From Acholoe squamosa (lineage: Eukaryota; Annelida; Polychaeta; Phyllodocida; Polynoidae), in assembly GCA_949317995.1 (NCBI GenBank), contig OX439044.1, positions 46,642,166 through 46,706,165 on the forward strand: 64,000 nt of DNA. The letters are read 5' to 3'. The translations under genes and the position numbers were made by a program. The notes beneath the pieces were generated by a model. The model saw nothing but the letters and a program-made list of their open reading frames with translations, did not search any database and was not told where the DNA came from. Below are positions 1 through 64,000 of this stretch, piece after piece (within the stretch, counting starts at the first letter, position 1; each line of letters opens with the position of its first letter).

Positions 1-134
1 TGTGGTACTTCTTCCTCAATTGATTTGGATCTAGGCACTTGCCTAACACGAACTCAGATAGAACACAGATATTTTGAATAGAGCAACTTGAGAAGCTCTA
101 ATGCAAATGGTGACATCCAAATCCACTTGAGAAG

Positions 135-390
135 CAGGGCTCTGGGGGGGGGGGGTATTTCACAAGCTCTAGACATAATAATATGTAGTGTTACAAGAGT
201 TGCTATATCAAATATAGGGCCTTAATGGCGCTTTTGTGTTTGATATATTAAAAATTGAATGGTAGCCTAACATATCTCTCTATTATATCAACAAACACTA
301 TGTTTTAGAGGGTATTTTAATGATACCAAAAGTTGCTATATTAGTTGAAATAATAAGGATTTCAGGTGTTTCATAATGAGAATACACAGT
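135..390 (+). repeat. Interspersed repeat, copy 1 (inverted partner at 49.8-50.1 kb)
   Basis: This segment matches, in reverse complement and over roughly 250 bases, the segment at 49795-50075. Shared blocks include the 'gttgctatat' and 'aggccttaat'-like stretches, the 'atggtagcctaacat' block and the 'ataaggatttcaggtgtttcat' end. The two copies carry many substitutions and small indels. No open frame spans it and I see no terminal inverted repeats, so the class is unknown (SINE or MITE relic). A long G run sits at its left edge, about 146-157. Confidence 0.7.
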
Positions 391-895
391 TAGGTCAGAC
401 CTATAAGGACCATTTTTTAAAAAGAAAATATAAAAAAGATATCATGCTTGTGGCAATGTACATTGTCACATGATTCATACCCTTACATTTCAGGACTTAA
501 TACATTTTTGGGCCAAAGATATAGAATATCTTTATGTTTTCATAGCCTTTGGAATATCACTGCTATTTTCACACACCATTAAGGTCAATTTTGCTCTATT
601 AGTAATTGATGCTATAATTATCTAAATATATCAATATATTTCCTTTGGTGTATGGGTGCTATCTTTTCAAATGTTATAGGTAGGGGGAGGTTAAGACAAA
701 AAAAAATTCTCATAACCAACTAAAAGATGCTATTCATCATGGGAAACAAGAATATGGCATTGATTCTTGAATTTGAGATGCATAAACCCCCTGTACACCC
801 CCTCCGAAGATAAAAAGTTGGAAAATAATAAATTTATTCATTTTAAATTCATAGTCTTGCACACAAATTATGTGGTTTTGGACAAAATTGCAGAG
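391..895. other. AT-rich stretch without recognisable gene
   Basis: No coding frame, RNA gene or repeat boundary that I can support. The sequence is AT-rich with short homopolymer runs. Confidence 0.5.
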
Positions 896-1340
896 GTCAA
901 AATTTGACCAAAGCTTGCGAAAATGTCTGTACTATGGAAGCCAACATGGCCATGTTGACCAATTTGACCTACATTCATTTATTTTGACCTAATTAGACTT
1001 GAATTAATACAATTGACCCATTTTTGTGCAATCTGACCTAGTTGAACTATTTGACCTAATTTACCATGATTTGTTGCAATTATTGGCTGATCTGACCTAA
1101 TTTGAACCAATTTGAGCTAATTTGTCCAATTTGACCTCATTCAATGGAATTGACCTATTTTTGGCCAATCTGACCAAATCTGACCTATTTTGACCTAATC
1201 TGAGTTCAATTTTATGCAATTCAACCATTTTTGGCCTATTTGGCCTGTTTTGATCAATATTGCCCTGATTTAACCAACTTTGCTCATAATAGGTCAATCT
1301 GACTCAATTTGGCCCATTTTGACCCATATTAACCTGATTT
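896..1340. repeat. Degenerate TGACC(T)-rich minisatellite
   Basis: About 14 copies of TGACC, usually inside 'atttgacc' or 'tctgacct', recur at irregular 10-40 base spacing. AATT-type spacers lie between them. The open frame at 1097-1297 on the minus strand is a by-product of the repeat. TGACCT is the complement of the AGGTCA nuclear-receptor half-site, but the irregular spacing makes a simple-repeat origin more likely than regulation. Confidence 0.75.
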
Positions 1341-1745
1341 CACCCAGTTTACCCACTCCTACTCCACTTCATTACAATCCATTCAAGTCAATTCGACTCC
1401 ATTCACTCCATCCAACTTACTTCCACCACTCAACTCCACCTTTCCCTTACTTACACCCCTGTCACTCACTCACTCCTTCCCTGCCTCCATCCTGTCATCC
1501 CTTACTCCCTCCCTTTCTCTCCCTCACTCAGTCCCTCACTCCTTCATGCCCTCCTTTCTTCCCCTCACTCATTCCCTTCCTTCCTCCCTCCTTCCCTTCC
1601 TCCCCTCACTCATTCCCTCCCTCCCTCTATTCGCTCACTCACTGAGACACTCCTTCCATTTACTCACTCACTCACTTACTGTCTTACTCATTCATTCATT
1701 CACTCACCCATTTACTGTAATCATACTTTATCTCTCGCTGTATAT
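1341..1745. repeat. CT-rich low-complexity tract (strand-asymmetric)
   Basis: Almost pure pyrimidine on the plus strand, built from CCCTCACT, CATTCCCT and CCTCCCTC words. The long frames here (1280-1645 and 1546-1758) translate to Ser/Pro/Leu/His-rich low-complexity peptides and are artefacts of the tract. Such polypyrimidine tracts can form triplex DNA. Confidence 0.85.
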
Positions 1746-2200
1746 ATATTCTCGTTAATTTTGCAGAAAAAAAAGATTTTGCAACTTTACGTACATTATG
1801 ATAATTTATCTTTTGTAGTTAGTCTGGCTCATATGAAGGGTGGCTAGTGGGGTAGTGTTGACAACCTACTTCTCTGTGACTTTTGTAACTACATTCTGGG
1901 GCATGATACAGAGGGCATAATCCAAGTTCTAACCCACAAATGTAATTACATGTATCAATAAAATGTGCACCATAACAGATAATTATAGATAATTATTTTC
2001 ACCACCACACATGGAGCACAGGGTACCACTAGTGCATTGGTGCATGTATTTGGAAAAGTCACTCTTTGTACTTTACACCCTTCCACTATGTTCAAACAGT
2101 CTGAGGGGTTAAGAAAATTGGAAATTTGTGAATTTGAATACATGCAAAATTGTCTTTTTAATCAAATTCTCAAAAATTTACTTGCGAAAGTATATACGTT
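1746..2200. other. Unannotated spacer between two CT-rich tracts
   Basis: No gene or structured element seen; AT-rich. Confidence 0.45.
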
Positions 2201-2310
2201 TACAGTACCCATTCCCTCCCTCTCTTCACTCGTTCCCTCCACTCATTTCCTCCTCTCATTCCCTCCCTTCCTTCCTCCTACCCCCTCCCTCCCTCCCAGC
2301 ATTCCTGCTT
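2201..2310. repeat. Second CT-rich tract
   Basis: Uses the same word set as 1341-1745 (CCCTCC, TTCCCTCC, CACTC) in a shorter block. The open frames across it are low-complexity artefacts. Confidence 0.75.
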
Positions 2311-2679
2311 TCATTGCTTCCAGGCTAAAGGATACCTGTCACAAGCACCGATAAGGAAGTTGAAAAACAGACAGCTAATTCTTTCCCTTGACAGCAAGCT
2401 AGAATACAGTAATTGACAGATTGACAGCAATTTTTTACACTTGACAGCTAAAACCACCTACACCTAAGTAGAGCCCTCTAGGATTGGGTTTAGAAAGAAA
2501 GAATTGCAATTACACCTAAGTAGTCTTTATACTACTAGATATATGTGCAGAATCACCAAGGGACATAGGCATGTCTACAAGGTGGCCCACGTTGGCTTCT
2601 GTAGTACTCAGTAAAGGAGGGTAAACTTGTGTAAAAATGTGTAATTGGAAGAAGAAGACTTAACACTATCAGCCCGGGC

Positions 2680-2762
2680 ATTGGGTTTTCCCAACACCTG
2701 CCAAATCCGGAAGGTTGGGTTTTCCCAACACCAGCTAAATCCGGGTGTTGGGAAAACCCAAC
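2680..2762. repeat. Hairpin array built from TTGGGTTTTCCCAA units
   Basis: GTTGGGTTTTCCCAACACC at 2714-2732 is perfectly complementary to 2744-2762, giving a 19-bp stem with an 11-base loop. Each arm contains its own smaller palindrome (TTGGG-TTTT-CCCAA). A third copy of the arm lies just upstream at about 2680-2698. The result is a direct plus inverted arrangement of one motif. No gene is adjacent. The flanks (2311-2679, and 2763 onward to 3091) hold nothing I recognise. Confidence 0.85.
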
Positions 2763-3091
2763 ATTTTGGGGTTACAATGATTTTGCCTTAAGTCATGTAA
2801 TATTAGGGTTAGAGGGGTAATTTCTTCAGGCATAGGTGTCTGACATCTATCCTATTGACGGGCAAGTTAGTTTTCCTTATGGATCAAGTGTCCACTTTAT
2901 CATGACTAATACAATGTCACAGTTATTCAGCAAAATTCTCATGTTATCTGTGGGGTTTAAGGGTGAAAATCATCAAAAACAAAATAAATTGTCATTTTTT
3001 GGATAGAAACTTACATTTCGTAATTTTTGAAGCTAAATCTGATAGTAGTGAAAGAAATACCAAATTATTATGCATTTTGAACGAAAATGTG

Positions 3092-3166
3092 GTTACCATG
3101 GTAACAGAATGTCAACAAAAGATCTGAGAAATTGTGAGTTTTGTTGACTTCTGTTACCATGGTAAC
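3092..3166. repeat. Imperfect inverted repeat around GTTACCATGGTAAC
   Basis: Arms at 3092-3120 and 3139-3166 pair except for one bulged base. The outer 14 bases of each arm, GTTACCATGGTAAC, are themselves a perfect palindrome. The arms then pair through the CAGAA and GTCAACAAAA segments. No TSD was identified. It may be a short hairpin MITE remnant. Confidence 0.8.
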
Positions 3167-5470
3167 ACATGGAAGAATGTTCCCATTAAGATTAATCATT
3201 ACAACTGAATAGATCACGAAAATACCTTTTCTATCAAATTTAATTCATTGAAATTGGTTAAGCCAATCCAAAGATATTTGAGTTTAAAATTTGGTATGTT
3301 TAACATATGATCAGTTATCAACCCTTACTTTAGCAAGCTATAACATTGAAACTATTCTATGTATGGCTTGAGCTAATATGTTATATTTCACCACATATAA
3401 TAACTTGAAATGTCCATAAATTTATTAATAATGGGAGTATTTTAATAATTCTTTCAGTTTTAGAAAGGTTATCACTCAAGGTAAATGGTAAAATTGACTA
3501 GAAATGCCCCCCGACCTGTACAGAACTATTCGGGAGCACCCTCCAGTGCTTCTTGGGCATACTTATTCAAGGGGCCCGGGTTGAAAGTGAAACACATTTC
3601 TTAGAGTGCAACCCTATGTGGCTGCTATAGTATTGGTTAATGCAGCTGACACTAATATATCAAACTTTGCACAACAATATGGCTGCCTCTTGCTCTATTA
3701 AGCACCAAATATACCAATCCATTTCATAACATGGTTTCTTAATATAGGAGAGAGACAAAATACCTAATAGACCCATTCCCCTCTTTTGAAAATAACAAGT
3801 TTTGAAACAGATTGATATCTTACAATGTTCAGACTTTTGAAGTGGTTATACCATGCCACAATTGCTATTTCAAAAATCTAGATGTTTTGAAACAGGCCCC
3901 TGAGGTCCTGATGTGCCAATTTTCTAATATAATTTAGATAGTATAGGGGGATAGCAGAACTTAGATGCTGCCTATAGATATATGCAACTGTTTAGATGGG
4001 GGGGGGGGTAGATTGATGTCCTACCCTGGAAATAGATCCCTTCTTTACTTCTCAATAAAGGGTGTATGCACTGCAGGGCCTTTCTATCAAAATGGGGATA
4101 TGTGGTTTTGCTAGTATGGGGTGTGAGTAACAATCTGAAGCAGCGTTGATGGATAGATGGAACCAAACACTCATAGACCATTCAATTCCCCTTCGATCTG
4201 GTGGGGCATTGTGCAGGAGCGAGGGTGTATTAATCCAACAGATCCTTTCAAGACCACTAACACTCATAGACCACCATCATCATCATTGTACCACTCACCT
4301 ATTGAGGTAATTTGAGAACGTTCCCTGAGCTACAGGTTTACAGTTGTGGCGATACTTTCACTTATCTACACTGTAAACGACCTATAGATGCTGGTCTCAG
4401 GTTTTTGGAAAAAGTGAATGCCCCGTTTCAATACAAAAGTATAAAATGTCATTTCAGAGTGGTGATCATTCTATAGAATGTTTACTGAAAAGGCCTCACG
4501 GCATATTTCAACCCATCTGTTGTACTGGTGACTGTCTCAATGTAGTATCACCAGCAATAGTTATCTCCATCTTATCTGCTTATTCTGAATGACTTCTTGA
4601 GCACTCAGTAATTCATATCTATACTAGTATGTTTCTCTGGAGTGGCCCCATTGCGTATTCTATCAGCAGTACCGCAGTATGGAACATGACTGGTAGGAAA
4701 TGGTCAGTGGTTCTTACAGCCACATCCATATATAAATGCACAATAAAACACCACTCCCAGGGCAGTGATTGAGTGTGGCACTTAGTACGTGAACAAAGGG
4801 GTGTACAACTCCCCTGAGATATCCCCAGACACGCCACCCATGCTATCATCCATCTAAACACATGCCCATCCACCTTGGTGCTACTATAAGGAAAGGGGGG
4901 AGACAAAGCAAGCGTATTCTTAGTGGGAATACAGTCGAATTAAACAGACAGCAGATTGGTGGTAGCAGTGTCATGTCAGTTGATGTCACCAGACTGATCT
5001 AAATATCAATTAGATAGGAAGGGTAAGAGGGTGAAAACAGAGTGGTAGAGAAGAGAGAGGCAGTCAGGCACTGAGATAATGCTGAAAGAATACGCAATGT
5101 AGGAAGGGAAAGTTGGGTATGAGATCTATAAGAGAGAATCTGATGAACAAATCATGAGACATTCTTATCCATCTGTAACCCGGTCTGTGTCAATCGCTAG
5201 TTATACATGCCTGAAGGAGACGGATGATAGGCCTAGGCTCAAATTCTATGTGAATCATTGGTAGAACAGTATTGGATGTATGAAAAGAATGAGGCCAGAT
5301 TTGATATTACCTCCAATTATGTTTTGTATAGAATGGGAAACTTGCTTGAAATGAGACGCATAGTGAATATACCATTGCAACACTCTAGGAATTAGAATAC
5401 ATGTAGCAAAGTATGGTGAAGAGCTAATAGTGCATGGGACCTATATTCAAAGATCTGAGGATACCTCATG
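3167..5470. other. Gene-free stretch
   Basis: No frame resembles a protein I know. The frames at 3972-4267 and 4619-4906 (minus) lack recognisable domains and have the composition of random sequence. A poly-G run is present near 4003-4010. Confidence 0.45.
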
Positions 5471-5581
5471 CACATGTATTTGTACAAAATTGCAAGTGAG
5501 AGTTATATTCACATGCATTTGTACAAACTTGCAAGAGAGTTATATTTACATGCATTTGTATAAAATTGCAAATGAGAGTTC
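5471..5581. repeat. Three-copy ~39-bp tandem repeat
   Basis: Units begin near 5471, 5510 and 5548, each reading CACATG(T/C)ATTTGTA followed by AAA(A/C)TTGCAA and GAGAGTTATAT. Copies differ at a few positions. The frame at 5430-5630 simply reads through the repeat. Confidence 0.8.
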
Positions 5582-5827
5582 TGCATTAAAGTCAAGAACA
5601 GAAAATAATTTCAATGTATATATAATATAAAGAAATGTGGATTGATAAAAAACCTGTCAAAATGATATTCGATATCATTATAGAAAACAGAAGTTCATGA
5701 AGCAGTGGCCTACTTCTAGACCTTAGTGTCCCTAGTAGTACATGTAATTGCAATTATTGGCAGGCCATTGTGCTGAATAGGAAATTCTACACTCACTGCT
5801 ATCACACTTTAGCCTTCTTAGGGGGCC

Positions 5828-6075
5828 GTTATCGATTTGCATATAAAAGGCTGAGAGCTTGGTTTTCAGCTTCTCTGAGTCTTAAGCACGATCGGCTTGG
5901 CGGTTTAGACATTACCCTGGCGCAATAACAGACATTCGTTTACAGTTTCTCTTCCCCTGGATTAAACTGGGGTGTTGTCTGGGAAAATGGGCATTTCCGG
6001 TCAGCTGAACCGGAAGTTTTGCCAGATATGCTGTGTGTGGCTTGTGATTGGTCAAACAGGAGTCACGTGACGGGG
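5828..6075 (+). promoter_or_regulatory. Promoter-like patch (octamer, TATA box, ETS, CCAAT, E-box)
   Basis: An octamer ATTTGCAT (5835-5842) abuts a TATA box TATAAAAG (5842-5849). Downstream lie an ETS-type core ACCGGAAGT (6009-6017), an inverted CCAAT box ATTGG (6047-6051) and a palindromic E-box GTCACGTGAC (6062-6071). This density of core-promoter words is unusual within the first 10 kb. No coding exon that I recognise follows on either strand, so a first non-coding exon, a repeat-borne promoter or chance are all possible. Confidence 0.25.
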
Positions 6076-9000
6076 TCGTAACCCGGACATTCAATGTCGT
6101 TAGACGCTAGGGGCCTCATGCTATTACAACTGTAACCCCCGGACATCGATCAACATTCATAGAAAACCGACCAGAAAAGGCAGAAAGGGTGGTTGTATGT
6201 TAGGCTGGTGCATGGTTGGGGTTTGCGGTGGGGCTAACTAGGGAAGGGCTAAGCATCGATCTTAGGGATGGATTTCCATAAAGGCCACGGGGCACATAAA
6301 CAAAAGGTGGGCCATATGTAAACAAGAGCCTGAGGCATGCTGTGGTAATCTTCTTACAGAGAGGTAAGAATTGTGTGCTCTTGTTCTGAGTAAATATGGG
6401 CTCTGGACAATGCAAAGGGCATGCAGACTATTTCGAATTGCATAGTTTCCAGTATTTCTAGGTGGCCTAGGAGTACACCTCTACTTTGGGTATTGGGATT
6501 TGATAATCAATACATCAACATATAAAATCAAGTAGTACCTAATTCAATGTCCCCTTGTAGTATATCTTTGACCACATGAAAAAATATTTTGACAATTCTA
6601 CATTTGTATTGGAGCCCTCTACTGTGGAGCCTCAGGCTGATCAGTCCCTTGTGCCGACACAACATTGGTTCTGCCATCAGCCGACAGGGGGCCGCCAGGG
6701 GCGGGGCGTAGGGGTGAGATGGGGTAGATAGAAGGGGCCTGGGGTGGACAGCGTCCTAATTGAATTCCCTAATTATTGCTGCTGTATCACGACATGCCTA
6801 AAATACAGCCTTCCCGGTATACAGACCGACCGACTCCGGCCACATTCTGGATCTTTACCCTGAGTCTACATTTAGTTGCAATGTATATACCAACTGCTGT
6901 CTCCTTTTATTTCATTCTTATAGTTATTGGTTACAATCCCAATTCGATCACATAAAGGCCTATGGCTGCTTCCTAACACTTCAGATTCCCCTCTGAGTGA
7001 CTGGTTCGCTATAAAAAGGAGTATAAAGTAAAATGGGCATAAGAAGTACATAGCCGTCTCATTCTTCTCTATAAGTGACATTTTTACCTCAAATGTAGCA
7101 CTTCAATATTTCCTATACCACTTATTTCCATCATTTCCTCCCCTCTCTCATCCATACGGTCCTACTTATCTATAGGCACTGCTGGGTGTAAAAGAAGTGC
7201 ATCAATTAGATATGACCACCTGAGGAGGTCTTATAACCTGTAGCAGACGTGGAGCAATGTAGTGCATGTGCTTACCTTCTATTTGTGCATTCTTTTGCAT
7301 TTGAATACTTCATTGCTGTCAATCACTTAGTTCAACCCTCCCCCTCTTGGAAAGAAAATGAGCAATATGAGCAGTGTATCGTTATATCATCATGAAACAA
7401 GGTATATGATTTAAATATTTCAATCTCACTGCAGTCAGATATACTAATACAAAATGTATACAGTCTTATTTCAGTCTTGCCCATGTGGATGAAAGAAATG
7501 GGAGAGAAACAGGGAACGTTTCTCAAAAGCTGGTATATATACGTATAACTGTACAACACCTGTGAACACTGATGAATGGACTTCGTTGTCAAGATAGGTA
7601 ACATGACCAAGAGGCAGACAAGACACTGGATAGGGGGTAGCAATTACCTGTATCAACAACAGTTATCTGTCAAATAAACCTGTCACCTAGTGCACGTGCC
7701 ATGGGGCACCTTTTGCAGTCAGGAAACCTGTACAACAGGCGAGGTTAAAGGTACAAATTGGTTTTATAGAATTTAGTGTGGATTTGCATTCAACAGAACT
7801 CTCTGCATGCGGCAAGAGCAGATTTGGAATGAGACTTTATTTGCCGCTATCTTAAACCCCTCCCCGAAATGGAGAAAAAGAGATTGAAATGATAATTACT
7901 ATTTACCTGGCAGATTATCTCACAGCTGGATGCCACTGAATAGATGTTATACAGGCCTAGCTGACCACCCTTTACCCCCCCCCTCCAAAGCTATTGATCT
8001 AAATCTTCTTAGACTAGAAACCACTTATAATGGGGAGAAAGTCAGATGGCTAACACCGCGAATACGCATTGACTATAGTGGATGCCTGTGTCAACGTCAA
8101 ATTTCCGTATACTACTTTCACTCGTTCGGGCTCTGAGCATATATATAGGCCTACAGAGTCATAATATTCTATCGTCTGTTTCAAATCCCAGATTCTGTAT
8201 TCACAGCACGTTGTGTCACTGATCATTAGATGCCTGTCTCTATCAAAATCAAGTTTCTGAATTTCCTTTACCGTATATTTACTGATATAGAGGGACTTGA
8301 ATCAAACCTCAGTTTCTCTCTTCATTTTAGAGTAGACCAGTTAGCATTAGGTGACCTTGTCCGAGTACAGTGTTGACATGATACCGACAGTTCTACTGAC
8401 CCAGGCTTTTGAATTATATACAATTTATCATAATATGTCTTATATCATAAATAAAATGAAGCGATATTCAATTTATGAGTGCATTCTCCATACACCTCTC
8501 TAGTTATATGCCCGTGTCAAGACCCCATTTCCATGTACTGCTTCGCCTATACTAGTGTACTGTTACTGATGTTGTAGCTACATCAATACATTCCAAGGGG
8601 ACCTAATAGTAACACCATTACTGCACCCATACTACATCGGAATTACTTCTTAAAGGGAGACGCTTTTGGTCTGGGTTAGATTACATAAGAACAAAGAGGA
8701 ATGAAAATGCGACCCCAGAGCTGTGTACTGGGAAGACAACCATCTGCATTTCAGATGGTTTTCCTTAGCGCAGACCAGATTGTAAGAACAAAGAGAGAAA
8801 AGTTTGCTCTCCAGCCGGAGAGGGAGTAGGTCCTATGGGGAAATGGATAGGTGGTTGTTACTTGATGTATAGGTTATCTTTTTTTAATTAGCAGTTTTGA
8901 AGCTGAAACCAATAGTTTCCAATATCAATTTTGATACAAATAGTTTTATTAGACATTGCATGACATGTATATGATTTTTTATGAACAAAAGTTTACATTT

Positions 9001-10376
9001 TCTATTTTTAATTGGCAATTAAAAAATGTTGATGAAAATCTTTTTAGCGCTCCACCGTCTACCCGGCGGTATAGACTCAGGGGGTACCCTGAGCCATAAA
9101 GAGTGCTTTATATCATATCTTCATTTTATATCAGCCATCCTTATATGATATAATCAGATGATATTGTGATCAAAATGATTGCCTATTCAGAGTATAATAA
9201 TACAGTCATCTCCGCTATGAACACTGTATCTACAACCTTCTATGACCTTTTTAAGATTAATGCCTCACAAGTGTACAGTGACATCTGAGGGAAGAGAACT
9301 AATCACAATACTTTCATCTTGTGCTTGACATTAGAATATGTATAATGATGACAATTAAAGATCTCATAAGGACCTGAATAATCATTACCTCAAAAGGTTA
9401 TGCCATTTAGATCAAATTTAGTCCAAGTTGTATCACTTTACCTTATCCTGATAGGCATGATTTGTTTTATATTGCACTGTCAGGGTATTTGTATTGTGCA
9501 TGCTTTGGGAGACAGACCTAAAGGAGTGACTTCATTCAATATCAATAGGCATTTATAATACACATGTACATGAATACATGCTGATTTCGTAGCAGAGCAG
9601 TTCAGAGCGACCTGAAACAGAAAGTCTTTCTTGAATCTATGCTTCTGATAAATATGTGTCTTGTATCAATTCCCCATTTGGAAGTTTTGGTTTGGTTGAT
9701 TTTACCTCCACTAATTGTAAATAAGATTTAGCAGAGAGACTGTGGTTTACGGACAACAAGTCCCTTCTTTTCTTAGTTTGGGCAGGTATTTAACAGTTGC
9801 TTGTCCAAACAGCTAGAAATGTATACATTGTATCATGTGCCAAGTAGGAAATGGTGCAATTCCAGAATTGCCCCTCACTGATTTTACGCAATTCCGGAAT
9901 TGTTCCCACCTAGGCTGCGTTATATTGTATAGATGTGGTAAGGGGGTCGAGGTCCGCTATATCAGGAACCAGGGGTACGGGGAAAATTTATATGGTCTAA
10001 TACAATTTCTCCTATTATATGCCCTTTCCATCGTCTGACGATGAACATACCCCTTGCCACACCTCTTGCCTTGATTATAACCCTGTCCAATAGCTAACTA
10101 TCTGGGCCACATGTCGGGCTATAGTCACATGGTACCCACGACCAGTTCCATCATAAGAATTATGCCAGACACGCCCCGGGCAGGTGTCTGAGGGCAGATC
10201 CTGATTAGGCCCACGTAATGGATATGATATCATATGGCCATGATAAACTGTGTAGTGAGCAGTAGCTTCTTGATGCTGGTTCCTGGGCCCCAGGCCAACC
10301 CTCCTGGTTTGCTCGAGCTAGGCAATGTAAGGTATATTTCTCGGCCAGCGTTAATGAACTGAGGGAGATAGGGAAC
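6076..10376. other. Gene-free stretch with small palindromes
   Basis: No supported coding region; the short frames here have no recognisable domain. Local structures: a hairpin with a 9-bp perfect stem, AACCATCTG (8738-8746) and CAGATGGTT (8752-8760); and two near-identical 14-bp palindromes, CAATTCCAGAATTG (9857-9870) and CAATTCCGGAATTG (9889-9902). Confidence 0.45.
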
Positions 10377-10497
10377 AAGTAATTAATGGATAATTCATGA
10401 TGCATGTGTTAGCAAAGGATAATTACACGAGGGTGCAGCCCGAATGTAATTATCCTTTGGTAACACACACAAGTCATGAATTATCCATTAACTACTT
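10377..10497. repeat. Large imperfect palindrome (MITE or foldback-like)
   Basis: Arms of about 50 bases at 10377-10427 and 10445-10497 are complementary, with a few mismatches, around a ~17-base centre that reads CGAGGGTGCAGCCCGAA. Shared blocks are AGTAATTAATGGATAATTCATGA, GTGTTA and AAAGGATAATTACA, each facing its complement. The layout suggests a hairpin-type nonautonomous element, but target duplications are not clear. Confidence 0.75.
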
Positions 10498-10627
10498 ATC
10501 TTATTACACGATTAATCAATAGATAATCAATAGAATATCAATAAATACAAGTTGAAAACAAAAATCATTCCCCTCCACCGGGACTCGAAGCCTGCCATAG
10601 TGTGTGTACACACAGCGAAAAAAAAGG

Positions 10628-10700
10628 TTCGCCCGGACCGGGACTCGTCCCGCCTACCTGTAGAAGCTGAGTGCAATGCGCTAACCACTAGACCATTGGC
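10628..10700 (-). pseudogene. tRNA-like sequence (SINE head or tRNA pseudogene)
   Basis: Read on the minus strand, a good internal promoter A box TGGTCTAGTGGTTAGCG (complement of 10679-10695) is followed by a B box-like GGGACGAGTCCC (complement of 10640-10651). The anticodon stem does not fold well, and a second B box-like CCGGGACTCG lies nearby at about 10579. I read it as a tRNA-derived repeat rather than a working tRNA. Confidence 0.55.
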
Positions 10701-10935
10701 ACACACACCTTGGTGCCCGGCAGCAGTTGGTTTGGTTTGAATGCATCCAGCAGTACCGTATATCCTCGTGTTAAGGCCTGGTCAATTTGCCACTTAGTAA
10801 GGAGGTTTAGGTAGTAGACAGTACTGATACAAGCCTGGGCGTATAAATGGGGAAATTTGATATGTAGCTATGGGACAGGCAGCTCTGACCACTGTGGTGT
10901 AATCCTAACTTAATTCTACTGCTGCTTTTCTCGCC

Positions 10936-11007
10936 AGTCCCTGTGGCGCACTGCATAGGGCATTGGATTTGGGATCAGGAGACTGCAGGTTCGACCCCTA
11001 GTATTCT
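10936..11007 (+). pseudogene. tRNA-Arg-like sequence
   Basis: The order GTGGCGCACTGCATAGGG (A box), GGATCAGGAGACTGCAGG and TTCGACCCC (B box) follows the layout of eukaryotic tRNA-Arg genes of the GTGGCGCAATGG type. The anticodon loop reads TTTGGGA rather than an Arg anticodon. The anticodon, T and acceptor stems all carry mismatches, so it is probably a pseudogene or the 5' head of a SINE. Confidence 0.55.
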
Positions 11008-11604
11008 CAGTGAGATATATGTGCCTTTATCGAACATTCTACTAAACAAGCTTCACATTCGAAGTGAAATGTCATCTTATAAAATCTAATCCCCTGATAC
11101 TACTTAAATGGGCAAACTACTCGCAATTTTTGATATGTGAACGGCATTTATTATTTCTTCTATTGCAATCACGGTATTGCTGACATACGATACTGAATCA
11201 AATTCCAGATGTGAAGACACAATGCCGAAAGTGCTTGCCAAATGACAGATACATGTACCACAGTGATATAGTAATAAATGGCCTAGGAGCTATTAAAACC
11301 ATATGATGGGATTTATAGTGCACTCGGTTGAAATATTATACTGGCATGACATCTGCATTGCATTATCCATTACAATGTTGACAATTGGCAATATCTTGTA
11401 TTCCCCTATAGTATATTAGAATACCTCCATGCAGTAGGGGGTTTATCTTTGATTTTTTTCGTTTTATTTATCCTATCGTTTTGCTAACCCTTGTTTGTTC
11501 GGTTCAGCAGTAACGTCATAGGACATAATTGCAAATTGAGTTATAATGTAAAAGGACAAATAATACTACTCTCCCCCTCTACGGGGAACTTCAAGAACTA
11601 TTCT
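11008..11604. other. Gene-free stretch
   Basis: No supported feature; possibly the body and flank of the tRNA-derived repeat that starts at 10936. Confidence 0.4.
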
Positions 11605-11709
11605 CATTTGTCAGAACACCCCCACCTTACGGGAAACTCATGAACCAGTACACATGTGTATCACATGACACACAAGGTGTCGGGTCCATCGTTCGGCGTG
11701 GTTGTTTTT
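11605..11709. repeat. ~104-bp direct duplication, left copy
   Basis: Nearly identical to 12492-12594: both contain CATTTGTC, ACACCCCCACCTTA, GGGAAACTCATGAACCAG, ACACATGTGTATCACATGAC and GGTCCATCGTTCG. The copies differ at about seven positions, including a 2-base indel. The pair brackets the LINE fragment exactly. Confidence 0.85.
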
Positions 11710-12491
11710 CTTATTCTAGCTAACTGTATAACCTTGCAGTTTGCCCTATCATATACAGTACAAATATGCTTATTGAAGGATAGTTTATTATCTAAGATTA
11801 CACCCAAATATTTGAAGGCTTGTACTTCTTCCAGTTGTACTCCCCTAATATAGAAATTGGGATGTATATGGCTGGTGGTGGGCCAATGAACATCAATTGT
11901 GTTTTTTTTCTGATTTATTGTAAGACTGTTCATAATACACCAACTTGACAACTTGTTTAAAGCAACTTGTAGCTCCCTCAGATCAGTGGAGGAAATCACA
12001 GCATCATCAGCATAAAGAACTAAATTGCAGTTTCCTACCTGCTTCACTAGGTCATTTATAAATAGAAAATTAACAAAATAGGACCTGCTGTTGAGCCTTG
12101 TGGCACTCCATACGTTATTGGCAAGGTCTTAGAAAATTTGTTATTCACACCAACTTCCTGAGTCCTATTTGTCAGGTAGGACTTAAACCAATCACATGCA
12201 TTGTCACTAAGTCCATAATTAGATAATTTTTGTATCAGTATAGGGTGGGAAACAGTATCAAATACCTTTTTATAGTCAATAAAGTTAAGAAGGTAGTTTT
12301 CCTATTGTTAAAGTTTTCATAGATCATATCCAAATAAGCACTGACAGCAGATAATGTAAAGTGATTTTTCCTGAAACCATGTTGGGCACAAGTGATATAC
12401 CCTTCCATATAATTTTTAAGCCTTGTAATAACTAATTTTTCAAGAATTTTGCCAGGTGGTGGGAGTTGGCTTATGGGCATTAGATCATTCA
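11710..12491 (-). mobile_element. LINE reverse-transcriptase fragment, truncated at both ends
   Basis: The minus strand encodes the fingers/palm part of a non-LTR RT. At 12235-12492 come ISQLPPPGKILEKLV and a QHGFRKNH motif. Next is a YGVPQGSTAGPI motif at about 12060-12120, with a stop shortly after it. At 11661-12047 come the catalytic LYADDAVI and the YLGVILD motif. The endonuclease, the 5' part and the whole 3' end after the palm are missing, and at least two frame breaks interrupt it. Motif style places it in the CR1/Jockey group; the clade is not resolved. Truncation at both ends plus the flanking duplication is not what ordinary target-primed reverse transcription leaves. The last codons of the open frame run into the left duplication copy. 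Confidence 0.8.
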
Positions 12492-12594
12492 CATTTGTCT
12501 CAACACCCCCACCTTAAGGGAAACTCATGAACCAGTACACATGTGTATCACATGACACAAGGTTTCGGGTCCATCGTTCGCCGTGGTTGTTTTT
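12492..12594. repeat. ~104-bp direct duplication, right copy
   Basis: Right partner of 11605-11709. It runs directly into the leader of the tyrosine-recombinase retroelement, so it may be part of that element's 5' untranslated or terminal region, with the left copy displaced by the LINE fragment. I did not find a further copy at the other end of the retroelement near 19.1 kb. Confidence 0.8.
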
Positions 12595-12652
12595 GGGGGT
12601 TCTGGCAGATTAGTTTAACTTTTTATACCTAAATCTACCCATCTGTCTAAAT

Positions 12653-13800
12653 ATGCCCCGCACTCCTAAGCCAACGGCATCTAAGACAAAGAAGCAGCAG
12701 AAACCAAGAGCTCCATCTGTGCGTAAGTCCACCTCCAAGTACAAATCTACCACACGCCTGGTGGTCCCCGAAGATGACACTGATTGCGGCCAACTTGACA
12801 TTGATGCACTTGTTACAAAAATCGAGGGTAAATAAGAAGGAATCAAGAAAACCTCTGATGATATCCTTGCCCAGCTTAAGTTACTAGCTGGTGAGTCCGT
12901 GGCAAAGAATGACTCTGACTCTAGTGTCCTCTCTGAAGATTCGCCTACCCCACCCCCTCGCAAGCGTAGAAACCATGTGCGGTCAAATGAGCCGTCTGTC
13001 ACTGTCACTGGCTCGGTGTCATCTCAACAGCAGCAGACAGCATCAAGCAAGCAGACAGCACCAGCACTACGCTATGAAGATGTCTATACAATCTGCTGAG
13101 CACAGCCTCTGCACCGGCGGCTCACCTCTTCCCAGTGTCTTCCTCCACCCCATTATCTCATCCCAGGTTCAATCCCTCTTGGCCACCGCACAGCAGCTGT
13201 CAACCATAAAAGGTAGGCCTACCCATCCACACAACTATGTGTTTAGGGGTCCTACACGTAAAAAAAAAAACACTCTAAAATCCCTTACAACTGCTGAGTA
13301 CATTTGGGGATTATTTAGACTTATGAAGGATCCCAACACAACGGATGATGTAAAGCCTTCTATTGCAACCCATATCTATCACTCAGGTGGTAGAGGACGC
13401 AAAAGACTACAAGTGGGGTCAGGTCAGGGATTGGTCAGAGGCAGTTCTCACCAAGATAGCTGAATGTCTTATTACATGGTTTGATATAGCCCAGATAAGT
13501 GTCCTAAGAACTGGCCGTGCCCAGTTTATGTCAGGTGCTTTGCATGAAGGGGACCAGTCTACTGCTACCAAGTCAACAGATAAGTTTGATATGCCACAAG
13601 GCAGGCCACCTATCCGCCCACCTATCAATCGCCCTGGTAAGCCGTGCCCTGACTTCAATAAAGCTGGTGGATGCTCAAAGCATGATGGTCACATTGAAAA
13701 CCAGGTCCCACAGGGACATCATAGCAAATTCTGTCGCAAGCACTTGGACAGCATTAACTACCACCCAAAGGTGGGATGCAGAAATAGGGTCGCATGTTCA
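12653..13800 (+). pseudogene. Gag-like ORF of a DIRS/Ngaro-type retroelement, broken
   Basis: Starts with MPRTPKPTASKTKK, a basic N-terminus, and is cut by an in-frame TAA at 12833-12835. The same frame continues through a Ser/Gln-rich segment to 13099. Coding then moves to a second frame (a QSLLATAQQL and TTAEYIWGLFRLMKD region, to about 13400) and to a third (13363-13800). The last part holds a Cys/His cluster: PCPDFNKAGGCSKHDGH followed by FCRKH and a YHPKVGCRN motif. That cluster resembles the zinc-binding C-terminus of Gag-like proteins in YR retroelements. In a live element the product would package RNA. One nonsense codon and at least two frameshifts make it non-functional. Confidence 0.7.
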
Positions 13801-14135
13801 GTCCGCCCACCAGGGGTACAATCAGGGCTACAATCAGCTATTTCGTCAGCATAACAACACTGACAAACCCCACACCTATTGAGTTGTGTACCAGCAACCC
13901 TGTCTCCAATGTTTCACCTGTTGCTTGTAATGTTGATGACATATTTCTAATGAGCACTTCTGCTTGCGACCACGCCGGCTCCACCTCCTCAGCCCCCCCC
14001 CCCCACTCCCCTCATACGGGCGTGGCTGGGGTAACTCTGAATATTGTCCGCCCCCCCCCCTCTGCCTGATGATCCAACCATAACTCATGATATTGCATTT
14101 AATTGCGTTATACCCTCAGACCAAGATAGTGTTAA
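13801..14135. other. Linker between Gag-like and Pol-like remnants
   Basis: Decayed coding or intergenic part of the element. It contains two poly-C runs (about 13996-14004 and 14051-14060) that probably mark replication slippage. No domain is recognisable. Confidence 0.4.
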
Positions 14136-14702
14136 ATTAACGCAGTTGTATATACCCAGGTCAAACAGAAAATTGCTTCATTCCTGGAGCAGCTCCCCTC
14201 ACAGTACTTTGGGGTCTCCCATTATGAGTATGCTCCTACCAAACTGGAACTTTGGCCACATTTGTTCCCTCATCTTTGGACAGTGGCCCTAGTTTATGCT
14301 CACTTGTACTCGGTGGTAAGATCTACAGGACTTCCTAACCACTTAGCTGCCAGATTGCCAGTGCCCTCATACTTGAACATCCGGCAGGCGCCGTCTGTTG
14401 TCTGGCTATCATGATCAAAAACTATGTGACTACTTGGAGTATGGATGGCCTCTAGGGTATACGGCTGACCGCCCCCTGGATCAGTGTTCCAAAAATCATT
14501 CAACGGCTGTTCAGTTTCCCCACTAGGTGCAAAAATTCATAGATAAGGAGCTTGGTTTGGGAGGAATCCTGGGTCCCTTCTGTCAGCCTCCATTCGCTCC
14601 ATGGACTCATACTGCCCCATTGTTAACGCAGCATAACAAGACCTCTGATGATAGGAGGGTCATCCTAGATTTGTCATTCCCACTTGGAGGATGTACTGTT
14701 AA

Positions 14703-15013
14703 CCCTTTAACTACCGGCCCTCTAAAAGGTGTTTTGGCACTTAAATGCCGGTCCTATGCCCCTGGGCAGCAGAATTGACATATTATGCTGCCCTTGGTGA
14801 GCTGCTGAGGAGGATAAAAAAGTTAAGACTATGTAACTTTATAATTTTCTGACGGGGACGTGTATTCATGTAGGAACACTGTTATATTGGTAAAAAAAAT
14901 GCCACAATTTTGTGAAAGGGATGGCAGCATTGTGGGATGTCTGCCCTGAGGCAGCAGCAGCATTTCAGGGCCATTTTAGATGCTGCCTGAGGGCAACAGC
15001 GGCCCTTAAAGGG
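14703..15013. mobile_element. piggyBac-type MITE inside the RT gene (311 bp)
   Basis: Flanked by TTAA on both sides (14699-14702 and 15014-15017), with ends CCCTTTAA... and ...TTAAAGGG. TTAA duplication with CCC...GGG termini is the signature of piggyBac elements. Removing the insert together with one TTAA restores the RT reading GGCTVNAGITK, so the insertion point and duplication are confirmed by the host coding sequence. No transposase is encoded. Subterminal GGCAGCA and CTGCCCTGAGGCAGCAGCA repeats are present. A truncated relative lies at 29937-30005. Confidence 0.88.
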
Positions 15014-15389
15014 TTAATGCTGGAATCACAAAAGAATTGTTTGAAAGGTGTCCCCCACGCCTACAACCTACCCACAGTGGAGGACCTTGCTGCATACCTA
15101 AAACTGTATGGTTCTCAGTGTTTCATGTGGGGTGCAGACCTCCAGAGCCTATAGACAACTGAGGCTGGTTCCAGGGGATATCCCCCTCCTGGGTTTTGCT
15201 CATCATGGCGCCACTTACCTAGATGTGTGTATTAGTGCCAGACTCTGTGGCGGGGTATGTCAGAGGACAACATCTGCTGTCTGCTATCTAATGAGAAAAC
15301 TTGGTTTTACAGCTCTGGTATACCTTGATGATTTTTGCGGCAAAGAGAGGTCTGAACAAAATGCATGGGAGGCCTATTCCGACCTAGCG

Positions 15390-15490
15390 TGATGCATTAT
15401 TAACCAATGAGAATATTCCTCTCATTCACTGCAGACTTTTCAGGGTGCATTATGTAACACCTGGTACCCATCAGATCGCTGTTATCAGTC
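15390..15490. repeat. Short interspersed repeat interrupting the RT gene
   Basis: This ~100-base block breaks the RT frame and resembles 43620-43695. Shared words are ATTATTA-CCAATGA, ATTCACTGCAG, CTGGTACCCATC-GAT and TTATCAGT. Its ends are not sharp, and similarity may run a little further into the RT sequence. Confidence 0.5.
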
Positions 15491-16320
15491 CTTATCTCGC
15501 AAGGTATCAGCTTCAGCAGGGGTCGGCCCACCAAAGAATCTGCTAACGCGGAATAACACCTTCCTCTCTCTCACTGCAGAATTGGGCCTAGCATTGGCCC
15601 CCGAAAAGTGTTCTCCCCCAACACAAGAGCTTCTGTGGCTGGGGTTCATCGTCAATGCCCCCTCTATGATTGTGTCTGTTCCATCACAAAAAAAAACTTG
15701 CTGAAATTGTGGATGAGTGTGGGCTCTGGGCTGAGTCTTCACATGCCACAAAGAAGCAGGTCCAGTCAATCACAGGAAAATTGGTTCATGTGTCACGATG
15801 CCTCCCCCATGCTAGAACATTTATCTGCAGAATTCTTGACTCACTGCGTGGTGCCCCAGACACTGGTACATTCCTACTAACTCATGCCTTCAAGGCAGAT
15901 GTTCTTTGGTTTCAGATATATGCACAGAAGTCAAATGGTGTAAGGTTCCTCCTCCCCGACCTCAAGGAGTATCCTATAGAATGTAACTCATCCCTCACTG
16001 GAGGCGGAGGAACTCTGACACACACTTCTATGAACTTGAATACGATGATGCCCACAAGAGCCTGTGCACACACATCACCCAGAGCGAGGCAGTCAATATA
16101 GTAACTGCATACAGGACCCTTACCCTGTCATACGCAGTGGGAATGCTAATTGTAATTTATACTGATAATCTCTCCTCCAGGTATGCACTCCACTTAGGCA
16201 GAACAAAGGTCAAGGTGTTGGCAGCCTGCTCCATGCAACTCTGGCTTGAGGGTGCTCTCATAGACCAACGTGTGGCAGGCACAAGCCAGGCAAGCTCATC
16301 CCCCTGGCTGACGCATTGAG

Positions 16321-16629
16321 TAGTTCACATGATTCAGCCAAAAAGGCCTTAACTGCATCCCTTGTCAAGCAGAGTGTCTCCTTTAATGCTGCTGTCTCAG
16401 ATAAAACTCAGGAGAACAAGTTACGTCACGCAACAATTTACCTCACCTACGCCCTCCATTATGGTGTGGAGATTCTGAACCCTTCGGTTCCAGACTCCTG
16501 TATGTTCCAACAATACCTTGCCAACTCCCTCCGCCAACCTACCTCTAGGAAGTGCTACACTTCGGGAGCAGCCCAGTGGATACTTGACAGAGGGGGCGAC
16601 CCTTCTGCTCTCACCTCCCACCAGGTTGC
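16321..16629 (+). pseudogene. Tyrosine recombinase, N-terminal part (split)
   Basis: The frame at 16316-16639 contains HATIYLTYALHYGVEI, FQQYLANSLRQPTSRKCY and a WILDRGGDPSAL segment. It looks like the helical core-binding domain found at the start of YR-retroelement recombinases. The frame is cut at about 16629 by a 1.8-kb insertion; the rest of the gene resumes at 18452. The junction reads SHQV on the left and HQANRVAKG on the right. Confidence 0.65.
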
Positions 16630-18451
16630 GTGGAACTAATTCCATTTCCTCTATGTTTCTATATAGCATAACACATAAAAACAGGCCCCCGTAATGTTCG
16701 TTGGTAATATTTTTGACCGAAGCAAGATTAAACCATCTCTCACACACAATGTGTTAGAATATAGGATAGGCTTAACCCTGAAAATCTTAACTAAGGGAGC
16801 GATACGTACAGCAAGTGCTATTCTACCCTATTTTGGGCCTCAAAACCTCCATTGGCCAGATGAACATTTGCAGACCTGATAAAATCCCCAAACCTTGGCA
16901 AAATATAAAAACTCATCTACTGTTCCATTTAGGAACTATTTGGGGTCACTTGTGATTTTTTTCATAATTTTACCAATATTTCTTGCATATGATTTCTAAG
17001 CCAATCAGCACCCAGATCACCTTCAGTGCAGGCCTGAATACCATATGACTCACGAGAGGGCAGCATTTACGTCCATGTAACCTTAATTAGGGGTAGGGTC
17101 TTCAGATAAAACTAAAATGTTTTTCCTATCAAACCTTAGGGTCTGTCCTATAAAATCCTAAAGTTTGGTGGCAACAGCCTTTCTCAATGTTATGATATGA
17201 GGGGATTGATGTGTGCAATTCACACTGAAATTCATACCAGTTTTCAATGTGATTTCCGAGCAGCGACTTTTATCATCAAAGATCTATGTACTGCACAAGC
17301 AGCAGTTCTAGAGCTGTCAAATTGCATATTTGCATTGAATTCAGTCACCTGATGATGAAGGGGGCATTGATTTTGCAAAATATTGTTAGGATTTTGCCAG
17401 AAAAACTCACAAAATCATGAAAAACATGATAAAACTGGTGAAAAATGATTAATATTAGGCCTATGATTAATCCCACTTTTTACAGATCATATCTTACCAG
17501 GGGATCATTTTTTAAGGCATGCCTTTTCTGTTACATGCATCAAGAATACCTGTTATCAATATTGTACTAATATTTGCACTGGGGGATAAATTACTGCTGG
17601 TTAATTAGATAGTTGCGCTCTCACTGAAACTTTGACGAAACACTGCAAACCCGACCAAACTTCCAATGGACTCTATGGTAGGCCCTACATGGATATCTGT
17701 GCATCAATAACCCTAGGAAGATTAAAATGAGGCTAAAATGTCATTTTCTGCTGAAAATTTCACCCTGTAGGTGGTTTATGTCCAGAAAAAGTTATGTTTT
17801 GGGAGATTCATAGAAACTGCAATATTTAGTGAATTACCCTACCTCTGCAAGCAAGGTTTTCCTATTTTTTTTATTTACACACCATTTCTGTGACTAATTT
17901 GGCTTGATTCCTGTAAAACTATCCTTGCTGTAACAGAAAAATGACATTAAGAGGGCATTTGAAATAGGCAGGTCAAATGTCCAATCATCCTATAGGTCAC
18001 GTGGAACTAATTCCATTTCCTCTGTGTTTCTATATAGCATAACACATAAAAACAGGCCCCCGTAATGTTCGTTGGTAATATTTTCGGCCGTAGCAAGATT
18101 AAACCATCTCTCACACACAATGTGTTAGAATATAGGATAGGCTTAACCCTGAAAATCTTAACTGAGGGAGCGATACATACAGCAAGTGCCATTCTACCCT
18201 ATTTTGGGCCTCAAAACCTCCATTGGCCAGATGAACATTTGCAGACCTGATAAAATCCCCAAACCTTGGCAAAATATAAAAACTGATCTACTGTTCATTT
18301 AGGAACTATTTGGGGTCACTTGTGATTTTTTTCATAATTTTACCAATATTTCTTGCATATGATTCTAAGCCAATCAGCACCCAGATCACCTTCAGTGCAG
18401 GCCTGAATACCATATGACTCACGAGAGGGCAGCATTTACGTCCATGTAACC
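16630..18451. mobile_element. 1.8-kb insertion with LTR-like direct repeats (TRIM-like)
   Basis: Two ~450-bp direct repeats, 16629-17082 and 18000-18451, bracket about 917 bases with no coding capacity. By eye the repeats differ at roughly ten positions over 450 bases. The insert splits the recombinase gene. The flanks carry CACCAGG...GTTGC on both sides, in full on the right (CACCAGGCAAACAGGGTTGC) and shortened on the left (CACCAGGTTGC), consistent with a target duplication later trimmed. Repeat ends are TGGAACTAATTCC and CATGTAACC, not the usual TG...CA, and I see no clear primer-binding site or polypurine tract. A nonautonomous LTR element is the leading idea; another direct-repeat element is possible. 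Confidence 0.65.
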
Positions 18452-19141
18452 ACCAGGCAAACAGGGTTGCAAAGGGGGCAGAGAATCTCCACCCACACAC
18501 GCCATCACCTGCCCCCCTCCAATGACGCCTAGGGACCTCCTAGCAGCCTGCGACTACTTGGACAAGGCTATGAGCGGCCCCGTCGTCAAGGCAGCCATGT
18601 GTATAGGCTTCTTTTCTACGCTCCTCAAATCTCCTATCACCATCAGTAACCCTCTGGAGAGGACCGGCGGCAGTGAGTCCGACCACACACTCTTACTCAA
18701 TGAGTGGAGAAGACGGTTTGCTCATTGTAATAAGATCCTCCAAGACTATAAAAGCCTCTCACTACCCTACAGTGCTGGCACTCCCTAGGATCAAGGGCAT
18801 TAATGCCTGCCCTGCAGCGGCCTGGGATGCGTATGTCAAAAAGGTCCCGGGTAGCCCAGCTGACCCAGCCTTCATCACCCCCATTGACACCTTCTCAGAT
18901 GTCAATTGTCATGCAGGCTGCCCTCCAAAGTAAGGGTTGCCCTCACCATCACCATGCATTCACTACCCATGCTGCTGTCCAAGCTAACTGTAAAAAAGAG
19001 GACATTGCAACCCATGGTACCCGGAAGTCTCGTAAGGCCATGAGTTCCTACCTGCCATCAGAATCCTCTTTCAAGGACGCCTCAGCCCTATCAGCTCTAT
19101 TTGCACCAAACAACAACTACAACCACATGTGTCGTCTATGA
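18452..19141 (+). pseudogene. Tyrosine recombinase, catalytic part (broken)
   Basis: 18452-18788 holds the segment with HPHTRHHLPP, DLLAACDYLD and AAMCIGFFSTLLKS, the region that normally carries the first catalytic Arg. 18780-18930 continues in another frame (INACPAAAWDAY). 18803-19141 ends with HHHHAFTTHAA, DIATHGTRKSRKAMSSYL and a C-terminal FKDASALSALFA tail. The HxxR catalytic box appears as HAFT, so the second Arg is lost. Together with the frameshifts and the upstream insertion, this recombinase cannot work. It ends the 12.65-19.14 kb element. I did not find its terminal repeats. Confidence 0.68.
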
Positions 19142-19431
19142 ATCTGTTTGCAAGGGACCTTATTTTCTACTTCATCAATTTCCTTTTCTTTCCATTATCT
19201 TGTACCATGTTATAACTCACAAAAAAAAACTCAATTGAACTCCATGTTCGTATATAAACACCACTATATAAACACTACTGACTAAATTTGTCCTTGAACA
19301 TTATAGCCATATTCATCATAGTCAGCAATTTAAGCCACTAATCAGGCTGTTTCTTTCTGGAATATATCAAACTGTTAAAAGACGTCCCAGGACTCAAGCA
19401 TGCACCATTCTATGCCAATTCGATACATGCT

Positions 19432-19433
<2 letters not shown>

Positions 19434-19504
<71 letters not shown>
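19434..19504. repeat. (AT)n microsatellite
   Basis: About 70 bases of uninterrupted AT dinucleotide. Confidence 0.97.
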
Positions 19505-19506
<2 letters not shown>

Positions 19507-21359
19507 GCCAATATTCATGTCAGGTAGACGAGCACAAAGCTCTCCCCTCCAACCCAAACACTGAAGGATCCTGTTCCTGTGTCATATTCAACCCTTCCCC
19601 AACACCTTACAAACATGAACGTTGTGTACACCCAGACAAGCCTTCTACACACATTGCTCCTGTTACTTGTTGCCTGTCCTTGTAGTCCTGTTTTCTACTA
19701 CACTGCTGTTTGACAGATCGGCTTTCTACTGATCTAATTTAAAAGTACATGTAGCATGTTGGCCTGTTGATTGAGGCAGCACCAGTATCCACCATTTGAA
19801 CGGTCCTAAAACCGTGCTAGCAAACAATGACACAGTGGATTTGCTTTCTAGACCTATGCATCGGGCCTACAATTAAGGACTGGTTTCACAGCTGTGGTCT
19901 GCCGGTGATTTCTTTTATAGCAAATATGTAAACGAAATCAGTGAACAGCGGCATGCAGTGGTACCAGCCTTTTACTGGTAGCAATTCTCAAGGTGGGAAT
20001 TTATACTAAGTATTTCATGAATAGTATTCAAACACTTTCCTATTTGAGACAACATGTACATTTTATTATTCAGTAAAGCTTTACCCTGACCTGTATAATG
20101 CTTAGCAAACACGCATACATTGATTTACACGGTAGGGCAATCGTCCTGCTTGAGATCTACAGTATACTGTTCATTAATATGGAGAACCCAGATTCTAAAA
20201 GACATGAGTTTGAGAACTAATGTTACCTTTACGGCTGCCACCCCTGTGATCTAAATGAAGAAATTCATCATCATCTCACCCTGGTGCGAAGTCAGGTCTC
20301 CAGAGACAGTTTTAGTGCCAACGGATTCGCACGTTGGACTTTAGTAATTCTGTCAACAGCTAGGCATTGTTCCCCTCTTGCATCAACTCTCAAACTTGCC
20401 GTACCGTACTTGCCTGCCAATCGCTCAACCCATCATCTAGCCACCCAGCACAATTGCCTACCTATAGGACTAACATGACCCCACGTGCCTTAGATTGATT
20501 GATTGATTTGTGTTTTACAGCACTTTAGCGGCACTAAGTGGCTATCCCATGCTTCACAGGTTGATAATTTAACAGAGGAATGTGTCAGTGCCCGCGCATA
20601 TGTGCACCACACACATCCTGAGGGGATAGGAAAGAGGAGATATAGACCCTTTTAAGTGGGCTAGGGAAGCCCGCCACGTGCCTTAGAACCCTTCTATCTG
20701 ACCAGCAAATCCTTGCATTGGATTAGGCCATTAGCCTTGCAAATTTACATGTACTTTATATCAGATAGTTATAATAGCCTCACAGATTTAATGAAACTAA
20801 AAAGGAGAGTCAGCCAAGACAATTAGTGTGAGGCACACTTAAGTCCTTTTTTTCAATATAGACTTTCACAATATGGGTTTACAAAATAATGTTATTTAGA
20901 TTTCATGATAGCCGTCGGGCTATGATTAACACCTGTGGTTTGGGTTCAGGAGATATAAAGCAGATAAAAGAAGAAAGTATGAGGGTTCATGATAATAGAG
21001 TGAAACGAAAGGCCAATTCCACTGAGGTGAAGCTACATCCTCCAATGTCTTAAAGGTGCCCGGAAAGGAGACAGCCTGACAAGACTGTCTGCCTGAAGGC
21101 GGCTTGCCATGTGCGTTGCCCCCATATAGTGTTGCTATGGTAACTATATCTGCAGAGGATGGTATTATAGATAGACTGATAGGGTGGTGTGGCCCATCTA
21201 TATGGTCATTACCAACACACCAGATAAAAACACCCAGCTAGATCTTTATCTGTAAAGCTATACAACAAATAAAGGAGGATACCAAAGAGGTTCATTTTGG
21301 CACCAAGACCATCCGCTGTCTGCAGATTGACATAATCAGCTTCCTACCATAAATACACC

Positions 21360-21780
21360 AGGCAAAAACCCTATAATGATAAAAACCACAAATACCATAA
21401 AGAACCACCATGTATTCCCTGCCAAGCCAATCCCCCCTGCTGTCATTTAAGACTGGCACTTCGTTTTTTCCCCCATTCCGTTTCTTTTATATGATTATTT
21501 TCTCGGGCTCATTCCTTCAGAGAGGGAAAAGGGAAAAGAAACCGCAATTCATAAAAGAGGGGATCTACCTTGATGCCTGCTCAGTTATAGAGTGAGAAAG
21601 GGAGCATAGTTGAATCCACTATGCTGGCTATTTATGCCACTGGACCACTGGAGGTGGTGGTATATGTGTCCTCGGGGGCTAGACCCCGACCCACTATGTG
21701 ATCTAGCGGCCCTATGAGATACAAAGGTACCTATCTTCCCCTTTTGTCTTTGGGAAATAGATATATAGTTGAGAATACTA
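21360..21780. repeat. Dispersed repeat family R3, copy 1
   Basis: Matches 58670-59055 in the same orientation: CTGCCAA-C-A-TC-CC then CTG-(C)GTCATTT, later AATCCACT...CCACTGGAGG, GATCTA then GAGATACAA-GG-ACCTATCT, and the TTTGTCT-GG-AA end. Heavily diverged with indels; class unknown. The frame at 21410-21595 is not credible as a gene. Confidence 0.55.
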
Positions 21781-22878
21781 CGTGACTAGGGCAAACTCCA
21801 AGTGTTATTGGGATTTGGTGAGCGTGAACCCCCCAGAAATATCAGCCTGCCCTGCTAAGATAATGTAGCACTGAGTAGAGCTCTAGGCCTATAACGTATT
21901 TCTATCATTACATAACGTATTTCTATCATTACATATACACTACAAGAACAACTCAACAACAACTAATAATTATTGCAGTGTCAGCATCTAGGACAGAAAT
22001 ACTACTTTGTACCGCTTTCTTCCAATATTTCCACCTTCACTCCAGAAGATTACATCAATAATATTCTTCTCTACACAAAAGAGGTAGGTACCTAGTTCGC
22101 CTCAGCATATTAACTGCCCATAGTGTGAACATGTTGCCATGACCCCCATTACCTATCCATATACACATGAGGGGAGATGATTCAAGTGCCTCAAACCAGA
22201 TACTAACCAGTCCTACACTGTGCACATGATGTGATAGGTGTGATAGTAGTGGGGCATGCTGAGGACTGATGGGACTACATTACTCACACCACCTCAATCT
22301 ATTACCATCTGAATGATACCTCTAACCCACTATAACTATCATCACCACAACTGCTAATGCACAGCATGCCGTATAAATACATAAAAAGACCAATAGAAAA
22401 TCTAGGGTAGGTAGCGTTACCTGAATTTAACAGTTCGTTCACGCTCGATTAACCTTCATCTTAAAGATCGTATCCCAACAACTCTCCTTTACTTAAAAAG
22501 GAATAGGCAATATATTTCATACAGAATTATGCACATAAAGTTCTACCCAGAATATTTACTGTAGGTCGACACTAAAGCTACTGGATAACATAACTGTTTG
22601 GTACTTCATGGATGAGTGATCACGTGTGTAGACTGGATGCCTACTGATTCATTGGTGACACTATTTGGCTCTGAGATGTACTAGCACATACACAAGTTTC
22701 ATCTCAAACAAAAGGTTTACATACTGCCCATCTTCTATTAAAAAGGGGTAATGGAAAAAAACATATATAAAGAGAGATAGTAAAGCAGGTATTGTATCCA
22801 TTATTGTAGGGGCCAGCTGGTGGAGCCCCCTTCTGTTATAGCCCTTAACTATCAGAAACTTGGTAAACATTTCCCGTC

Positions 22879-23250
22879 ATAAATGTAAAAAAGGGTAAAT
22901 ATTCCCAAAACCCTCTCCGGGTTGTTCTTGTAAGTACTGCTAAAGTAATAAATTGACACCAAAGCTAGAAGTGCAGTTTGATTGGTCTATGTTTCGACCC
23001 TTTCGGGTCTTCTTCAGGACTCACTTTATTCTATGAGGCATGACAGGTACATAAGTTGTGGAGCCCTTTCTCAGGTCTCTTGGTGTTTCCATGGTAACCT
23101 GGTAGACAATGGCAATTTTGACTACAATATGAGGCTTATTAACAATAAATTAACAATAAATTCCTTCACAATCCTACTACACCAGGCTGTCTCATACTTT
23201 ATGATACCGGGTACAAAATATAAACTTTTTATTTTTTTTTAAAAAAGTTT
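22879..23250 (-). repeat. 3' pLTR of the Penelope-like element
   Basis: Nearly identical to 27203-27580. By eye the differences are: T for C at 22990 within a former CpG, a rearranged GGTGTTTCC versus TTGGTTCC, C versus T in ACACCAGG, and variable length of the T/A run at the end. It lies about 105 bases beyond the stop of the zinc-finger ORF. The frame at 22982-23242 is an artefact repeated in the other copy. Confidence 0.9.
22983..23024 (-). ncRNA. Hammerhead-like ribozyme motif in 3' pLTR
   Basis: Minus strand: GTC then CTGAAGA (core 1), an A, a GACCC-GAAA-GGGTC stem-loop (stem II), then GAAAC (core 2). In this copy the following bases are AT, where the other pLTR has GT. That loses the self-complementary ACGT that would form the short helix III in a dimer. 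Hammerhead ribozymes are known in Penelope pLTRs; the extra A next to stem II also needs checking. Confidence 0.6.
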
Positions 23251-23355
23251 GTTGAGGGTTGGTCTCAGGCAAATGTGCCACAGTTTCACATATGTGTGTC
23301 AGACTTCAATTGCAATTCTGATATCATTTCTCAAGTGAGTGTGTCAATGTTCTAG

Positions 23356-24207
23356 TCAGTTGAGATTGGGAACAATACACTGTCTATGAGCTCGTTCTAA
23401 GAGAGGTGGGAAATCCTCAAGCACATGCAATTGGTCTTCAAGATTCACAAAGTTTATAGGTGGATATTCCTCCCAAGGGTATGGGATTTCCACAAGGGTC
23501 CTGTCATCTTTTACATCAGAGGCATCAATTGTCTTCATCAACAGAGTGGTTTTGTCTGAGTAGGAACTAGTGGGGTTAGCAATGTCTGGAACAGGTGTCA
23601 ATGTGGCATCAAGTGTAGCATCTGTAATGCCTGAGAGAGTTACAGCCAATTCCAAAATATCTGCACTTTGCAGTGAGATATCGCCGTGGTCATAGTTCGG
23701 GATGTCCTGTGGTTCGTCCATCAATGGGGTGGACATATTAACAGTTGTGGCGGTGTTAACCAGATTACTATAGGTGGAATGTTCATATTGAGGCCATACC
23801 GGTACAGTTATAGGTAGTCTGACGGCTAAAGGGTGGATCTGGGACTTCTTGGCAGGGAGGTGACTTGGAAGATCCATGTCTGTAGTGTCAACAGCATTCT
23901 TGAAAGCGGTATTCATGTTGGTGTCCCTTTTCCTGGTGTATTCCATTAATAAGTCATTGTAGTCTGTGCACATGTTTTCACTCGGGGTGGGAATGTAGCT
24001 TAGACCCGGTCCTAGAGTGCTGTGTGGGTGGATGCATCTTTGATGGCGATTGAAATTGGAGCGTTTAGCAAATAAATGTCCACAGTCAAGGCAACAAACC
24101 TTGGAAAGGCCATGAAACATATTAAGGTGTCTCCTCAGCGCCTTGATCGACACAAAATGCGTCTTGCAACCGTCACACTTGAATGGCATTTTTCTAGGAA
24201 TGGTCAT
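23356..24207 (-). CDS. C2H2 zinc-finger protein encoded inside the Penelope-like element (ORF2)
   Basis: An intact 283-residue frame. It begins 14 bases inside the end of the RT/GIY-YIG ORF: ATG at 24207-24205 overlaps the last codons, in a different frame. It stops about 105 bases before the 3' pLTR. Two classical fingers sit at the N-terminus: C11-x2-C14-x12-H27-x4-H32 and C39-x2-C42-x12-H55-x4-H60. Both have the usual aromatic and Leu positions (FKCDGCKTHF and VCCLDCGHLF). Residues 61-283 are acidic and Thr/Pro/Asp-rich with no domain I know. It lies within the TSD-bounded unit, so it belongs to the element. It has no stop or frameshift while the N-terminal region is damaged. A role in DNA or RNA binding, target choice or regulation is inference. 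Translation would need reinitiation or termination-coupled start, given the overlap. Confidence 0.8.
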   Translation of the reverse strand: MTIPRKMPFKCDGCKTHFVSIKALRRHLNMFHGLSKVCCLDCGHLFAKRSNFNRHQRCIHPHSTLGPGLSYIPTPSENMCTDYNDLLMEYTRKRDTNMNTAFKNAVDTTDMDLPSHLPAKKSQIHPLAVRLPITVPVWPQYEHSTYSNLVNTATTVNMSTPLMDEPQDIPNYDHGDISLQSADILELAVTLSGITDATLDATLTPVPDIANPTSSYSDKTTLLMKTIDASDVKDDRTLVEIPYPWEEYPPINFVNLEDQLHVLEDFPPLLERAHRQCIVPNLN

Positions 24208-26023
24208 TAAGACCCAAGGGAATGTATGTCTTCAACAACTTAATCCAGGCTTGTTCCAAACGTAACCGGTCGTTTGTTCCATGGGCACTGCTGTCTACTA
24301 TTGTCATGGTGACGTTGGTAACCCCGCAACCCGTGTCGTTGCGATAGTGGTTGGCAACGTTGGTGTCTTTGGGTTCACCCTCTCGTGGATTGGTGTCCCC
24401 CAGGTGTTGTCCAAGGCGAACCTTGGCAGCATGGCTTGTCTGCCCCACATATTGTTTAGCACATTTCTTGCAGGTCAAGACGTAGACTACGTTATTTGTC
24501 TTGCACGTGTTGTGGCCGACGATTCTATATGATTTCCCCGTAACGGTGCTGGTTATTTCGGTTGCCATGGTGATTCTGTTACAATGTTTACAACGTCCAC
24601 ATGACTCGCTGCCCGGCGTGTGTGTAAAGTGAGGATGAGGGGTGTGTATTAGTGCTGTTCTGAGGCTGTGTGCTTTTCTATAGGCAATCATGATCCTCGG
24701 GGGGTATTTCTCCGTATTGATGGGGTCTGCTGTTATAACCGGGTATAAGTCTTTCAAGAACCTGGCAATGGGTTGGTGTTTGGGGTTGTACTCCGTAACA
24801 TAGGTTACGATGTTGTTTGTCTCCTTGGGAACGGGGTGAAGTAGGTCATGGCGGTCCAGTCCTGCGGCCTTGGCCATAGCCATGCGCAGTAACTTGCTTG
24901 GATACCCGTGCTGTTTGAAGACTTGGATCAGCTTTTTACTGTCCTTTTCATAGTCAGTTGGGTCTGTGTCTATCTTTTTCAACCTCATTAATTGGGAGTA
25001 CGGGATAGACCTTTTTAGAGCATTAGGGTGGTAAGAGTGGTAATTTAGGTAGGTGTGAGCATCTGTGGGTTTGGTGTAGAGACGTGTTAGTAGTTTTCCT
25101 GTGGATGCTCTGTAGACAGTGGTGTCTAGGAAATTGACCCTTTCCGAGCTTATGTCAGCTGTAAATTTGATGGTGGGGTGGAATTGGTTGATGTAGGCCA
25201 CGAAGTCTAAAGCATTCTGTTCACCTTTGATGATTGTGAATATGTCATCAATATACCGGTACCAGACCAATGGTTTGATTGCACTTTGTCGTAGTAGTCT
25301 CTCCTCCAGGTTGCCCATGAACAAGTTTGCGTAGTTGGGTGCCATCTTTGTCCCCATGGCGGTGCCTTCAATTTGTAGGTAAAAATTACCATTAAATTCA
25401 AAGGCATTCTTCGTGAGTATTGTGTGTAGGAGTCTCGCTATCACGAAGGTGTGAGGTTCCTTCACCTGTCTCTTATTTAGGTAATCCAGGGTGGCTGCTA
25501 TGCCTTCTACATGTGGTATGGACGTATACAAGGAAGAGACATCAATGGTGAGTAGTTGGTGGTCCTCCTCCAGGGTGGGGATCTCCTCCAATGTGTTTAT
25601 GAAGTGGGTGGTGTCTTTGATATAGCTCGGTAATTGGGTAGCTAGTGGTTTGATAATTTTATCTACATAGGCACTGATTTTTTCAGTTGGGCCCCCGCAG
25701 CCTGATATAATGGGTCTTCCTGGATTACCAATTTTGTGTATTTTGGGGAGAGTGTAGAACTTGGGTGTTCTGGGGTACCTTGTGGTGAGGTGATTTTTGC
25801 TGTTGGGAGGTAAATGACCCTGTTTTTCCAATTTGTCCAAGTCAGCCATCAAGCTGTTGTTGTACTGGTTTGTTGGGTCTTTATTCAACAGCATATAGGA
25901 ACGTTGATTGGTGAGTTGCCGCAGGCATTCGTCTTCATATTTAACCCTGTCTTGTAGAACCAGTGCACCTCCTTTGTCTGCACTTTTTATAATCAAATCT
26001 CTATCTTCCTTGAGTGATTTCAA
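24194..26023 (-). CDS. Penelope-type reverse transcriptase with C-terminal GIY-YIG endonuclease
   Basis: An intact 609-residue frame, open upstream to 26296 without a known start, so the real protein is longer. Visible parts: DKGG at 16-19 (Penelope DKG motif); FYTLPKIHK at 89-97; GRPIISG at 102-108; DVSSLYTSIP at 161-170 (catalytic Asp); GTAMGTKMAP at 220-229; catalytic YIDD at 257-260; VNFLDTTV near 297-304; a Cys cluster CGRCKHC at 475-481; then the nuclease, with VVYVL at 512-516, YVGQT at 525-529, Arg536 and Glu590. The RT copies the element RNA and is related to telomerase RT. The GIY-YIG nuclease is thought to nick the target. All core residues look intact. The stop overlaps the zinc-finger ORF by 14 bases. 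Confidence 0.93.
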   Translation of the reverse strand: MKSLKEDRDLIIKSADKGGALVLQDRVKYEDECLRQLTNQRSYMLLNKDPTNQYNNSLMADLDKLEKQGHLPPNSKNHLTTRYPRTPKFYTLPKIHKIGNPGRPIISGCGGPTEKISAYVDKIIKPLATQLPSYIKDTTHFINTLEEIPTLEEDHQLLTIDVSSLYTSIPHVEGIAATLDYLNKRQVKEPHTFVIARLLHTILTKNAFEFNGNFYLQIEGTAMGTKMAPNYANLFMGNLEERLLRQSAIKPLVWYRYIDDIFTIIKGEQNALDFVAYINQFHPTIKFTADISSERVNFLDTTVYRASTGKLLTRLYTKPTDAHTYLNYHSYHPNALKRSIPYSQLMRLKKIDTDPTDYEKDSKKLIQVFKQHGYPSKLLRMAMAKAAGLDRHDLLHPVPKETNNIVTYVTEYNPKHQPIARFLKDLYPVITADPINTEKYPPRIMIAYRKAHSLRTALIHTPHPHFTHTPGSESCGRCKHCNRITMATEITSTVTGKSYRIVGHNTCKTNNVVYVLTCKKCAKQYVGQTSHAAKVRLGQHLGDTNPREGEPKDTNVANHYRNDTGCGVTNVTMTIVDSSAHGTNDRLRLEQAWIKLLKTYIPLGLNDHS

Positions 26024-27092
26024 GGCGGATCTTTCTCCCAGGGTGAGGTTATCATTGACTTTTGAGGGTTTCTTCAGACTTTGTATTTTCTGTGAGAGAG
26101 AGGTAGAGAAGCAGTCGACAAAAGCATTAAGGCCGGCTGTTGGAGTCCAGCCTTTAGAGGGTTTATCCGGTGCATAGTCTGGAGTGGCTTGTTGGTCAGG
26201 ACTGTTCTTATGTAATTCAATTAACCTTCCTGGTAAATAAGAGACAATCTTGGAGTGGGTGAGCCGGGTGTGGGTCTTTTGGTGTGGGAATGAAATTTAT
26301 ACCTTTTTCTAAGAGACTTTTTTCATCTGGTGTGAGGATATGTGTGGAAAGGTTTACAACTGTCTCTCTGGCACTTGGAGGTTTTGGCCTCCTGAAGTGC
26401 CGGTTTTTGCACTTCCTCTGTTGGTTTTCTGTGCTCTCTCTTTGTTGGTGGCTTTCTGTGCTAGTTCTTGTGCTAGGGCTTCCTGTTGTTCTGCTATGCT
26501 GTCCAGAATCTCTTTGCACTCCGTTGGGTTGCATTTTTCTTTCATGTTTTGTGTGACTGATTCAAGGTCTGATTCTATTTTTGTGATTCTCTGTCGCCAA
26601 TAATCCCTAAGAATTAGGGTGATGGTGCAACTGAACTCAGCATGGGCCTGTTCCCAATTAGTGACAAAAGTTGGGTCTATCTCTGGAACTTGAGGATTGA
26701 CATTCACTTGGAGACCCCTAGGGGTGGTGTTGTTGTCTACATGTGCTGACAACAAATTGTGGTGGAGTTGGGCTCTTGTTTGCCCGAGACCTATTCTCTT
26801 TAGGGTTTTGTACCATACAGAGCGCCCGGGTGAGTGGAGGCGCGGGAGACCTCCTACGGAGCTGTTTTGGCTTGCCTTGGTTACGCGTCTGGTTGCCCTG
26901 GTTACCCTGGTTGCCACCCGTGCGTTGTGCATCTGGGTTCCTGTGGGTGCCATTTTGTTCGTCGTCCGGTCTTGCTCTCTTGTTTTTCTGACTGTCGCTT
27001 GATGTAAATAATATTGGAGTACTTTGTCCACTTGTGGATGCTTGCGCATCTCCACCCGGGGGTGATCCAAGGTCTGGATTCCGGTGAGCCAT
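26024..27092 (-). pseudogene. N-terminal region of the Penelope ORF, frameshifted
   Basis: Coding signal moves between two frames. A polar start (MAHRNPDLGSPPGGDA, 27092) passes into a helical, charged stretch (about 26354-26800, with NWEQAHAEFSC and a KIESDLESV coiled-coil-like part). It then moves to a segment containing VVNLSTHILTPDEKSLLEKG and FIPTPK (26270-26420), typical of the region just before the RT in Penelope elements. Finally it returns to the frame of the RT ORF below 26296 (LIELHKNSPD, KPSKGWTPTAGLNAF). At least two and probably three single-base indels are needed. They could be decay, since the sites show no obvious slippery heptamer. Confidence 0.7.
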
Positions 27093-27202
27093 GTTTTTCG
27101 AGGGGTGATTCAGACTGGGGGTCTTGTGACTATCAAAACTCGCCGGGTTGTCGGTGTGGTGGGGAGGGGATCCCAGTGGGATGCGATGGGGATAGAAGAA
27201 AA

Positions 27203-27580
27203 ATAAATGTAAAAAAGGGTAAATATTCCCAAAACCCTCTCCGGGTTGTTCTTGTAAGTACTGCTAAAGTAATAAATTGACACCAAAGCTAGAAGTGCAG
27301 TTTGATTGGTCTACGTTTCGACCCTTTCGGGTCTTCTTCAGGACTCACTTTATTCTATGAGGCATGACAGGTACATAAGTTGTGGAGCCCTTTCTCAGGT
27401 CTCTTGTTGGTTCCATGGTAACCTGGTAGACAATGGCAATTTTGACTACAATATGAGGCTTATTAACAATAAATTAACAATAAATTCCTTCACAATCCTA
27501 CTACACTAGGCTGTCTCATACTTTATGATACCGGGTACAAAATATAAACTTTTTATTTTTTTTAAATTTTTTTTTAAAAA
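27203..27580 (-). repeat. 5' pLTR of the Penelope-like element
   Basis: Direct repeat of 22879-23250. It ends in a variable run of T and A next to the right copy of the target duplication. This copy keeps CTACGTTTCG, the CpG-bearing version of the ribozyme core. Confidence 0.9.
27308..27346 (-). ncRNA. Hammerhead-like ribozyme motif in 5' pLTR
   Basis: Minus strand: GTC-CTGAAGA, a GACCC-GAAA-GGGTC stem-loop, then GAAACGTA followed by GAC. Stem I can start with GAC/GUC pairing and the ACGT can pair between two copies. This matches the short helix III of the hammerheads reported in Penelope elements. Expected role: self-cleavage of tandem transcripts. It differs from the 3' copy by one CpG transition. 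Confidence 0.65.
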
Positions 27581-27592
27581 ATTTCCGTCATA

Positions 27593-29563
27593 GAAATATG
27601 TACTGAACATGTATAAGTGTCTCTATTCTGCACATACAGAGAGCATGCATGTCAAAATAAAATACACAGAACACTTTCTAGAAGGAAACCAGATTTGGCA
27701 TAACTCTCTTTATAAACCTGACCTAGGTTGCATGTTTGTAACACACTCTATTGGATTTCAGATTACATGCTGCTTTCATCCATGATGATACCTACAAAGC
27801 CTACATCTCCTTTACCCGCACCAATTGTTTGTGTAATTTACAACAAAACTATGCAAAGCTTACCTGTAATTCCTATCTCAGATTTCTAGTAGTGTTATGG
27901 TATAAAACCTGCATTCTATCTACACATCTTTTACAACTCATATGGTCTTTGTGACGAAAGTACCGTACATTCAGCAACATGTACATAGAAACATAAACTT
28001 TAATGTACATATTACAGCCACCACCATTGACGCAAGGTCCATCTCCCGCTGTATCATACTACTAGCATTCTTCCACACCATCAATCATTCACAGTGGCTT
28101 TTGCTCCATTAAGGGCGAGCTAGAAGGGCATTTTGTTAGGCTAGGGGCCTGGATTTTGAGGAGGATATTTACCAGAGGGCGAGATCTTGCAAAACAGTAT
28201 ACAGTGCCCATGACTTCGATATTATTTTTGCATTGTATTTATCACTCTAAACTCCTCAAATTCGAATTCCTCAGCCCAGGAATAGGCCTATAACCAATCT
28301 GGCCCCAGCTCAACCACTAGCGTGAGTCGTCTCTGGCAACCAGCATTTGTGGGTAAAGTAGTTCTTGCCGGTGGTTGCTGTAGTGGTAAAATGTAGGTAT
28401 AGGTACCGTACGTAGTAATATTCCCCAGAAAATCGGGACCCACAATCCCCAAACACAAGAGAGGGTATTCCCTAGAATCCCAACCGTACACGACTAGCCT
28501 ATAATATCATCAGACCAATAATAGCAGGCCAATTAAATTTATCCCTCAATTACATAAACATGGCTGCCATATCAAGATAGTCAAGTCAATTATACTCAAC
28601 ATCAGGCCCTGTATATTGTTGAGAATACTCAACATCCGCACCTGTATGTTGAATATTCTCAACATCAGCACTCAATGGCTTTATTTGGCTCTTCTAAGCC
28701 TGCTTAAAAAAAATTCAGCTTTGAAGATACTTTTCTGTAAAAAAAAAAAGGGTGCGAGAGGGAGGCTTTTTATCTTTTATTTGTATTTAGAGTGACGAGG
28801 GAGGGCCTTTTTCATTTTTATTTACTAAATATTTTTGTGAGATACTATTTCTGGGTATCATCATCGATAAATCATACAGAAACTCGATGTAAATAACACA
28901 TTCACCTTGTAGATGGAGAAATGGGGATTAAGATACTGTTTAAATTATGTTTCTACTTAAAATAAAAACTGAGATATAAACTTTTTTGCTTTGGCAAGAA
29001 TTTTATGCAGTGGATGCGGGACTTTTACACTTTCTTTTAGGGAAAATCGGAATAAAAAGCTAAAATGCGGCCCCTTTTAGGTGATGCGGGCGGTGTCTGC
29101 AAAGCTGATTTTTTTTTTAAAGTGGCCTAAGCTTCAAACCTAGCCAAAAATGGAGATCAAATTAAAGGGCGTGCCCCCTTCTTTTCAAATCCGGGATTGG
29201 CCACTGGGCCATCTCTATATACATGTATACCCACATCAGTCAGATTCAATCGTCCATTACTCCTCAAACCAAAGGAAAATTCTTCTTGTTCCCCGGGTAA
29301 GTGTACTGGTGCTTAGGGACCCATCTCAAATGCGTACTCACTCCATCATGGTTAATGCTTTGAATTATTTACTGCATTCAATCCCTCCATACCAGGCATG
29401 TACATACTGTCAGTTACACCCACCTAAAATGTACAAAATATGGGGAGTCTAGACCACAAAGGGTTGGGATCGCAATAGGAGTATCATGCCCTATGTTAAA
29501 CTATTCCCCTCCATCTACTATACTTTTATAATGAAAGGCATCTAATTGGGGAATAACATAACT
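27593..29563. other. Gene-free stretch
   Basis: No coding region supported. At 28570-28680 TCAACAT/ATGTTGA words recur around short inverted repeats (TTGAGAATACTCAACA type). 29215-29400 is a diverged copy of repeat family R4. Confidence 0.45.
29215..29400. repeat. Dispersed repeat family R4, copy 1
   Basis: Matches 62195-62385: ACATCAGT-AG, TACT-CTCAAACC, TTCT...TGTAC-GGTGC versus GTGTACTTGTGC, GGGAC-C-TCTCAAAT, ACTCACT--ATCA-GGTTA and TCCCTCC. Diverged with indels; class unknown. Confidence 0.5.
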
Positions 29564-29936
29564 GGGGCTGTGTACAAATGACGTCATGCAGGAGGGGGGG
29601 AGGGGGGTCCCACTTGCCATGACCAAGCATGAAAAGGGGGAGGGGGGGGGGTCATGTGCTGCATGACATCATGTCATCAAGAAATCACAATATGCTTTGG
29701 TTTTGGCAAGAACAAAAACTTTTGTAAAAAGATTTGTAAAGGTAGGGAAGTTTAATGCATTCATCTGACATAAATTTATTACCTATAGTATAGGCCCTAC
29801 ATGCATGCATTCCCCAGACATCTCACTCAATGAGTGTTACTGCCATCAATGTCAGTGTAAAGTCAATGTGATGTCTAGGCCACTATAAGGGGGCACTACT
29901 ACTCTATCCTACCTATACCAATTTAACCCTTTTTGA

Positions 29937-30005
29937 AAAGGGCCACTGCTGCCCTCAGGATCTAAAATACCCCTGAACTGCTGCTGTTGCCTCAGGGCAG
30001 CATCC
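29937..30005. repeat. Truncated copy of the piggyBac-type MITE
   Basis: Begins TTAA|CCCTTT and then reads GGGCCACTGCTGCCCTCAGG, TCTAAAATA and CTGCTGCTGTTGCCTCAGG. This is the complement of the right end of the MITE at 14703-15013. Only about 70 bases of one end remain. Confidence 0.7.
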
Positions 30006-30029
30006 ATAGTAATCCACAGGCTTCTTTTT

Positions 30030-30140
30030 GAAAAGGTGTGATATTCCCCCCCCCCTTCCTTGAGATGTCAAAATTATTTTGCTCCTCCCCCAATCCACCC
30101 CCTCCCAGAATCCCACTGTTGATAAATAACGAACACTCCC
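30030..30140. repeat. Partial Harbinger-type MITE end
   Basis: Ends with TTGATAAATAACGAACACTCCC, the same terminus as the MITE at 50274-50551. It is preceded by the characteristic poly-C blocks and AAAATTATTTTG. The left end is not visible. Confidence 0.6.
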
Positions 30141-31025
30141 CTGGAGCTCTCCACCACCCTGTTGCTATTTTCACTGAGGGGATGCTTGGGGACATGTAAA
30201 AGGGACCTCCCCTCAAATTTACTCTCCACATCTTTGTCTGAATGGAACTCTATCAGACTCACCTTATTTGCAGATTCTACAGTAAAATGCTGAGGTGACT
30301 CGATTGCTTTGTAAGATCATAAATTGGAACTATGATTGCAATCAATGGTCTCCTGAGAATTTGTGATGCTTTCTGAATTTTTTTTTCTATTAGGCCACTC
30401 ACTAAAGTCAGAGTGTTCTGTCTGAAACCTATTTCTAGTACACTTGTATATGGTTCAAGTTACAGATTAAATCAATACATTCAATATATCAATACATTCA
30501 AGCTCTTGAACTATATGATCCTTAATAATAACTGTTCTTGATTTTCTCTTCGTTGACAAGTGTACAGCTTTTGCTGCAAAGAAGGCACACTATTAACTGT
30601 ATTGTACTATTGATCTAGACAGTTTTTAAGCCCTTTTGGGCCAGGAAATATTTGTGTATGATCACTACCATAGTACTCCGTGTATAGGCACGGAAATGGT
30701 ACATCCTGCATATAGGCACCCATACATTATATAAGCTGACAGTGTTTGGTATGTTTCTCTGTTCATTTGTTGATCAGTGCTAGTTCTTTTTTCACTTTGT
30801 AAGTATCTTATCCTTTATTGCCAATTCACACCGACTATATGTCCCTTTGAACCATTTCAATTTGTTTATAGCCTATAGGCCTTCACTATTCATGCACTTT
30901 GGGGGGGGGGTATCTCTCTGCATGACGTCATGCTGAGGGGGGGGGTCAAGTGTTGTATGACGAAACATGACAAGGGGGGGTCAAAAATGGTCCAAAAATG
31001 CATGACGTCATTTGTACACAGCCCC

Positions 31026-32590
31026 ACTAGAAGTGAGCGTTAAAACGCTCAAAAGATTAGAATGTGCTAATAGTCTGACAAAGATGGACAGGAACTAGCT
31101 CCTAGCAGATGTTTAGTTGTGTTATCTATTTGTATTAGGTATAGTCCTAACAAAACAATACATCTGCTTGGAGAGTCAGTTATTGCCCATTGCACTTTAG
31201 CTTGTAAGTATCACGACCTAAGTCGTCAGTATGATAAAGTCGTCATTTTGACCACCTAAAGTTGTTATATGAGAGGTTGCCTGAACAACCCTAACATCAT
31301 AACAAAGACATAGTGAATCATAGTAAAGGCACGTAGAAAGGGAATTTTGATCCCATACAACTCAATAGAGAGGTTAAAATTGTTGAACGTGTGCCTGTAC
31401 GTGAACGTCAAGGTCTAGAAGTACAGGTTCCAGTACAGGTATAAGTAAAGTAGTTAAGATATATAGTCCCCTGTGTAGCAATCAACACTTCAGGTATATA
31501 TGGTTACAGCTGTGTAGACCTAAGGCTACAAACAATAGCTAATTATACAGCTATATAAGTAGCCAAAGTGCAATACACTTATCCAATGGCTAGAGACAGA
31601 CCTAAGTATCAACTCTGTTGACCTAATAAAATTCTTCATCCATTTATTTCTTTTATCTATCTTATCTCCCAACACATACCTGTAGAGTGGCCCTACACAT
31701 CCAAAACGTCAAGGCTACAAGTTGTATGCTGCTGGTCTGGGATTCCCCCCAGGTGACCTATGACGTTACAATACACGTATGCGTTGCAGTACACGTTCAG
31801 ATCCTAACCTCACTAGTGTTAATCAAAACGAGGCTGGCAGGGCTCAATCCTGGGAAAATGCCCTGTCGATCTCTACAGCGGAGGCATAGATTTTAAACAT
31901 TTGCTTGGAGAGATTTCTGGTGTGTGGGTCTGGTCCTTTGGTGGTCATAATTATGTAACTGCTACCAGGAATCATGACAGACATCCCCTTTTCCTGTCTG
32001 TGGACATAACTAAATTAGGCCCTAAAATAGGTATGGCAATAATATGGCTATTGTGGATGAGCAGCAGCCCCAACAGTTTCTTCTTGTTGGTACCAGAATT
32101 CCACACTGCAGATCCTGGTGCTGTCTGGCTGGACTGGAATCTGAAAGATACTGATAATGAAATCAAGATGGAAGAAATGGAGGAGAGGAGTAGTGATATC
32201 AGACGGCAGACTTGTTATGTATCAGATGACCTGTTAGAACTATAGGCTGCTAGTTGAGTTTTTTTAATGTAATAGCGAATGCAATTGAATCAAATAGAGT
32301 ATCCTAAGAGCTTGCCTTCTGTCTTTGAACAGTGCCCATTCAGTAAATCAAGATTTCCGGTCAATGCATAACACAGATGATGATTGCATGAATGGGTTCG
32401 AACAGCTTGATAAACGTTACAATACTGTACGTCATTTTCAATTGCAAAATTATTCTACAATTTCAAGATTATGTCTCGATTATAGACAAAATAAAATCTA
32501 TATGTTTGAATTATGTCAGAGCAGGCAGTCCGATAATCTTGTCTCGTCACTTTAGGGTCAACATGCAGCTAACAACGAAGAGTGAGAAGT
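31026..32590. other. Spacer between two nonautonomous transposons
   Basis: Apart from the weak exon candidate at 31901-32245, nothing is supported. AT-rich, with several ACGT and CGTAC words between 31380 and 31800. Confidence 0.4.
31901..32245 (+). CDS. Candidate host exon (hypothetical, 114 codons)
   Basis: Open frame whose second half (WLDWNLKDTDNEIKM, MEERSSDIRRQTC, YVSDDLLEL then stop) has a charged, non-repetitive composition more like a real C-terminal tail than chance sequence. Possible splice acceptors lie just upstream of that part (TTCTTCTTGTTGGTACCAG ending near 32095, or CCACACTGCAG near 32110), so only the last ~45 codons might be exon. I recognise no family and no polyadenylation signal is close. 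This is a weak call. Confidence 0.22.
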   Translation: MLGEISGVWVWSFGGHNYVTATRNHDRHPLFLSVDITKLGPKIGMAIIWLLWMSSSPNSFFLLVPEFHTADPGAVWLDWNLKDTDNEIKMEEMEERSSDIRRQTCYVSDDLLEL

Positions 32591-32595
32591 GGCCT

Positions 32596-33299
32596 TGTGG
32601 GGCCTTTATCCTACAAATTGCCGTTATCCCTCAAAGAAGTATTATTTTGTAGGATAAAAGCCAACATGGGCCTTTATCCCTCAAAATTGGTGTTAAAGCA
32701 CAAAATCCTTTATCTCTAAATCCTTTATCCCTCAAAATCCTCTATCCTACAAAATCATCTACTCCTCAGGTTCTTTACACATAATGCATATCAAATACCC
32801 TGACTATGAAACATCCTAGGGTTCATAGGTATAACATGCAAATGTTAGCATATAAAAGTGTATGACCCTGCAAATAAACTCTTTAGACAAGGGTAAAAAT
32901 AGGGTAAGCCAGTAACTGAAAATTGATCATTTATCCTCGTATTTGATGACCTGACTGACATCTACATTAGGAAAGGAAAATGGTTGGTATCATAAATTAC
33001 ACTCAATATTGGGGGTCTTGCATTTAGCCTCTTGGGGTCTTCAACTCTCTCATAAGGATGCAAGTATTGTATGAAGTACTTTACTAAATACCAGTTAATA
33101 AAGGCCCTATTCTGTGAAGAATCATTAAGATGCTTAGATGATATTCTTTATACATACTTGAGGGATAAAGAAATATGAGGGATAAAGGGGTTTGTGCTTT
33201 AACGCCAATTTTGTAGGATAAAGGCCCATGTTGGCCTTTATCCTACAAAAGGATGCTATTTTGAGGGATAAAGGCAATTTGTAGGATAAAGGCCCCACA
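32596..33299. mobile_element. 704-bp foldback-type element with long repeat-built TIRs
   Basis: Left arm 32596-32745 and right arm about 33165-33299 are complementary over roughly 130-150 bases: TGTGGGGCCTTTATCC, CTACAAATTGCC, then TTTTGTAGGATAAA-GCC, AACATGGGCCTTTATCC, AAAATTGG-GTTAAAGCAC. The arms are themselves made of repeated TTTATCC(C/T)(T/A)CAAA words in both orientations. GGCCT flanks both sides (32591-32595 and 33300-33304), a likely 5-bp target duplication. The 33-kb-side interior (about 32750-33160) has no coding capacity. Confidence 0.85.
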
Positions 33300-33614
33300 G
33301 GCCTCTTTCCTTACATTAGCTTTCAATCACTGCCCATAAGCCGCCTATTTGTGATATTTTAGATAGACTTATAGGCATCCACGTGAACCAGGGGAAGGAG
33401 GAAAGACGTATTATACTTTGTACTGATTTATCTCACGATTTGGGCCTGGACAGTGCCTTTTTGGTCATAACCCCAGTTCCTTATACAGTCATAACGCACT
33501 CTCAGACCTTTTGTTCGTCTTCAAGAAGCTGCTGGTTTGAACCTGGACATGTTAATAAATTGGAGAAGTATATAAAGTCAACCTTGCCATACATTTCCAG
33601 TTAAAACCATTCAG

Positions 33615-33685
33615 GGTTCAACAGGGAATCGATCCCCAGCCGCTGTGGAGACGAGCTCGCTGTCCACTATACCAAGCCGACCGGT
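33615..33685 (-). pseudogene. tRNA-like sequence
   Basis: Minus strand carries A box TGGTATAGTGGACAGCG (complement of 33658-33674) and B box GGGATCGATTCCC (complement of 33624-33636). Stems fold poorly, so it is a tRNA-derived repeat or pseudogene. Confidence 0.5.
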
Positions 33686-33830
33686 GGTAGATACCAATAC
33701 CCATGGAGGATATGAAAAAGTTGTCTGACATACCTGATGTTTACAGACCTCGTTAGCATAGAATCCAATGGAGCCTGGTGGAGTTATTAACAGAGAAACA
33801 TCCTTAGATATCCTAGATGAACATGCCATG

Positions 33831-34061
33831 CCTAATTTCGCCATTTTGTTCGAAATAAACAAGATTCCATTGATTTTCCATAGCGATACGAGTCGAGACC
33901 CGCCCCATCCGGCCATTCCTTGTTCGATGCGTGGTTGACCTAGTTCTTACATCCGGGCACCTCCCTGCTTCGTAAACAAGGCACAATGGCCGTGTACAGG
34001 GCCGTGTGTGTTGGATCGCTATGTAAAAATCATTGGATTCTCATTTATTTCGAAGAAAATG
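33831..34061. repeat. Inverted repeat, ~46-bp arms with ~120-bp spacer
   Basis: Left arm about 33840-33885 and right arm about 34015-34060 are complementary: CATTTT-TTCGAAATAAA then GA-TCCA-TGATTTT and ATAGCGAT. Mismatches are mostly single bases. The GC-richer spacer contains CATCCGG and TACATCCGGGCACC. The overlapping frames on both strands (33611-33916 minus, 34008-34325 plus) read into the same arms and so share residues; I do not regard either as a gene. Confidence 0.7.
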
Positions 34062-37000
34062 GAGACAAAATGTAGGCGAACACCAACTAGAGATTGTATA
34101 GTTGGCGGTGCTAGAGGAACAGGACTTGACATGCTTGGATTATACCCGAAAAATGTGTGTAAAGGTGGAGGTATGTCCGGCACTTCCATCGACAACATGG
34201 CGAGGATTATTTCTATTGCTCGGCTGAACAAAATGTCTTCTCCTGGATTAATTCTGGGGTTACAAGGTAAGAAATTAATACAAAATGGAGACAAATATGA
34301 GATAAACGCCTTAATCAAGTTATGATAGAGCACTTGTGGGTCTATGGTTCAATATTCCACGACCGCGAAGCAATGGTGGACCTGCCACCATTGCCTCTCT
34401 TGAATGACTTTCTAGGTAGCCCTTCACACTTGCTCAAATATTGCTGGATTTGGTTCGTGTGTTACATTTACCCCTCTCAAACATTTCACATACATTTCCA
34501 CTGGGTAAACTGGGTGAAACACACAGACACTGCATCCACACGCTTGGTCATCGTTTCTCTCTATTCCTGTCCACTTCTGTATGGCAGTACAGCTTCCCTA
34601 AATCCAGTTTAACAAGAGGAACTCTACCGAAAGGGCTGTTTTTTTTCGGGCTATTGATTTAGGCCGCACCAGCATTCACCTTTCAGACAGCTTTAACAAC
34701 GCTTCCAATCAAACAATGGGGATGTTTTTCTTTCTCCTTGACTCACTGAACTAGCCACAATAAACCCATTGAGAATTCCAGAATGTTTTGTTGTTGTTTT
34801 TCTTGAGGGGAGGGGCGTATAAAAACTGAGTCCTATCGTTATGCTTCCTGAAACTAAAGCAGTGGTATCGAGCTGGGTTGGTAAAGAAACTCCAGAATAC
34901 TTGCAACTATAATATACCGTTCCCAAGGTCGAAAACTATGCTCCAACAGGAGATTATAGACAAGAAATAAAATTGAGAAAAGGCTATCTCACATTGTTCT
35001 TACGTCTTTCTGTGAAGTATTGAATCATCGTCATTACACAAAGGCTTCTTTTTTTTTTTAAAAAAATAATTATTATATTAGTTTTGCTTAGTAACTGTAT
35101 TATATTATGAAGCTGTGGTTCACGTCCATGACAATATAAGAGAAAATAGCATTATCATTTTCAATTAAATTCCATTTTGCCATTAGAAATACTGAACACT
35201 AAATGCCATATACTATAAGATTTCATTCGTTGGTTTCCAGACCATTTTCCATGGATCAGGAGTCTATGGGTCAAGGCATGCTGGTCCCTTTACGGCTCTA
35301 CCTTCTGATGGTGTGAATAATGACCTTTCCCTGTTGTGTTGCTCTTTGTCCCTGGACCATACGACATTCAGGCCCTTGGGGACATGTTTCGTGATAAAAC
35401 AGACACAAGTTCAATCCTAGCCTCATACCTTAAGCAGGGCTGGGTATTAGCCTCCATCCCTCTCTAGCATTTCAAAGCACACATATATAGCCAGCATAAA
35501 TTATTTCAGAATAGTGGCAAATTGCCATTATTTTGAAATAAAAGATCTAAGGACCTAAAGCTTGAGTAGAATTCATGAACCCAGGCTTACGGAAATTAGT
35601 AAAGCGGAATCCACTTGCCTCTTAAGGACATTATAGTAAGTGGGAATAGGGATATGGCAGGTTACTGGTTAAGTACCAAATTTCAGCTTCATATCGTCTG
35701 CCTGAGAGGTAGGGGATTACTTATCTTACCTTTGTCTATACGTAATCCAACATGGCTCGGACAAAGGCAAGTTGGGTATGTATAGGAGGTGTAAGTTGCT
35801 AAGAACCCAAACTATCATGGTTTACAAGAACCTCACGAATTAGATTAAAAAAATACCATGATGTCCCTCAGACCCTTAAATAAGGGCAATCACACAGAAA
35901 GAAGAATGGACCGAAAGGAGGACCTCTTATGAATCAGACTGACTTTTAACCTGATTTCCACACCGTAGTATTGTTTCACGGTTATGCAACATCGACAATA
36001 TGAATTGATAACAAGTTCTTTACTTACACGTCGTCTCTACAAATCTATGTTTTTTCTTCAGATTTCAGGCGAGAAATATATTTACCTGTAAAAGAAAGAG
36101 AGGCGCAATACTGAATTATAAAATTAGAAATAACATGGAAGGTATAAAAGATTCAAGGCAAAATGTATTGGAAATAGCTACCTCCCTAGCCCATCATGAT
36201 AGGAACCGGAGTATAGCCAACTTATGCTATTACTAAATTCAATATTGGTCATAATATAATACCCCTACCTCATCCTCTATGTCTTCTTATGGCAAATAAT
36301 GTATTGTCCTATATAATTGAACTAGACTCCATCAAAGTAATATCAGTGCATCCATATCTGAGATGTCTGAACAGCTCATGTATCCAATAATGTAGATGAC
36401 GGGAAGTCTGTAAACTGTTTTTGCCAGGTATTACCAGTGACTGGAAAATCGTCATGTAAAATAACGAATGGAATAAATATACACAGTCCATCTATGGGTT
36501 ATACTTTTAGTAAATGAAAAATTTCGTTCCAAAAGCGCAATAAACGCCATTTTGAAAAAAAGAGGCAAATATTTCATATTAGAAATAGTGAAATGTATTA
36601 AGAAAACCATTTTATTTGAGAAGTTACCGTATATTTTTGGGCTGTCCAGATTCTGTTTAGTAAAGATTTCATCTTGATAGCGCTGAAATTCACTCCAGGG
36701 GGGCACTATCAAAATGGGTATATGCTGAAAATCTGGGACGGATTTGTTGCGTTTTGGAACCAAACTCTTCAAATGCAAACACAATAGAACTTTGATTGGT
36801 CTACCCATGACGGCACACCGCTCCTACATCACATCTCTATTACCATCACCAAAAGTCATCTCACTGTTGTACACATTAACATACATCATTAAGCTGCCAA
36901 TATAATTTCCATGATAATAGACCCCTTGTGAATGACCCTCTTCCTCTCCCCAACCAGCATCAACCATTTCCTGTGAAGTACTTTCACATTCCCTTTCCCT

Positions 37001-37465
37001 TATCAATATGCACACCCCATTCAATACTACACACTCTGCCTACCCCATTGCATATTTTGGGATGAACAGTCAACTGCTACCTCAATTACATGGAGGTTTG
37101 TATGCTCATAAGAAGAATTGCCTTCAGCATGCCCTGCCAGGTGCTAATACTGCTAACCACGATGGATGGTGTTGGTGTGATAGCTATATAGGATGGATGG
37201 GTTATGTTACACATGATGCCACCACAGTCCTTTGTCCGTCAAATAGCTTCTACGCTACCTCTGCTAGAGGCTCTCCCCTGCCATGCCATACTCATGCTGA
37301 GCCTGCTTCAATGCCACACATTGGGAAAAAGGGATCAGCATGCGTATGGCACAAGGCTCAGGCATGGTGCCATACTCAGTCTGAATCTAACTGAATACTC
37401 CAGCAAAGCAGGGGTCTAGCCCCTACACTGATGTCTGAGATTATATCATATCCTAGCACCAACCA
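34062..37465. other. Gene-free stretch
   Basis: No coding region supported. 35225-35395 is a diverged dispersed repeat (family R2). Short homopolymer runs occur near 35050-35066. Confidence 0.45.
35225..35395. repeat. Dispersed repeat family R2, copy 1
   Basis: Matches 42615-42775: GGTCA-GG-ATG-TG-TCC, AATAATGACCTTT-CCTGTT, TTGTC---GCACCAGACGACATTCAGGCCC versus CTGGACCATACGACATTCAGGCCC, then GGGA-ATGTTTC. Class unknown. Confidence 0.6.
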
Positions 37466-37540
37466 CACCATGTGCCTCATTAGCTCAGTTGATATTGCAC
37501 TGAACTCTGCATCTGAAGGTGGTAAGTTCAAGCCCCATTG
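37466..37540 (+). pseudogene. tRNA-like sequence 1 of the 37.4-38.6 kb cluster
   Basis: A box region TTAGCTCAGTTGATATTG and B box AGTTCAAGCCCC are spaced as in a tRNA. An anticodon-arm-like CTGAACTCTGCATCTGAAGG lies between. Stem pairing is incomplete and the identity is unclear. Confidence 0.5.
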
Positions 37541-37932
37541 AGAATTTTTGTAAAGTCAATCTCTGTAAGTCAATCTTATTGCTACAAGGTGAGCATGAAT
37601 ATGCATTCATAATGGGTTTGTAAGAAAATTGTTCCCTATTAAGCCCCCCCTCCCTCACCCGTTCTTGCACATACTCAATATCCTTTCTATTATCCTCTAG
37701 TCCTTGTAACCATGATATCTAAGAATATAATCTTATCTATATAGGAATATAATAGGAATTAATCACTAAAACATTTAGAGTATGATCATATCTTTGCAGT
37801 AAATGTAAAAGTGACACATGGTCCCAGGCATATTTCTAATGTTTTGGGGCTTGGAAAAAAGTAGAATACCAGCTTTCAACACACAGAGGGAGCAGATCAT
37901 ATGAGATTTCGAGTGGAGATCTTTCAGCACAG

Positions 37933-38003
37933 TCAAGATGGTGTAGTGGTAACATGTTTACCTTCATATGAGAAGGTCCTGAGTTCAATTCCAGCCTATG
38001 GAT
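37933..38003 (+). pseudogene. tRNA-like sequence 2 of the cluster
   Basis: A box TGGTGTAGTGGTAACATG and B box GAGTTCAATTCC, with an ACCTT...AAGGT anticodon-stem-like pair around CATATGAG. Acceptor ends do not pair convincingly. Confidence 0.5.
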
Positions 38004-38206
38004 GCTCTTCAAAAGCTGCAAGTTTTCAACCCAAAATATTTGTTATGCAAACAATTTATTTTCTTGCTATTTTCTGACTTGGCAGATGTTGAAGATTCTG
38101 TCAGTTTTCAAGCAAGCATCTATTTCAATTAGTTACAAAGTTAGGTCTTAGAAAAATAAGCTGCAATAGATGAGATGTTTCCTATTAAACTGAAAAAATG
38201 AAAAAA

Positions 38207-38285
38207 GTTTCTCAGCACCACCGAGACTTGAACCTGAGACCCCTCACATGCAAAGCGAGAATCCTACCGCTGTGCCACCTCTACA
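38207..38285 (-). pseudogene. tRNA-Ala(UGC)-like sequence, 3 of the cluster
   Basis: Minus strand: A box TGGCACAGCGGTAGGA, anticodon arm CTCGC-TTTGCAT-GTGAG with a fully paired stem and anticodon TGC, and B box GGTTCAAGTCTC. The T stem has one mismatch and the acceptor stem is poor, so probably not functional. It is the best-preserved tRNA fold in the window. Confidence 0.55.
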
Positions 38286-38496
38286 ACTGGTGAGCAAAGT
38301 TGCAATAGGCATATAAGTAGGACTGTGCCATACTTACTGAGGACATTGGGGACATTTGTCCTTACTATGGGCATTTTTCCTTACTATGGTCACTCCAGTC
38401 TGTGTTTCCTATTAGTCTACTGGGCCTCATATGACCAATGACATCTCACTGTAGTAGGTCTATTGTTAAAATATCATATTGATAGTGCTTGTTTCA

Positions 38497-38570
38497 ACAC
38501 CTGCCCCGCTAGCACAGATAGGAGCACAAAGGAGTCACAATAAGGAGGTACCCGGTTCAAATCCCATCAA
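38497..38570 (+). pseudogene. tRNA-like sequence 4 of the cluster
   Basis: A good B box CGGTTCAAATCCC follows a weaker A box-like GCTAGCACAGATAGGA. The anticodon arm is not clear. Confidence 0.4.
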
Positions 38571-38574
38571 GGAG

Positions 38575-39654
38575 CAAAAAGGACACTGCAACCAGGAATG
38601 CACAAAATATTCATCTATTAATTCGACTGCCTTAGGCAGAGATGTAATTCAGGTACTGGGAAAATCCCTGAAAAGCTGTTATCGCGACACTGGGTATAAG
38701 CAGAATGTTCAGGGCAGACTCTGTCCAGCACAGCATTATGGCACCCCCTGGTGTTAAAAAAGTGTATTACATTGACTGATGATTTTAGACCAATCAAAGC
38801 ACAGCATTCCCTTCATTTCTCCCTGGGAGGTTCTGTCCCTGAGATTCCCTGCCTAGAGTCTCCCCTGGACCAGTGAGTTCCTCTGCTTACACCAGGGGGG
38901 GGGGCTTAGTGGAGTCTCTAGTTGAATTAGACAACTGAGGACTGGGTCTTTGTGAAGAAAAGGATTAGGGAAAGAAGGCTGTGAATAAATTTTGTCCCTG
39001 AAGACCCAGGATATATATCCCTATTCAGACTACATTTTAAATATTTTTGAATTCCCTATTTTCAGGGAAATCCCTGGCAACTTACATCTCTGCTTAGGAA
39101 GTTGAATGTTCGACCATCTGAAATCCTTGTGTGTATGAAATAATGGGTTTTTGTCATACGGTGACCTTAATTTCTATATTTCTTTATAGTGTTTAATAAA
39201 CCAGTTATGTGTTGGGCTTAATACACCCTACAGCTTAGTAATTCAATAAGGGCTACAAATGCAGGGCTACATAACCATTACAATTTAGACTGTCTGTAAG
39301 CCCTACAATGCAGTGCTGATTAGTAACTCATTAAGTGTTGGAGCCTGTTCAGGTAGGATCCAGCATTGCCTGACCCTCTTCATAGAGATACTTAGGCAAT
39401 GTCCTATTCTCTTCTATTATGTTACTCCAGGTGACCCTGAGCCTGTCTCTAAAGAGACTCCTGCACTGTGAGAGTAGGGCAGTAGAGAGGGTACAGCTAG
39501 GCCATAAACAATCTAGAGTAGAGTGTCAGGTATTGCTGGAGTATGCCTAAACCCTAGGCTCACCCTGAGTATCAAAATATACTCATTTTGGCGACATTTG
39601 CCTGAGGCTAACATCAGGCTCACGGTGAGTATCAATATTTTCTCTGTGCTGATA
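38575..39654. other. Gene-free stretch
   Basis: Nothing supported. Near 39540-39640, AGGCTCAC(C/G)(C/G)TGAGTATCAA occurs twice as a short local duplication. Confidence 0.4.
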
Positions 39655-39814
39655 CAGTCATGTCTCTATAAACCGGCCACCTCTGAATCGTCTGGTTATC
39701 TGAATCATGATTACAATAGAACTCAATGGCTATAATCAAATCTGTTTGATAGTATAGGTGGCTGGTAAGTGAATCAACTGACCCATTGAAGACCGGTTTA
39801 TAGAGACATGACTG
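39655..39814. mobile_element. 160-bp pogo/Tigger-type MITE
   Basis: Termini CAGTCATGTCTCTATAAACC and the exact complement form a perfect TIR of about 22-24 bases. TA flanks both ends (39653-39654 and 39815-39816). CAGT... termini with TA duplication, and a TIR reading like a 'TATAAACCGG' sequence, are typical of pogo/Tigger derivatives of the Tc1/mariner group. No transposase. Confidence 0.85.
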
Positions 39815-40837
39815 TACAAACAGTGTCTATAAGGGGGCTTCCATAAAGTATGGGTACACGCATTTTGTCCCAGAAAATTGACCCCCCCCAACCCATCTTG
39901 CATTATGTATGTATTAGGGAGACTAAATAGGGCCTTGGTAAATTGTCCCTTGCAAACAAATTTTCTTTCTGACCCCGGCCAACCTAAAAGTTAAAAGTGA
40001 CTGTGGACCCCTACTCAAACTTGCAGACGTTTACTGTTGACAACTTCTGCACCCATGTTGGAGTCTTGTACCTTCTAAAATACATGTAGTTGTCAAGATG
40101 AAGAGTCTGTGGTAGGGCTGACAAGTCAAATTTGATGAGTCTTAACTCCTTTATTTATGCTGGTCACTTATAGGACCCTAGCGACTGTAAATGTTTTGTG
40201 TGCACTAAGACCTTACAACACAAAGAAATATCAATTAAACTATGATAATTTATGTTGTAAATGTATTCTTTAATCTGCACAGATGGCGATTTTCACCAGA
40301 CTTGGCTGCATACTAATTTAAACCTATCGCACACACAAAATTTACTCAAATCATAAACTTCTGCATTCTTCATTTCACGGTCACATATGCTTTGATTCGG
40401 CGAAAATTGTGATACTTCATTTTGGTCAAGGCTCAGGGGGGAGTTACATTAGATCAACCTAAATGCAATTACCTCTTCAGGCAAATGTATGTGCTCTTTA
40501 GTTTCACAGATTAAAATGCACATGTGTTCCATCATATGGTTACTCCAATTCAATTAATAAGCCTATAAATTCATTGTCCCATATCATTATTCTGTAATGA
40601 TTATTATTGCCAAGAGGTTTAGGTTTGTTTTGTATCATTGGTCGCACGTACATGGATGTGAATAGCTGGACTGACCTGATTCCACTTTGGGTTCACCTAT
40701 GGGGCTATATCCCCAAGAGGAGCAGTTCCTCCCCATACCCCAACATATGAGAAGGGTTTGAATAAGGGTGGGGGTGGAGGGTATGGGGATTGGGCCGAAT
40801 CTGGTCATGAATATTTCAAGGCACTGACCATGATAAA

Positions 40838-41290
40838 GTGAGTGCCTGGGTGAGATGGCCCCCCTGCCGCAGGTACACTTATCCCCATATGAGGAAGAAT
40901 TCCCCTCAATTGTTGCTTGGTTTGATAAGCAATGGAGAAGGGTGCTTATCTGATGGTGTTGTAGAAGTATTAGGTCCCATTATCGAAGCATATGGCGGCT
41001 GTTCAAGGGTGTATTACGACTATTTTATATTCTATATAACTCCATGGCATCCTTCAGCCTCTACACAAGATGAAAGGGTAACCTTTATAAAACCCGTATG
41101 TGTCTACAACAGAGGATGTGCATACAGAGAGGCAAACACGTTTGAAAGGATATCTGGACATGTCACATGGTTGTCCATATTGGGAATGCTGGGCTTTGAG
41201 GAATGCACTGTTCAAATGTCATGGTGTCCTAGACAGGGGGCACCCTCCTTTCTACAGGTAGTTATTAAAGAGGTTATTTGCCTCTTGTAA
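40838..41290 (+). CDS. Unassigned 150-codon open frame
   Basis: The longest frame outside recognisable mobile elements and simple repeats. Cys-rich and Trp-rich in places (CSRVYYDYFIFY, VQMSWCPRQG), with no domain, signal peptide or repeat I can name. No flanking splice or promoter evidence. May be a chance opening. Confidence 0.12.
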   Translation: MSAWVRWPPCRRYTYPHMRKNSPQLLLGLISNGEGCLSDGVVEVLGPIIEAYGGCSRVYYDYFIFYITPWHPSASTQDERVTFIKPVCVYNRGCAYREANTFERISGHVTWLSILGMLGFEECTVQMSWCPRQGAPSFLQVVIKEVICLL

Positions 41291-41669
41291 ATCCCAAAAT
41301 AAGGACACAAATGAGTAGCATAAGTAATGCTTTTCAAAACCCTCGCCAATGTAATAATACCCATTGCAAATACTGTACAATTGAGTGATAAGACAAGATC
41401 TCTGGAGTGAAAACGAGTAACATCTCGGCTGGATATTGCTCTTTGAAAATGGCAATCAAAGTATAAAATGTATGGCAACACTGCTATCGATGAAGTGAAA
41501 GAGGAAAGACAGTTGTAGCCAAGCTGGCTCACCTGACAGAAAATTGTGTGAATACTACTCCTATGAGTATCCATCACCCTAGGAGGCCGCAGGGGAGGAC
41601 ATCCAGTGAGGGCCTCAGTTAGGAGTGCATGATGGGTTGGGTGAGAAAAGAAAGTCGATGGAGTGAGAA

Positions 41670-41800
41670 GGAGTTGCTGGGGGCTTAAGTTATATACTGG
41701 CCATTACCCCTCGGGTGTAGTGGTGCCCTATCCGGGCAAATGACAACCTGAATACGATCAGAGGCATGGGGGAAATGTCAATGACCTTTACCAACGCTTT
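41670..41800. repeat. Dispersed repeat family R1, copy 1
   Basis: Resembles 55770-55925 and 62945-63105: GGGGCTTAAG-TA, ACTGGCC-TTACCCCTC-GG, then GACCTGAAT-TGATCAGA versus CCTGAAT-CGATCAGAG, and a downstream AATG-C--T--CCA block. Diverged; class unknown. Confidence 0.5.
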
Positions 41801-42614
41801 TTAACATAGGCCCATCTTGTTATTTTTCTATTTCCTATCTGCTCCTTTGTGCCTGTCTTGTCCCTTTGCCGTGGGTGAGAAACGGAAGCTGAGATCCCCA
41901 ATTCAATACAGCACCATATATGTAGCAGGAACAATTTTACCGATTAATTCCTTTAAAGTGGTATTGGGAGGGATGAAAGGTAAAAAACATCAAAACAATG
42001 ACTAGGGCTTAGACTACAGTGAGCGGGTGTTCAGTGTCTGGCTGTCTGTCGGCAGTCTGACAGATATAGAGATTTTGATTTCTATATCTGCCCATAAAAA
42101 GGATGCCCGTGGCTGAGAGTAGGGCGGAATTCCTTTTTCATTTCTCATTTTAATTGGAGCCAAAATGTAACCCAACTCAAACTGTTCTGATAACTGTAAT
42201 AGATTCACCCTCTGTAATACCTAATACAAATTTGCTTACCCAGTAAGAGATTCAGGACACACGAATACAGTTCACATATATTATAATGTTCTCACATTGC
42301 CCTTGCAGTTTCTTTATAACATGGATTTGGAAACTTGGTTACTCTGACAAAAGACTTTTTTTTCTGTTGGTTTCAGTTATATGATTCGTTATATTCCGAA
42401 CAGGCCTAACACAAAATAAGCTAAAACTGATGCCAATAAGAATATCCTGAATACAATTAACGGCCACTGTGAGGCCATGAGAGTAATTGCAATTATTTGT
42501 AATTCATTAGCTGGCAGCATTTAATCCTTTTGGGATATTAACTCACTTTACCATCAGGAATACTCACACTGATTTCCATTAGCAGATAGAGACCTAAGAC
42601 ACTATGTATTGCTA

Positions 42615-42775
42615 AATGACATGGGTCAGGAGTTTAAGTGATGAGGCATGGTGCTCCTTTTAAGCCTCTATTCCCTTGCGGAAAAAATAATGACCTTTTC
42701 CTGTTATGCCGTGGTTTGTCTTGGCACCAGACGACATTCAGGCCCCAAGGGAGATGTTTCCCGCCAAAATGAGCC
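42615..42775. repeat. Dispersed repeat family R2, copy 2
   Basis: Second copy of the repeat at 35225-35395, same orientation. Confidence 0.6.
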
Positions 42776-43619
42776 CTGGGCTAAAGCCCGGCCTCAGTCG
42801 GGCCCAACCACACCCTTTCTGCCAAACCCCTTACATGTAACGTCCTCTCCTCCTACCCTCCATGCTGATAGCCTACCTGATTGAAAGACCTGTATGGTCA
42901 GAAGGCACCCTAAACCCATTTTATCTGAGAAGGAAATCCCCTGCATCGTGGAAGGCTTGCGCCTGCATGGATCTTTCCCCTGGTACTAAATTAAGTTATA
43001 GACAAATAGTAGGAATATTATCCACTGAGAGCAAAAGGCAGCACCTCGGTTATAGATGTGAAGCCCGACTTATGGCTGATACGATAAAGTGAGTTCCCCA
43101 TTGTGTAACAAGGCATCAGCCTTTCGTTCATGGCCCCATCGACTGTACCTTCGGGTGCTACGAACTGGGGTGCTAGGGAAAGTGTATTCTTATATAATAG
43201 CTAGAAGACACTGATGGAATCAAGAAGTAAAATGAAGAAAAATTATACCTCAAGGCAGACTATTTGTATTAAAAATTTGGTATGAACGGTATAGGCCTAT
43301 GTATTTTTTTTTCTACTTTGCAGTGAAATGGGGGAGGAGAATCCAACTGTCAAATGCTTTTTTTTCAACAGTAAAGGAGAATCTTAGGTTAGGCAAGTTA
43401 ATCGATTCCATTAGCCAGACTGAACTTCCCGCATTGAAACCTAGAAGAAAGCGATGGCCAAAGGGTTTTCGAAAAGTCTGAATGTGCTTTACCATTGGGA
43501 CCAAAAGCTTTTGAGGCTAAGTTTGTCTACCTTTTGCTTATCAGTCGTTCATATCATATCAGATAATTTATTAAAAGTCTTTGTTACCTCCATGATCTAT
43601 ACGGACTTAGCAGGATTAA

Positions 43620-43695
43620 TTATTAGCCAATGAAATAATCCCAACTATTCACTGCAGCCCTCTCGGGGGCCAACTGGTACCCATCTGATAGGTCT
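43620..43695. repeat. Block shared with the insert in the Ngaro-like RT
   Basis: Shares ATTATTAGCCAATGA, ATTCACTGCAG, CTGGTACCCATCTGAT and TTATCAGT with 15390-15490. It lies about 120 bases left of the DIRS element. Confidence 0.5.
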
Positions 43696-43811
43696 TATCA
43701 GTAGAACTCGCTGATAACAAGGTCCAGCAATGGCTGCGCCTATGGGACAACCTGCTACCTCGGAATACATTATACACTACACACAGAAAATTTATTTTGA
43801 AGGCTGTTTTC

Positions 43812-43942
43812 TTTTGGAATTTTGGGAAACTTACCGTAGGGTACCGGAGGGAAGTTGAAGTAAAACTTCTTATTTTACCGAGGGAATACGGGGTATTGGA
43901 GGAACAGATGAGATACGACCGAAGCTGGTCACGTGACGACAG
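43812..43942 (-). repeat. Right inverted terminal repeat of the DIRS element
   Basis: Outer part (43812-43908) is repeated in inverted form at 44168-44256. The inner part (ATGAGATACGACCGAAGC, TGGTCACGTGACGAC) is repeated in inverted form in the left ITR at 49539-49572. Confidence 0.88.
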
Positions 43943-44019
43943 ACTTGAAAACCTAAAATCTTATGAGTAGAAAAACACACACAAGTTTCTGGAAACAACC
44001 AGATTAGACCTTTCAATTT

Positions 44020-44135
<116 letters not shown>

Positions 44136-44167
44136 CTCGAAAGAATACGGGTAGGGTGGGAAGGGCA

Positions 44168-44310
44168 TCTGTTCCTCCAATACCCCGTATTCCCTCGGTA
44201 AAATAAGAAGTTTTACTTCAACTTCCCTCCGGTACCCTACGGTAAGTTTCCCAAAATTCCAAAATTTTACCTCGGGAATACTTCGGGTATTTCCGTAACC
44301 GGTGAGATGT
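44168..44310 (-). repeat. Internal complementary region of the DIRS element
   Basis: 44168-44259 is the complement of the outer right ITR, and 44260-44310 is the complement of the outer left ITR (CTCGGGAATACTTCGGGTAT, TTCCGTAACCG). The two parts meet at CCAAAATTTTACC. In DIRS models this region templates joining of the ends to make a circular DNA for recombinase-mediated insertion. Confidence 0.88.
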
Positions 44311-44551
44311 TGAAAGCCAATGTGTTTTTCTAGTCATAAAGATTTTTGGCTATTATCAATAATTCTCAATTATTATCAATTTAATAATTGACCAAGACCA
44401 AAACAGAATCAATTCAACACCTTTAATTTTCTGACCTTTATCATAACCAACTTGGTTAAAGCACAATACACTAGTAATCTGGAGTAGTCAAATAACCAAC
44501 CAATGCAATTCATACACCAGATAACCCATACATTTGAACGTTCAAGAAAAA

Positions 44552-45010
44552 CTAATCTGCTAGTCTCAGCAAGTTTGTAGCTACATGCTCTGTATCAACC
44601 TCGATGGGCTTGTTGTAGAATTTCTGATATGAGTCAGCTGACTTCCACCCTGCCAGGCGCATTACGGCATTTAAGCAGGATCCTACCTTGGTGGAAGCTG
44701 AAGCTGAAGCCCCACGAGTAGAGTGGGCCTTCCAACGTGAAGTGTCAATCTCAGCCATGTCTAGAGTGGCAATGGTCCACCTGGCCAGGGTATCTCTACT
44801 GATTCCGTCATGAGGCGAAATGTAACTCATAAGGAGCTGCAGTGGATTTTTAAGAGGTGGAAGGTTCAGCTTCCTCCTAAGTCGTTCAGACTTTTCACGG
44901 ACCTTTTGCCTCCTAGTGAGATATGCCTTAAGGGTGCTGACCACACAGAGCTTTTAGTATGTAGGGTCTCAAGACCACAGTGTTTAAGGGGTCACCCACT
45001 CTGTTAGACT
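44552..45010 (-). pseudogene. DIRS tyrosine recombinase, C-terminal catalytic part (after a frameshift)
   Basis: Frame 44552-44944 continues the recombinase that begins in the 44928-46352 frame; one frameshift near 44930-45010 separates them. It contains the HxxR box HSTRGAS (His74, Arg77 of this segment), Trp100 in LAGWKSAD, and the likely nucleophile Tyr110 in YQKFY. With Arg420 (TSQRGQT) in the upstream frame, the full R-HxxR-W-Y set is present. The frame ends cleanly at 44552, about 240 bases before the internal complementary region. Confidence 0.85.
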
Positions 45011-46352
45011 TTAACAGAGTACTGAGTCTGAAGACAGCATTCCTGTCTTCCCAAGACAGTTCATCTGTCCTTAACGCTAAGATTGTCTGCCCTCTTTGAG
45101 ATGTGACAAGCAAAATCAAGACAGCTAGTTTCAATGATAACTTCTTAAGTGACAAAGAACTGTTATCCCCCCAACTTTTGAACAACTTGAATACCTTTGT
45201 AACGTCCCAAAACGTGTCATACCTTGGTCCACTAGGTCTATCTTCGTATGTACCCTTCACCATATGGCAAATGTTTGGATGTTGCCCGATAGGCGCCCCA
45301 TCTACCTGTGATAACAGGGTTCCCAAAGCACATCGTGCCACATTCATAACTCCGTGACCTACTCCCGAGTCATACAAAGTTCTCATAAATTTACACACTT
45401 GTGGCATAGTGCCCTTCATCCAGTTATAACCCCGTTCAACACAGAAAACTATCCATTTGTTTATGTAAGTCGTATAAAGTTTCCTTGTAGATGGTCTCCA
45501 AGCTTTTATCATAAGGTCAATGGAAGCCTTGTCATACCCTTCCTTTTGGAGGCGTCGCCTCAGAAAAGGAAAGCTATAATTGGTAGACTTCCTATGAACT
45601 GTAGGCTTGTAGGGTTGACTCTCCCAATCCGGCATCACGAGGATTGCCCTTGCCCCTGCCCTCAATATGCGTTGAAGCACTCGGCCTGCAATGCTGAACG
45701 GAGGAAAACAATATAAGAGCTTATTAGGCCATGTGAAAGAGAAAGAGTCAACTTTCCATGCTTCTGGTTCTGGCCTACGTGACACAAAACATTGAACTTT
45801 ACAATTTGTTCTAGAGGCGAACATGTCCACCTGAGGCCTCCCAAACCTTTCACAAATGATTTCAAAAATTGAGTCATTTATCTCCCACTCAATCTCATCT
45901 TGGAAATGGCGTGACTCATGATCAGCGATGACATCATCCACTCCCGGCACATGAGCCGCTGTCAACCAGATCCCTCTAGACTCACACCAGTTCCAGATGT
46001 TTCTTGATACCAGATTACACATTGGAGACTGCAGCCCTCCCATATGTCTCACATATGCAAGTGCCGTGGTATTATCTGTCATGACCCTAATATGAGCCCC
46101 TCTCACTTTACACAACGATTTTAGCCCATATTCTATTGCCATGGTCTCGTGGATGTTGGTGTGGAAGTCCACCTCAGAGGGAAGCCATCTGCCATTAGTT
46201 CTGACGTTCCCCCTGTGTGCACCCCAGCCGTCATCCGATGCATCCGTATACAATTCAAACTCTGGTGGACCTACATCCAGTGCCTTCTTAGCAGTTGGTA
46301 TGCTGGCTTGCCACCATAGTATGTCCTGTATAGCATCCTTGGAAAGTACCAT
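44928..46352 (-). CDS. DIRS RNase H plus tyrosine recombinase N-terminal part
   Basis: 474 codons in the same frame as the RT segment upstream, separated only by a TGA. RNase H residues are visible at Asp37 (LYTDAS), Glu69 (HETMAIE), Asp93 (MTDNT) and Asp144 (IADHESR). A linker typical of DIRS Pol follows (PQVDMFASR at about 173-181, CFPPFSIAGRVL at 215-226, VMPDWESQPYKP at 239-250). Then come the recombinase core-binding helices (PSTRKLYTTYINKW) and the first catalytic Arg420 in TSQRGQTIL. RNase H removes template RNA. The recombinase inserts the circular DNA product. Confidence 0.88.
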   Translation of the reverse strand: MVLSKDAIQDILWWQASIPTAKKALDVGPPEFELYTDASDDGWGAHRGNVRTNGRWLPSEVDFHTNIHETMAIEYGLKSLCKVRGAHIRVMTDNTTALAYVRHMGGLQSPMCNLVSRNIWNWCESRGIWLTAAHVPGVDDVIADHESRHFQDEIEWEINDSIFEIICERFGRPQVDMFASRTNCKVQCFVSRRPEPEAWKVDSFSFTWPNKLLYCFPPFSIAGRVLQRILRAGARAILVMPDWESQPYKPTVHRKSTNYSFPFLRRRLQKEGYDKASIDLMIKAWRPSTRKLYTTYINKWIVFCVERGYNWMKGTMPQVCKFMRTLYDSGVGHGVMNVARCALGTLLSQVDGAPIGQHPNICHMVKGTYEDRPSGPRYDTFWDVTKVFKLFKSWGDNSSLSLKKLSLKLAVLILLVTSQRGQTILALRTDELSWEDRNAVFRLSTLLKSNRVGDPLNTVVLRPYILKALCGQHP

Positions 46353-46385
46353 TTTTGCATCAAAATTCCCTTTTCGGTAGGCTAA

Positions 46386-47366
46386 TCACTCATTCTTGCA
46401 TTTCTCAAGTCCTTTAATATGTGCAGGCCCATATTGAACTCCTGCCGAGTAAGCTACCATAAGACCTATGAGAGATGCAACCTCCCTGATTTTTGGCTTG
46501 ACTTTCCCCAGCACCAAGTAGGAATCTGACATGAATTTGTCTACCTTCTCCTGAGTTGGATATATAGACATATCCACAGAGTCAATCCAAAAACCCAAGA
46601 AGATCACCCTTTGCGAGGCTACAAAGGCTGACTTATCTGGGTGAATTACAAAGCCTAACCGATCCAGGGTTTCACACACTCTTCTGATAGATTGCTCACA
46701 ACCTTCTTTTGACTCATGCATAATAAAAGAATCGTCAATGTAGGGGAAACAGATGTGTCCCTCCTCCCTTAGCTTTGCGAAGGGGGGAGTGAGCAACTTA
46801 GTGAATACTCTTGGTGCACATGAAAGACCGTTTGGCATCCCTACAAACTGGTAGAGGACCCCATTCCACCTGAACTTCAGAAATTTACGATAATCTTCTC
46901 GTACAGGAATAGAGTAATAGGCATCCTTTAAATCTACACTCCCTATAAAACAATTAGGGGTGACAAGGTCCACAGCAGTTTGTAGGGAGGCCATCTTAAA
47001 ATGCTCATACATGACCTGCTTGTTCATATCTGTCAAATCCAATATAAGCCTGTAATCCCCATTGGGCTTGGGACGCAGGAAAACATTGGAGATGAATTCG
47101 CCCTGTTCATGTACTGTAAACTCAATAATACCCTTAGCTACCATTTTATCTACTTCCTTATCCATAAAGGCCACCTCTACCGGATCAAGTTTATATGGAG
47201 GAGGCACCCAGTCCTGGGATGGTAAGGCATTAAAGTCAATGGTGACACCCTGAGACATGGCTAAGATCCAAGGGTCCTTGGTGAGTTTAAACCAAGCATC
47301 AGCACACTTCAGAATGTTACCCCCTTGAAAAGATTGGACAGTGTTATGTAGTGGGAAGGGACTCAC
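46386..47366 (-). CDS. DIRS reverse transcriptase segment
   Basis: 326 codons. RT motifs: FLRPKPNGDYRLILDL at 96-111, SVDLKDAYYSIPV at 143-155 (catalytic Asp145), LYQFVGMPNGLSCAPRVF at 171-188, catalytic YIDD at 209-212 (CFPYIDDSFI), then LDRLGFVIHPDKS and FLGFWID. The frame ends at an in-frame TGA (46386-46388) directly before the RNase H part, which continues in the same frame as LAYRKGNFD. A single CGA-to-TGA type change would explain it. The start overlaps the end of Gag closely (Gag stop at 47372). Confidence 0.9.
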   Translation of the reverse strand: MSPFPLHNTVQSFQGGNILKCADAWFKLTKDPWILAMSQGVTIDFNALPSQDWVPPPYKLDPVEVAFMDKEVDKMVAKGIIEFTVHEQGEFISNVFLRPKPNGDYRLILDLTDMNKQVMYEHFKMASLQTAVDLVTPNCFIGSVDLKDAYYSIPVREDYRKFLKFRWNGVLYQFVGMPNGLSCAPRVFTKLLTPPFAKLREEGHICFPYIDDSFIMHESKEGCEQSIRRVCETLDRLGFVIHPDKSAFVASQRVIFLGFWIDSVDMSIYPTQEKVDKFMSDSYLVLGKVKPKIREVASLIGLMVAYSAGVQYGPAHIKGLEKCKNE

Positions 47367-47371
47367 CTGCC

Positions 47372-48783
47372 TTACTTGGGCCCCTTCTTGGAAAAACCCT
47401 GTTGGGCTTGCTGCTGCTGACCTTGGCCCTGCGGACGAGGTGCTTTGAAGCGGTAACCCTGGCCTTGTGTCTGGTAATTCTGAGAGTAAGTCTGCCTGTA
47501 GCCATGAGCCACTTGAAATCTCGGCTGAGCGTATTGATGGCGCGGAGCAGGGTAGCGGCCCCTAGGGCCCTGGACATAGTAGTGGTTCTGTCCATAAGGG
47601 TGCCTAGGTCCCCAGGCTTGAGCAGGAGCTGTGCCCATGACCTTCTGCCTCTTAGACTGGGAATGAGAATCCTGAGGCCCTGGGCGTTTGGACGCTAGAA
47701 CCTTGTCTGAGATCTTCTTGTCCTCCTCAGCTTGTTTAATACGAGCCTCCAGGTTGCCCCCAAAAAGCCATTGTGGGTCCCCATCAATGTTGGTCTTAGT
47801 GAGTGCCTTAGCATAGGGCTTAGCAAGGAAAGGCTTTAGCAAGTCCCTCCTCTTTACCGATAGCCCATTGCACACATTGACCAGTAGTCTGGTTGCCTTA
47901 TTGAAATCCCTTCCAAAGGCATCCAGTTGTTGGTCCACGGGCCCTTTCTCCAACATCATCGAGCCTAACGGTGCCATAGCTGCAATGGCCGAGACCACCC
48001 CTTTCTGCAGGGTCTGAAGAGATACATCCAGCATACGCACTGCCGCATTCTTGGAAAGTGCCTCAGAGTTGAAAATTGCTTCCTCTAACTTAGGTGCTAC
48101 CAGTCTCTGCACATTTGAAGGCCTAGGAAAATCTTTAGCCGCTTTCTCTAAGTCCTGGGCAATATAAGTCTCTTCAAAATAGGAATTGATGGCATCGGAG
48201 AGGGCTTCATGTACGGTGGGGCCTTCCTTGGTTAGTTCCGCTTTTTCCTGTCTGTAGGACTGGATACTCTCAGCTAGGCTTCCAGTTAGCCCCTTGAGAT
48301 GGTCTATTGGAGGTGGCTTAGCCTTTGACGACTGTGCCTCAAAATCACCTTGCACAGAAGCCACTTCCTCCTCATCATCCACTACTGACATAGCATGTGC
48401 CTGTCCATGTGGGCCTAGTACCACATAACCCTGACCTTCCTCCTCTACTGGTTCACACTGGTAGGCCATGTGATCCATACCATAGGCATAATCCATCGGC
48501 TGATAAGGGTCCTGATAGTAATCATAAGTCTGTTGGTAGTAGGGCATAGGGCCCATCTTTGAGGTGGCTGCTGGACCAACAGCACAGGAGCACTGGGAGT
48601 CTCAGTAGCTTGAACTTGAGGCTCCTTCTCAGAGTCTACTGAACTCACAGTGTCTTTCTCAGCACCCTTATCCTTAGAATGCCTAGATGAAGATCTAGCA
48701 GAGCTGGAACTTGAACTGGAGTTCTTATGTGATTTCTTTCCCTTCTCCACAGCAGTGGGACTGGACTGTGATGTACTTGCCAT
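47372..48783 (-). pseudogene. DIRS Gag-like protein, one frameshift
   Basis: Starts MASTSQSSPTAVEKGKKSHK at 48783, with a Ser-rich and charged N-terminus. One -1 frame change near 48555-48565 leads into a 394-codon frame (MGPMPYYQQTYDYYQDP) that runs to 47372. The middle is helical (LAPKLEEAIFNSEAL, DVSLQTLQKGVVSAI). The C-terminus is Gln/Gly/Arg-rich (YGQNHYYVQGPRGRYPAP, QGQGQQQQAQQGF), suited to RNA binding, and no zinc knuckle is seen. The frame change sits at CCTCAAAGATGG, which is not a standard slippery heptamer, so a single-base deletion is likelier than programmed shifting. Confidence 0.8.
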
Positions 48784-48832
48784 CCTGGAAACAGACCAGA
48801 AATAAAGGATTATAGGCTAGTGACATTTGCGG

Positions 48833-49148
48833 TGTACTTAGAGCAGGACTAGAAGCATGTACCTGGAGTAGACCCACTTAGCGGTAACACAACGGCGAAA
48901 CTCGCTGAGCGCTATGTACTTAGAGCAGGACTACAAACATGTACCTGGAGCAGACCCGCTTAGCGGTAACGGCGAAAACTCGCCGAGCGGTATGTACTTA
49001 GACAGGCCTAGACCATGTACCTGGAGTAGACCCGCTTAGCGGCAACGGCGAAACTCGCCGAGCGGTATGTACTTAGAGCAGGACTAGAAACATGTACCTG
49101 GAGCAGACCCGCTTAGCGGTAATACAACGGCGCTGGTGCCCGGCGAGC
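48833..49148 (-). repeat. Four-copy ~80-bp tandem repeat with hairpins in the DIRS 5' leader
   Basis: Units start near 48833, 48915, 48993 and 49068 (periods 82, 78, 75), each reading TGTACTTAGA, CATGTACCTGGAG, AGACCCGCTTAGCGG, CGGCGAAACTCGCCGAGCG. CGGCG-AAACT-CGCCG is a perfect small hairpin and CCGCTTAGCGG another, repeated in every unit. The array lies between the left ITR and the Gag start, where promoter or packaging signals would be. The last unit ends in a variant CGGCGCTGGTGCCCGGCG. Confidence 0.88.
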
Positions 49149-49538
49149 CCCAACGAAGAATTTTTCGATCACTATCGACCAAAACTGCCTGAAAAAGGTG
49201 CAAACTGAAGGCAATTGGATGCCAAACATCAGGGAATGCTCAAGAGACCCTGTAAGATTCCTGTAACGAGAGAATTCCAGCGGAATTCCTCCAGGAATTT
49301 GTAAAATGTAAAATCTCCCTACAGCCCGACACGACGACTGTCTTTGAGAGAAAAACTTTATTTTCTAGCTCTAAAAAGGTACCCCAGCGGCGTAACCTTG
49401 GCCAGAAGGAAAACAAGAACAAAAACCCTTAAAATAGGGCAAAAACTGCCCAGAAAAGGGCAGTAAAATGGGTAAAACCGATCAAAAACTCACCTGGAAG
49501 TTTGAAACCGTCTGCCAAACACGGACGCTCGATCGAAA
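49149..49538 (-). other. DIRS 5' leader, non-coding
   Basis: Sequence between the tandem repeat and the left ITR. No supported frame; the 49240-49422 opening is not credible. Confidence 0.5.
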
Positions 49539-49610
49539 CTGTCGTCACGTGACCAGCTTCGGTCGTATCTCATCGGTTACGGAAATACCCGAAGTATTCC
49601 CGAGGTAAAA
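49539..49610 (-). repeat. Left inverted terminal repeat of the DIRS element
   Basis: On the plus strand it reads CTGTCGTCACGTGACCAGC, TTCGGTCGTATCTCATCGG, TTACGGAAATACCCGAAG and TATTCCCGAGGTAAAA. Its outer half is complementary to 44260-44310 and its inner half to 43905-43942. Confidence 0.88.
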
Positions 49611-49794
49611 ATAGAGTATTTTGAGGATGTTTCCTCTCATTTTCGGGACCTCTCAATCACCTTAATCCATCATAACGCCTATAACTTCTTTGTTAGAAGA
49701 ACAAATGTACACAAAATAGGAGTATGGTCATACATCTAACAGAAGACGTATGCCAGCAACTAGGTGAGGCATTAAGCATAATTAATGGTAGCTA

Positions 49795-50075
49795 TATTCA
49801 TCATAGTGTCTTGGGTTCTATACGTATATTCTTGTTATGAAACACCTGAAATCCTTATTATTTTAACTAATATAGCAACTTTTGGTGACATTAAATACCT
49901 TCTGAAACATAATGTTTGTTGATATAATAGAGAGATGTTAGGCTACCATTCGGTTTTTAATATATCAAACACAAAAGCACCATTAAGGCCCTATATTTGA
50001 TATAGCAACTCCTAATAGACTACGGACTATAATATGTCTACTAATAGAGCTTGTGAAAGACCCCCAGGGCACACA
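49795..50075 (-). repeat. Interspersed repeat, copy 2 (inverted partner of 135-390)
   Basis: Complementary to 135-390 as described there. It sits about 185 bases right of the DIRS terminus and about 200 bases left of a Harbinger-type MITE. Confidence 0.7.
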
Positions 50076-50273
50076 AACCAGCTATAACATCCACTTTGTA
50101 ACCACCATTATGTACTGGTGAGCACTCTGGTTTGAAGCTCTCCACTGGTACAAGATCTATTATCTAGTGCTTTGTCTTGAAATAAATTTATAAGCTCCCG
50201 ATTTCTTGTTCCGAATTGTCAATGAAATAGATGAAGGGTTGGGAGATACTGGCACCCATCTCTCCCATATTTA

Positions 50274-50551
50274 GGGAGTGGTCGTTATTTATCAACGGGG
50301 GGGGGGGGGGGAGGTGTGGGGGGCGTAAAGAATTCAGACCCTTCCTGAGGGGGGGGCTAAAAAAATTTACCCTCTTTTTAGCAAAAAAGCCTGCGCCCTA
50401 CTATAGAACAAAGAGGGGCGCGAAAATTCTCCGCGCCTCTGGTGCGGGGGGCGCAAAAGATTTTAACTGTCGCTGGGGGGTGGCGTAAAAAAATTTCGCG
50501 CATCTGCTCGAAAACTCACCATCCCCCCATTGATAAATAATGACCACTCCC
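50274..50551. mobile_element. Harbinger-type MITE copy A (278 bp)
   Basis: TIR GGGAGTGGTCGTTATTTATC... with its near-exact complement at the right end, followed inward by G/C runs. Target duplication TTA on both sides (50271-50273 and 50552-50554). A 3-bp TWA duplication with GGG-starting TIRs is the PIF/Harbinger signature. The interior is made of poly-G/poly-C blocks alternating with AAAAAATT-type words. Confidence 0.85.
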
Positions 50552-50783
50552 TTACCGTGGGATAGGATCAGTCACTTAGGAGCTTTTGCTCGTGAGGAGA
50601 GAGGATGTGGTCTATGTATAAAAAGAAGGGTCGGAGCAACTGCTGTTCCAGAGTCAGGTGCATGCTGGCGAGGTCATTCCATAAATTCATATCCTGAATT
50701 TCCCAATCTCCAAAAGAAATGAGCGTCCAATTTATAAAGCTTGTTAGTGGCTGACCTTATAAAACCACTCCCGACTACACTAA

Positions 50784-51068
50784 GGGAGTGATCTTTCTTA
50801 ACAACGGGGGGGGGTGTGGTGGACTTGCGTGCGGATGCACGAAAAGATTTTGACCCCCCGCCTCTCAAGGGGGTAAAATTTTTGACCCCCCCCATAAGGG
50901 CCAAAAATCACGCATGAATGTGCCCTGTTAACCTATAGTGAAATTATTTTGACCCCCCATCAGAGGGGCTGAAAAAACTCTAACCCCCCCGGTCAAGGGG
51001 TTGAAAAAATTCTGACCCCCGTCAAACCCACCAGCCCCCCTGTTGTTAACAAAATAATTATCACTCCC
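50784..51068. mobile_element. Harbinger-type MITE copy B (285 bp)
   Basis: TIR GGGAGTGATCTTTCTTAAC... and ...ATAATTATCACTCCC, with TAA duplicated on both sides (50781-50783 and 51069-51071). Internal GACCCCCC-AAAATTTT repeats as in copies A and C. Confidence 0.85.
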
Positions 51069-51071
51069 TAA

Positions 51072-51599
51072 TCTTATACTTCTGAGAACAAATATCTTTA
51101 CTTACCAGTCCCCATCATCATTTATGCCCTAAGGGAACGAGGTCTTACCTGAAACAGAAGAAGTATTCAAAATCTGATTAGAAATCATGTGGACGGTATA
51201 CATTACTCAAAATACACCGGTTATTTGTGCAACAGTATGAAGACTGATTATTTTAGTCTGTGAAAACAATGTATTACTGATTAATACAAAAAAAAATACA
51301 AAAACCTTTGGCAGATAATGTTTTACCCTGTTTGTGTACAAACACTAAGAACGCCCAGCATGCTAGCTACATCAAATCGATATGTTGACACATTTTTAGA
51401 GCTTTTTGTTTGAGAGGATAGATACTTTGTAAGATTTAAATGGAGGCACAATACAATTTGAGGACAATTTGTTTTTATAGAGCAGTTTTCCCTTTATTGA
51501 CCACCATTAATTCACAGTTACATTGATTGAGTTCAATCCAGTTGCTGTATTAAACATAATGATACAATAAATTGATCAATACATTTACAAGTAAGACTG
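51072..51599. other. Gene-free stretch
   Basis: Nothing supported; it may include the 3' tail of the LINE that follows. Confidence 0.4.
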
Positions 51600-54115
51600 A
51601 CTTCAGAGTATTTTTTATCCTTGTGTCGTTTATCAATATATATAGCGATGGAATTGCTCCCGGTAATTATAAAAGAATTCTTGATACTTTGTTGAGCAAG
51701 GACGGACAAGACAAACTGGACTACACATGTAGTAGACCACATAGTATAATAACAGTGGGTGTCACTAATTATAAACTTCCTTGTATGAAAAATAGGAAAT
51801 CTTTACAAGCATGTAAGAGGAATTTTGAGTAAAATGTACATTATACAGTAAAGCATTTTTTGGAACCATCTCATACATTTGGGTCTTTAAAAGTGATTTA
51901 AACTGACTGATGTCAATATTTCTAACGTATAACCGTAGCCTGTTCCAGGTTTGGGCAACTCTAACTTCTATACTATTTTCGTAAGAAAAAGTGTTTATCT
52001 TATTATATTTCAATAACGCAGCTTCAGCATTTCTTGTGGTTCTAGGACTTATATCAGTGAATTCAATTTTTTTGGGTTCTTTTAAAACCATATACTTGAG
52101 TTTGATAATTTCTCCTGTCTGCCAGTTTTGGCATATTGCATTGTTGGTGAACATAATCAGTACCGGCATGCCAAGGAACTTTTAGACAGTGTTTCAAGCA
52201 TCTGTTTTGTACATATTGTAAAAAATCCAACGACCAGCTATTGGCGCTGTTATAAAGTATATCAGCATATTCAAATAATGGTATAGCATATGTGTTGTAT
52301 ATTCTCAATAGAATTTCAGTTGACAGCATTCTTTTTAGGCACGCTAATAAATATGATTTATGATTCAAAGACTTCACAAGTTCTTTGACGTGTTGCTTGT
52401 ATTTCAACTCATAATCCAATATTACACCTAGGTATTTTTAGTGGTTGACCTTTTACATAAATTTTGATATCATTTAATGCCAGTTTTTTTTATATTGAAA
52501 ATGGGAGGTGAACATCATAAGCTTTGTCTTTGATTCATTAAGTGTGAGTTTGTTTTTAGAAGACCAGGTTACAAAACTATCGAGAGCTAATTACATCTAA
52601 GTAGTCATTTCATTGATGTTTAAACCGGATACATATAAAACAGAATCTTCTGCGTATAGCAGAGTTTTCAAATTATTTCCCACCAATTTAATGGCATTTA
52701 CATATAATAAGAAAAAGAGTGGGCCTAAAATACTACCCTGAGGTGTTCCATACAACATATGAGCAACGCTGGAAGTCTTGTTATTTGCTATTGTGACTTG
52801 GGTATCAAGTGTAGAACAGGCTTTTCTGTAGCCGCCTTGTTGGTCACATAAAATATTATTTTCATTTAAGAAGTTTGAAATATGAGTATGGACAAAACGC
52901 TCCATCACTTTACCAGGTACCGGTAGCTGGCTTATGGGTCTATAATTGGATACTTGTGATAAATCTCCCGTTTTGGGTAATGGGGTAACCTTGGCTTGTT
53001 TCAATTTTTCAGGCACAGTACTACTGTTAATAGATAATTAAATCTTTAAATACCCTGGTAGAGATATAATCAACAGAAGATGATTTATTCACTTTTAAAT
53101 CTTTCACAACTCTCAATACTTGTTCAGTTAATACATCTAAGTCAGGTACTGACTCTTGTGCCTCTGGGCCTTCAAAAGACCAGTCAAGATTGTGCTTAGA
53201 TGCTAACTCAGGGCCAATATTACAGAAAAAATGTTTATATAGTCAGCAGATTTGTCAGGGGGAATGACTGTACTTTCGGAGTCTTTTAGGTTAATTTGTT
53301 TCACACTTGAACCTTTGGAGGGAATAATCTGCTCAATAGCTGACCAGAACTTTTTGGGATCATCAACATTATTTTCAACTTCTTCAACAACTTGTGATTT
53401 TTGGGCTTTCTTTATGTCTGAGCTCACTTGGTTTTTGAGTGTATTTGCAATGAACCAATTAACGTCTGAATTTGTTTTTCTTGCTTTTGCCAACCGTTGA
53501 TTTTTTTTCTGCAATTTGCACTTTGAGTTCCGGTGTCATTCACTCTTCATCTTTGTTTTAAATAACAAACTTTTTATTCTCGCAACCATGTGAATCCAAA
53601 CATCCAGAAATAATTTTGTGATAAATATCCCAGCATTTTGATACATCATTACATTCATCAAATTCAGACCAATCGGCGTCAATCTTTGAAAACAGATTCA
53701 TCGTAATTTTTATATGACCTTCCATAAAATTCTTTTGCAAAAATATATACCTTTTAAAATGTTTTATTCTAATGTATACCGGAAGATGGTCTGATATATC
53801 AATGTTTGCTACCCCGCTAGCATTAACTTTTACAATATTGGTAGCAAGTAAATCAACACATGTACCTGATACAGGGCGGGTCGGTTTTGATATGAGTTGT
53901 CGTAAACTAAAATCAGCAAATGTACTATATAAAGTCTCTTTAACATTATCATCTACGAGAACATCAATATTGAAATCACCTGTCAATATCACATCAAATT
54001 CATCCAATTTGTCGACCTGTGCGATAAGATTTTTTAATTCACATAATTTAGAATCTATCGTTAACCCCTTTTGTTCTTTCTTTTCTAATTTCACGTCTCC
54101 CAATAGTTTAATATA
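51600..54115 (-). pseudogene. Degenerate EN-RT LINE (CR1/Jockey group), 5'-truncated
   Basis: Minus-strand order: apurinic-type endonuclease C-terminal half (53558-54103), with ILTGDFNIDV, a TCVDLLATN block and the SDHLPV box; linker (53203-53514) with a DPKKFWSAIEQI motif; RT (52597-53016), with YRPISQLPVPGKVMERFV, YGTPQGSILGPLFFLLY and LLYAEDSVLYV; thumb/C-terminal parts (52063-52419 and 51765-52169) with YNTYAIPLFEYADILY and VRVAQTWNRL. The endonuclease N-terminus and any ORF1 are absent. Several frameshifts and stops separate the parts. The catalytic YADD reads YAED, so the RT is dead even locally. The 3' end lies somewhere near 51500-51750. Confidence 0.87.
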
Positions 54116-55769
54116 AAACTCTAGTTGGATGTACCTGTATTATGCTGCTGTTTTCTGGCAGATGATACATAGTGTTACACGGGTAGCTAGCATAGATCCC
54201 ATAATATGGCACCAAACACCATAATACTGAGTTCATTGTGTATTTAATCCTTTACGCTTGTATGTTGCTGTCTCTCATACTTTTAAGATGCATATCCTGC
54301 TCGTTAGTTACCCTCTGCGCCTCAGACATACATGTACTTTGAAGGTACTACGCTACAGTATACAAACAGTGATATCTCCAGCGGCAGGATTAGCATCTTT
54401 CATAAGCAACAGATGCATTTTCCAGGCACTGCTCCTCTCTTAGGATTTACTGGGAAACTACTCAGTTGTGACTAGATGTGCCTCAGGATGCCAATCTTAC
54501 CAGCCCCTGGCTCCTTGTATACCAGCCTAACAGTAGCCAGGACAGGGATCTCTCCCCTCACACCATCTATTAGTGGACTGTCCCCCACTGACATCCTGAA
54601 TATTTCTGTTCATGGACAGAAAATTTCTGTTATGTTTTCCTCTCCCTTCCTATCATATAGCAGAGTTTTGAAAATCATAGTGGGTAGCTAGCATTCATTG
54701 CCTACACTGTAAAAAAATAACTGTTGAATCTACCACGATTATTGTATAGCATTGAACCAGTGTAGTTTTTACAAGTGCACATGTCTCTTATTTGGCAGCC
54801 AGAAAGCTTCATATATACATACTTTCCACATATATGCCTTCTTTCATTTGCATTCCAAAAATGGACTATTTACTTTAGAGATGGAACAATTTGAACTACA
54901 CCAGTGCATTCAGAATCTGGTCCCAATTTTTGGTATATTTTCAGTGTTTGCCCATATAGTGGCCCCCTGTTGGCCGAAATCAGTGCTAAAAGTCACCCCT
55001 GGAGTCCTCCTACCCCCCCCCCCCCCTGTCCCCACCTGCTGTTGGCTTGGTGTATTGGCCTTCTTCCAGGCAGAGACTCGTGAAATCGACAAACTGTAAT
55101 ACTACAGAAACGCAATCCATGCATTAAATTCCAGTCTAGACAGGTTATGGAAGACAAGGTTTATTGAAGTGAAAGAGTTGTACGGAGTCAAAGATAAATA
55201 CCTTCTTCTATAGACTGAGAACTGTGTGTGAGGTTATTTGATTATAACATCCCTAAACCCCAGGATAGCCCAGCGGAGCTGTATTGAGTAGTGTGGGTTA
55301 GGCGTCGAGTGCTGGGTTGAGTTGGAGAAGAATACTGGTAGTGGAGGGAGGGGCCCGGGGGGGGGGCACTGATTATTTGATGGTATATTACAAACTCCGA
55401 AACTACAGTCCCCCCTCTCATTTTATTTTTTATTTTGACAGCCCCCTAAAAAGCTAAAAGATATTTCTTTCAAAAACTTAGATGACAGTCCCTTATTTTG
55501 AGCACTCCGTGTCTTTGACTATTGAGCTTTCATGAAAACCTCAAGGACATTTACAGCTAGGTATCGAGTAATTGTATGAAATAATTAGGTTCCATCACCC
55601 CTATACATTACATATAACTGTATTCTATATTCCCTTAAATTGCAATCTTTCATGTCATTAAAAGCTCCCCTCCCCTTTTCCTCTTTAATTAGCCGACCGC
55701 CATCACTCTATGGAATAAGTCGCACAGTTGGTACCGAATCCATAATAGAGTGCCCCCCCTACCATGGGG
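54116..55769. other. Gene-free stretch
   Basis: No coding region supported. Includes a poly-C run at about 55011-55026 and a poly-G run at about 55357-55366. Confidence 0.45.
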
Positions 55770-55925
55770 AGGAGCTTGCTTGGGGCTCAGATACACCAGC
55801 CATTACTCCCAAGGGAACAGCAACACAATCCTCAGGAAAATGGTGACCTGAATGTGATCAGAAGACTGGGACTGACACCAAAGACCAGGGATCTGATCGC
55901 CTTTTCCACCAGTTCTTAGTAGAGG
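55770..55925. repeat. Dispersed repeat family R1, copy 2
   Basis: Second copy of the R1 repeat (see 41670-41800). Most similar to 62945-63105 through CCTGAATGTGATCAG, GGCTGA-or-GACTGACACCAA, GGGAT(C/T)-GAT and CCTTTTCCAC. Confidence 0.5.
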
Positions 55926-56113
55926 TCAGTCTTTTTTGCCACCCCTCTCACTGCAACATCGCCTTTTCTTCTCGTTTTCCACAACGTTTTGTGCGAGAAA
56001 GGGCAGTCCTCCTCTGAGGAAGGTCTCCATGTCGCCAAGGCACCCAATGCAAAACAATGGAACGTTAAGCTTTCGGAAAGATTTAGTTTTCATTGAAACT
56101 GCATTAAACTATT

Positions 56114-56115
<2 letters not shown>

Positions 56116-56192
<77 letters not shown>
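56116..56192. repeat. (GA)n microsatellite
   Basis: About 76 bases of uninterrupted GA. The frames through it on both strands (Arg-Glu or Ser-Leu repeats) are artefacts. Confidence 0.97.
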
Positions 56193-56195
<3 letters not shown>

Positions 56196-57766
56196 GATGC
56201 TGATACAGAGAAAGCTCCCTGTCAAAATAACTTTTGTCGGTGAGAATTCATCGTGATTGCTGTCCCCCAATTGAGATGGGAAATTATTCCTGTTACACTG
56301 TTGAATAAGCTCTAATGAGAAATTGTGACCTTGCAATACCTTTTAACCACAGGTCTTGTTATATTGAATTTTTAGTCATGGTGTAGGGGTAAAAAGAAAA
56401 GCTTACTGAGAAAGGTTCTCCTACTGCCATGTTCAAATACAAAATGTGAAGAGATTTATGAAAATATTATAGCGAGATGTGTGCATGAAGCAGCCTGTCC
56501 CCTTTGTGTACTTATCATCTTACTCTGGCCATTGCTGGGATAGAAAACTGTGCACACATAGACTTAAGCCTTTAATAATCCTCTTAATAAAATTCCCTAC
56601 ACTATGGGATTATATAGATGGAAGGTTCCTGGAGAGCCAAGAGATGCACTTAAATATCTTGTCTATTCTATTGTAGGTAGGTGACACAATTGAAATGTGC
56701 CAATAGATAATACGAGGGTAAGGTTTGGCTCAATCATGTTGCTAACTCTGAAGTGGAAGCCTTGTCGCTTGTTTCTTGTCACTTTCCCTATGCAGTCTTA
56801 GTTTCTAAGGATTGAGACTGTCTCACCATGACACGATTTCAGAATGGCATGTCCTTTAATCACAAAGTGAGGAGTGTGGTTACATTGTGGGGACAACCCC
56901 TGGTCATAAAGCTGTCAAGTATACTGGCAGAACATGACCAGCAGCTGTTGTATATCAGAATATTCTATGCCTGGAAAGCAGAAGTTTTTGAATCCTTCAA
57001 TTAGTTGCTGATATCAATGAATGAGTGTATCAAGCGTGAGTTGTGCTCCATTTGGGTGTTTAATCAAGTCTGTAGCCCCATTAGAAGTAGTATCATGAAA
57101 AGATCTTAATGTACAGAGTTTGATAACAATATCCTGAACATATTCTGTATTATTACTTCTAGTAGGACTACAATTATAATCAAAATGTCTATATGGAGCT
57201 CGGTTCATGCTTAATTTACCTGTTTGGGGATAATAACAGCCTGATGAAGACTTTTGTCACTTTTTGTTGTCAGGCAGATATTCTAAGTCTGGTGTTATTT
57301 ACATATTGTGGATCAGGTTGCACTATGCAGTGTCTAGAGGAGAGACTGTGACCACAGTTTAAAATTTATTGTTTTTTTTTTGTCTGCCTGCACGACCAAG
57401 GACAATCCTAGCAGAATTTCGTGTTCCTTAAAACTCTGGACTGTATGATTAATTCACATTGCAATGACAACGGAATCTGTCCTAACTTTTTTCAAAGAGG
57501 CCAAGCGCATAACCTAGTATTATCCGTTACTTAGATCCAACCTACATCTCCTAGCTCTCACACCTCTCTACCTTTTAGCCCTCCATTCCTTCCCCAAACT
57601 GCCTAGCAGATACAGCCTTCCGACCCAAGGACCTGCCCAGTCAGCACACATTCTTAACCTATTCTATCTGACCAAATAGTTCTTGTTTAACACTACCACC
57701 CTTGGCATTATCCTGTTATCCAATCGAATTTCATAGCTGCAGAGAAGGGAGCTAGTCCTCAAGAAA
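56193..57766. other. Gene-free stretch
   Basis: Nothing supported on either strand. Confidence 0.45.
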
Positions 57767-57769
57767 TAA

Positions 57770-58069
57770 GGGAGTGATCATTTTTTAACAACATGCGGGG
57801 CTGGTGGGTTTGTGCGCAGATGCGTGAAAAATTTCAGCCCCCCCTCTTGATGGGTCAAATTTTTTTCGACCCCCCTCCCTCGGGAGGCAGAAATCGCGTG
57901 TGACAGCCCCCTTTTAACATATAGTAACGGGTGGGCTTTTCACTTAAAACAGGTGAAATTATTTTGACTCCCCTAGTCAAGGGGGCGAAAAAATTCTGAC
58001 CCCCCTGGACAAGGGGGCGAAAAAATTGACCCCCCCTCACCACCCCGTTGTTAAAAAATGATCACTCCC
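57770..58069. mobile_element. Harbinger-type MITE copy C (300 bp)
   Basis: Perfect TIR of 23 bases, GGGAGTGATCATTTTTTAAC... and its complement, with TAA on both sides (57767-57769 and 58070-58072). Same internal layout as copies A and B (GACCCCCC, AAAATT, AAGGGGGCGAAAAAATT). The cleanest copy of the family. Confidence 0.9.
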
Positions 58070-58242
58070 TAAAGTAGAAGAACTAGGGAGAAACCTAAAG
58101 CATGATTTAAACTAGACTTTTTGATTTCGACTAGACCTTTAGCTCTACTGTTAGTGTATAATCGGAAGAAAATAATGCTATGGATAATTCTTTAGCAAAC
58201 GTATGAAACATTATCTGGCAGTGGTGCAGTATAGATTAGTAT

Positions 58243-58500
58243 ACACTGTAAACACAGTGTTTAGGGATTAAACACCAGTGTTTAGAAGTTAAATACTTGG
58301 TTAAACACTTATTTGTCCCACTTTTCTCAACACTTCTTAAGTGTTAAACGCGTTTAATTTTAAACACGTTTAACTAGGAAGTTTTTAACCAAGTGTTTAA
58401 ATGCTAAACACTTAAACACTTCAGTGTTTAGGTGTTTGAGAATAAGTGTTTAAAAGCTAAACACCTAAACACTTCAAGTGTTTAGATGTTTAAATATTGA
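58243..58500. repeat. Array of GTGTTTA / TAAACAC words
   Basis: More than a dozen copies of GTGTTTA or its complement TAAACAC, in both orientations and often back to back (TGTAAACACAGTGTTTA, TTAAACGCGTTTAA, GCTAAACACTTAAACACTTC). Many local hairpins are possible. It may be a scrambled minisatellite or foldback remnant. Confidence 0.8.
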
Positions 58501-58669
58501 TGTTGAGAAAATTTGGTGTGTATCTTTAAACACCTTTTTTGCACATCTGTGTTCTTATCACCTATATATTTTGTTACTATATCTACAGGAGCATTAGAGA
58601 TGATGGTGTTGCCAATCTGTATGCCCGCTACTCGGCAAATCCATAAAACACCCAGTTTCATGCCATCAA

Positions 58670-59055
58670 TACACACATCAAAAGACTATGATGATGAAAA
58701 CCACAAGTACTATAAAGAATTAGCATGCACTGCCTGCCAATCTAGTCCCTCTGCCGTCATTTCAGCCTAACCCTTTTTTTCGTCAGACCTCTATTTCACA
58801 TTATTTATGCTTTATCCCCTTTCCCTGAGAATAGGGTAAGTTTCCTAATAAAAACTGTAGCATCTCTGTCAGTGGCAGCCCAGATATACAGAACAAGGTA
58901 TGTGCGGAATCCACTTACCACTGGAGGGCTGTGCTATGTAGGTCTCCTTGGAGGGCTAGCCTCTAAACCATCGAGTGATCTATCTTCCCTAAGAGATACA
59001 AGGGCACCTATCTCTCTGCCTTTGTCTGGAGGAAACATACTCACTGGGGATTCAA
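58670..59055. repeat. Dispersed repeat family R3, copy 2
   Basis: Second copy of the repeat at 21360-21780, same orientation. The frames at 58513-58770 and 58872-59060 lie inside it and show no domain. Confidence 0.55.
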
Positions 59056-59696
59056 CCTAACCCATAAGCGAGAACTTGAAGTATGTAGAATAGAAAAAAA
59101 TGTCGATGTGCAAAAGAATGTAAAGTTAGAGCAGGCCTAGAAGAGCACGTTTTGGTATATATACCTATATGGGGTGATTCAGTGATGTTCACCAGCCTGA
59201 GGACCATTGAATTCACAAAGTCAATGTTACTTAATGACACTTTATTTTATTAAAAGCCCTATGTCTTGGCTTATTAGAAAGGTTGATTCAAGTCACTCCT
59301 AACGGGTCAGTTTTTATAGCCCGTGGCGTAAAATCATAGTTTTCAACCTCACATATGCAATGTTTTTAATCAGACAGGTTTTAAACCTATGAAATATCAT
59401 CCTTTCTACATCATATTTCATGTCCATAATGTTACAATATATGTCAAATCCCTGTGCCTAGATTTTTTTTTTTATTACACCTCATCACCAAATTTGGAGA
59501 TTTGGAAACTTTTGAAAATGTAGCTTAGCATTCCCAACTTAACCCTCATACATTCAAAAATGACTAGATCTGTATGAAAATCAATCTCTATTACCTACAA
59601 TGTCCCTACTTTCAATAAATGTTACCCTTTTGCAACAATATTTGATACAGCTAGCATGGTCCAGATCTGTGCGGACACTTCTGAACACTGAGAAAA

Positions 59697-61080
59697 CGTT
59701 GCATATGTGATGTTTTTGATAGAATTTTCCACTTCAGCAATACTTTTAAACTTCACAGATCATCTGCATCACTCTATCTTATTCAGAATGACTTAAGTTA
59801 CTATATCAAAGCCATATCTAGACAGTTTAAGTATATTATGGGTCATTTTGACTGTTTTGAAAGGAAATTCTTGCACTTTTACAACACTTCTGACTCCGAG
59901 AGCATGTCAGGTACTATTCATATACAGACTAGGGCACCTCAAATACTCTTTTTTTTTCACTAGGCACATAACTCTATTACTGATAGCAAAACAGACAATC
60001 AACATAGAACATAACTCAGGTCCACTGTGATCATACTACTATGACATGTCTAAAACACCCGAAATCGTTGCGTATGTGAGGTTTTCGATAGAATTTTCCA
60101 AGTCCATCTGAGCAATAATATAAAAGATGACAGATTATCTGCATCACTATACCTGGTACAGAATGAGTTAAATTACTATTTCAAAGCCATATCTAGTTGT
60201 ATTATGGGTCATTTTGACTGTTTTGAAAATAAAATCTCACAATTTTACAACACTTCTGACACTGAACGCATGTCATGTCCCACCTAAATACAGACTAGGG
60301 TACCTCAAATACCTTTTTTTCACAAGGCACATAACTCTATTACTTATTGCAAAACAGATAATCAACATAGAACATCACTCAGGTCCATCATGTTCATTCT
60401 ACTATGACACATCCTAAAACGTTGCATATGTGAGGTTTTTGATAGAATTTTCTAAGTCCACCCGAGCAAGAGTAATATTAAAGATCACAGATCATCTGCA
60501 TCACTACATCTTGTACAGAACAAGTTTAATAACTATTTCAAAGCCTTATCTAGACAGTTAAAGTGTATTATGGGTCATTTCCATTGCTTTGAAAAATACC
60601 TCACACTTTTACAACATTTCTGACACTGGGCGCATGTCATGTGCTACTTATATACAGACTAGGGCACCTCAAATACTCTTTTTTTACAAGGCACATAACT
60701 CTATTACTGATTGCAAAACAGATAATCAACATAGAACATCACTCAGGACCATCAGTTTCATTCTACTATGACACACCCGAAAACGTTTGTGTATGTGAGG
60801 TTTGCCGCACTGAGACCGAAAGACCCCCAGTGTGGCCGTACTACTTGGACTTTGGCCTTGATTTTTGTTTTAACCATTCAGTTCCTATACATGCTAAACA
60901 AGAATAGGCTAGAAAAAAAGAATTTTTCATTTTTATGGCCTTTTATATACAAACCAGCAGTTTTATTTATTTGCCATCATAACCCCCCTAGGGACCCTGC
61001 TAAACACAATTAATAAGAACAGTGAGGATACATTATTATTATGGAAGTTAGGGGTATAGAAAAATCGTTGCGTATGTGAG
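59697..61080 (+). repeat. ~360-bp tandem (satellite-like) repeat, three full units plus a partial
   Basis: Unit starts, marked by CGTTGC(A/G)TATGTGAGG, lie at 59697, 60066, 60420, 60784 and 61066 (spacings 369, 354, 364 and 282). Shared blocks per unit: TTTTGATAGAATTTTC, AGATCATCTGCATCACT, TATTATGGGTCATTT, CTTTTACAACA-TTCTGACA, ATACAGACTAGGGCACCTC, CACATAACTCTATTACTGAT and ATCAACATAGAACAT. The last interval is a different, shorter sequence with only the start motif kept. Similar short frames in each unit (59848-60030, 60214-60417, 60589-60771) follow from the repetition; they are not conserved proteins I recognise. The stretch 59056-59696 to the left holds no gene. Confidence 0.9.
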
Positions 61081-62194
61081 GTTTCTCATAGTTCAATATT
61101 ATAAGACATGTGGGACAGAAGGTTGAGGTAGTGATATGACCAAAGCATTTTTAACGGATAGCTATAACCCCCTACCAATGTTAAAACAGGTTTATGACAC
61201 CGTACTACGAAGCTGTCTATCTTGATAAAATATTGGTGGGAATGATAGAAAATTGGTCAAAAGAGGGCATTTTTGGTGTGTTCAACTTCGAGCCTCCGTA
61301 ACTCATCTAATTATAGGTCAATATACATAAACCTGCACTCTGCTTGAAGCTCAAGATGTTTTCTACCAAATGTGACTATTAAAAGGGAGATTGGTGATCT
61401 ACATTTCATACTGTAGCTCCCCAAAGAAAAGAAAACCCCAAAATGGGCCCAAACATCGCTCAGATGGTCTGCCCATATATGAACCTATATCAACTTCTGT
61501 AATTTCCCAGTATCTCTCTCTGTAAAGTAATATGTTTGATAAAATTACTCCTGAAATACGACTTCTTTCTACTGATACTTTATAAATCAACTACCTAAAC
61601 TTTGCAATTCATGAATTACTCTTCTCCAGTTTCCTCTTCACTCATAACCAGAGTTATCTCTATCTGTGCACTCTCCGCTATATTGACCTTTTAGGAACCA
61701 AAGGTCATGAGTGCAACTTGAAATCTTCGGCTCATTTCTCCACTTCCTCAGAGGGGACAGACTAAGATTAAATATCACTTCAGCCATCCAATTTTGAATT
61801 TTTTCCGGTGGCACATAGTCTGGCTTTGATGCGCAATGCAGACTTCACTTGAAATATGCAGCTGGTAAATCCCAATGGATTTTCACAATCATGTTTCAAT
61901 TATATATACCTCCAACATAGCCTATTACATACCTCTGTTATAAGACTCATTATATCAACATTGTTACATCAGCATTGTACACAAAGATTTTGGCTACATC
62001 CTGCATGTCCTGGTATACTCTACGGGTTTTCTGGGAAACTATTTATTCATTATCTCAACCTAATGTAAACAATGCCATCATTGAAATGCTGTGATGTTTA
62101 TCTCGCCTGGTGTAACATACAGGAGTATGAAGGCTAAGCATGTCTACAAAGAGATAAATTCAATAGCCAACCTAACCCTTCACATCTAAAGTGC
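61081..62194. other. Gene-free stretch
   Basis: Nothing supported. Confidence 0.45.
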
Positions 62195-62385
62195 CATGTG
62201 TATTCACACCATTTCTATTCCAACATCAGTAGGACACCTTCCTCCAATACTGCTCAAACCGATCGACAACTGAGGGGGAGTCTTCTCCATCTATGTGTAC
62301 TTGTGCCATGGGACTCGTCTCAAATAGACACTCACTTTATCACAGTTAGTGTTCTGAATCTTTCAAGCCCATATCCCCTCCGTCC
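62195..62385. repeat. Dispersed repeat family R4, copy 2
   Basis: Second copy of the repeat at 29215-29400. A 19-base tandem duplication, (C)TCACACAGGAAGAAGCT-type, follows at about 62391-62425. Confidence 0.5.
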
Positions 62386-62493
62386 ACCTTTACTCACACA
62401 GGAAGAAGCTCACACAGGAAGAAGCTGTGTCCTCACAGGAGTCAGGCCACAATAACTGCACCTCAGGTGCAACCAGGTCTGTTTAGTTATTCA

Positions 62494-62590
62494 TACCCAC
62501 TTGGCAAAATTTTCAACCAAATAACCAATAGGGAAACCAATAAAAACGTTTTTTTAACGTTAAAAAACACGTTTTTATGCCAAGTGGGTA
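62494..62590. mobile_element. ~97-bp hairpin MITE
   Basis: TIR TACCCACTTGGCA (62494-62506) and TGCCAAGTGGGTA (62578-62590) are perfect 13-bp arms. Inside lies a second palindromic zone, AAAACGTTTTTTTAACG facing AAAAAACACGTTTTT. No coding, and no certain target duplication. Confidence 0.7.
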
Positions 62591-62944
62591 CCCTCTACCT
62601 ACACCATGGGGAGATTGTATGTGGGGAATATTGTACATTTCTACAGTGCTGAGTCACTTCTTGTGTAAATAGCAGCACTCTATGACATTTTGGATCGATT
62701 TTCTTAAGATGTACAGAATCTATTATTCAAGAATACACATTGTACTTTTATCTATTATTCCAGAATACACATTGTGCTTTTATTTATTTTTTTAATCAGT
62801 AGTACCCCAGAATACTTGAAATTTTTGTACTGACGACTTTGTGTTAGTTCATTTTAGGCAAAGATCTTTTACCGCTAGGAGGCCCCTATAGGAGAGACTT
62901 TGGTTATGGGGTGTAGTAGACGGTTGGTAGGAAAAGAGCTGATG

Positions 62945-63105
62945 GTGGAAGAAGGGCCTACCAGGGGCTTAAGCTACACTGGCCTTTACCCCTCAGGGGA
63001 AGAAGCACAATCTCTGAGAAATTGGTATCCTGAATGTGATCAGGAGGTGCAGGCTGATGCCAATAACTGGGGATTCGATTCCCCTTTCCACAATTTCTGA
63101 GCAGA
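62945..63105. repeat. Dispersed repeat family R1, copy 3
   Basis: Third R1 copy (see 41670-41800 and 55770-55925). Confidence 0.5.
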
Positions 63106-64000
63106 AATAAGTCATTTCTCCTTCTTCATCCTAGCATCCCTTTACTTCTATGAAGGAGGTTGTCTAATGCCTAAGGAGACTTGCCTGGCGGTCGGCTGTC
63201 CATTATAATAGAGTCAGTGGATAAGGGTGCCCTGTTGAAATGCCATCTTCTGGTTGGATCGACGACCCAATTCATTCACTGTTCTCACAATCTGATTGTC
63301 ATCTGCTTAACGGGGATGGTTCCTGCGCTTTCCATCATGACTGCCAAACCACTAAAATTTGGCCATGCTGATGGGGGAATTTATAGTCTTACAACTGCAT
63401 GGGTATTCCGTGTATAAGTTAATGTTGTTTGCTCCGACGATACTGGTAATATTATTAAGTAATGTCTACATACCAGTAGTCGATATAATAGTAATGTAAT
63501 ATAATATTCACTTAGATGTGGAAACGAAAGGAGACAGTGGGTTTGGTGGGAATTGATGTTGTCTATATCAAGACCATACATGCCTTTATTAAGAAAGACT
63601 GGATAACATCATTAGACAGATCAATATAATGTACAAGATTATAATAACATTAGATAACAATATAATAATAAATAGTAAGTTTAAAATTCTGGAGGTGTGT
63701 CCACTCGGAGCTGTAGTGACCAATTAACCTTTAGCTTGAACTCTAGCACCTTATATACTGGAGGAGTGTTTAATGATATGTCATAGGTAGTAATACATGC
63801 ACTGGAGGAAAATAGTTCAAGTCACTTCACATATTAATTATATATATACATGGCTGTATATAGTACAATACTGCCATTTTGCCCCCTCCATATCTTTGCT
63901 AGAACCCGCCCATGACACCCTTATGGAATAGGAGGAAAGTTCAGATTGCATTTGAGCCGCTTAGGTCTGCCGGACCATCCACATGACATACCACAGAAAG
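63106..64000. other. Gene-free right end of the window
   Basis: No supported feature; AT-rich with ATAATAAT-like runs near 63640-63690. Confidence 0.45.

Follow-up and report, generated by a model that had tools for sequence, protein, structure and literature searches.

A zinc-finger frame behind the reverse transcriptase is a repeated gene of one group of Penelope-like elements in the genome of Acholoe squamosa

Introduction

What is an intact frame with two zinc fingers doing directly behind the reverse transcriptase (RT) of a Penelope-like element (PLE)? The element lies in a 64,000-nt stretch of the Acholoe squamosa genome (assembly GCA_949317995.1, contig OX439044.1, positions 46,642,166 to 46,706,165), which we call the window and within which all positions below are counted. 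A sequence-only reading of the window had proposed that the frame is a second gene of the element, perhaps for target choice, RNA binding or regulation. Here we ask whether the frame belongs to the element, how far it is shared among related copies, and which roles its sequence would suit.

Results and discussion

Layout of the element

The PLE occupies positions 22879-27566 on the minus strand and is flanked by a pair of pLTRs. Its features, from upstream to downstream, are as follows.

27585-27592, no strand: target-duplication copy on the upstream side, with an exact core of 8 nt that extends to about 12-13 nt if one indel is allowed, from reading of the flanks
27203-27566, minus: upstream pLTR with hammerhead-like core, 98.6% identical to 22879-23242 over 364 bp
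26354-27092, minus: ORF1, N-terminal PLE domain, one break by frame change; from the frames and from separate-frame ORF1 matches elsewhere in the genome
24194-26534, minus: ORF2, RT and GIY-YIG, open over 24194-26296, with an N-terminal block in another frame (26217-26534) and one break; from Pfam, tblastn of homologues and comparison with copies L041 and L047
24190-24207, minus: alternative upstream start of ORF3 from the ATG at 24205-24207, giving a 14-nt overlap with the RT stop; also in L044a, L048 and L050
23356-24189, minus: ORF3, intact, 277 aa from the usual start, with two C2H2 fingers, a middle block and a C-terminal PYPWEE.PP block; from translation and alignment
22879-23242, minus: downstream pLTR, from comparison of the pLTR pair
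22874-22881, no strand: target-duplication copy on the downstream side, its last bases being the pLTR edge; from reading of the flanks

In Pfam, the RT matches RVT_1 (E 1.4e-9) and the endonuclease matches GIY-YIG (E 7.5e-5, residues 511-599 of 609). RT homologues at E <= 1e-10 made up 3768 of the 7987 candidates scored in the protein collection, the best of them 46% identical. With a PLE-type RT, a C-terminal GIY-YIG, pLTRs and a target duplication all present, the unit can be assigned by its predicted features to the endonuclease-bearing (EN+) PLEs. Target duplications could be read in three complete copies, as TATGACGG(G)AAAT around the window unit (with one indel), TCCTATCAC and TAAATACAATA, and these have no sequence in common. 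All four complete pLTRs share a hammerhead-like core, CTGAAGA-A-GACCC-GAAA-GGGTC-GAAAC, which has a compensating change in L047 and found no match in Rfam, as well as a hairpin region toward the 3' end.

The finger frame itself is present and unbroken over 283 codons (23356-24207, minus strand), and both of its C-x2-C-x12-H-x4-H fingers are complete in the translation, as the sequence-only reading had reported. As also reported, it falls within the duplication-bounded unit, where the RT/GIY-YIG frame (24194-26296) precedes it and the downstream pLTR (22879-23242) follows. The zf-C2H2 match of this single protein, at E 1.1e-4 and 22.9 bits, falls under the curated Pfam cut-off of 25.2. When codon use was compared with that of the RT, the ORF3 frame had the top score among the six frames of the stretch, and none of 2000 first-order Markov sequences of the segment behind the RT contained an ORF of 277 codons or more, the longest being 212.

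This frame had been called the second ORF of the element, but it is in fact the third, as ORF1 is separate in L041 and L047. Each of these two intact copies has an ORF1 of about 240 aa, a 773-codon RT/GIY-YIG frame (ORF2) and then ORF3, and their ORF1 and ORF2 overlap by about 150 nt in different frames. The damage described at the N-terminal end of the window copy is real in so far as there are two frame breaks; one further frame change, however, is common to the intact L041 and L047, and for that reason is probably the natural ORF1/ORF2 boundary. The window copy is damaged overall, with one break each in ORF1 and in the N-terminal part of ORF2, while its ORF3 is intact. Where ORF1 and ORF2 overlap (L041, L047 and window positions 26354-26534), the shift is to the -1 frame, which may reflect a programmed frameshift or an internal start. 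Unlike these copies, L033 has ORF1 in frame with the start of ORF2, with a stop between them.

Searching the genome with the ORF1 of L041 gave 149 matches, all in frames of at most 447 aa that are separate from the RT and too short for a fusion, so ORF1 is not fused to the RT in these matches. Among homologues in the protein collection, some do carry the ORF1 domain fused to the RT (P0077). At least 24 of the 51 RT matches of at least 53% identity have ORF1, RT and ORF3 in this order, a lower bound given that 54 of the 149 ORF1 matches, picked by eye near RT matches, were entered. We read the unit as pLTR - ORF1 - RT/GIY-YIG - ORF3 - pLTR, that is, as a probable three-gene PLE with the finger frame as its ORF3, and we rate this reading below together with the proposals on coupling and ligand. 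A separate ORF1-like frame was also seen behind an animal-type PLE RT on a contig filed under an Enterovibrio metagenome-assembled genome (L002). This contig is contamination of a bacterial bin and hints that ORF1 is a separate frame in other hosts too.

The window holds other elements as well. At 44928-48601 (minus strand) there are three overlapping or adjoining long frames. One has an RVT_1 match (1.2e-21), another has weak matches to RNase H-like (0.0045) and Dam (0.0024) families, both under the cut-off, and the upstream frame has no Pfam match. This looks like a DIRS-type element. Fragments of LINE-like RTs and an endonuclease-like fragment lie at 11661-12128, 52597-53037 and 53558-54139 (all minus strand; RVT_1 at 3.3e-10 and 1.6e-10, Exo_endo_phos_2 at 0.0015, under the cut-off). 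A pair of perfect inverted repeats of 28 nt at 29563-31026, separated by 1408 nt and enclosing ATGACGTCAT, is possibly a small DNA transposon.

ORF3 copies and the PLE group that carries them

A six-frame search of the host genome with the window ORF3 (1.48 Gb, 63 contigs; E <= 1e-3; 138 of 924 candidates scored) returned at least 105 matches, and a second query, the ORF3 of L047, returned at least 114 (141 of 1422 candidates scored). The best match besides the window aligns over residues 6-274 of 282 at 49% identity. Open frames of 241-291 aa underlie 22 of the top 25 matches, and in three of the 22 a stop interrupts the matched part. We also searched the genome at the DNA level with the pLTR and the ORF end, a search in which common words can be missed, and found no second copy of the window's own family; the best DNA match beyond the window element was 82% over about 216 nt of pLTR.

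We then looked at 10 kb around the 20 best-scoring ORF3 loci, a non-random set chosen by ORF3 score. In all 20, an RT/GIY-YIG C-terminus 57-76% identical to that of the window ends directly before the finger ORF, so that the expected pairing of the two ORFs in other copies was borne out for these loci. ORF3 has both its start and its tail in 14 of the 23 copies that they contain, and is truncated or broken in the other 9.

To see how ORF3 is distributed, we searched the genome with the RT, which gave 76 matches (72 of 2498 candidates scored). An ORF3 match follows on the same strand, no more than 700 nt downstream, at 39 of the 51 RT matches of at least 53% identity (window included) and at 0 of the 25 of at most 47% (Fisher p 2e-11). 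The 12 without ORF3 are seven copies of 55-64% identity and five matches that are copy fragments. A lack or random breakage of the frame in other copies would have counted against an element gene. Most related copies keep ORF3; against the element-gene reading stand the 12 of 51 RT matches that have none and the 9 of 23 copies that are truncated or broken. Among RT matches that reach the C-terminus, ORF3 follows within 100 nt in 12/13 at 64% identity or more, in 17/22 at 53-63% and in 0/23 at 47% or less. Beside six C-terminus-reaching RT matches of 57-64%, ORF3 was undetectable with the window and L047 queries and is either lost or diverged. The L041 ORF1 query found ORF1 upstream of 23 of the 25 low-identity RT matches (<= 47%), so this group is not simply out of reach of our searches. 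ORF3 is therefore likely absent from the low-identity group, although divergence beyond detection might mimic absence.

At L031:4529-6223, two ORF3 copies stand head to head within the arms of a 1132-nt inverted repeat, 99.2% identical. An RT and ORF3 unit occurs three times in tandem with a period of 4.32 kb at G000:C3:23356550-23368829, and at G000:C7:24432775-24436604 a pLTR-like repeat occurs four times with a period of 1206 nt and equal scores, forming a tandem array of pLTR-derived units.

Two pairs of relatives are informative on selection, and both give a dN/dS of 0.15 for the finger ORF, the ratio that the sequence-only reading had suggested computing across copies. L038 and L044b (250 codons; dN 0.058, dS 0.386) show 52 synonymous and 32 non-synonymous differences (Fisher p 3e-16), and L035 and L040 (136 codons) show 30 and 19, respectively (Fisher p 7e-10). 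Few changes underlie the ratios of L032/L033 (0.45) and L031a/b (0.20), and L031a and L031b form the two arms of a single inverted repeat. A finite dS is lacking for 122 of the 153 pairs, and the others listed have dS above 1.7; for example, the window copy, which has no close relative, gives a dS of 2.2 and a ratio of 0.28 against L038. In both informative pairs, purifying selection acts on ORF3, a result that concerns these relatives. Over 13 loci with a long RT stretch, ORF3 distances track RT distances (Mantel r 0.58, p 0.0001) and are 1.9 times as large. ORF3 is a repeated, conserved gene that is found with one PLE group in the A. squamosa genome; its recurrence behind the RT and the purifying selection in two pairs support the earlier proposal of an element gene, and it is not a single-copy capture.

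The ORF3 protein

We aligned the window ORF3 with 15 of the 23 other copies, leaving out eight that are truncated or broken. All 16 aligned proteins match zf-C2H2 in Pfam at E <= 0.1 (best 4.2e-8). Beyond the fingers there is a conserved middle block, RD..HN..YRNAVDT, and a conserved tail, IPYPWEENPP..F.HIDD followed by LPR.QRHW; neither the middle block nor the tail matches a Pfam family at E <= 0.1. Sequence matches in the PDB cover the finger region, and the best are C2H2 finger proteins, which we take to be DNA-binding. An AlphaFold model from the 16 sequences has a pLDDT of 45, too poor for use.

Across 13 copies with a mean ORF3 distance of 0.545, seven of the eight putative base-contact positions (by the numbering that we assume for these fingers) are conserved. 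The second finger has K/R/Q, S/T/C, N and R, while the first has S/T at -1, G/A at 3 and R at 6, with six different residues at position 2. The conserved contacts argue mildly for one constant ligand. This argument is weak, because conservation extends to many finger positions that make no base contact, and because one contact, position 2 of the first finger, is itself variable. The recognition code, as we presume it to apply, would suggest GAGGNN. All four pLTRs contain GAGG within their conserved hairpin region near the 3' end, but they contain it elsewhere too, which makes it a lead only.

No homologue of ORF3 was found among 5.8 billion proteins with the single sequence (E <= 1e-3) or with the 16-sequence alignment (E <= 10), in searches that need shared 5-residue words and so leave absence unproven. 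Viral contigs yielded no relative. Contigs of other genomes contained five contaminant PLE loci, and in two of these (L002 and L003) frames of at least 70 aa within 2.5 kb behind the RT have no C2H2 motif. A motif scan of 120 listed RT homologues out of 3768 found no tandem fingers fused to the RT; its matches lie in the GIY-YIG region, apart from two elsewhere (P0088 and P0096).

The junction between the RT stop and the ORF3 start

The length of 283 codons depends on an upstream ATG, and most related copies have only the ATG of codon 7. Similarity between copies begins at codon 4-9 of the 283-codon frame in most of them (codon 1-2 in L039 and L044a), and the usual start of ORF3 is the Met at codon 7 (24189), 4 nt after the RT stop in the window. 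The gap from RT stop to ATG could be read in 21 of the 23 other copies, the two arms of L031 being left out. It is -1 (TAATG) in five copies, 0 in one and 1-16 nt in 15 (1 nt in four, 2 in three, 6 in three, and 3, 5, 9, 10 and 16 in one each). The 14-nt overlap with the RT stop noted in the sequence-only reading exists in the window, but only L044a, L048 and L050 among the 21 others have an in-frame ATG with exactly this overlap, the rest having a close stop and start; at 3 of 21, it is a shared variant and not the rule.

The available part of a review of reinitiation (PMC5972666) describes an overlapping UAAUG, an AUG followed by the stop after 2, 5, 8 or 14 nt, and the case of SART1. TAATG fits the first form and the 14-nt overlap (ATG, 8 nt, stop) fits the AUG-before-stop form, whereas the commonest gaps, 1-16 nt behind the stop, fall outside the formula given there. 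Viral reinitiation motif 1 (TGGGA) was found at none of 22 starts in the 110 nt scanned upstream. We suggest that ORF3 would be translated off the RNA of the RT, with ribosomes terminating at the RT stop and restarting at the adjacent AUG, which would supply ORF3 in a lower dose than the RT.

Possible functions of ORF3

Our preferred interpretation is that ORF3 would be a nucleic-acid-binding cofactor made by coupled reinitiation, with a sequence of its own element a likelier ligand than a family-specific target. Jointly with the three-gene reading of the unit, we give it a probability of roughly 0.55. The finger pair would recognise a single, constant nucleic-acid ligand that the families of the group have in common, and the likeliest candidate is the pLTR of the element itself, in DNA or RNA form. 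The conserved tail would attach to a host factor or to the particle formed by the RT/endonuclease. ORF3 would work in trans and assist expression, priming or the assembly of particles. We weight own-element binding most because the contacts are conserved, because the three target duplications read have no sequence in common, and because the pLTR core and hairpin are common to the copies. The more specific proposal that this PLE group evolved a trans-acting two-finger third gene, reinitiated after the RT and reading, with constant finger specificity, its own pLTR for template choice or the start of reverse transcription, is tentative, and we would bet somewhat against it. We know of no PLE with a dedicated specificity factor of such a kind.

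Other roles have to be weighed against the cofactor proposal. The fingers of the R2 protein bring the nickase of that element to its chromosomal target, and ORF3 might likewise be a target-choice factor that directs the GIY-YIG nickase to chromosomal DNA recognised by its fingers. Tandem C2H2 fingers are typically DNA-binding, and the C2H2 finger proteins that head the PDB matches are in keeping with this role, but the three target duplications lack a common sequence (among four complete copies viewed, and with a target that may fall outside the duplication), and the conservation of contact positions across families is a mild counter-argument; we regard target choice as unlikely. A regulator that binds the pLTR or host chromatin and switches transcription or counters silencing, outside the transposition particle, seems to us a shade less probable still. 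Two fingers with short conserved tail blocks would suit a transcription cofactor, and accessory proteins often show larger distances than the RT, as ORF3 does with its factor of 1.9. Yet the tail contains no known repressor or activator domain at the thresholds used, and the stop/start coupling to the RT fits a regulator no better than a cofactor.

Accidental origins can also be considered, namely that the window copy alone captured a host zinc-finger gene or that the frame is open by chance. Such an origin would account for the lack of homologues in the protein search and of a second own-family copy in the genome. It is contradicted by the many diverged element copies with ORF3 in the same place and by the purifying selection in relatives. 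We rejected a capture limited to the window copy on the strength of the genome-wide matches and the RT directly upstream in 20/20 loci, and a chance frame because no simulated sequence reached the length of ORF3, which leaves either origin very hard to credit.

Comparison with known elements

R2-type elements carry C2H2 fingers within the RT protein. The window group resembles them in combining such fingers with an endonuclease-bearing retroelement, but here the fingers are on a separate protein and the few copies examined have no common target. In the non-LTR retrotransposon SART1, the downstream ORF carries the RT. For SART1, the available part of PMC5972666 reports that the stop and start of neighbouring element ORFs adjoin or overlap. 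The window group has a like arrangement, with distances of -1 to +16 nt in the window and in each of the 21 copies (out of 23 others) that could be measured; in contrast to SART1, the RT gene precedes that of the accessory protein.

Canonical EN+ PLEs of the Penelope/Poseidon type are described with a single ORF in the available parts of PMC11167929 and PMC6515669. The window group shares with them an RT with C-terminal GIY-YIG, pLTRs, a hammerhead-like pLTR core and inverted or tandem arrangements, but differs in its separate ORF1 and in the finger-bearing third ORF after the RT. We do not take a single ORF to be essential to EN+ PLEs, as additional ORFs have been recorded in PLEs before. Accessory ORFs are on record for Athena/Terminons and for Neptune-like PLEs (the latter with esterases), and the accessible part of PMC5408684 names DEDDy, GDSL, coiled-coil and TM types; the word "zinc" does not occur in that paper, though it notes a Zn-coordinating Cys-His-Cys motif in DEDDy ORFs of LTR elements. 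Unlike in these PLEs, a C2H2 ORF is a regular third gene of an endonuclease-bearing group here. Titles and abstract openings of the open-access literature contained no mention that we could find of a finger ORF in PLEs. Accessory PLE ORFs as such are already known, and a regular C2H2 third gene in an EN+ PLE group would be a new variety of them.

Conclusions

The transposition mechanism of PLEs is called relatively little known in the available part of PMC11167929, and template and target choice are largely open. Descriptions of PLEs usually give them one protein. A group of PLEs that keeps, under selection, a second, predicted nucleic-acid-binding protein gives a direct handle on these choices, in particular on what the RT/GIY-YIG protein cannot do alone. 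If the stop/start junction is indeed coupled, it would also be a natural case of reinitiation in which an accessory gene lies downstream.
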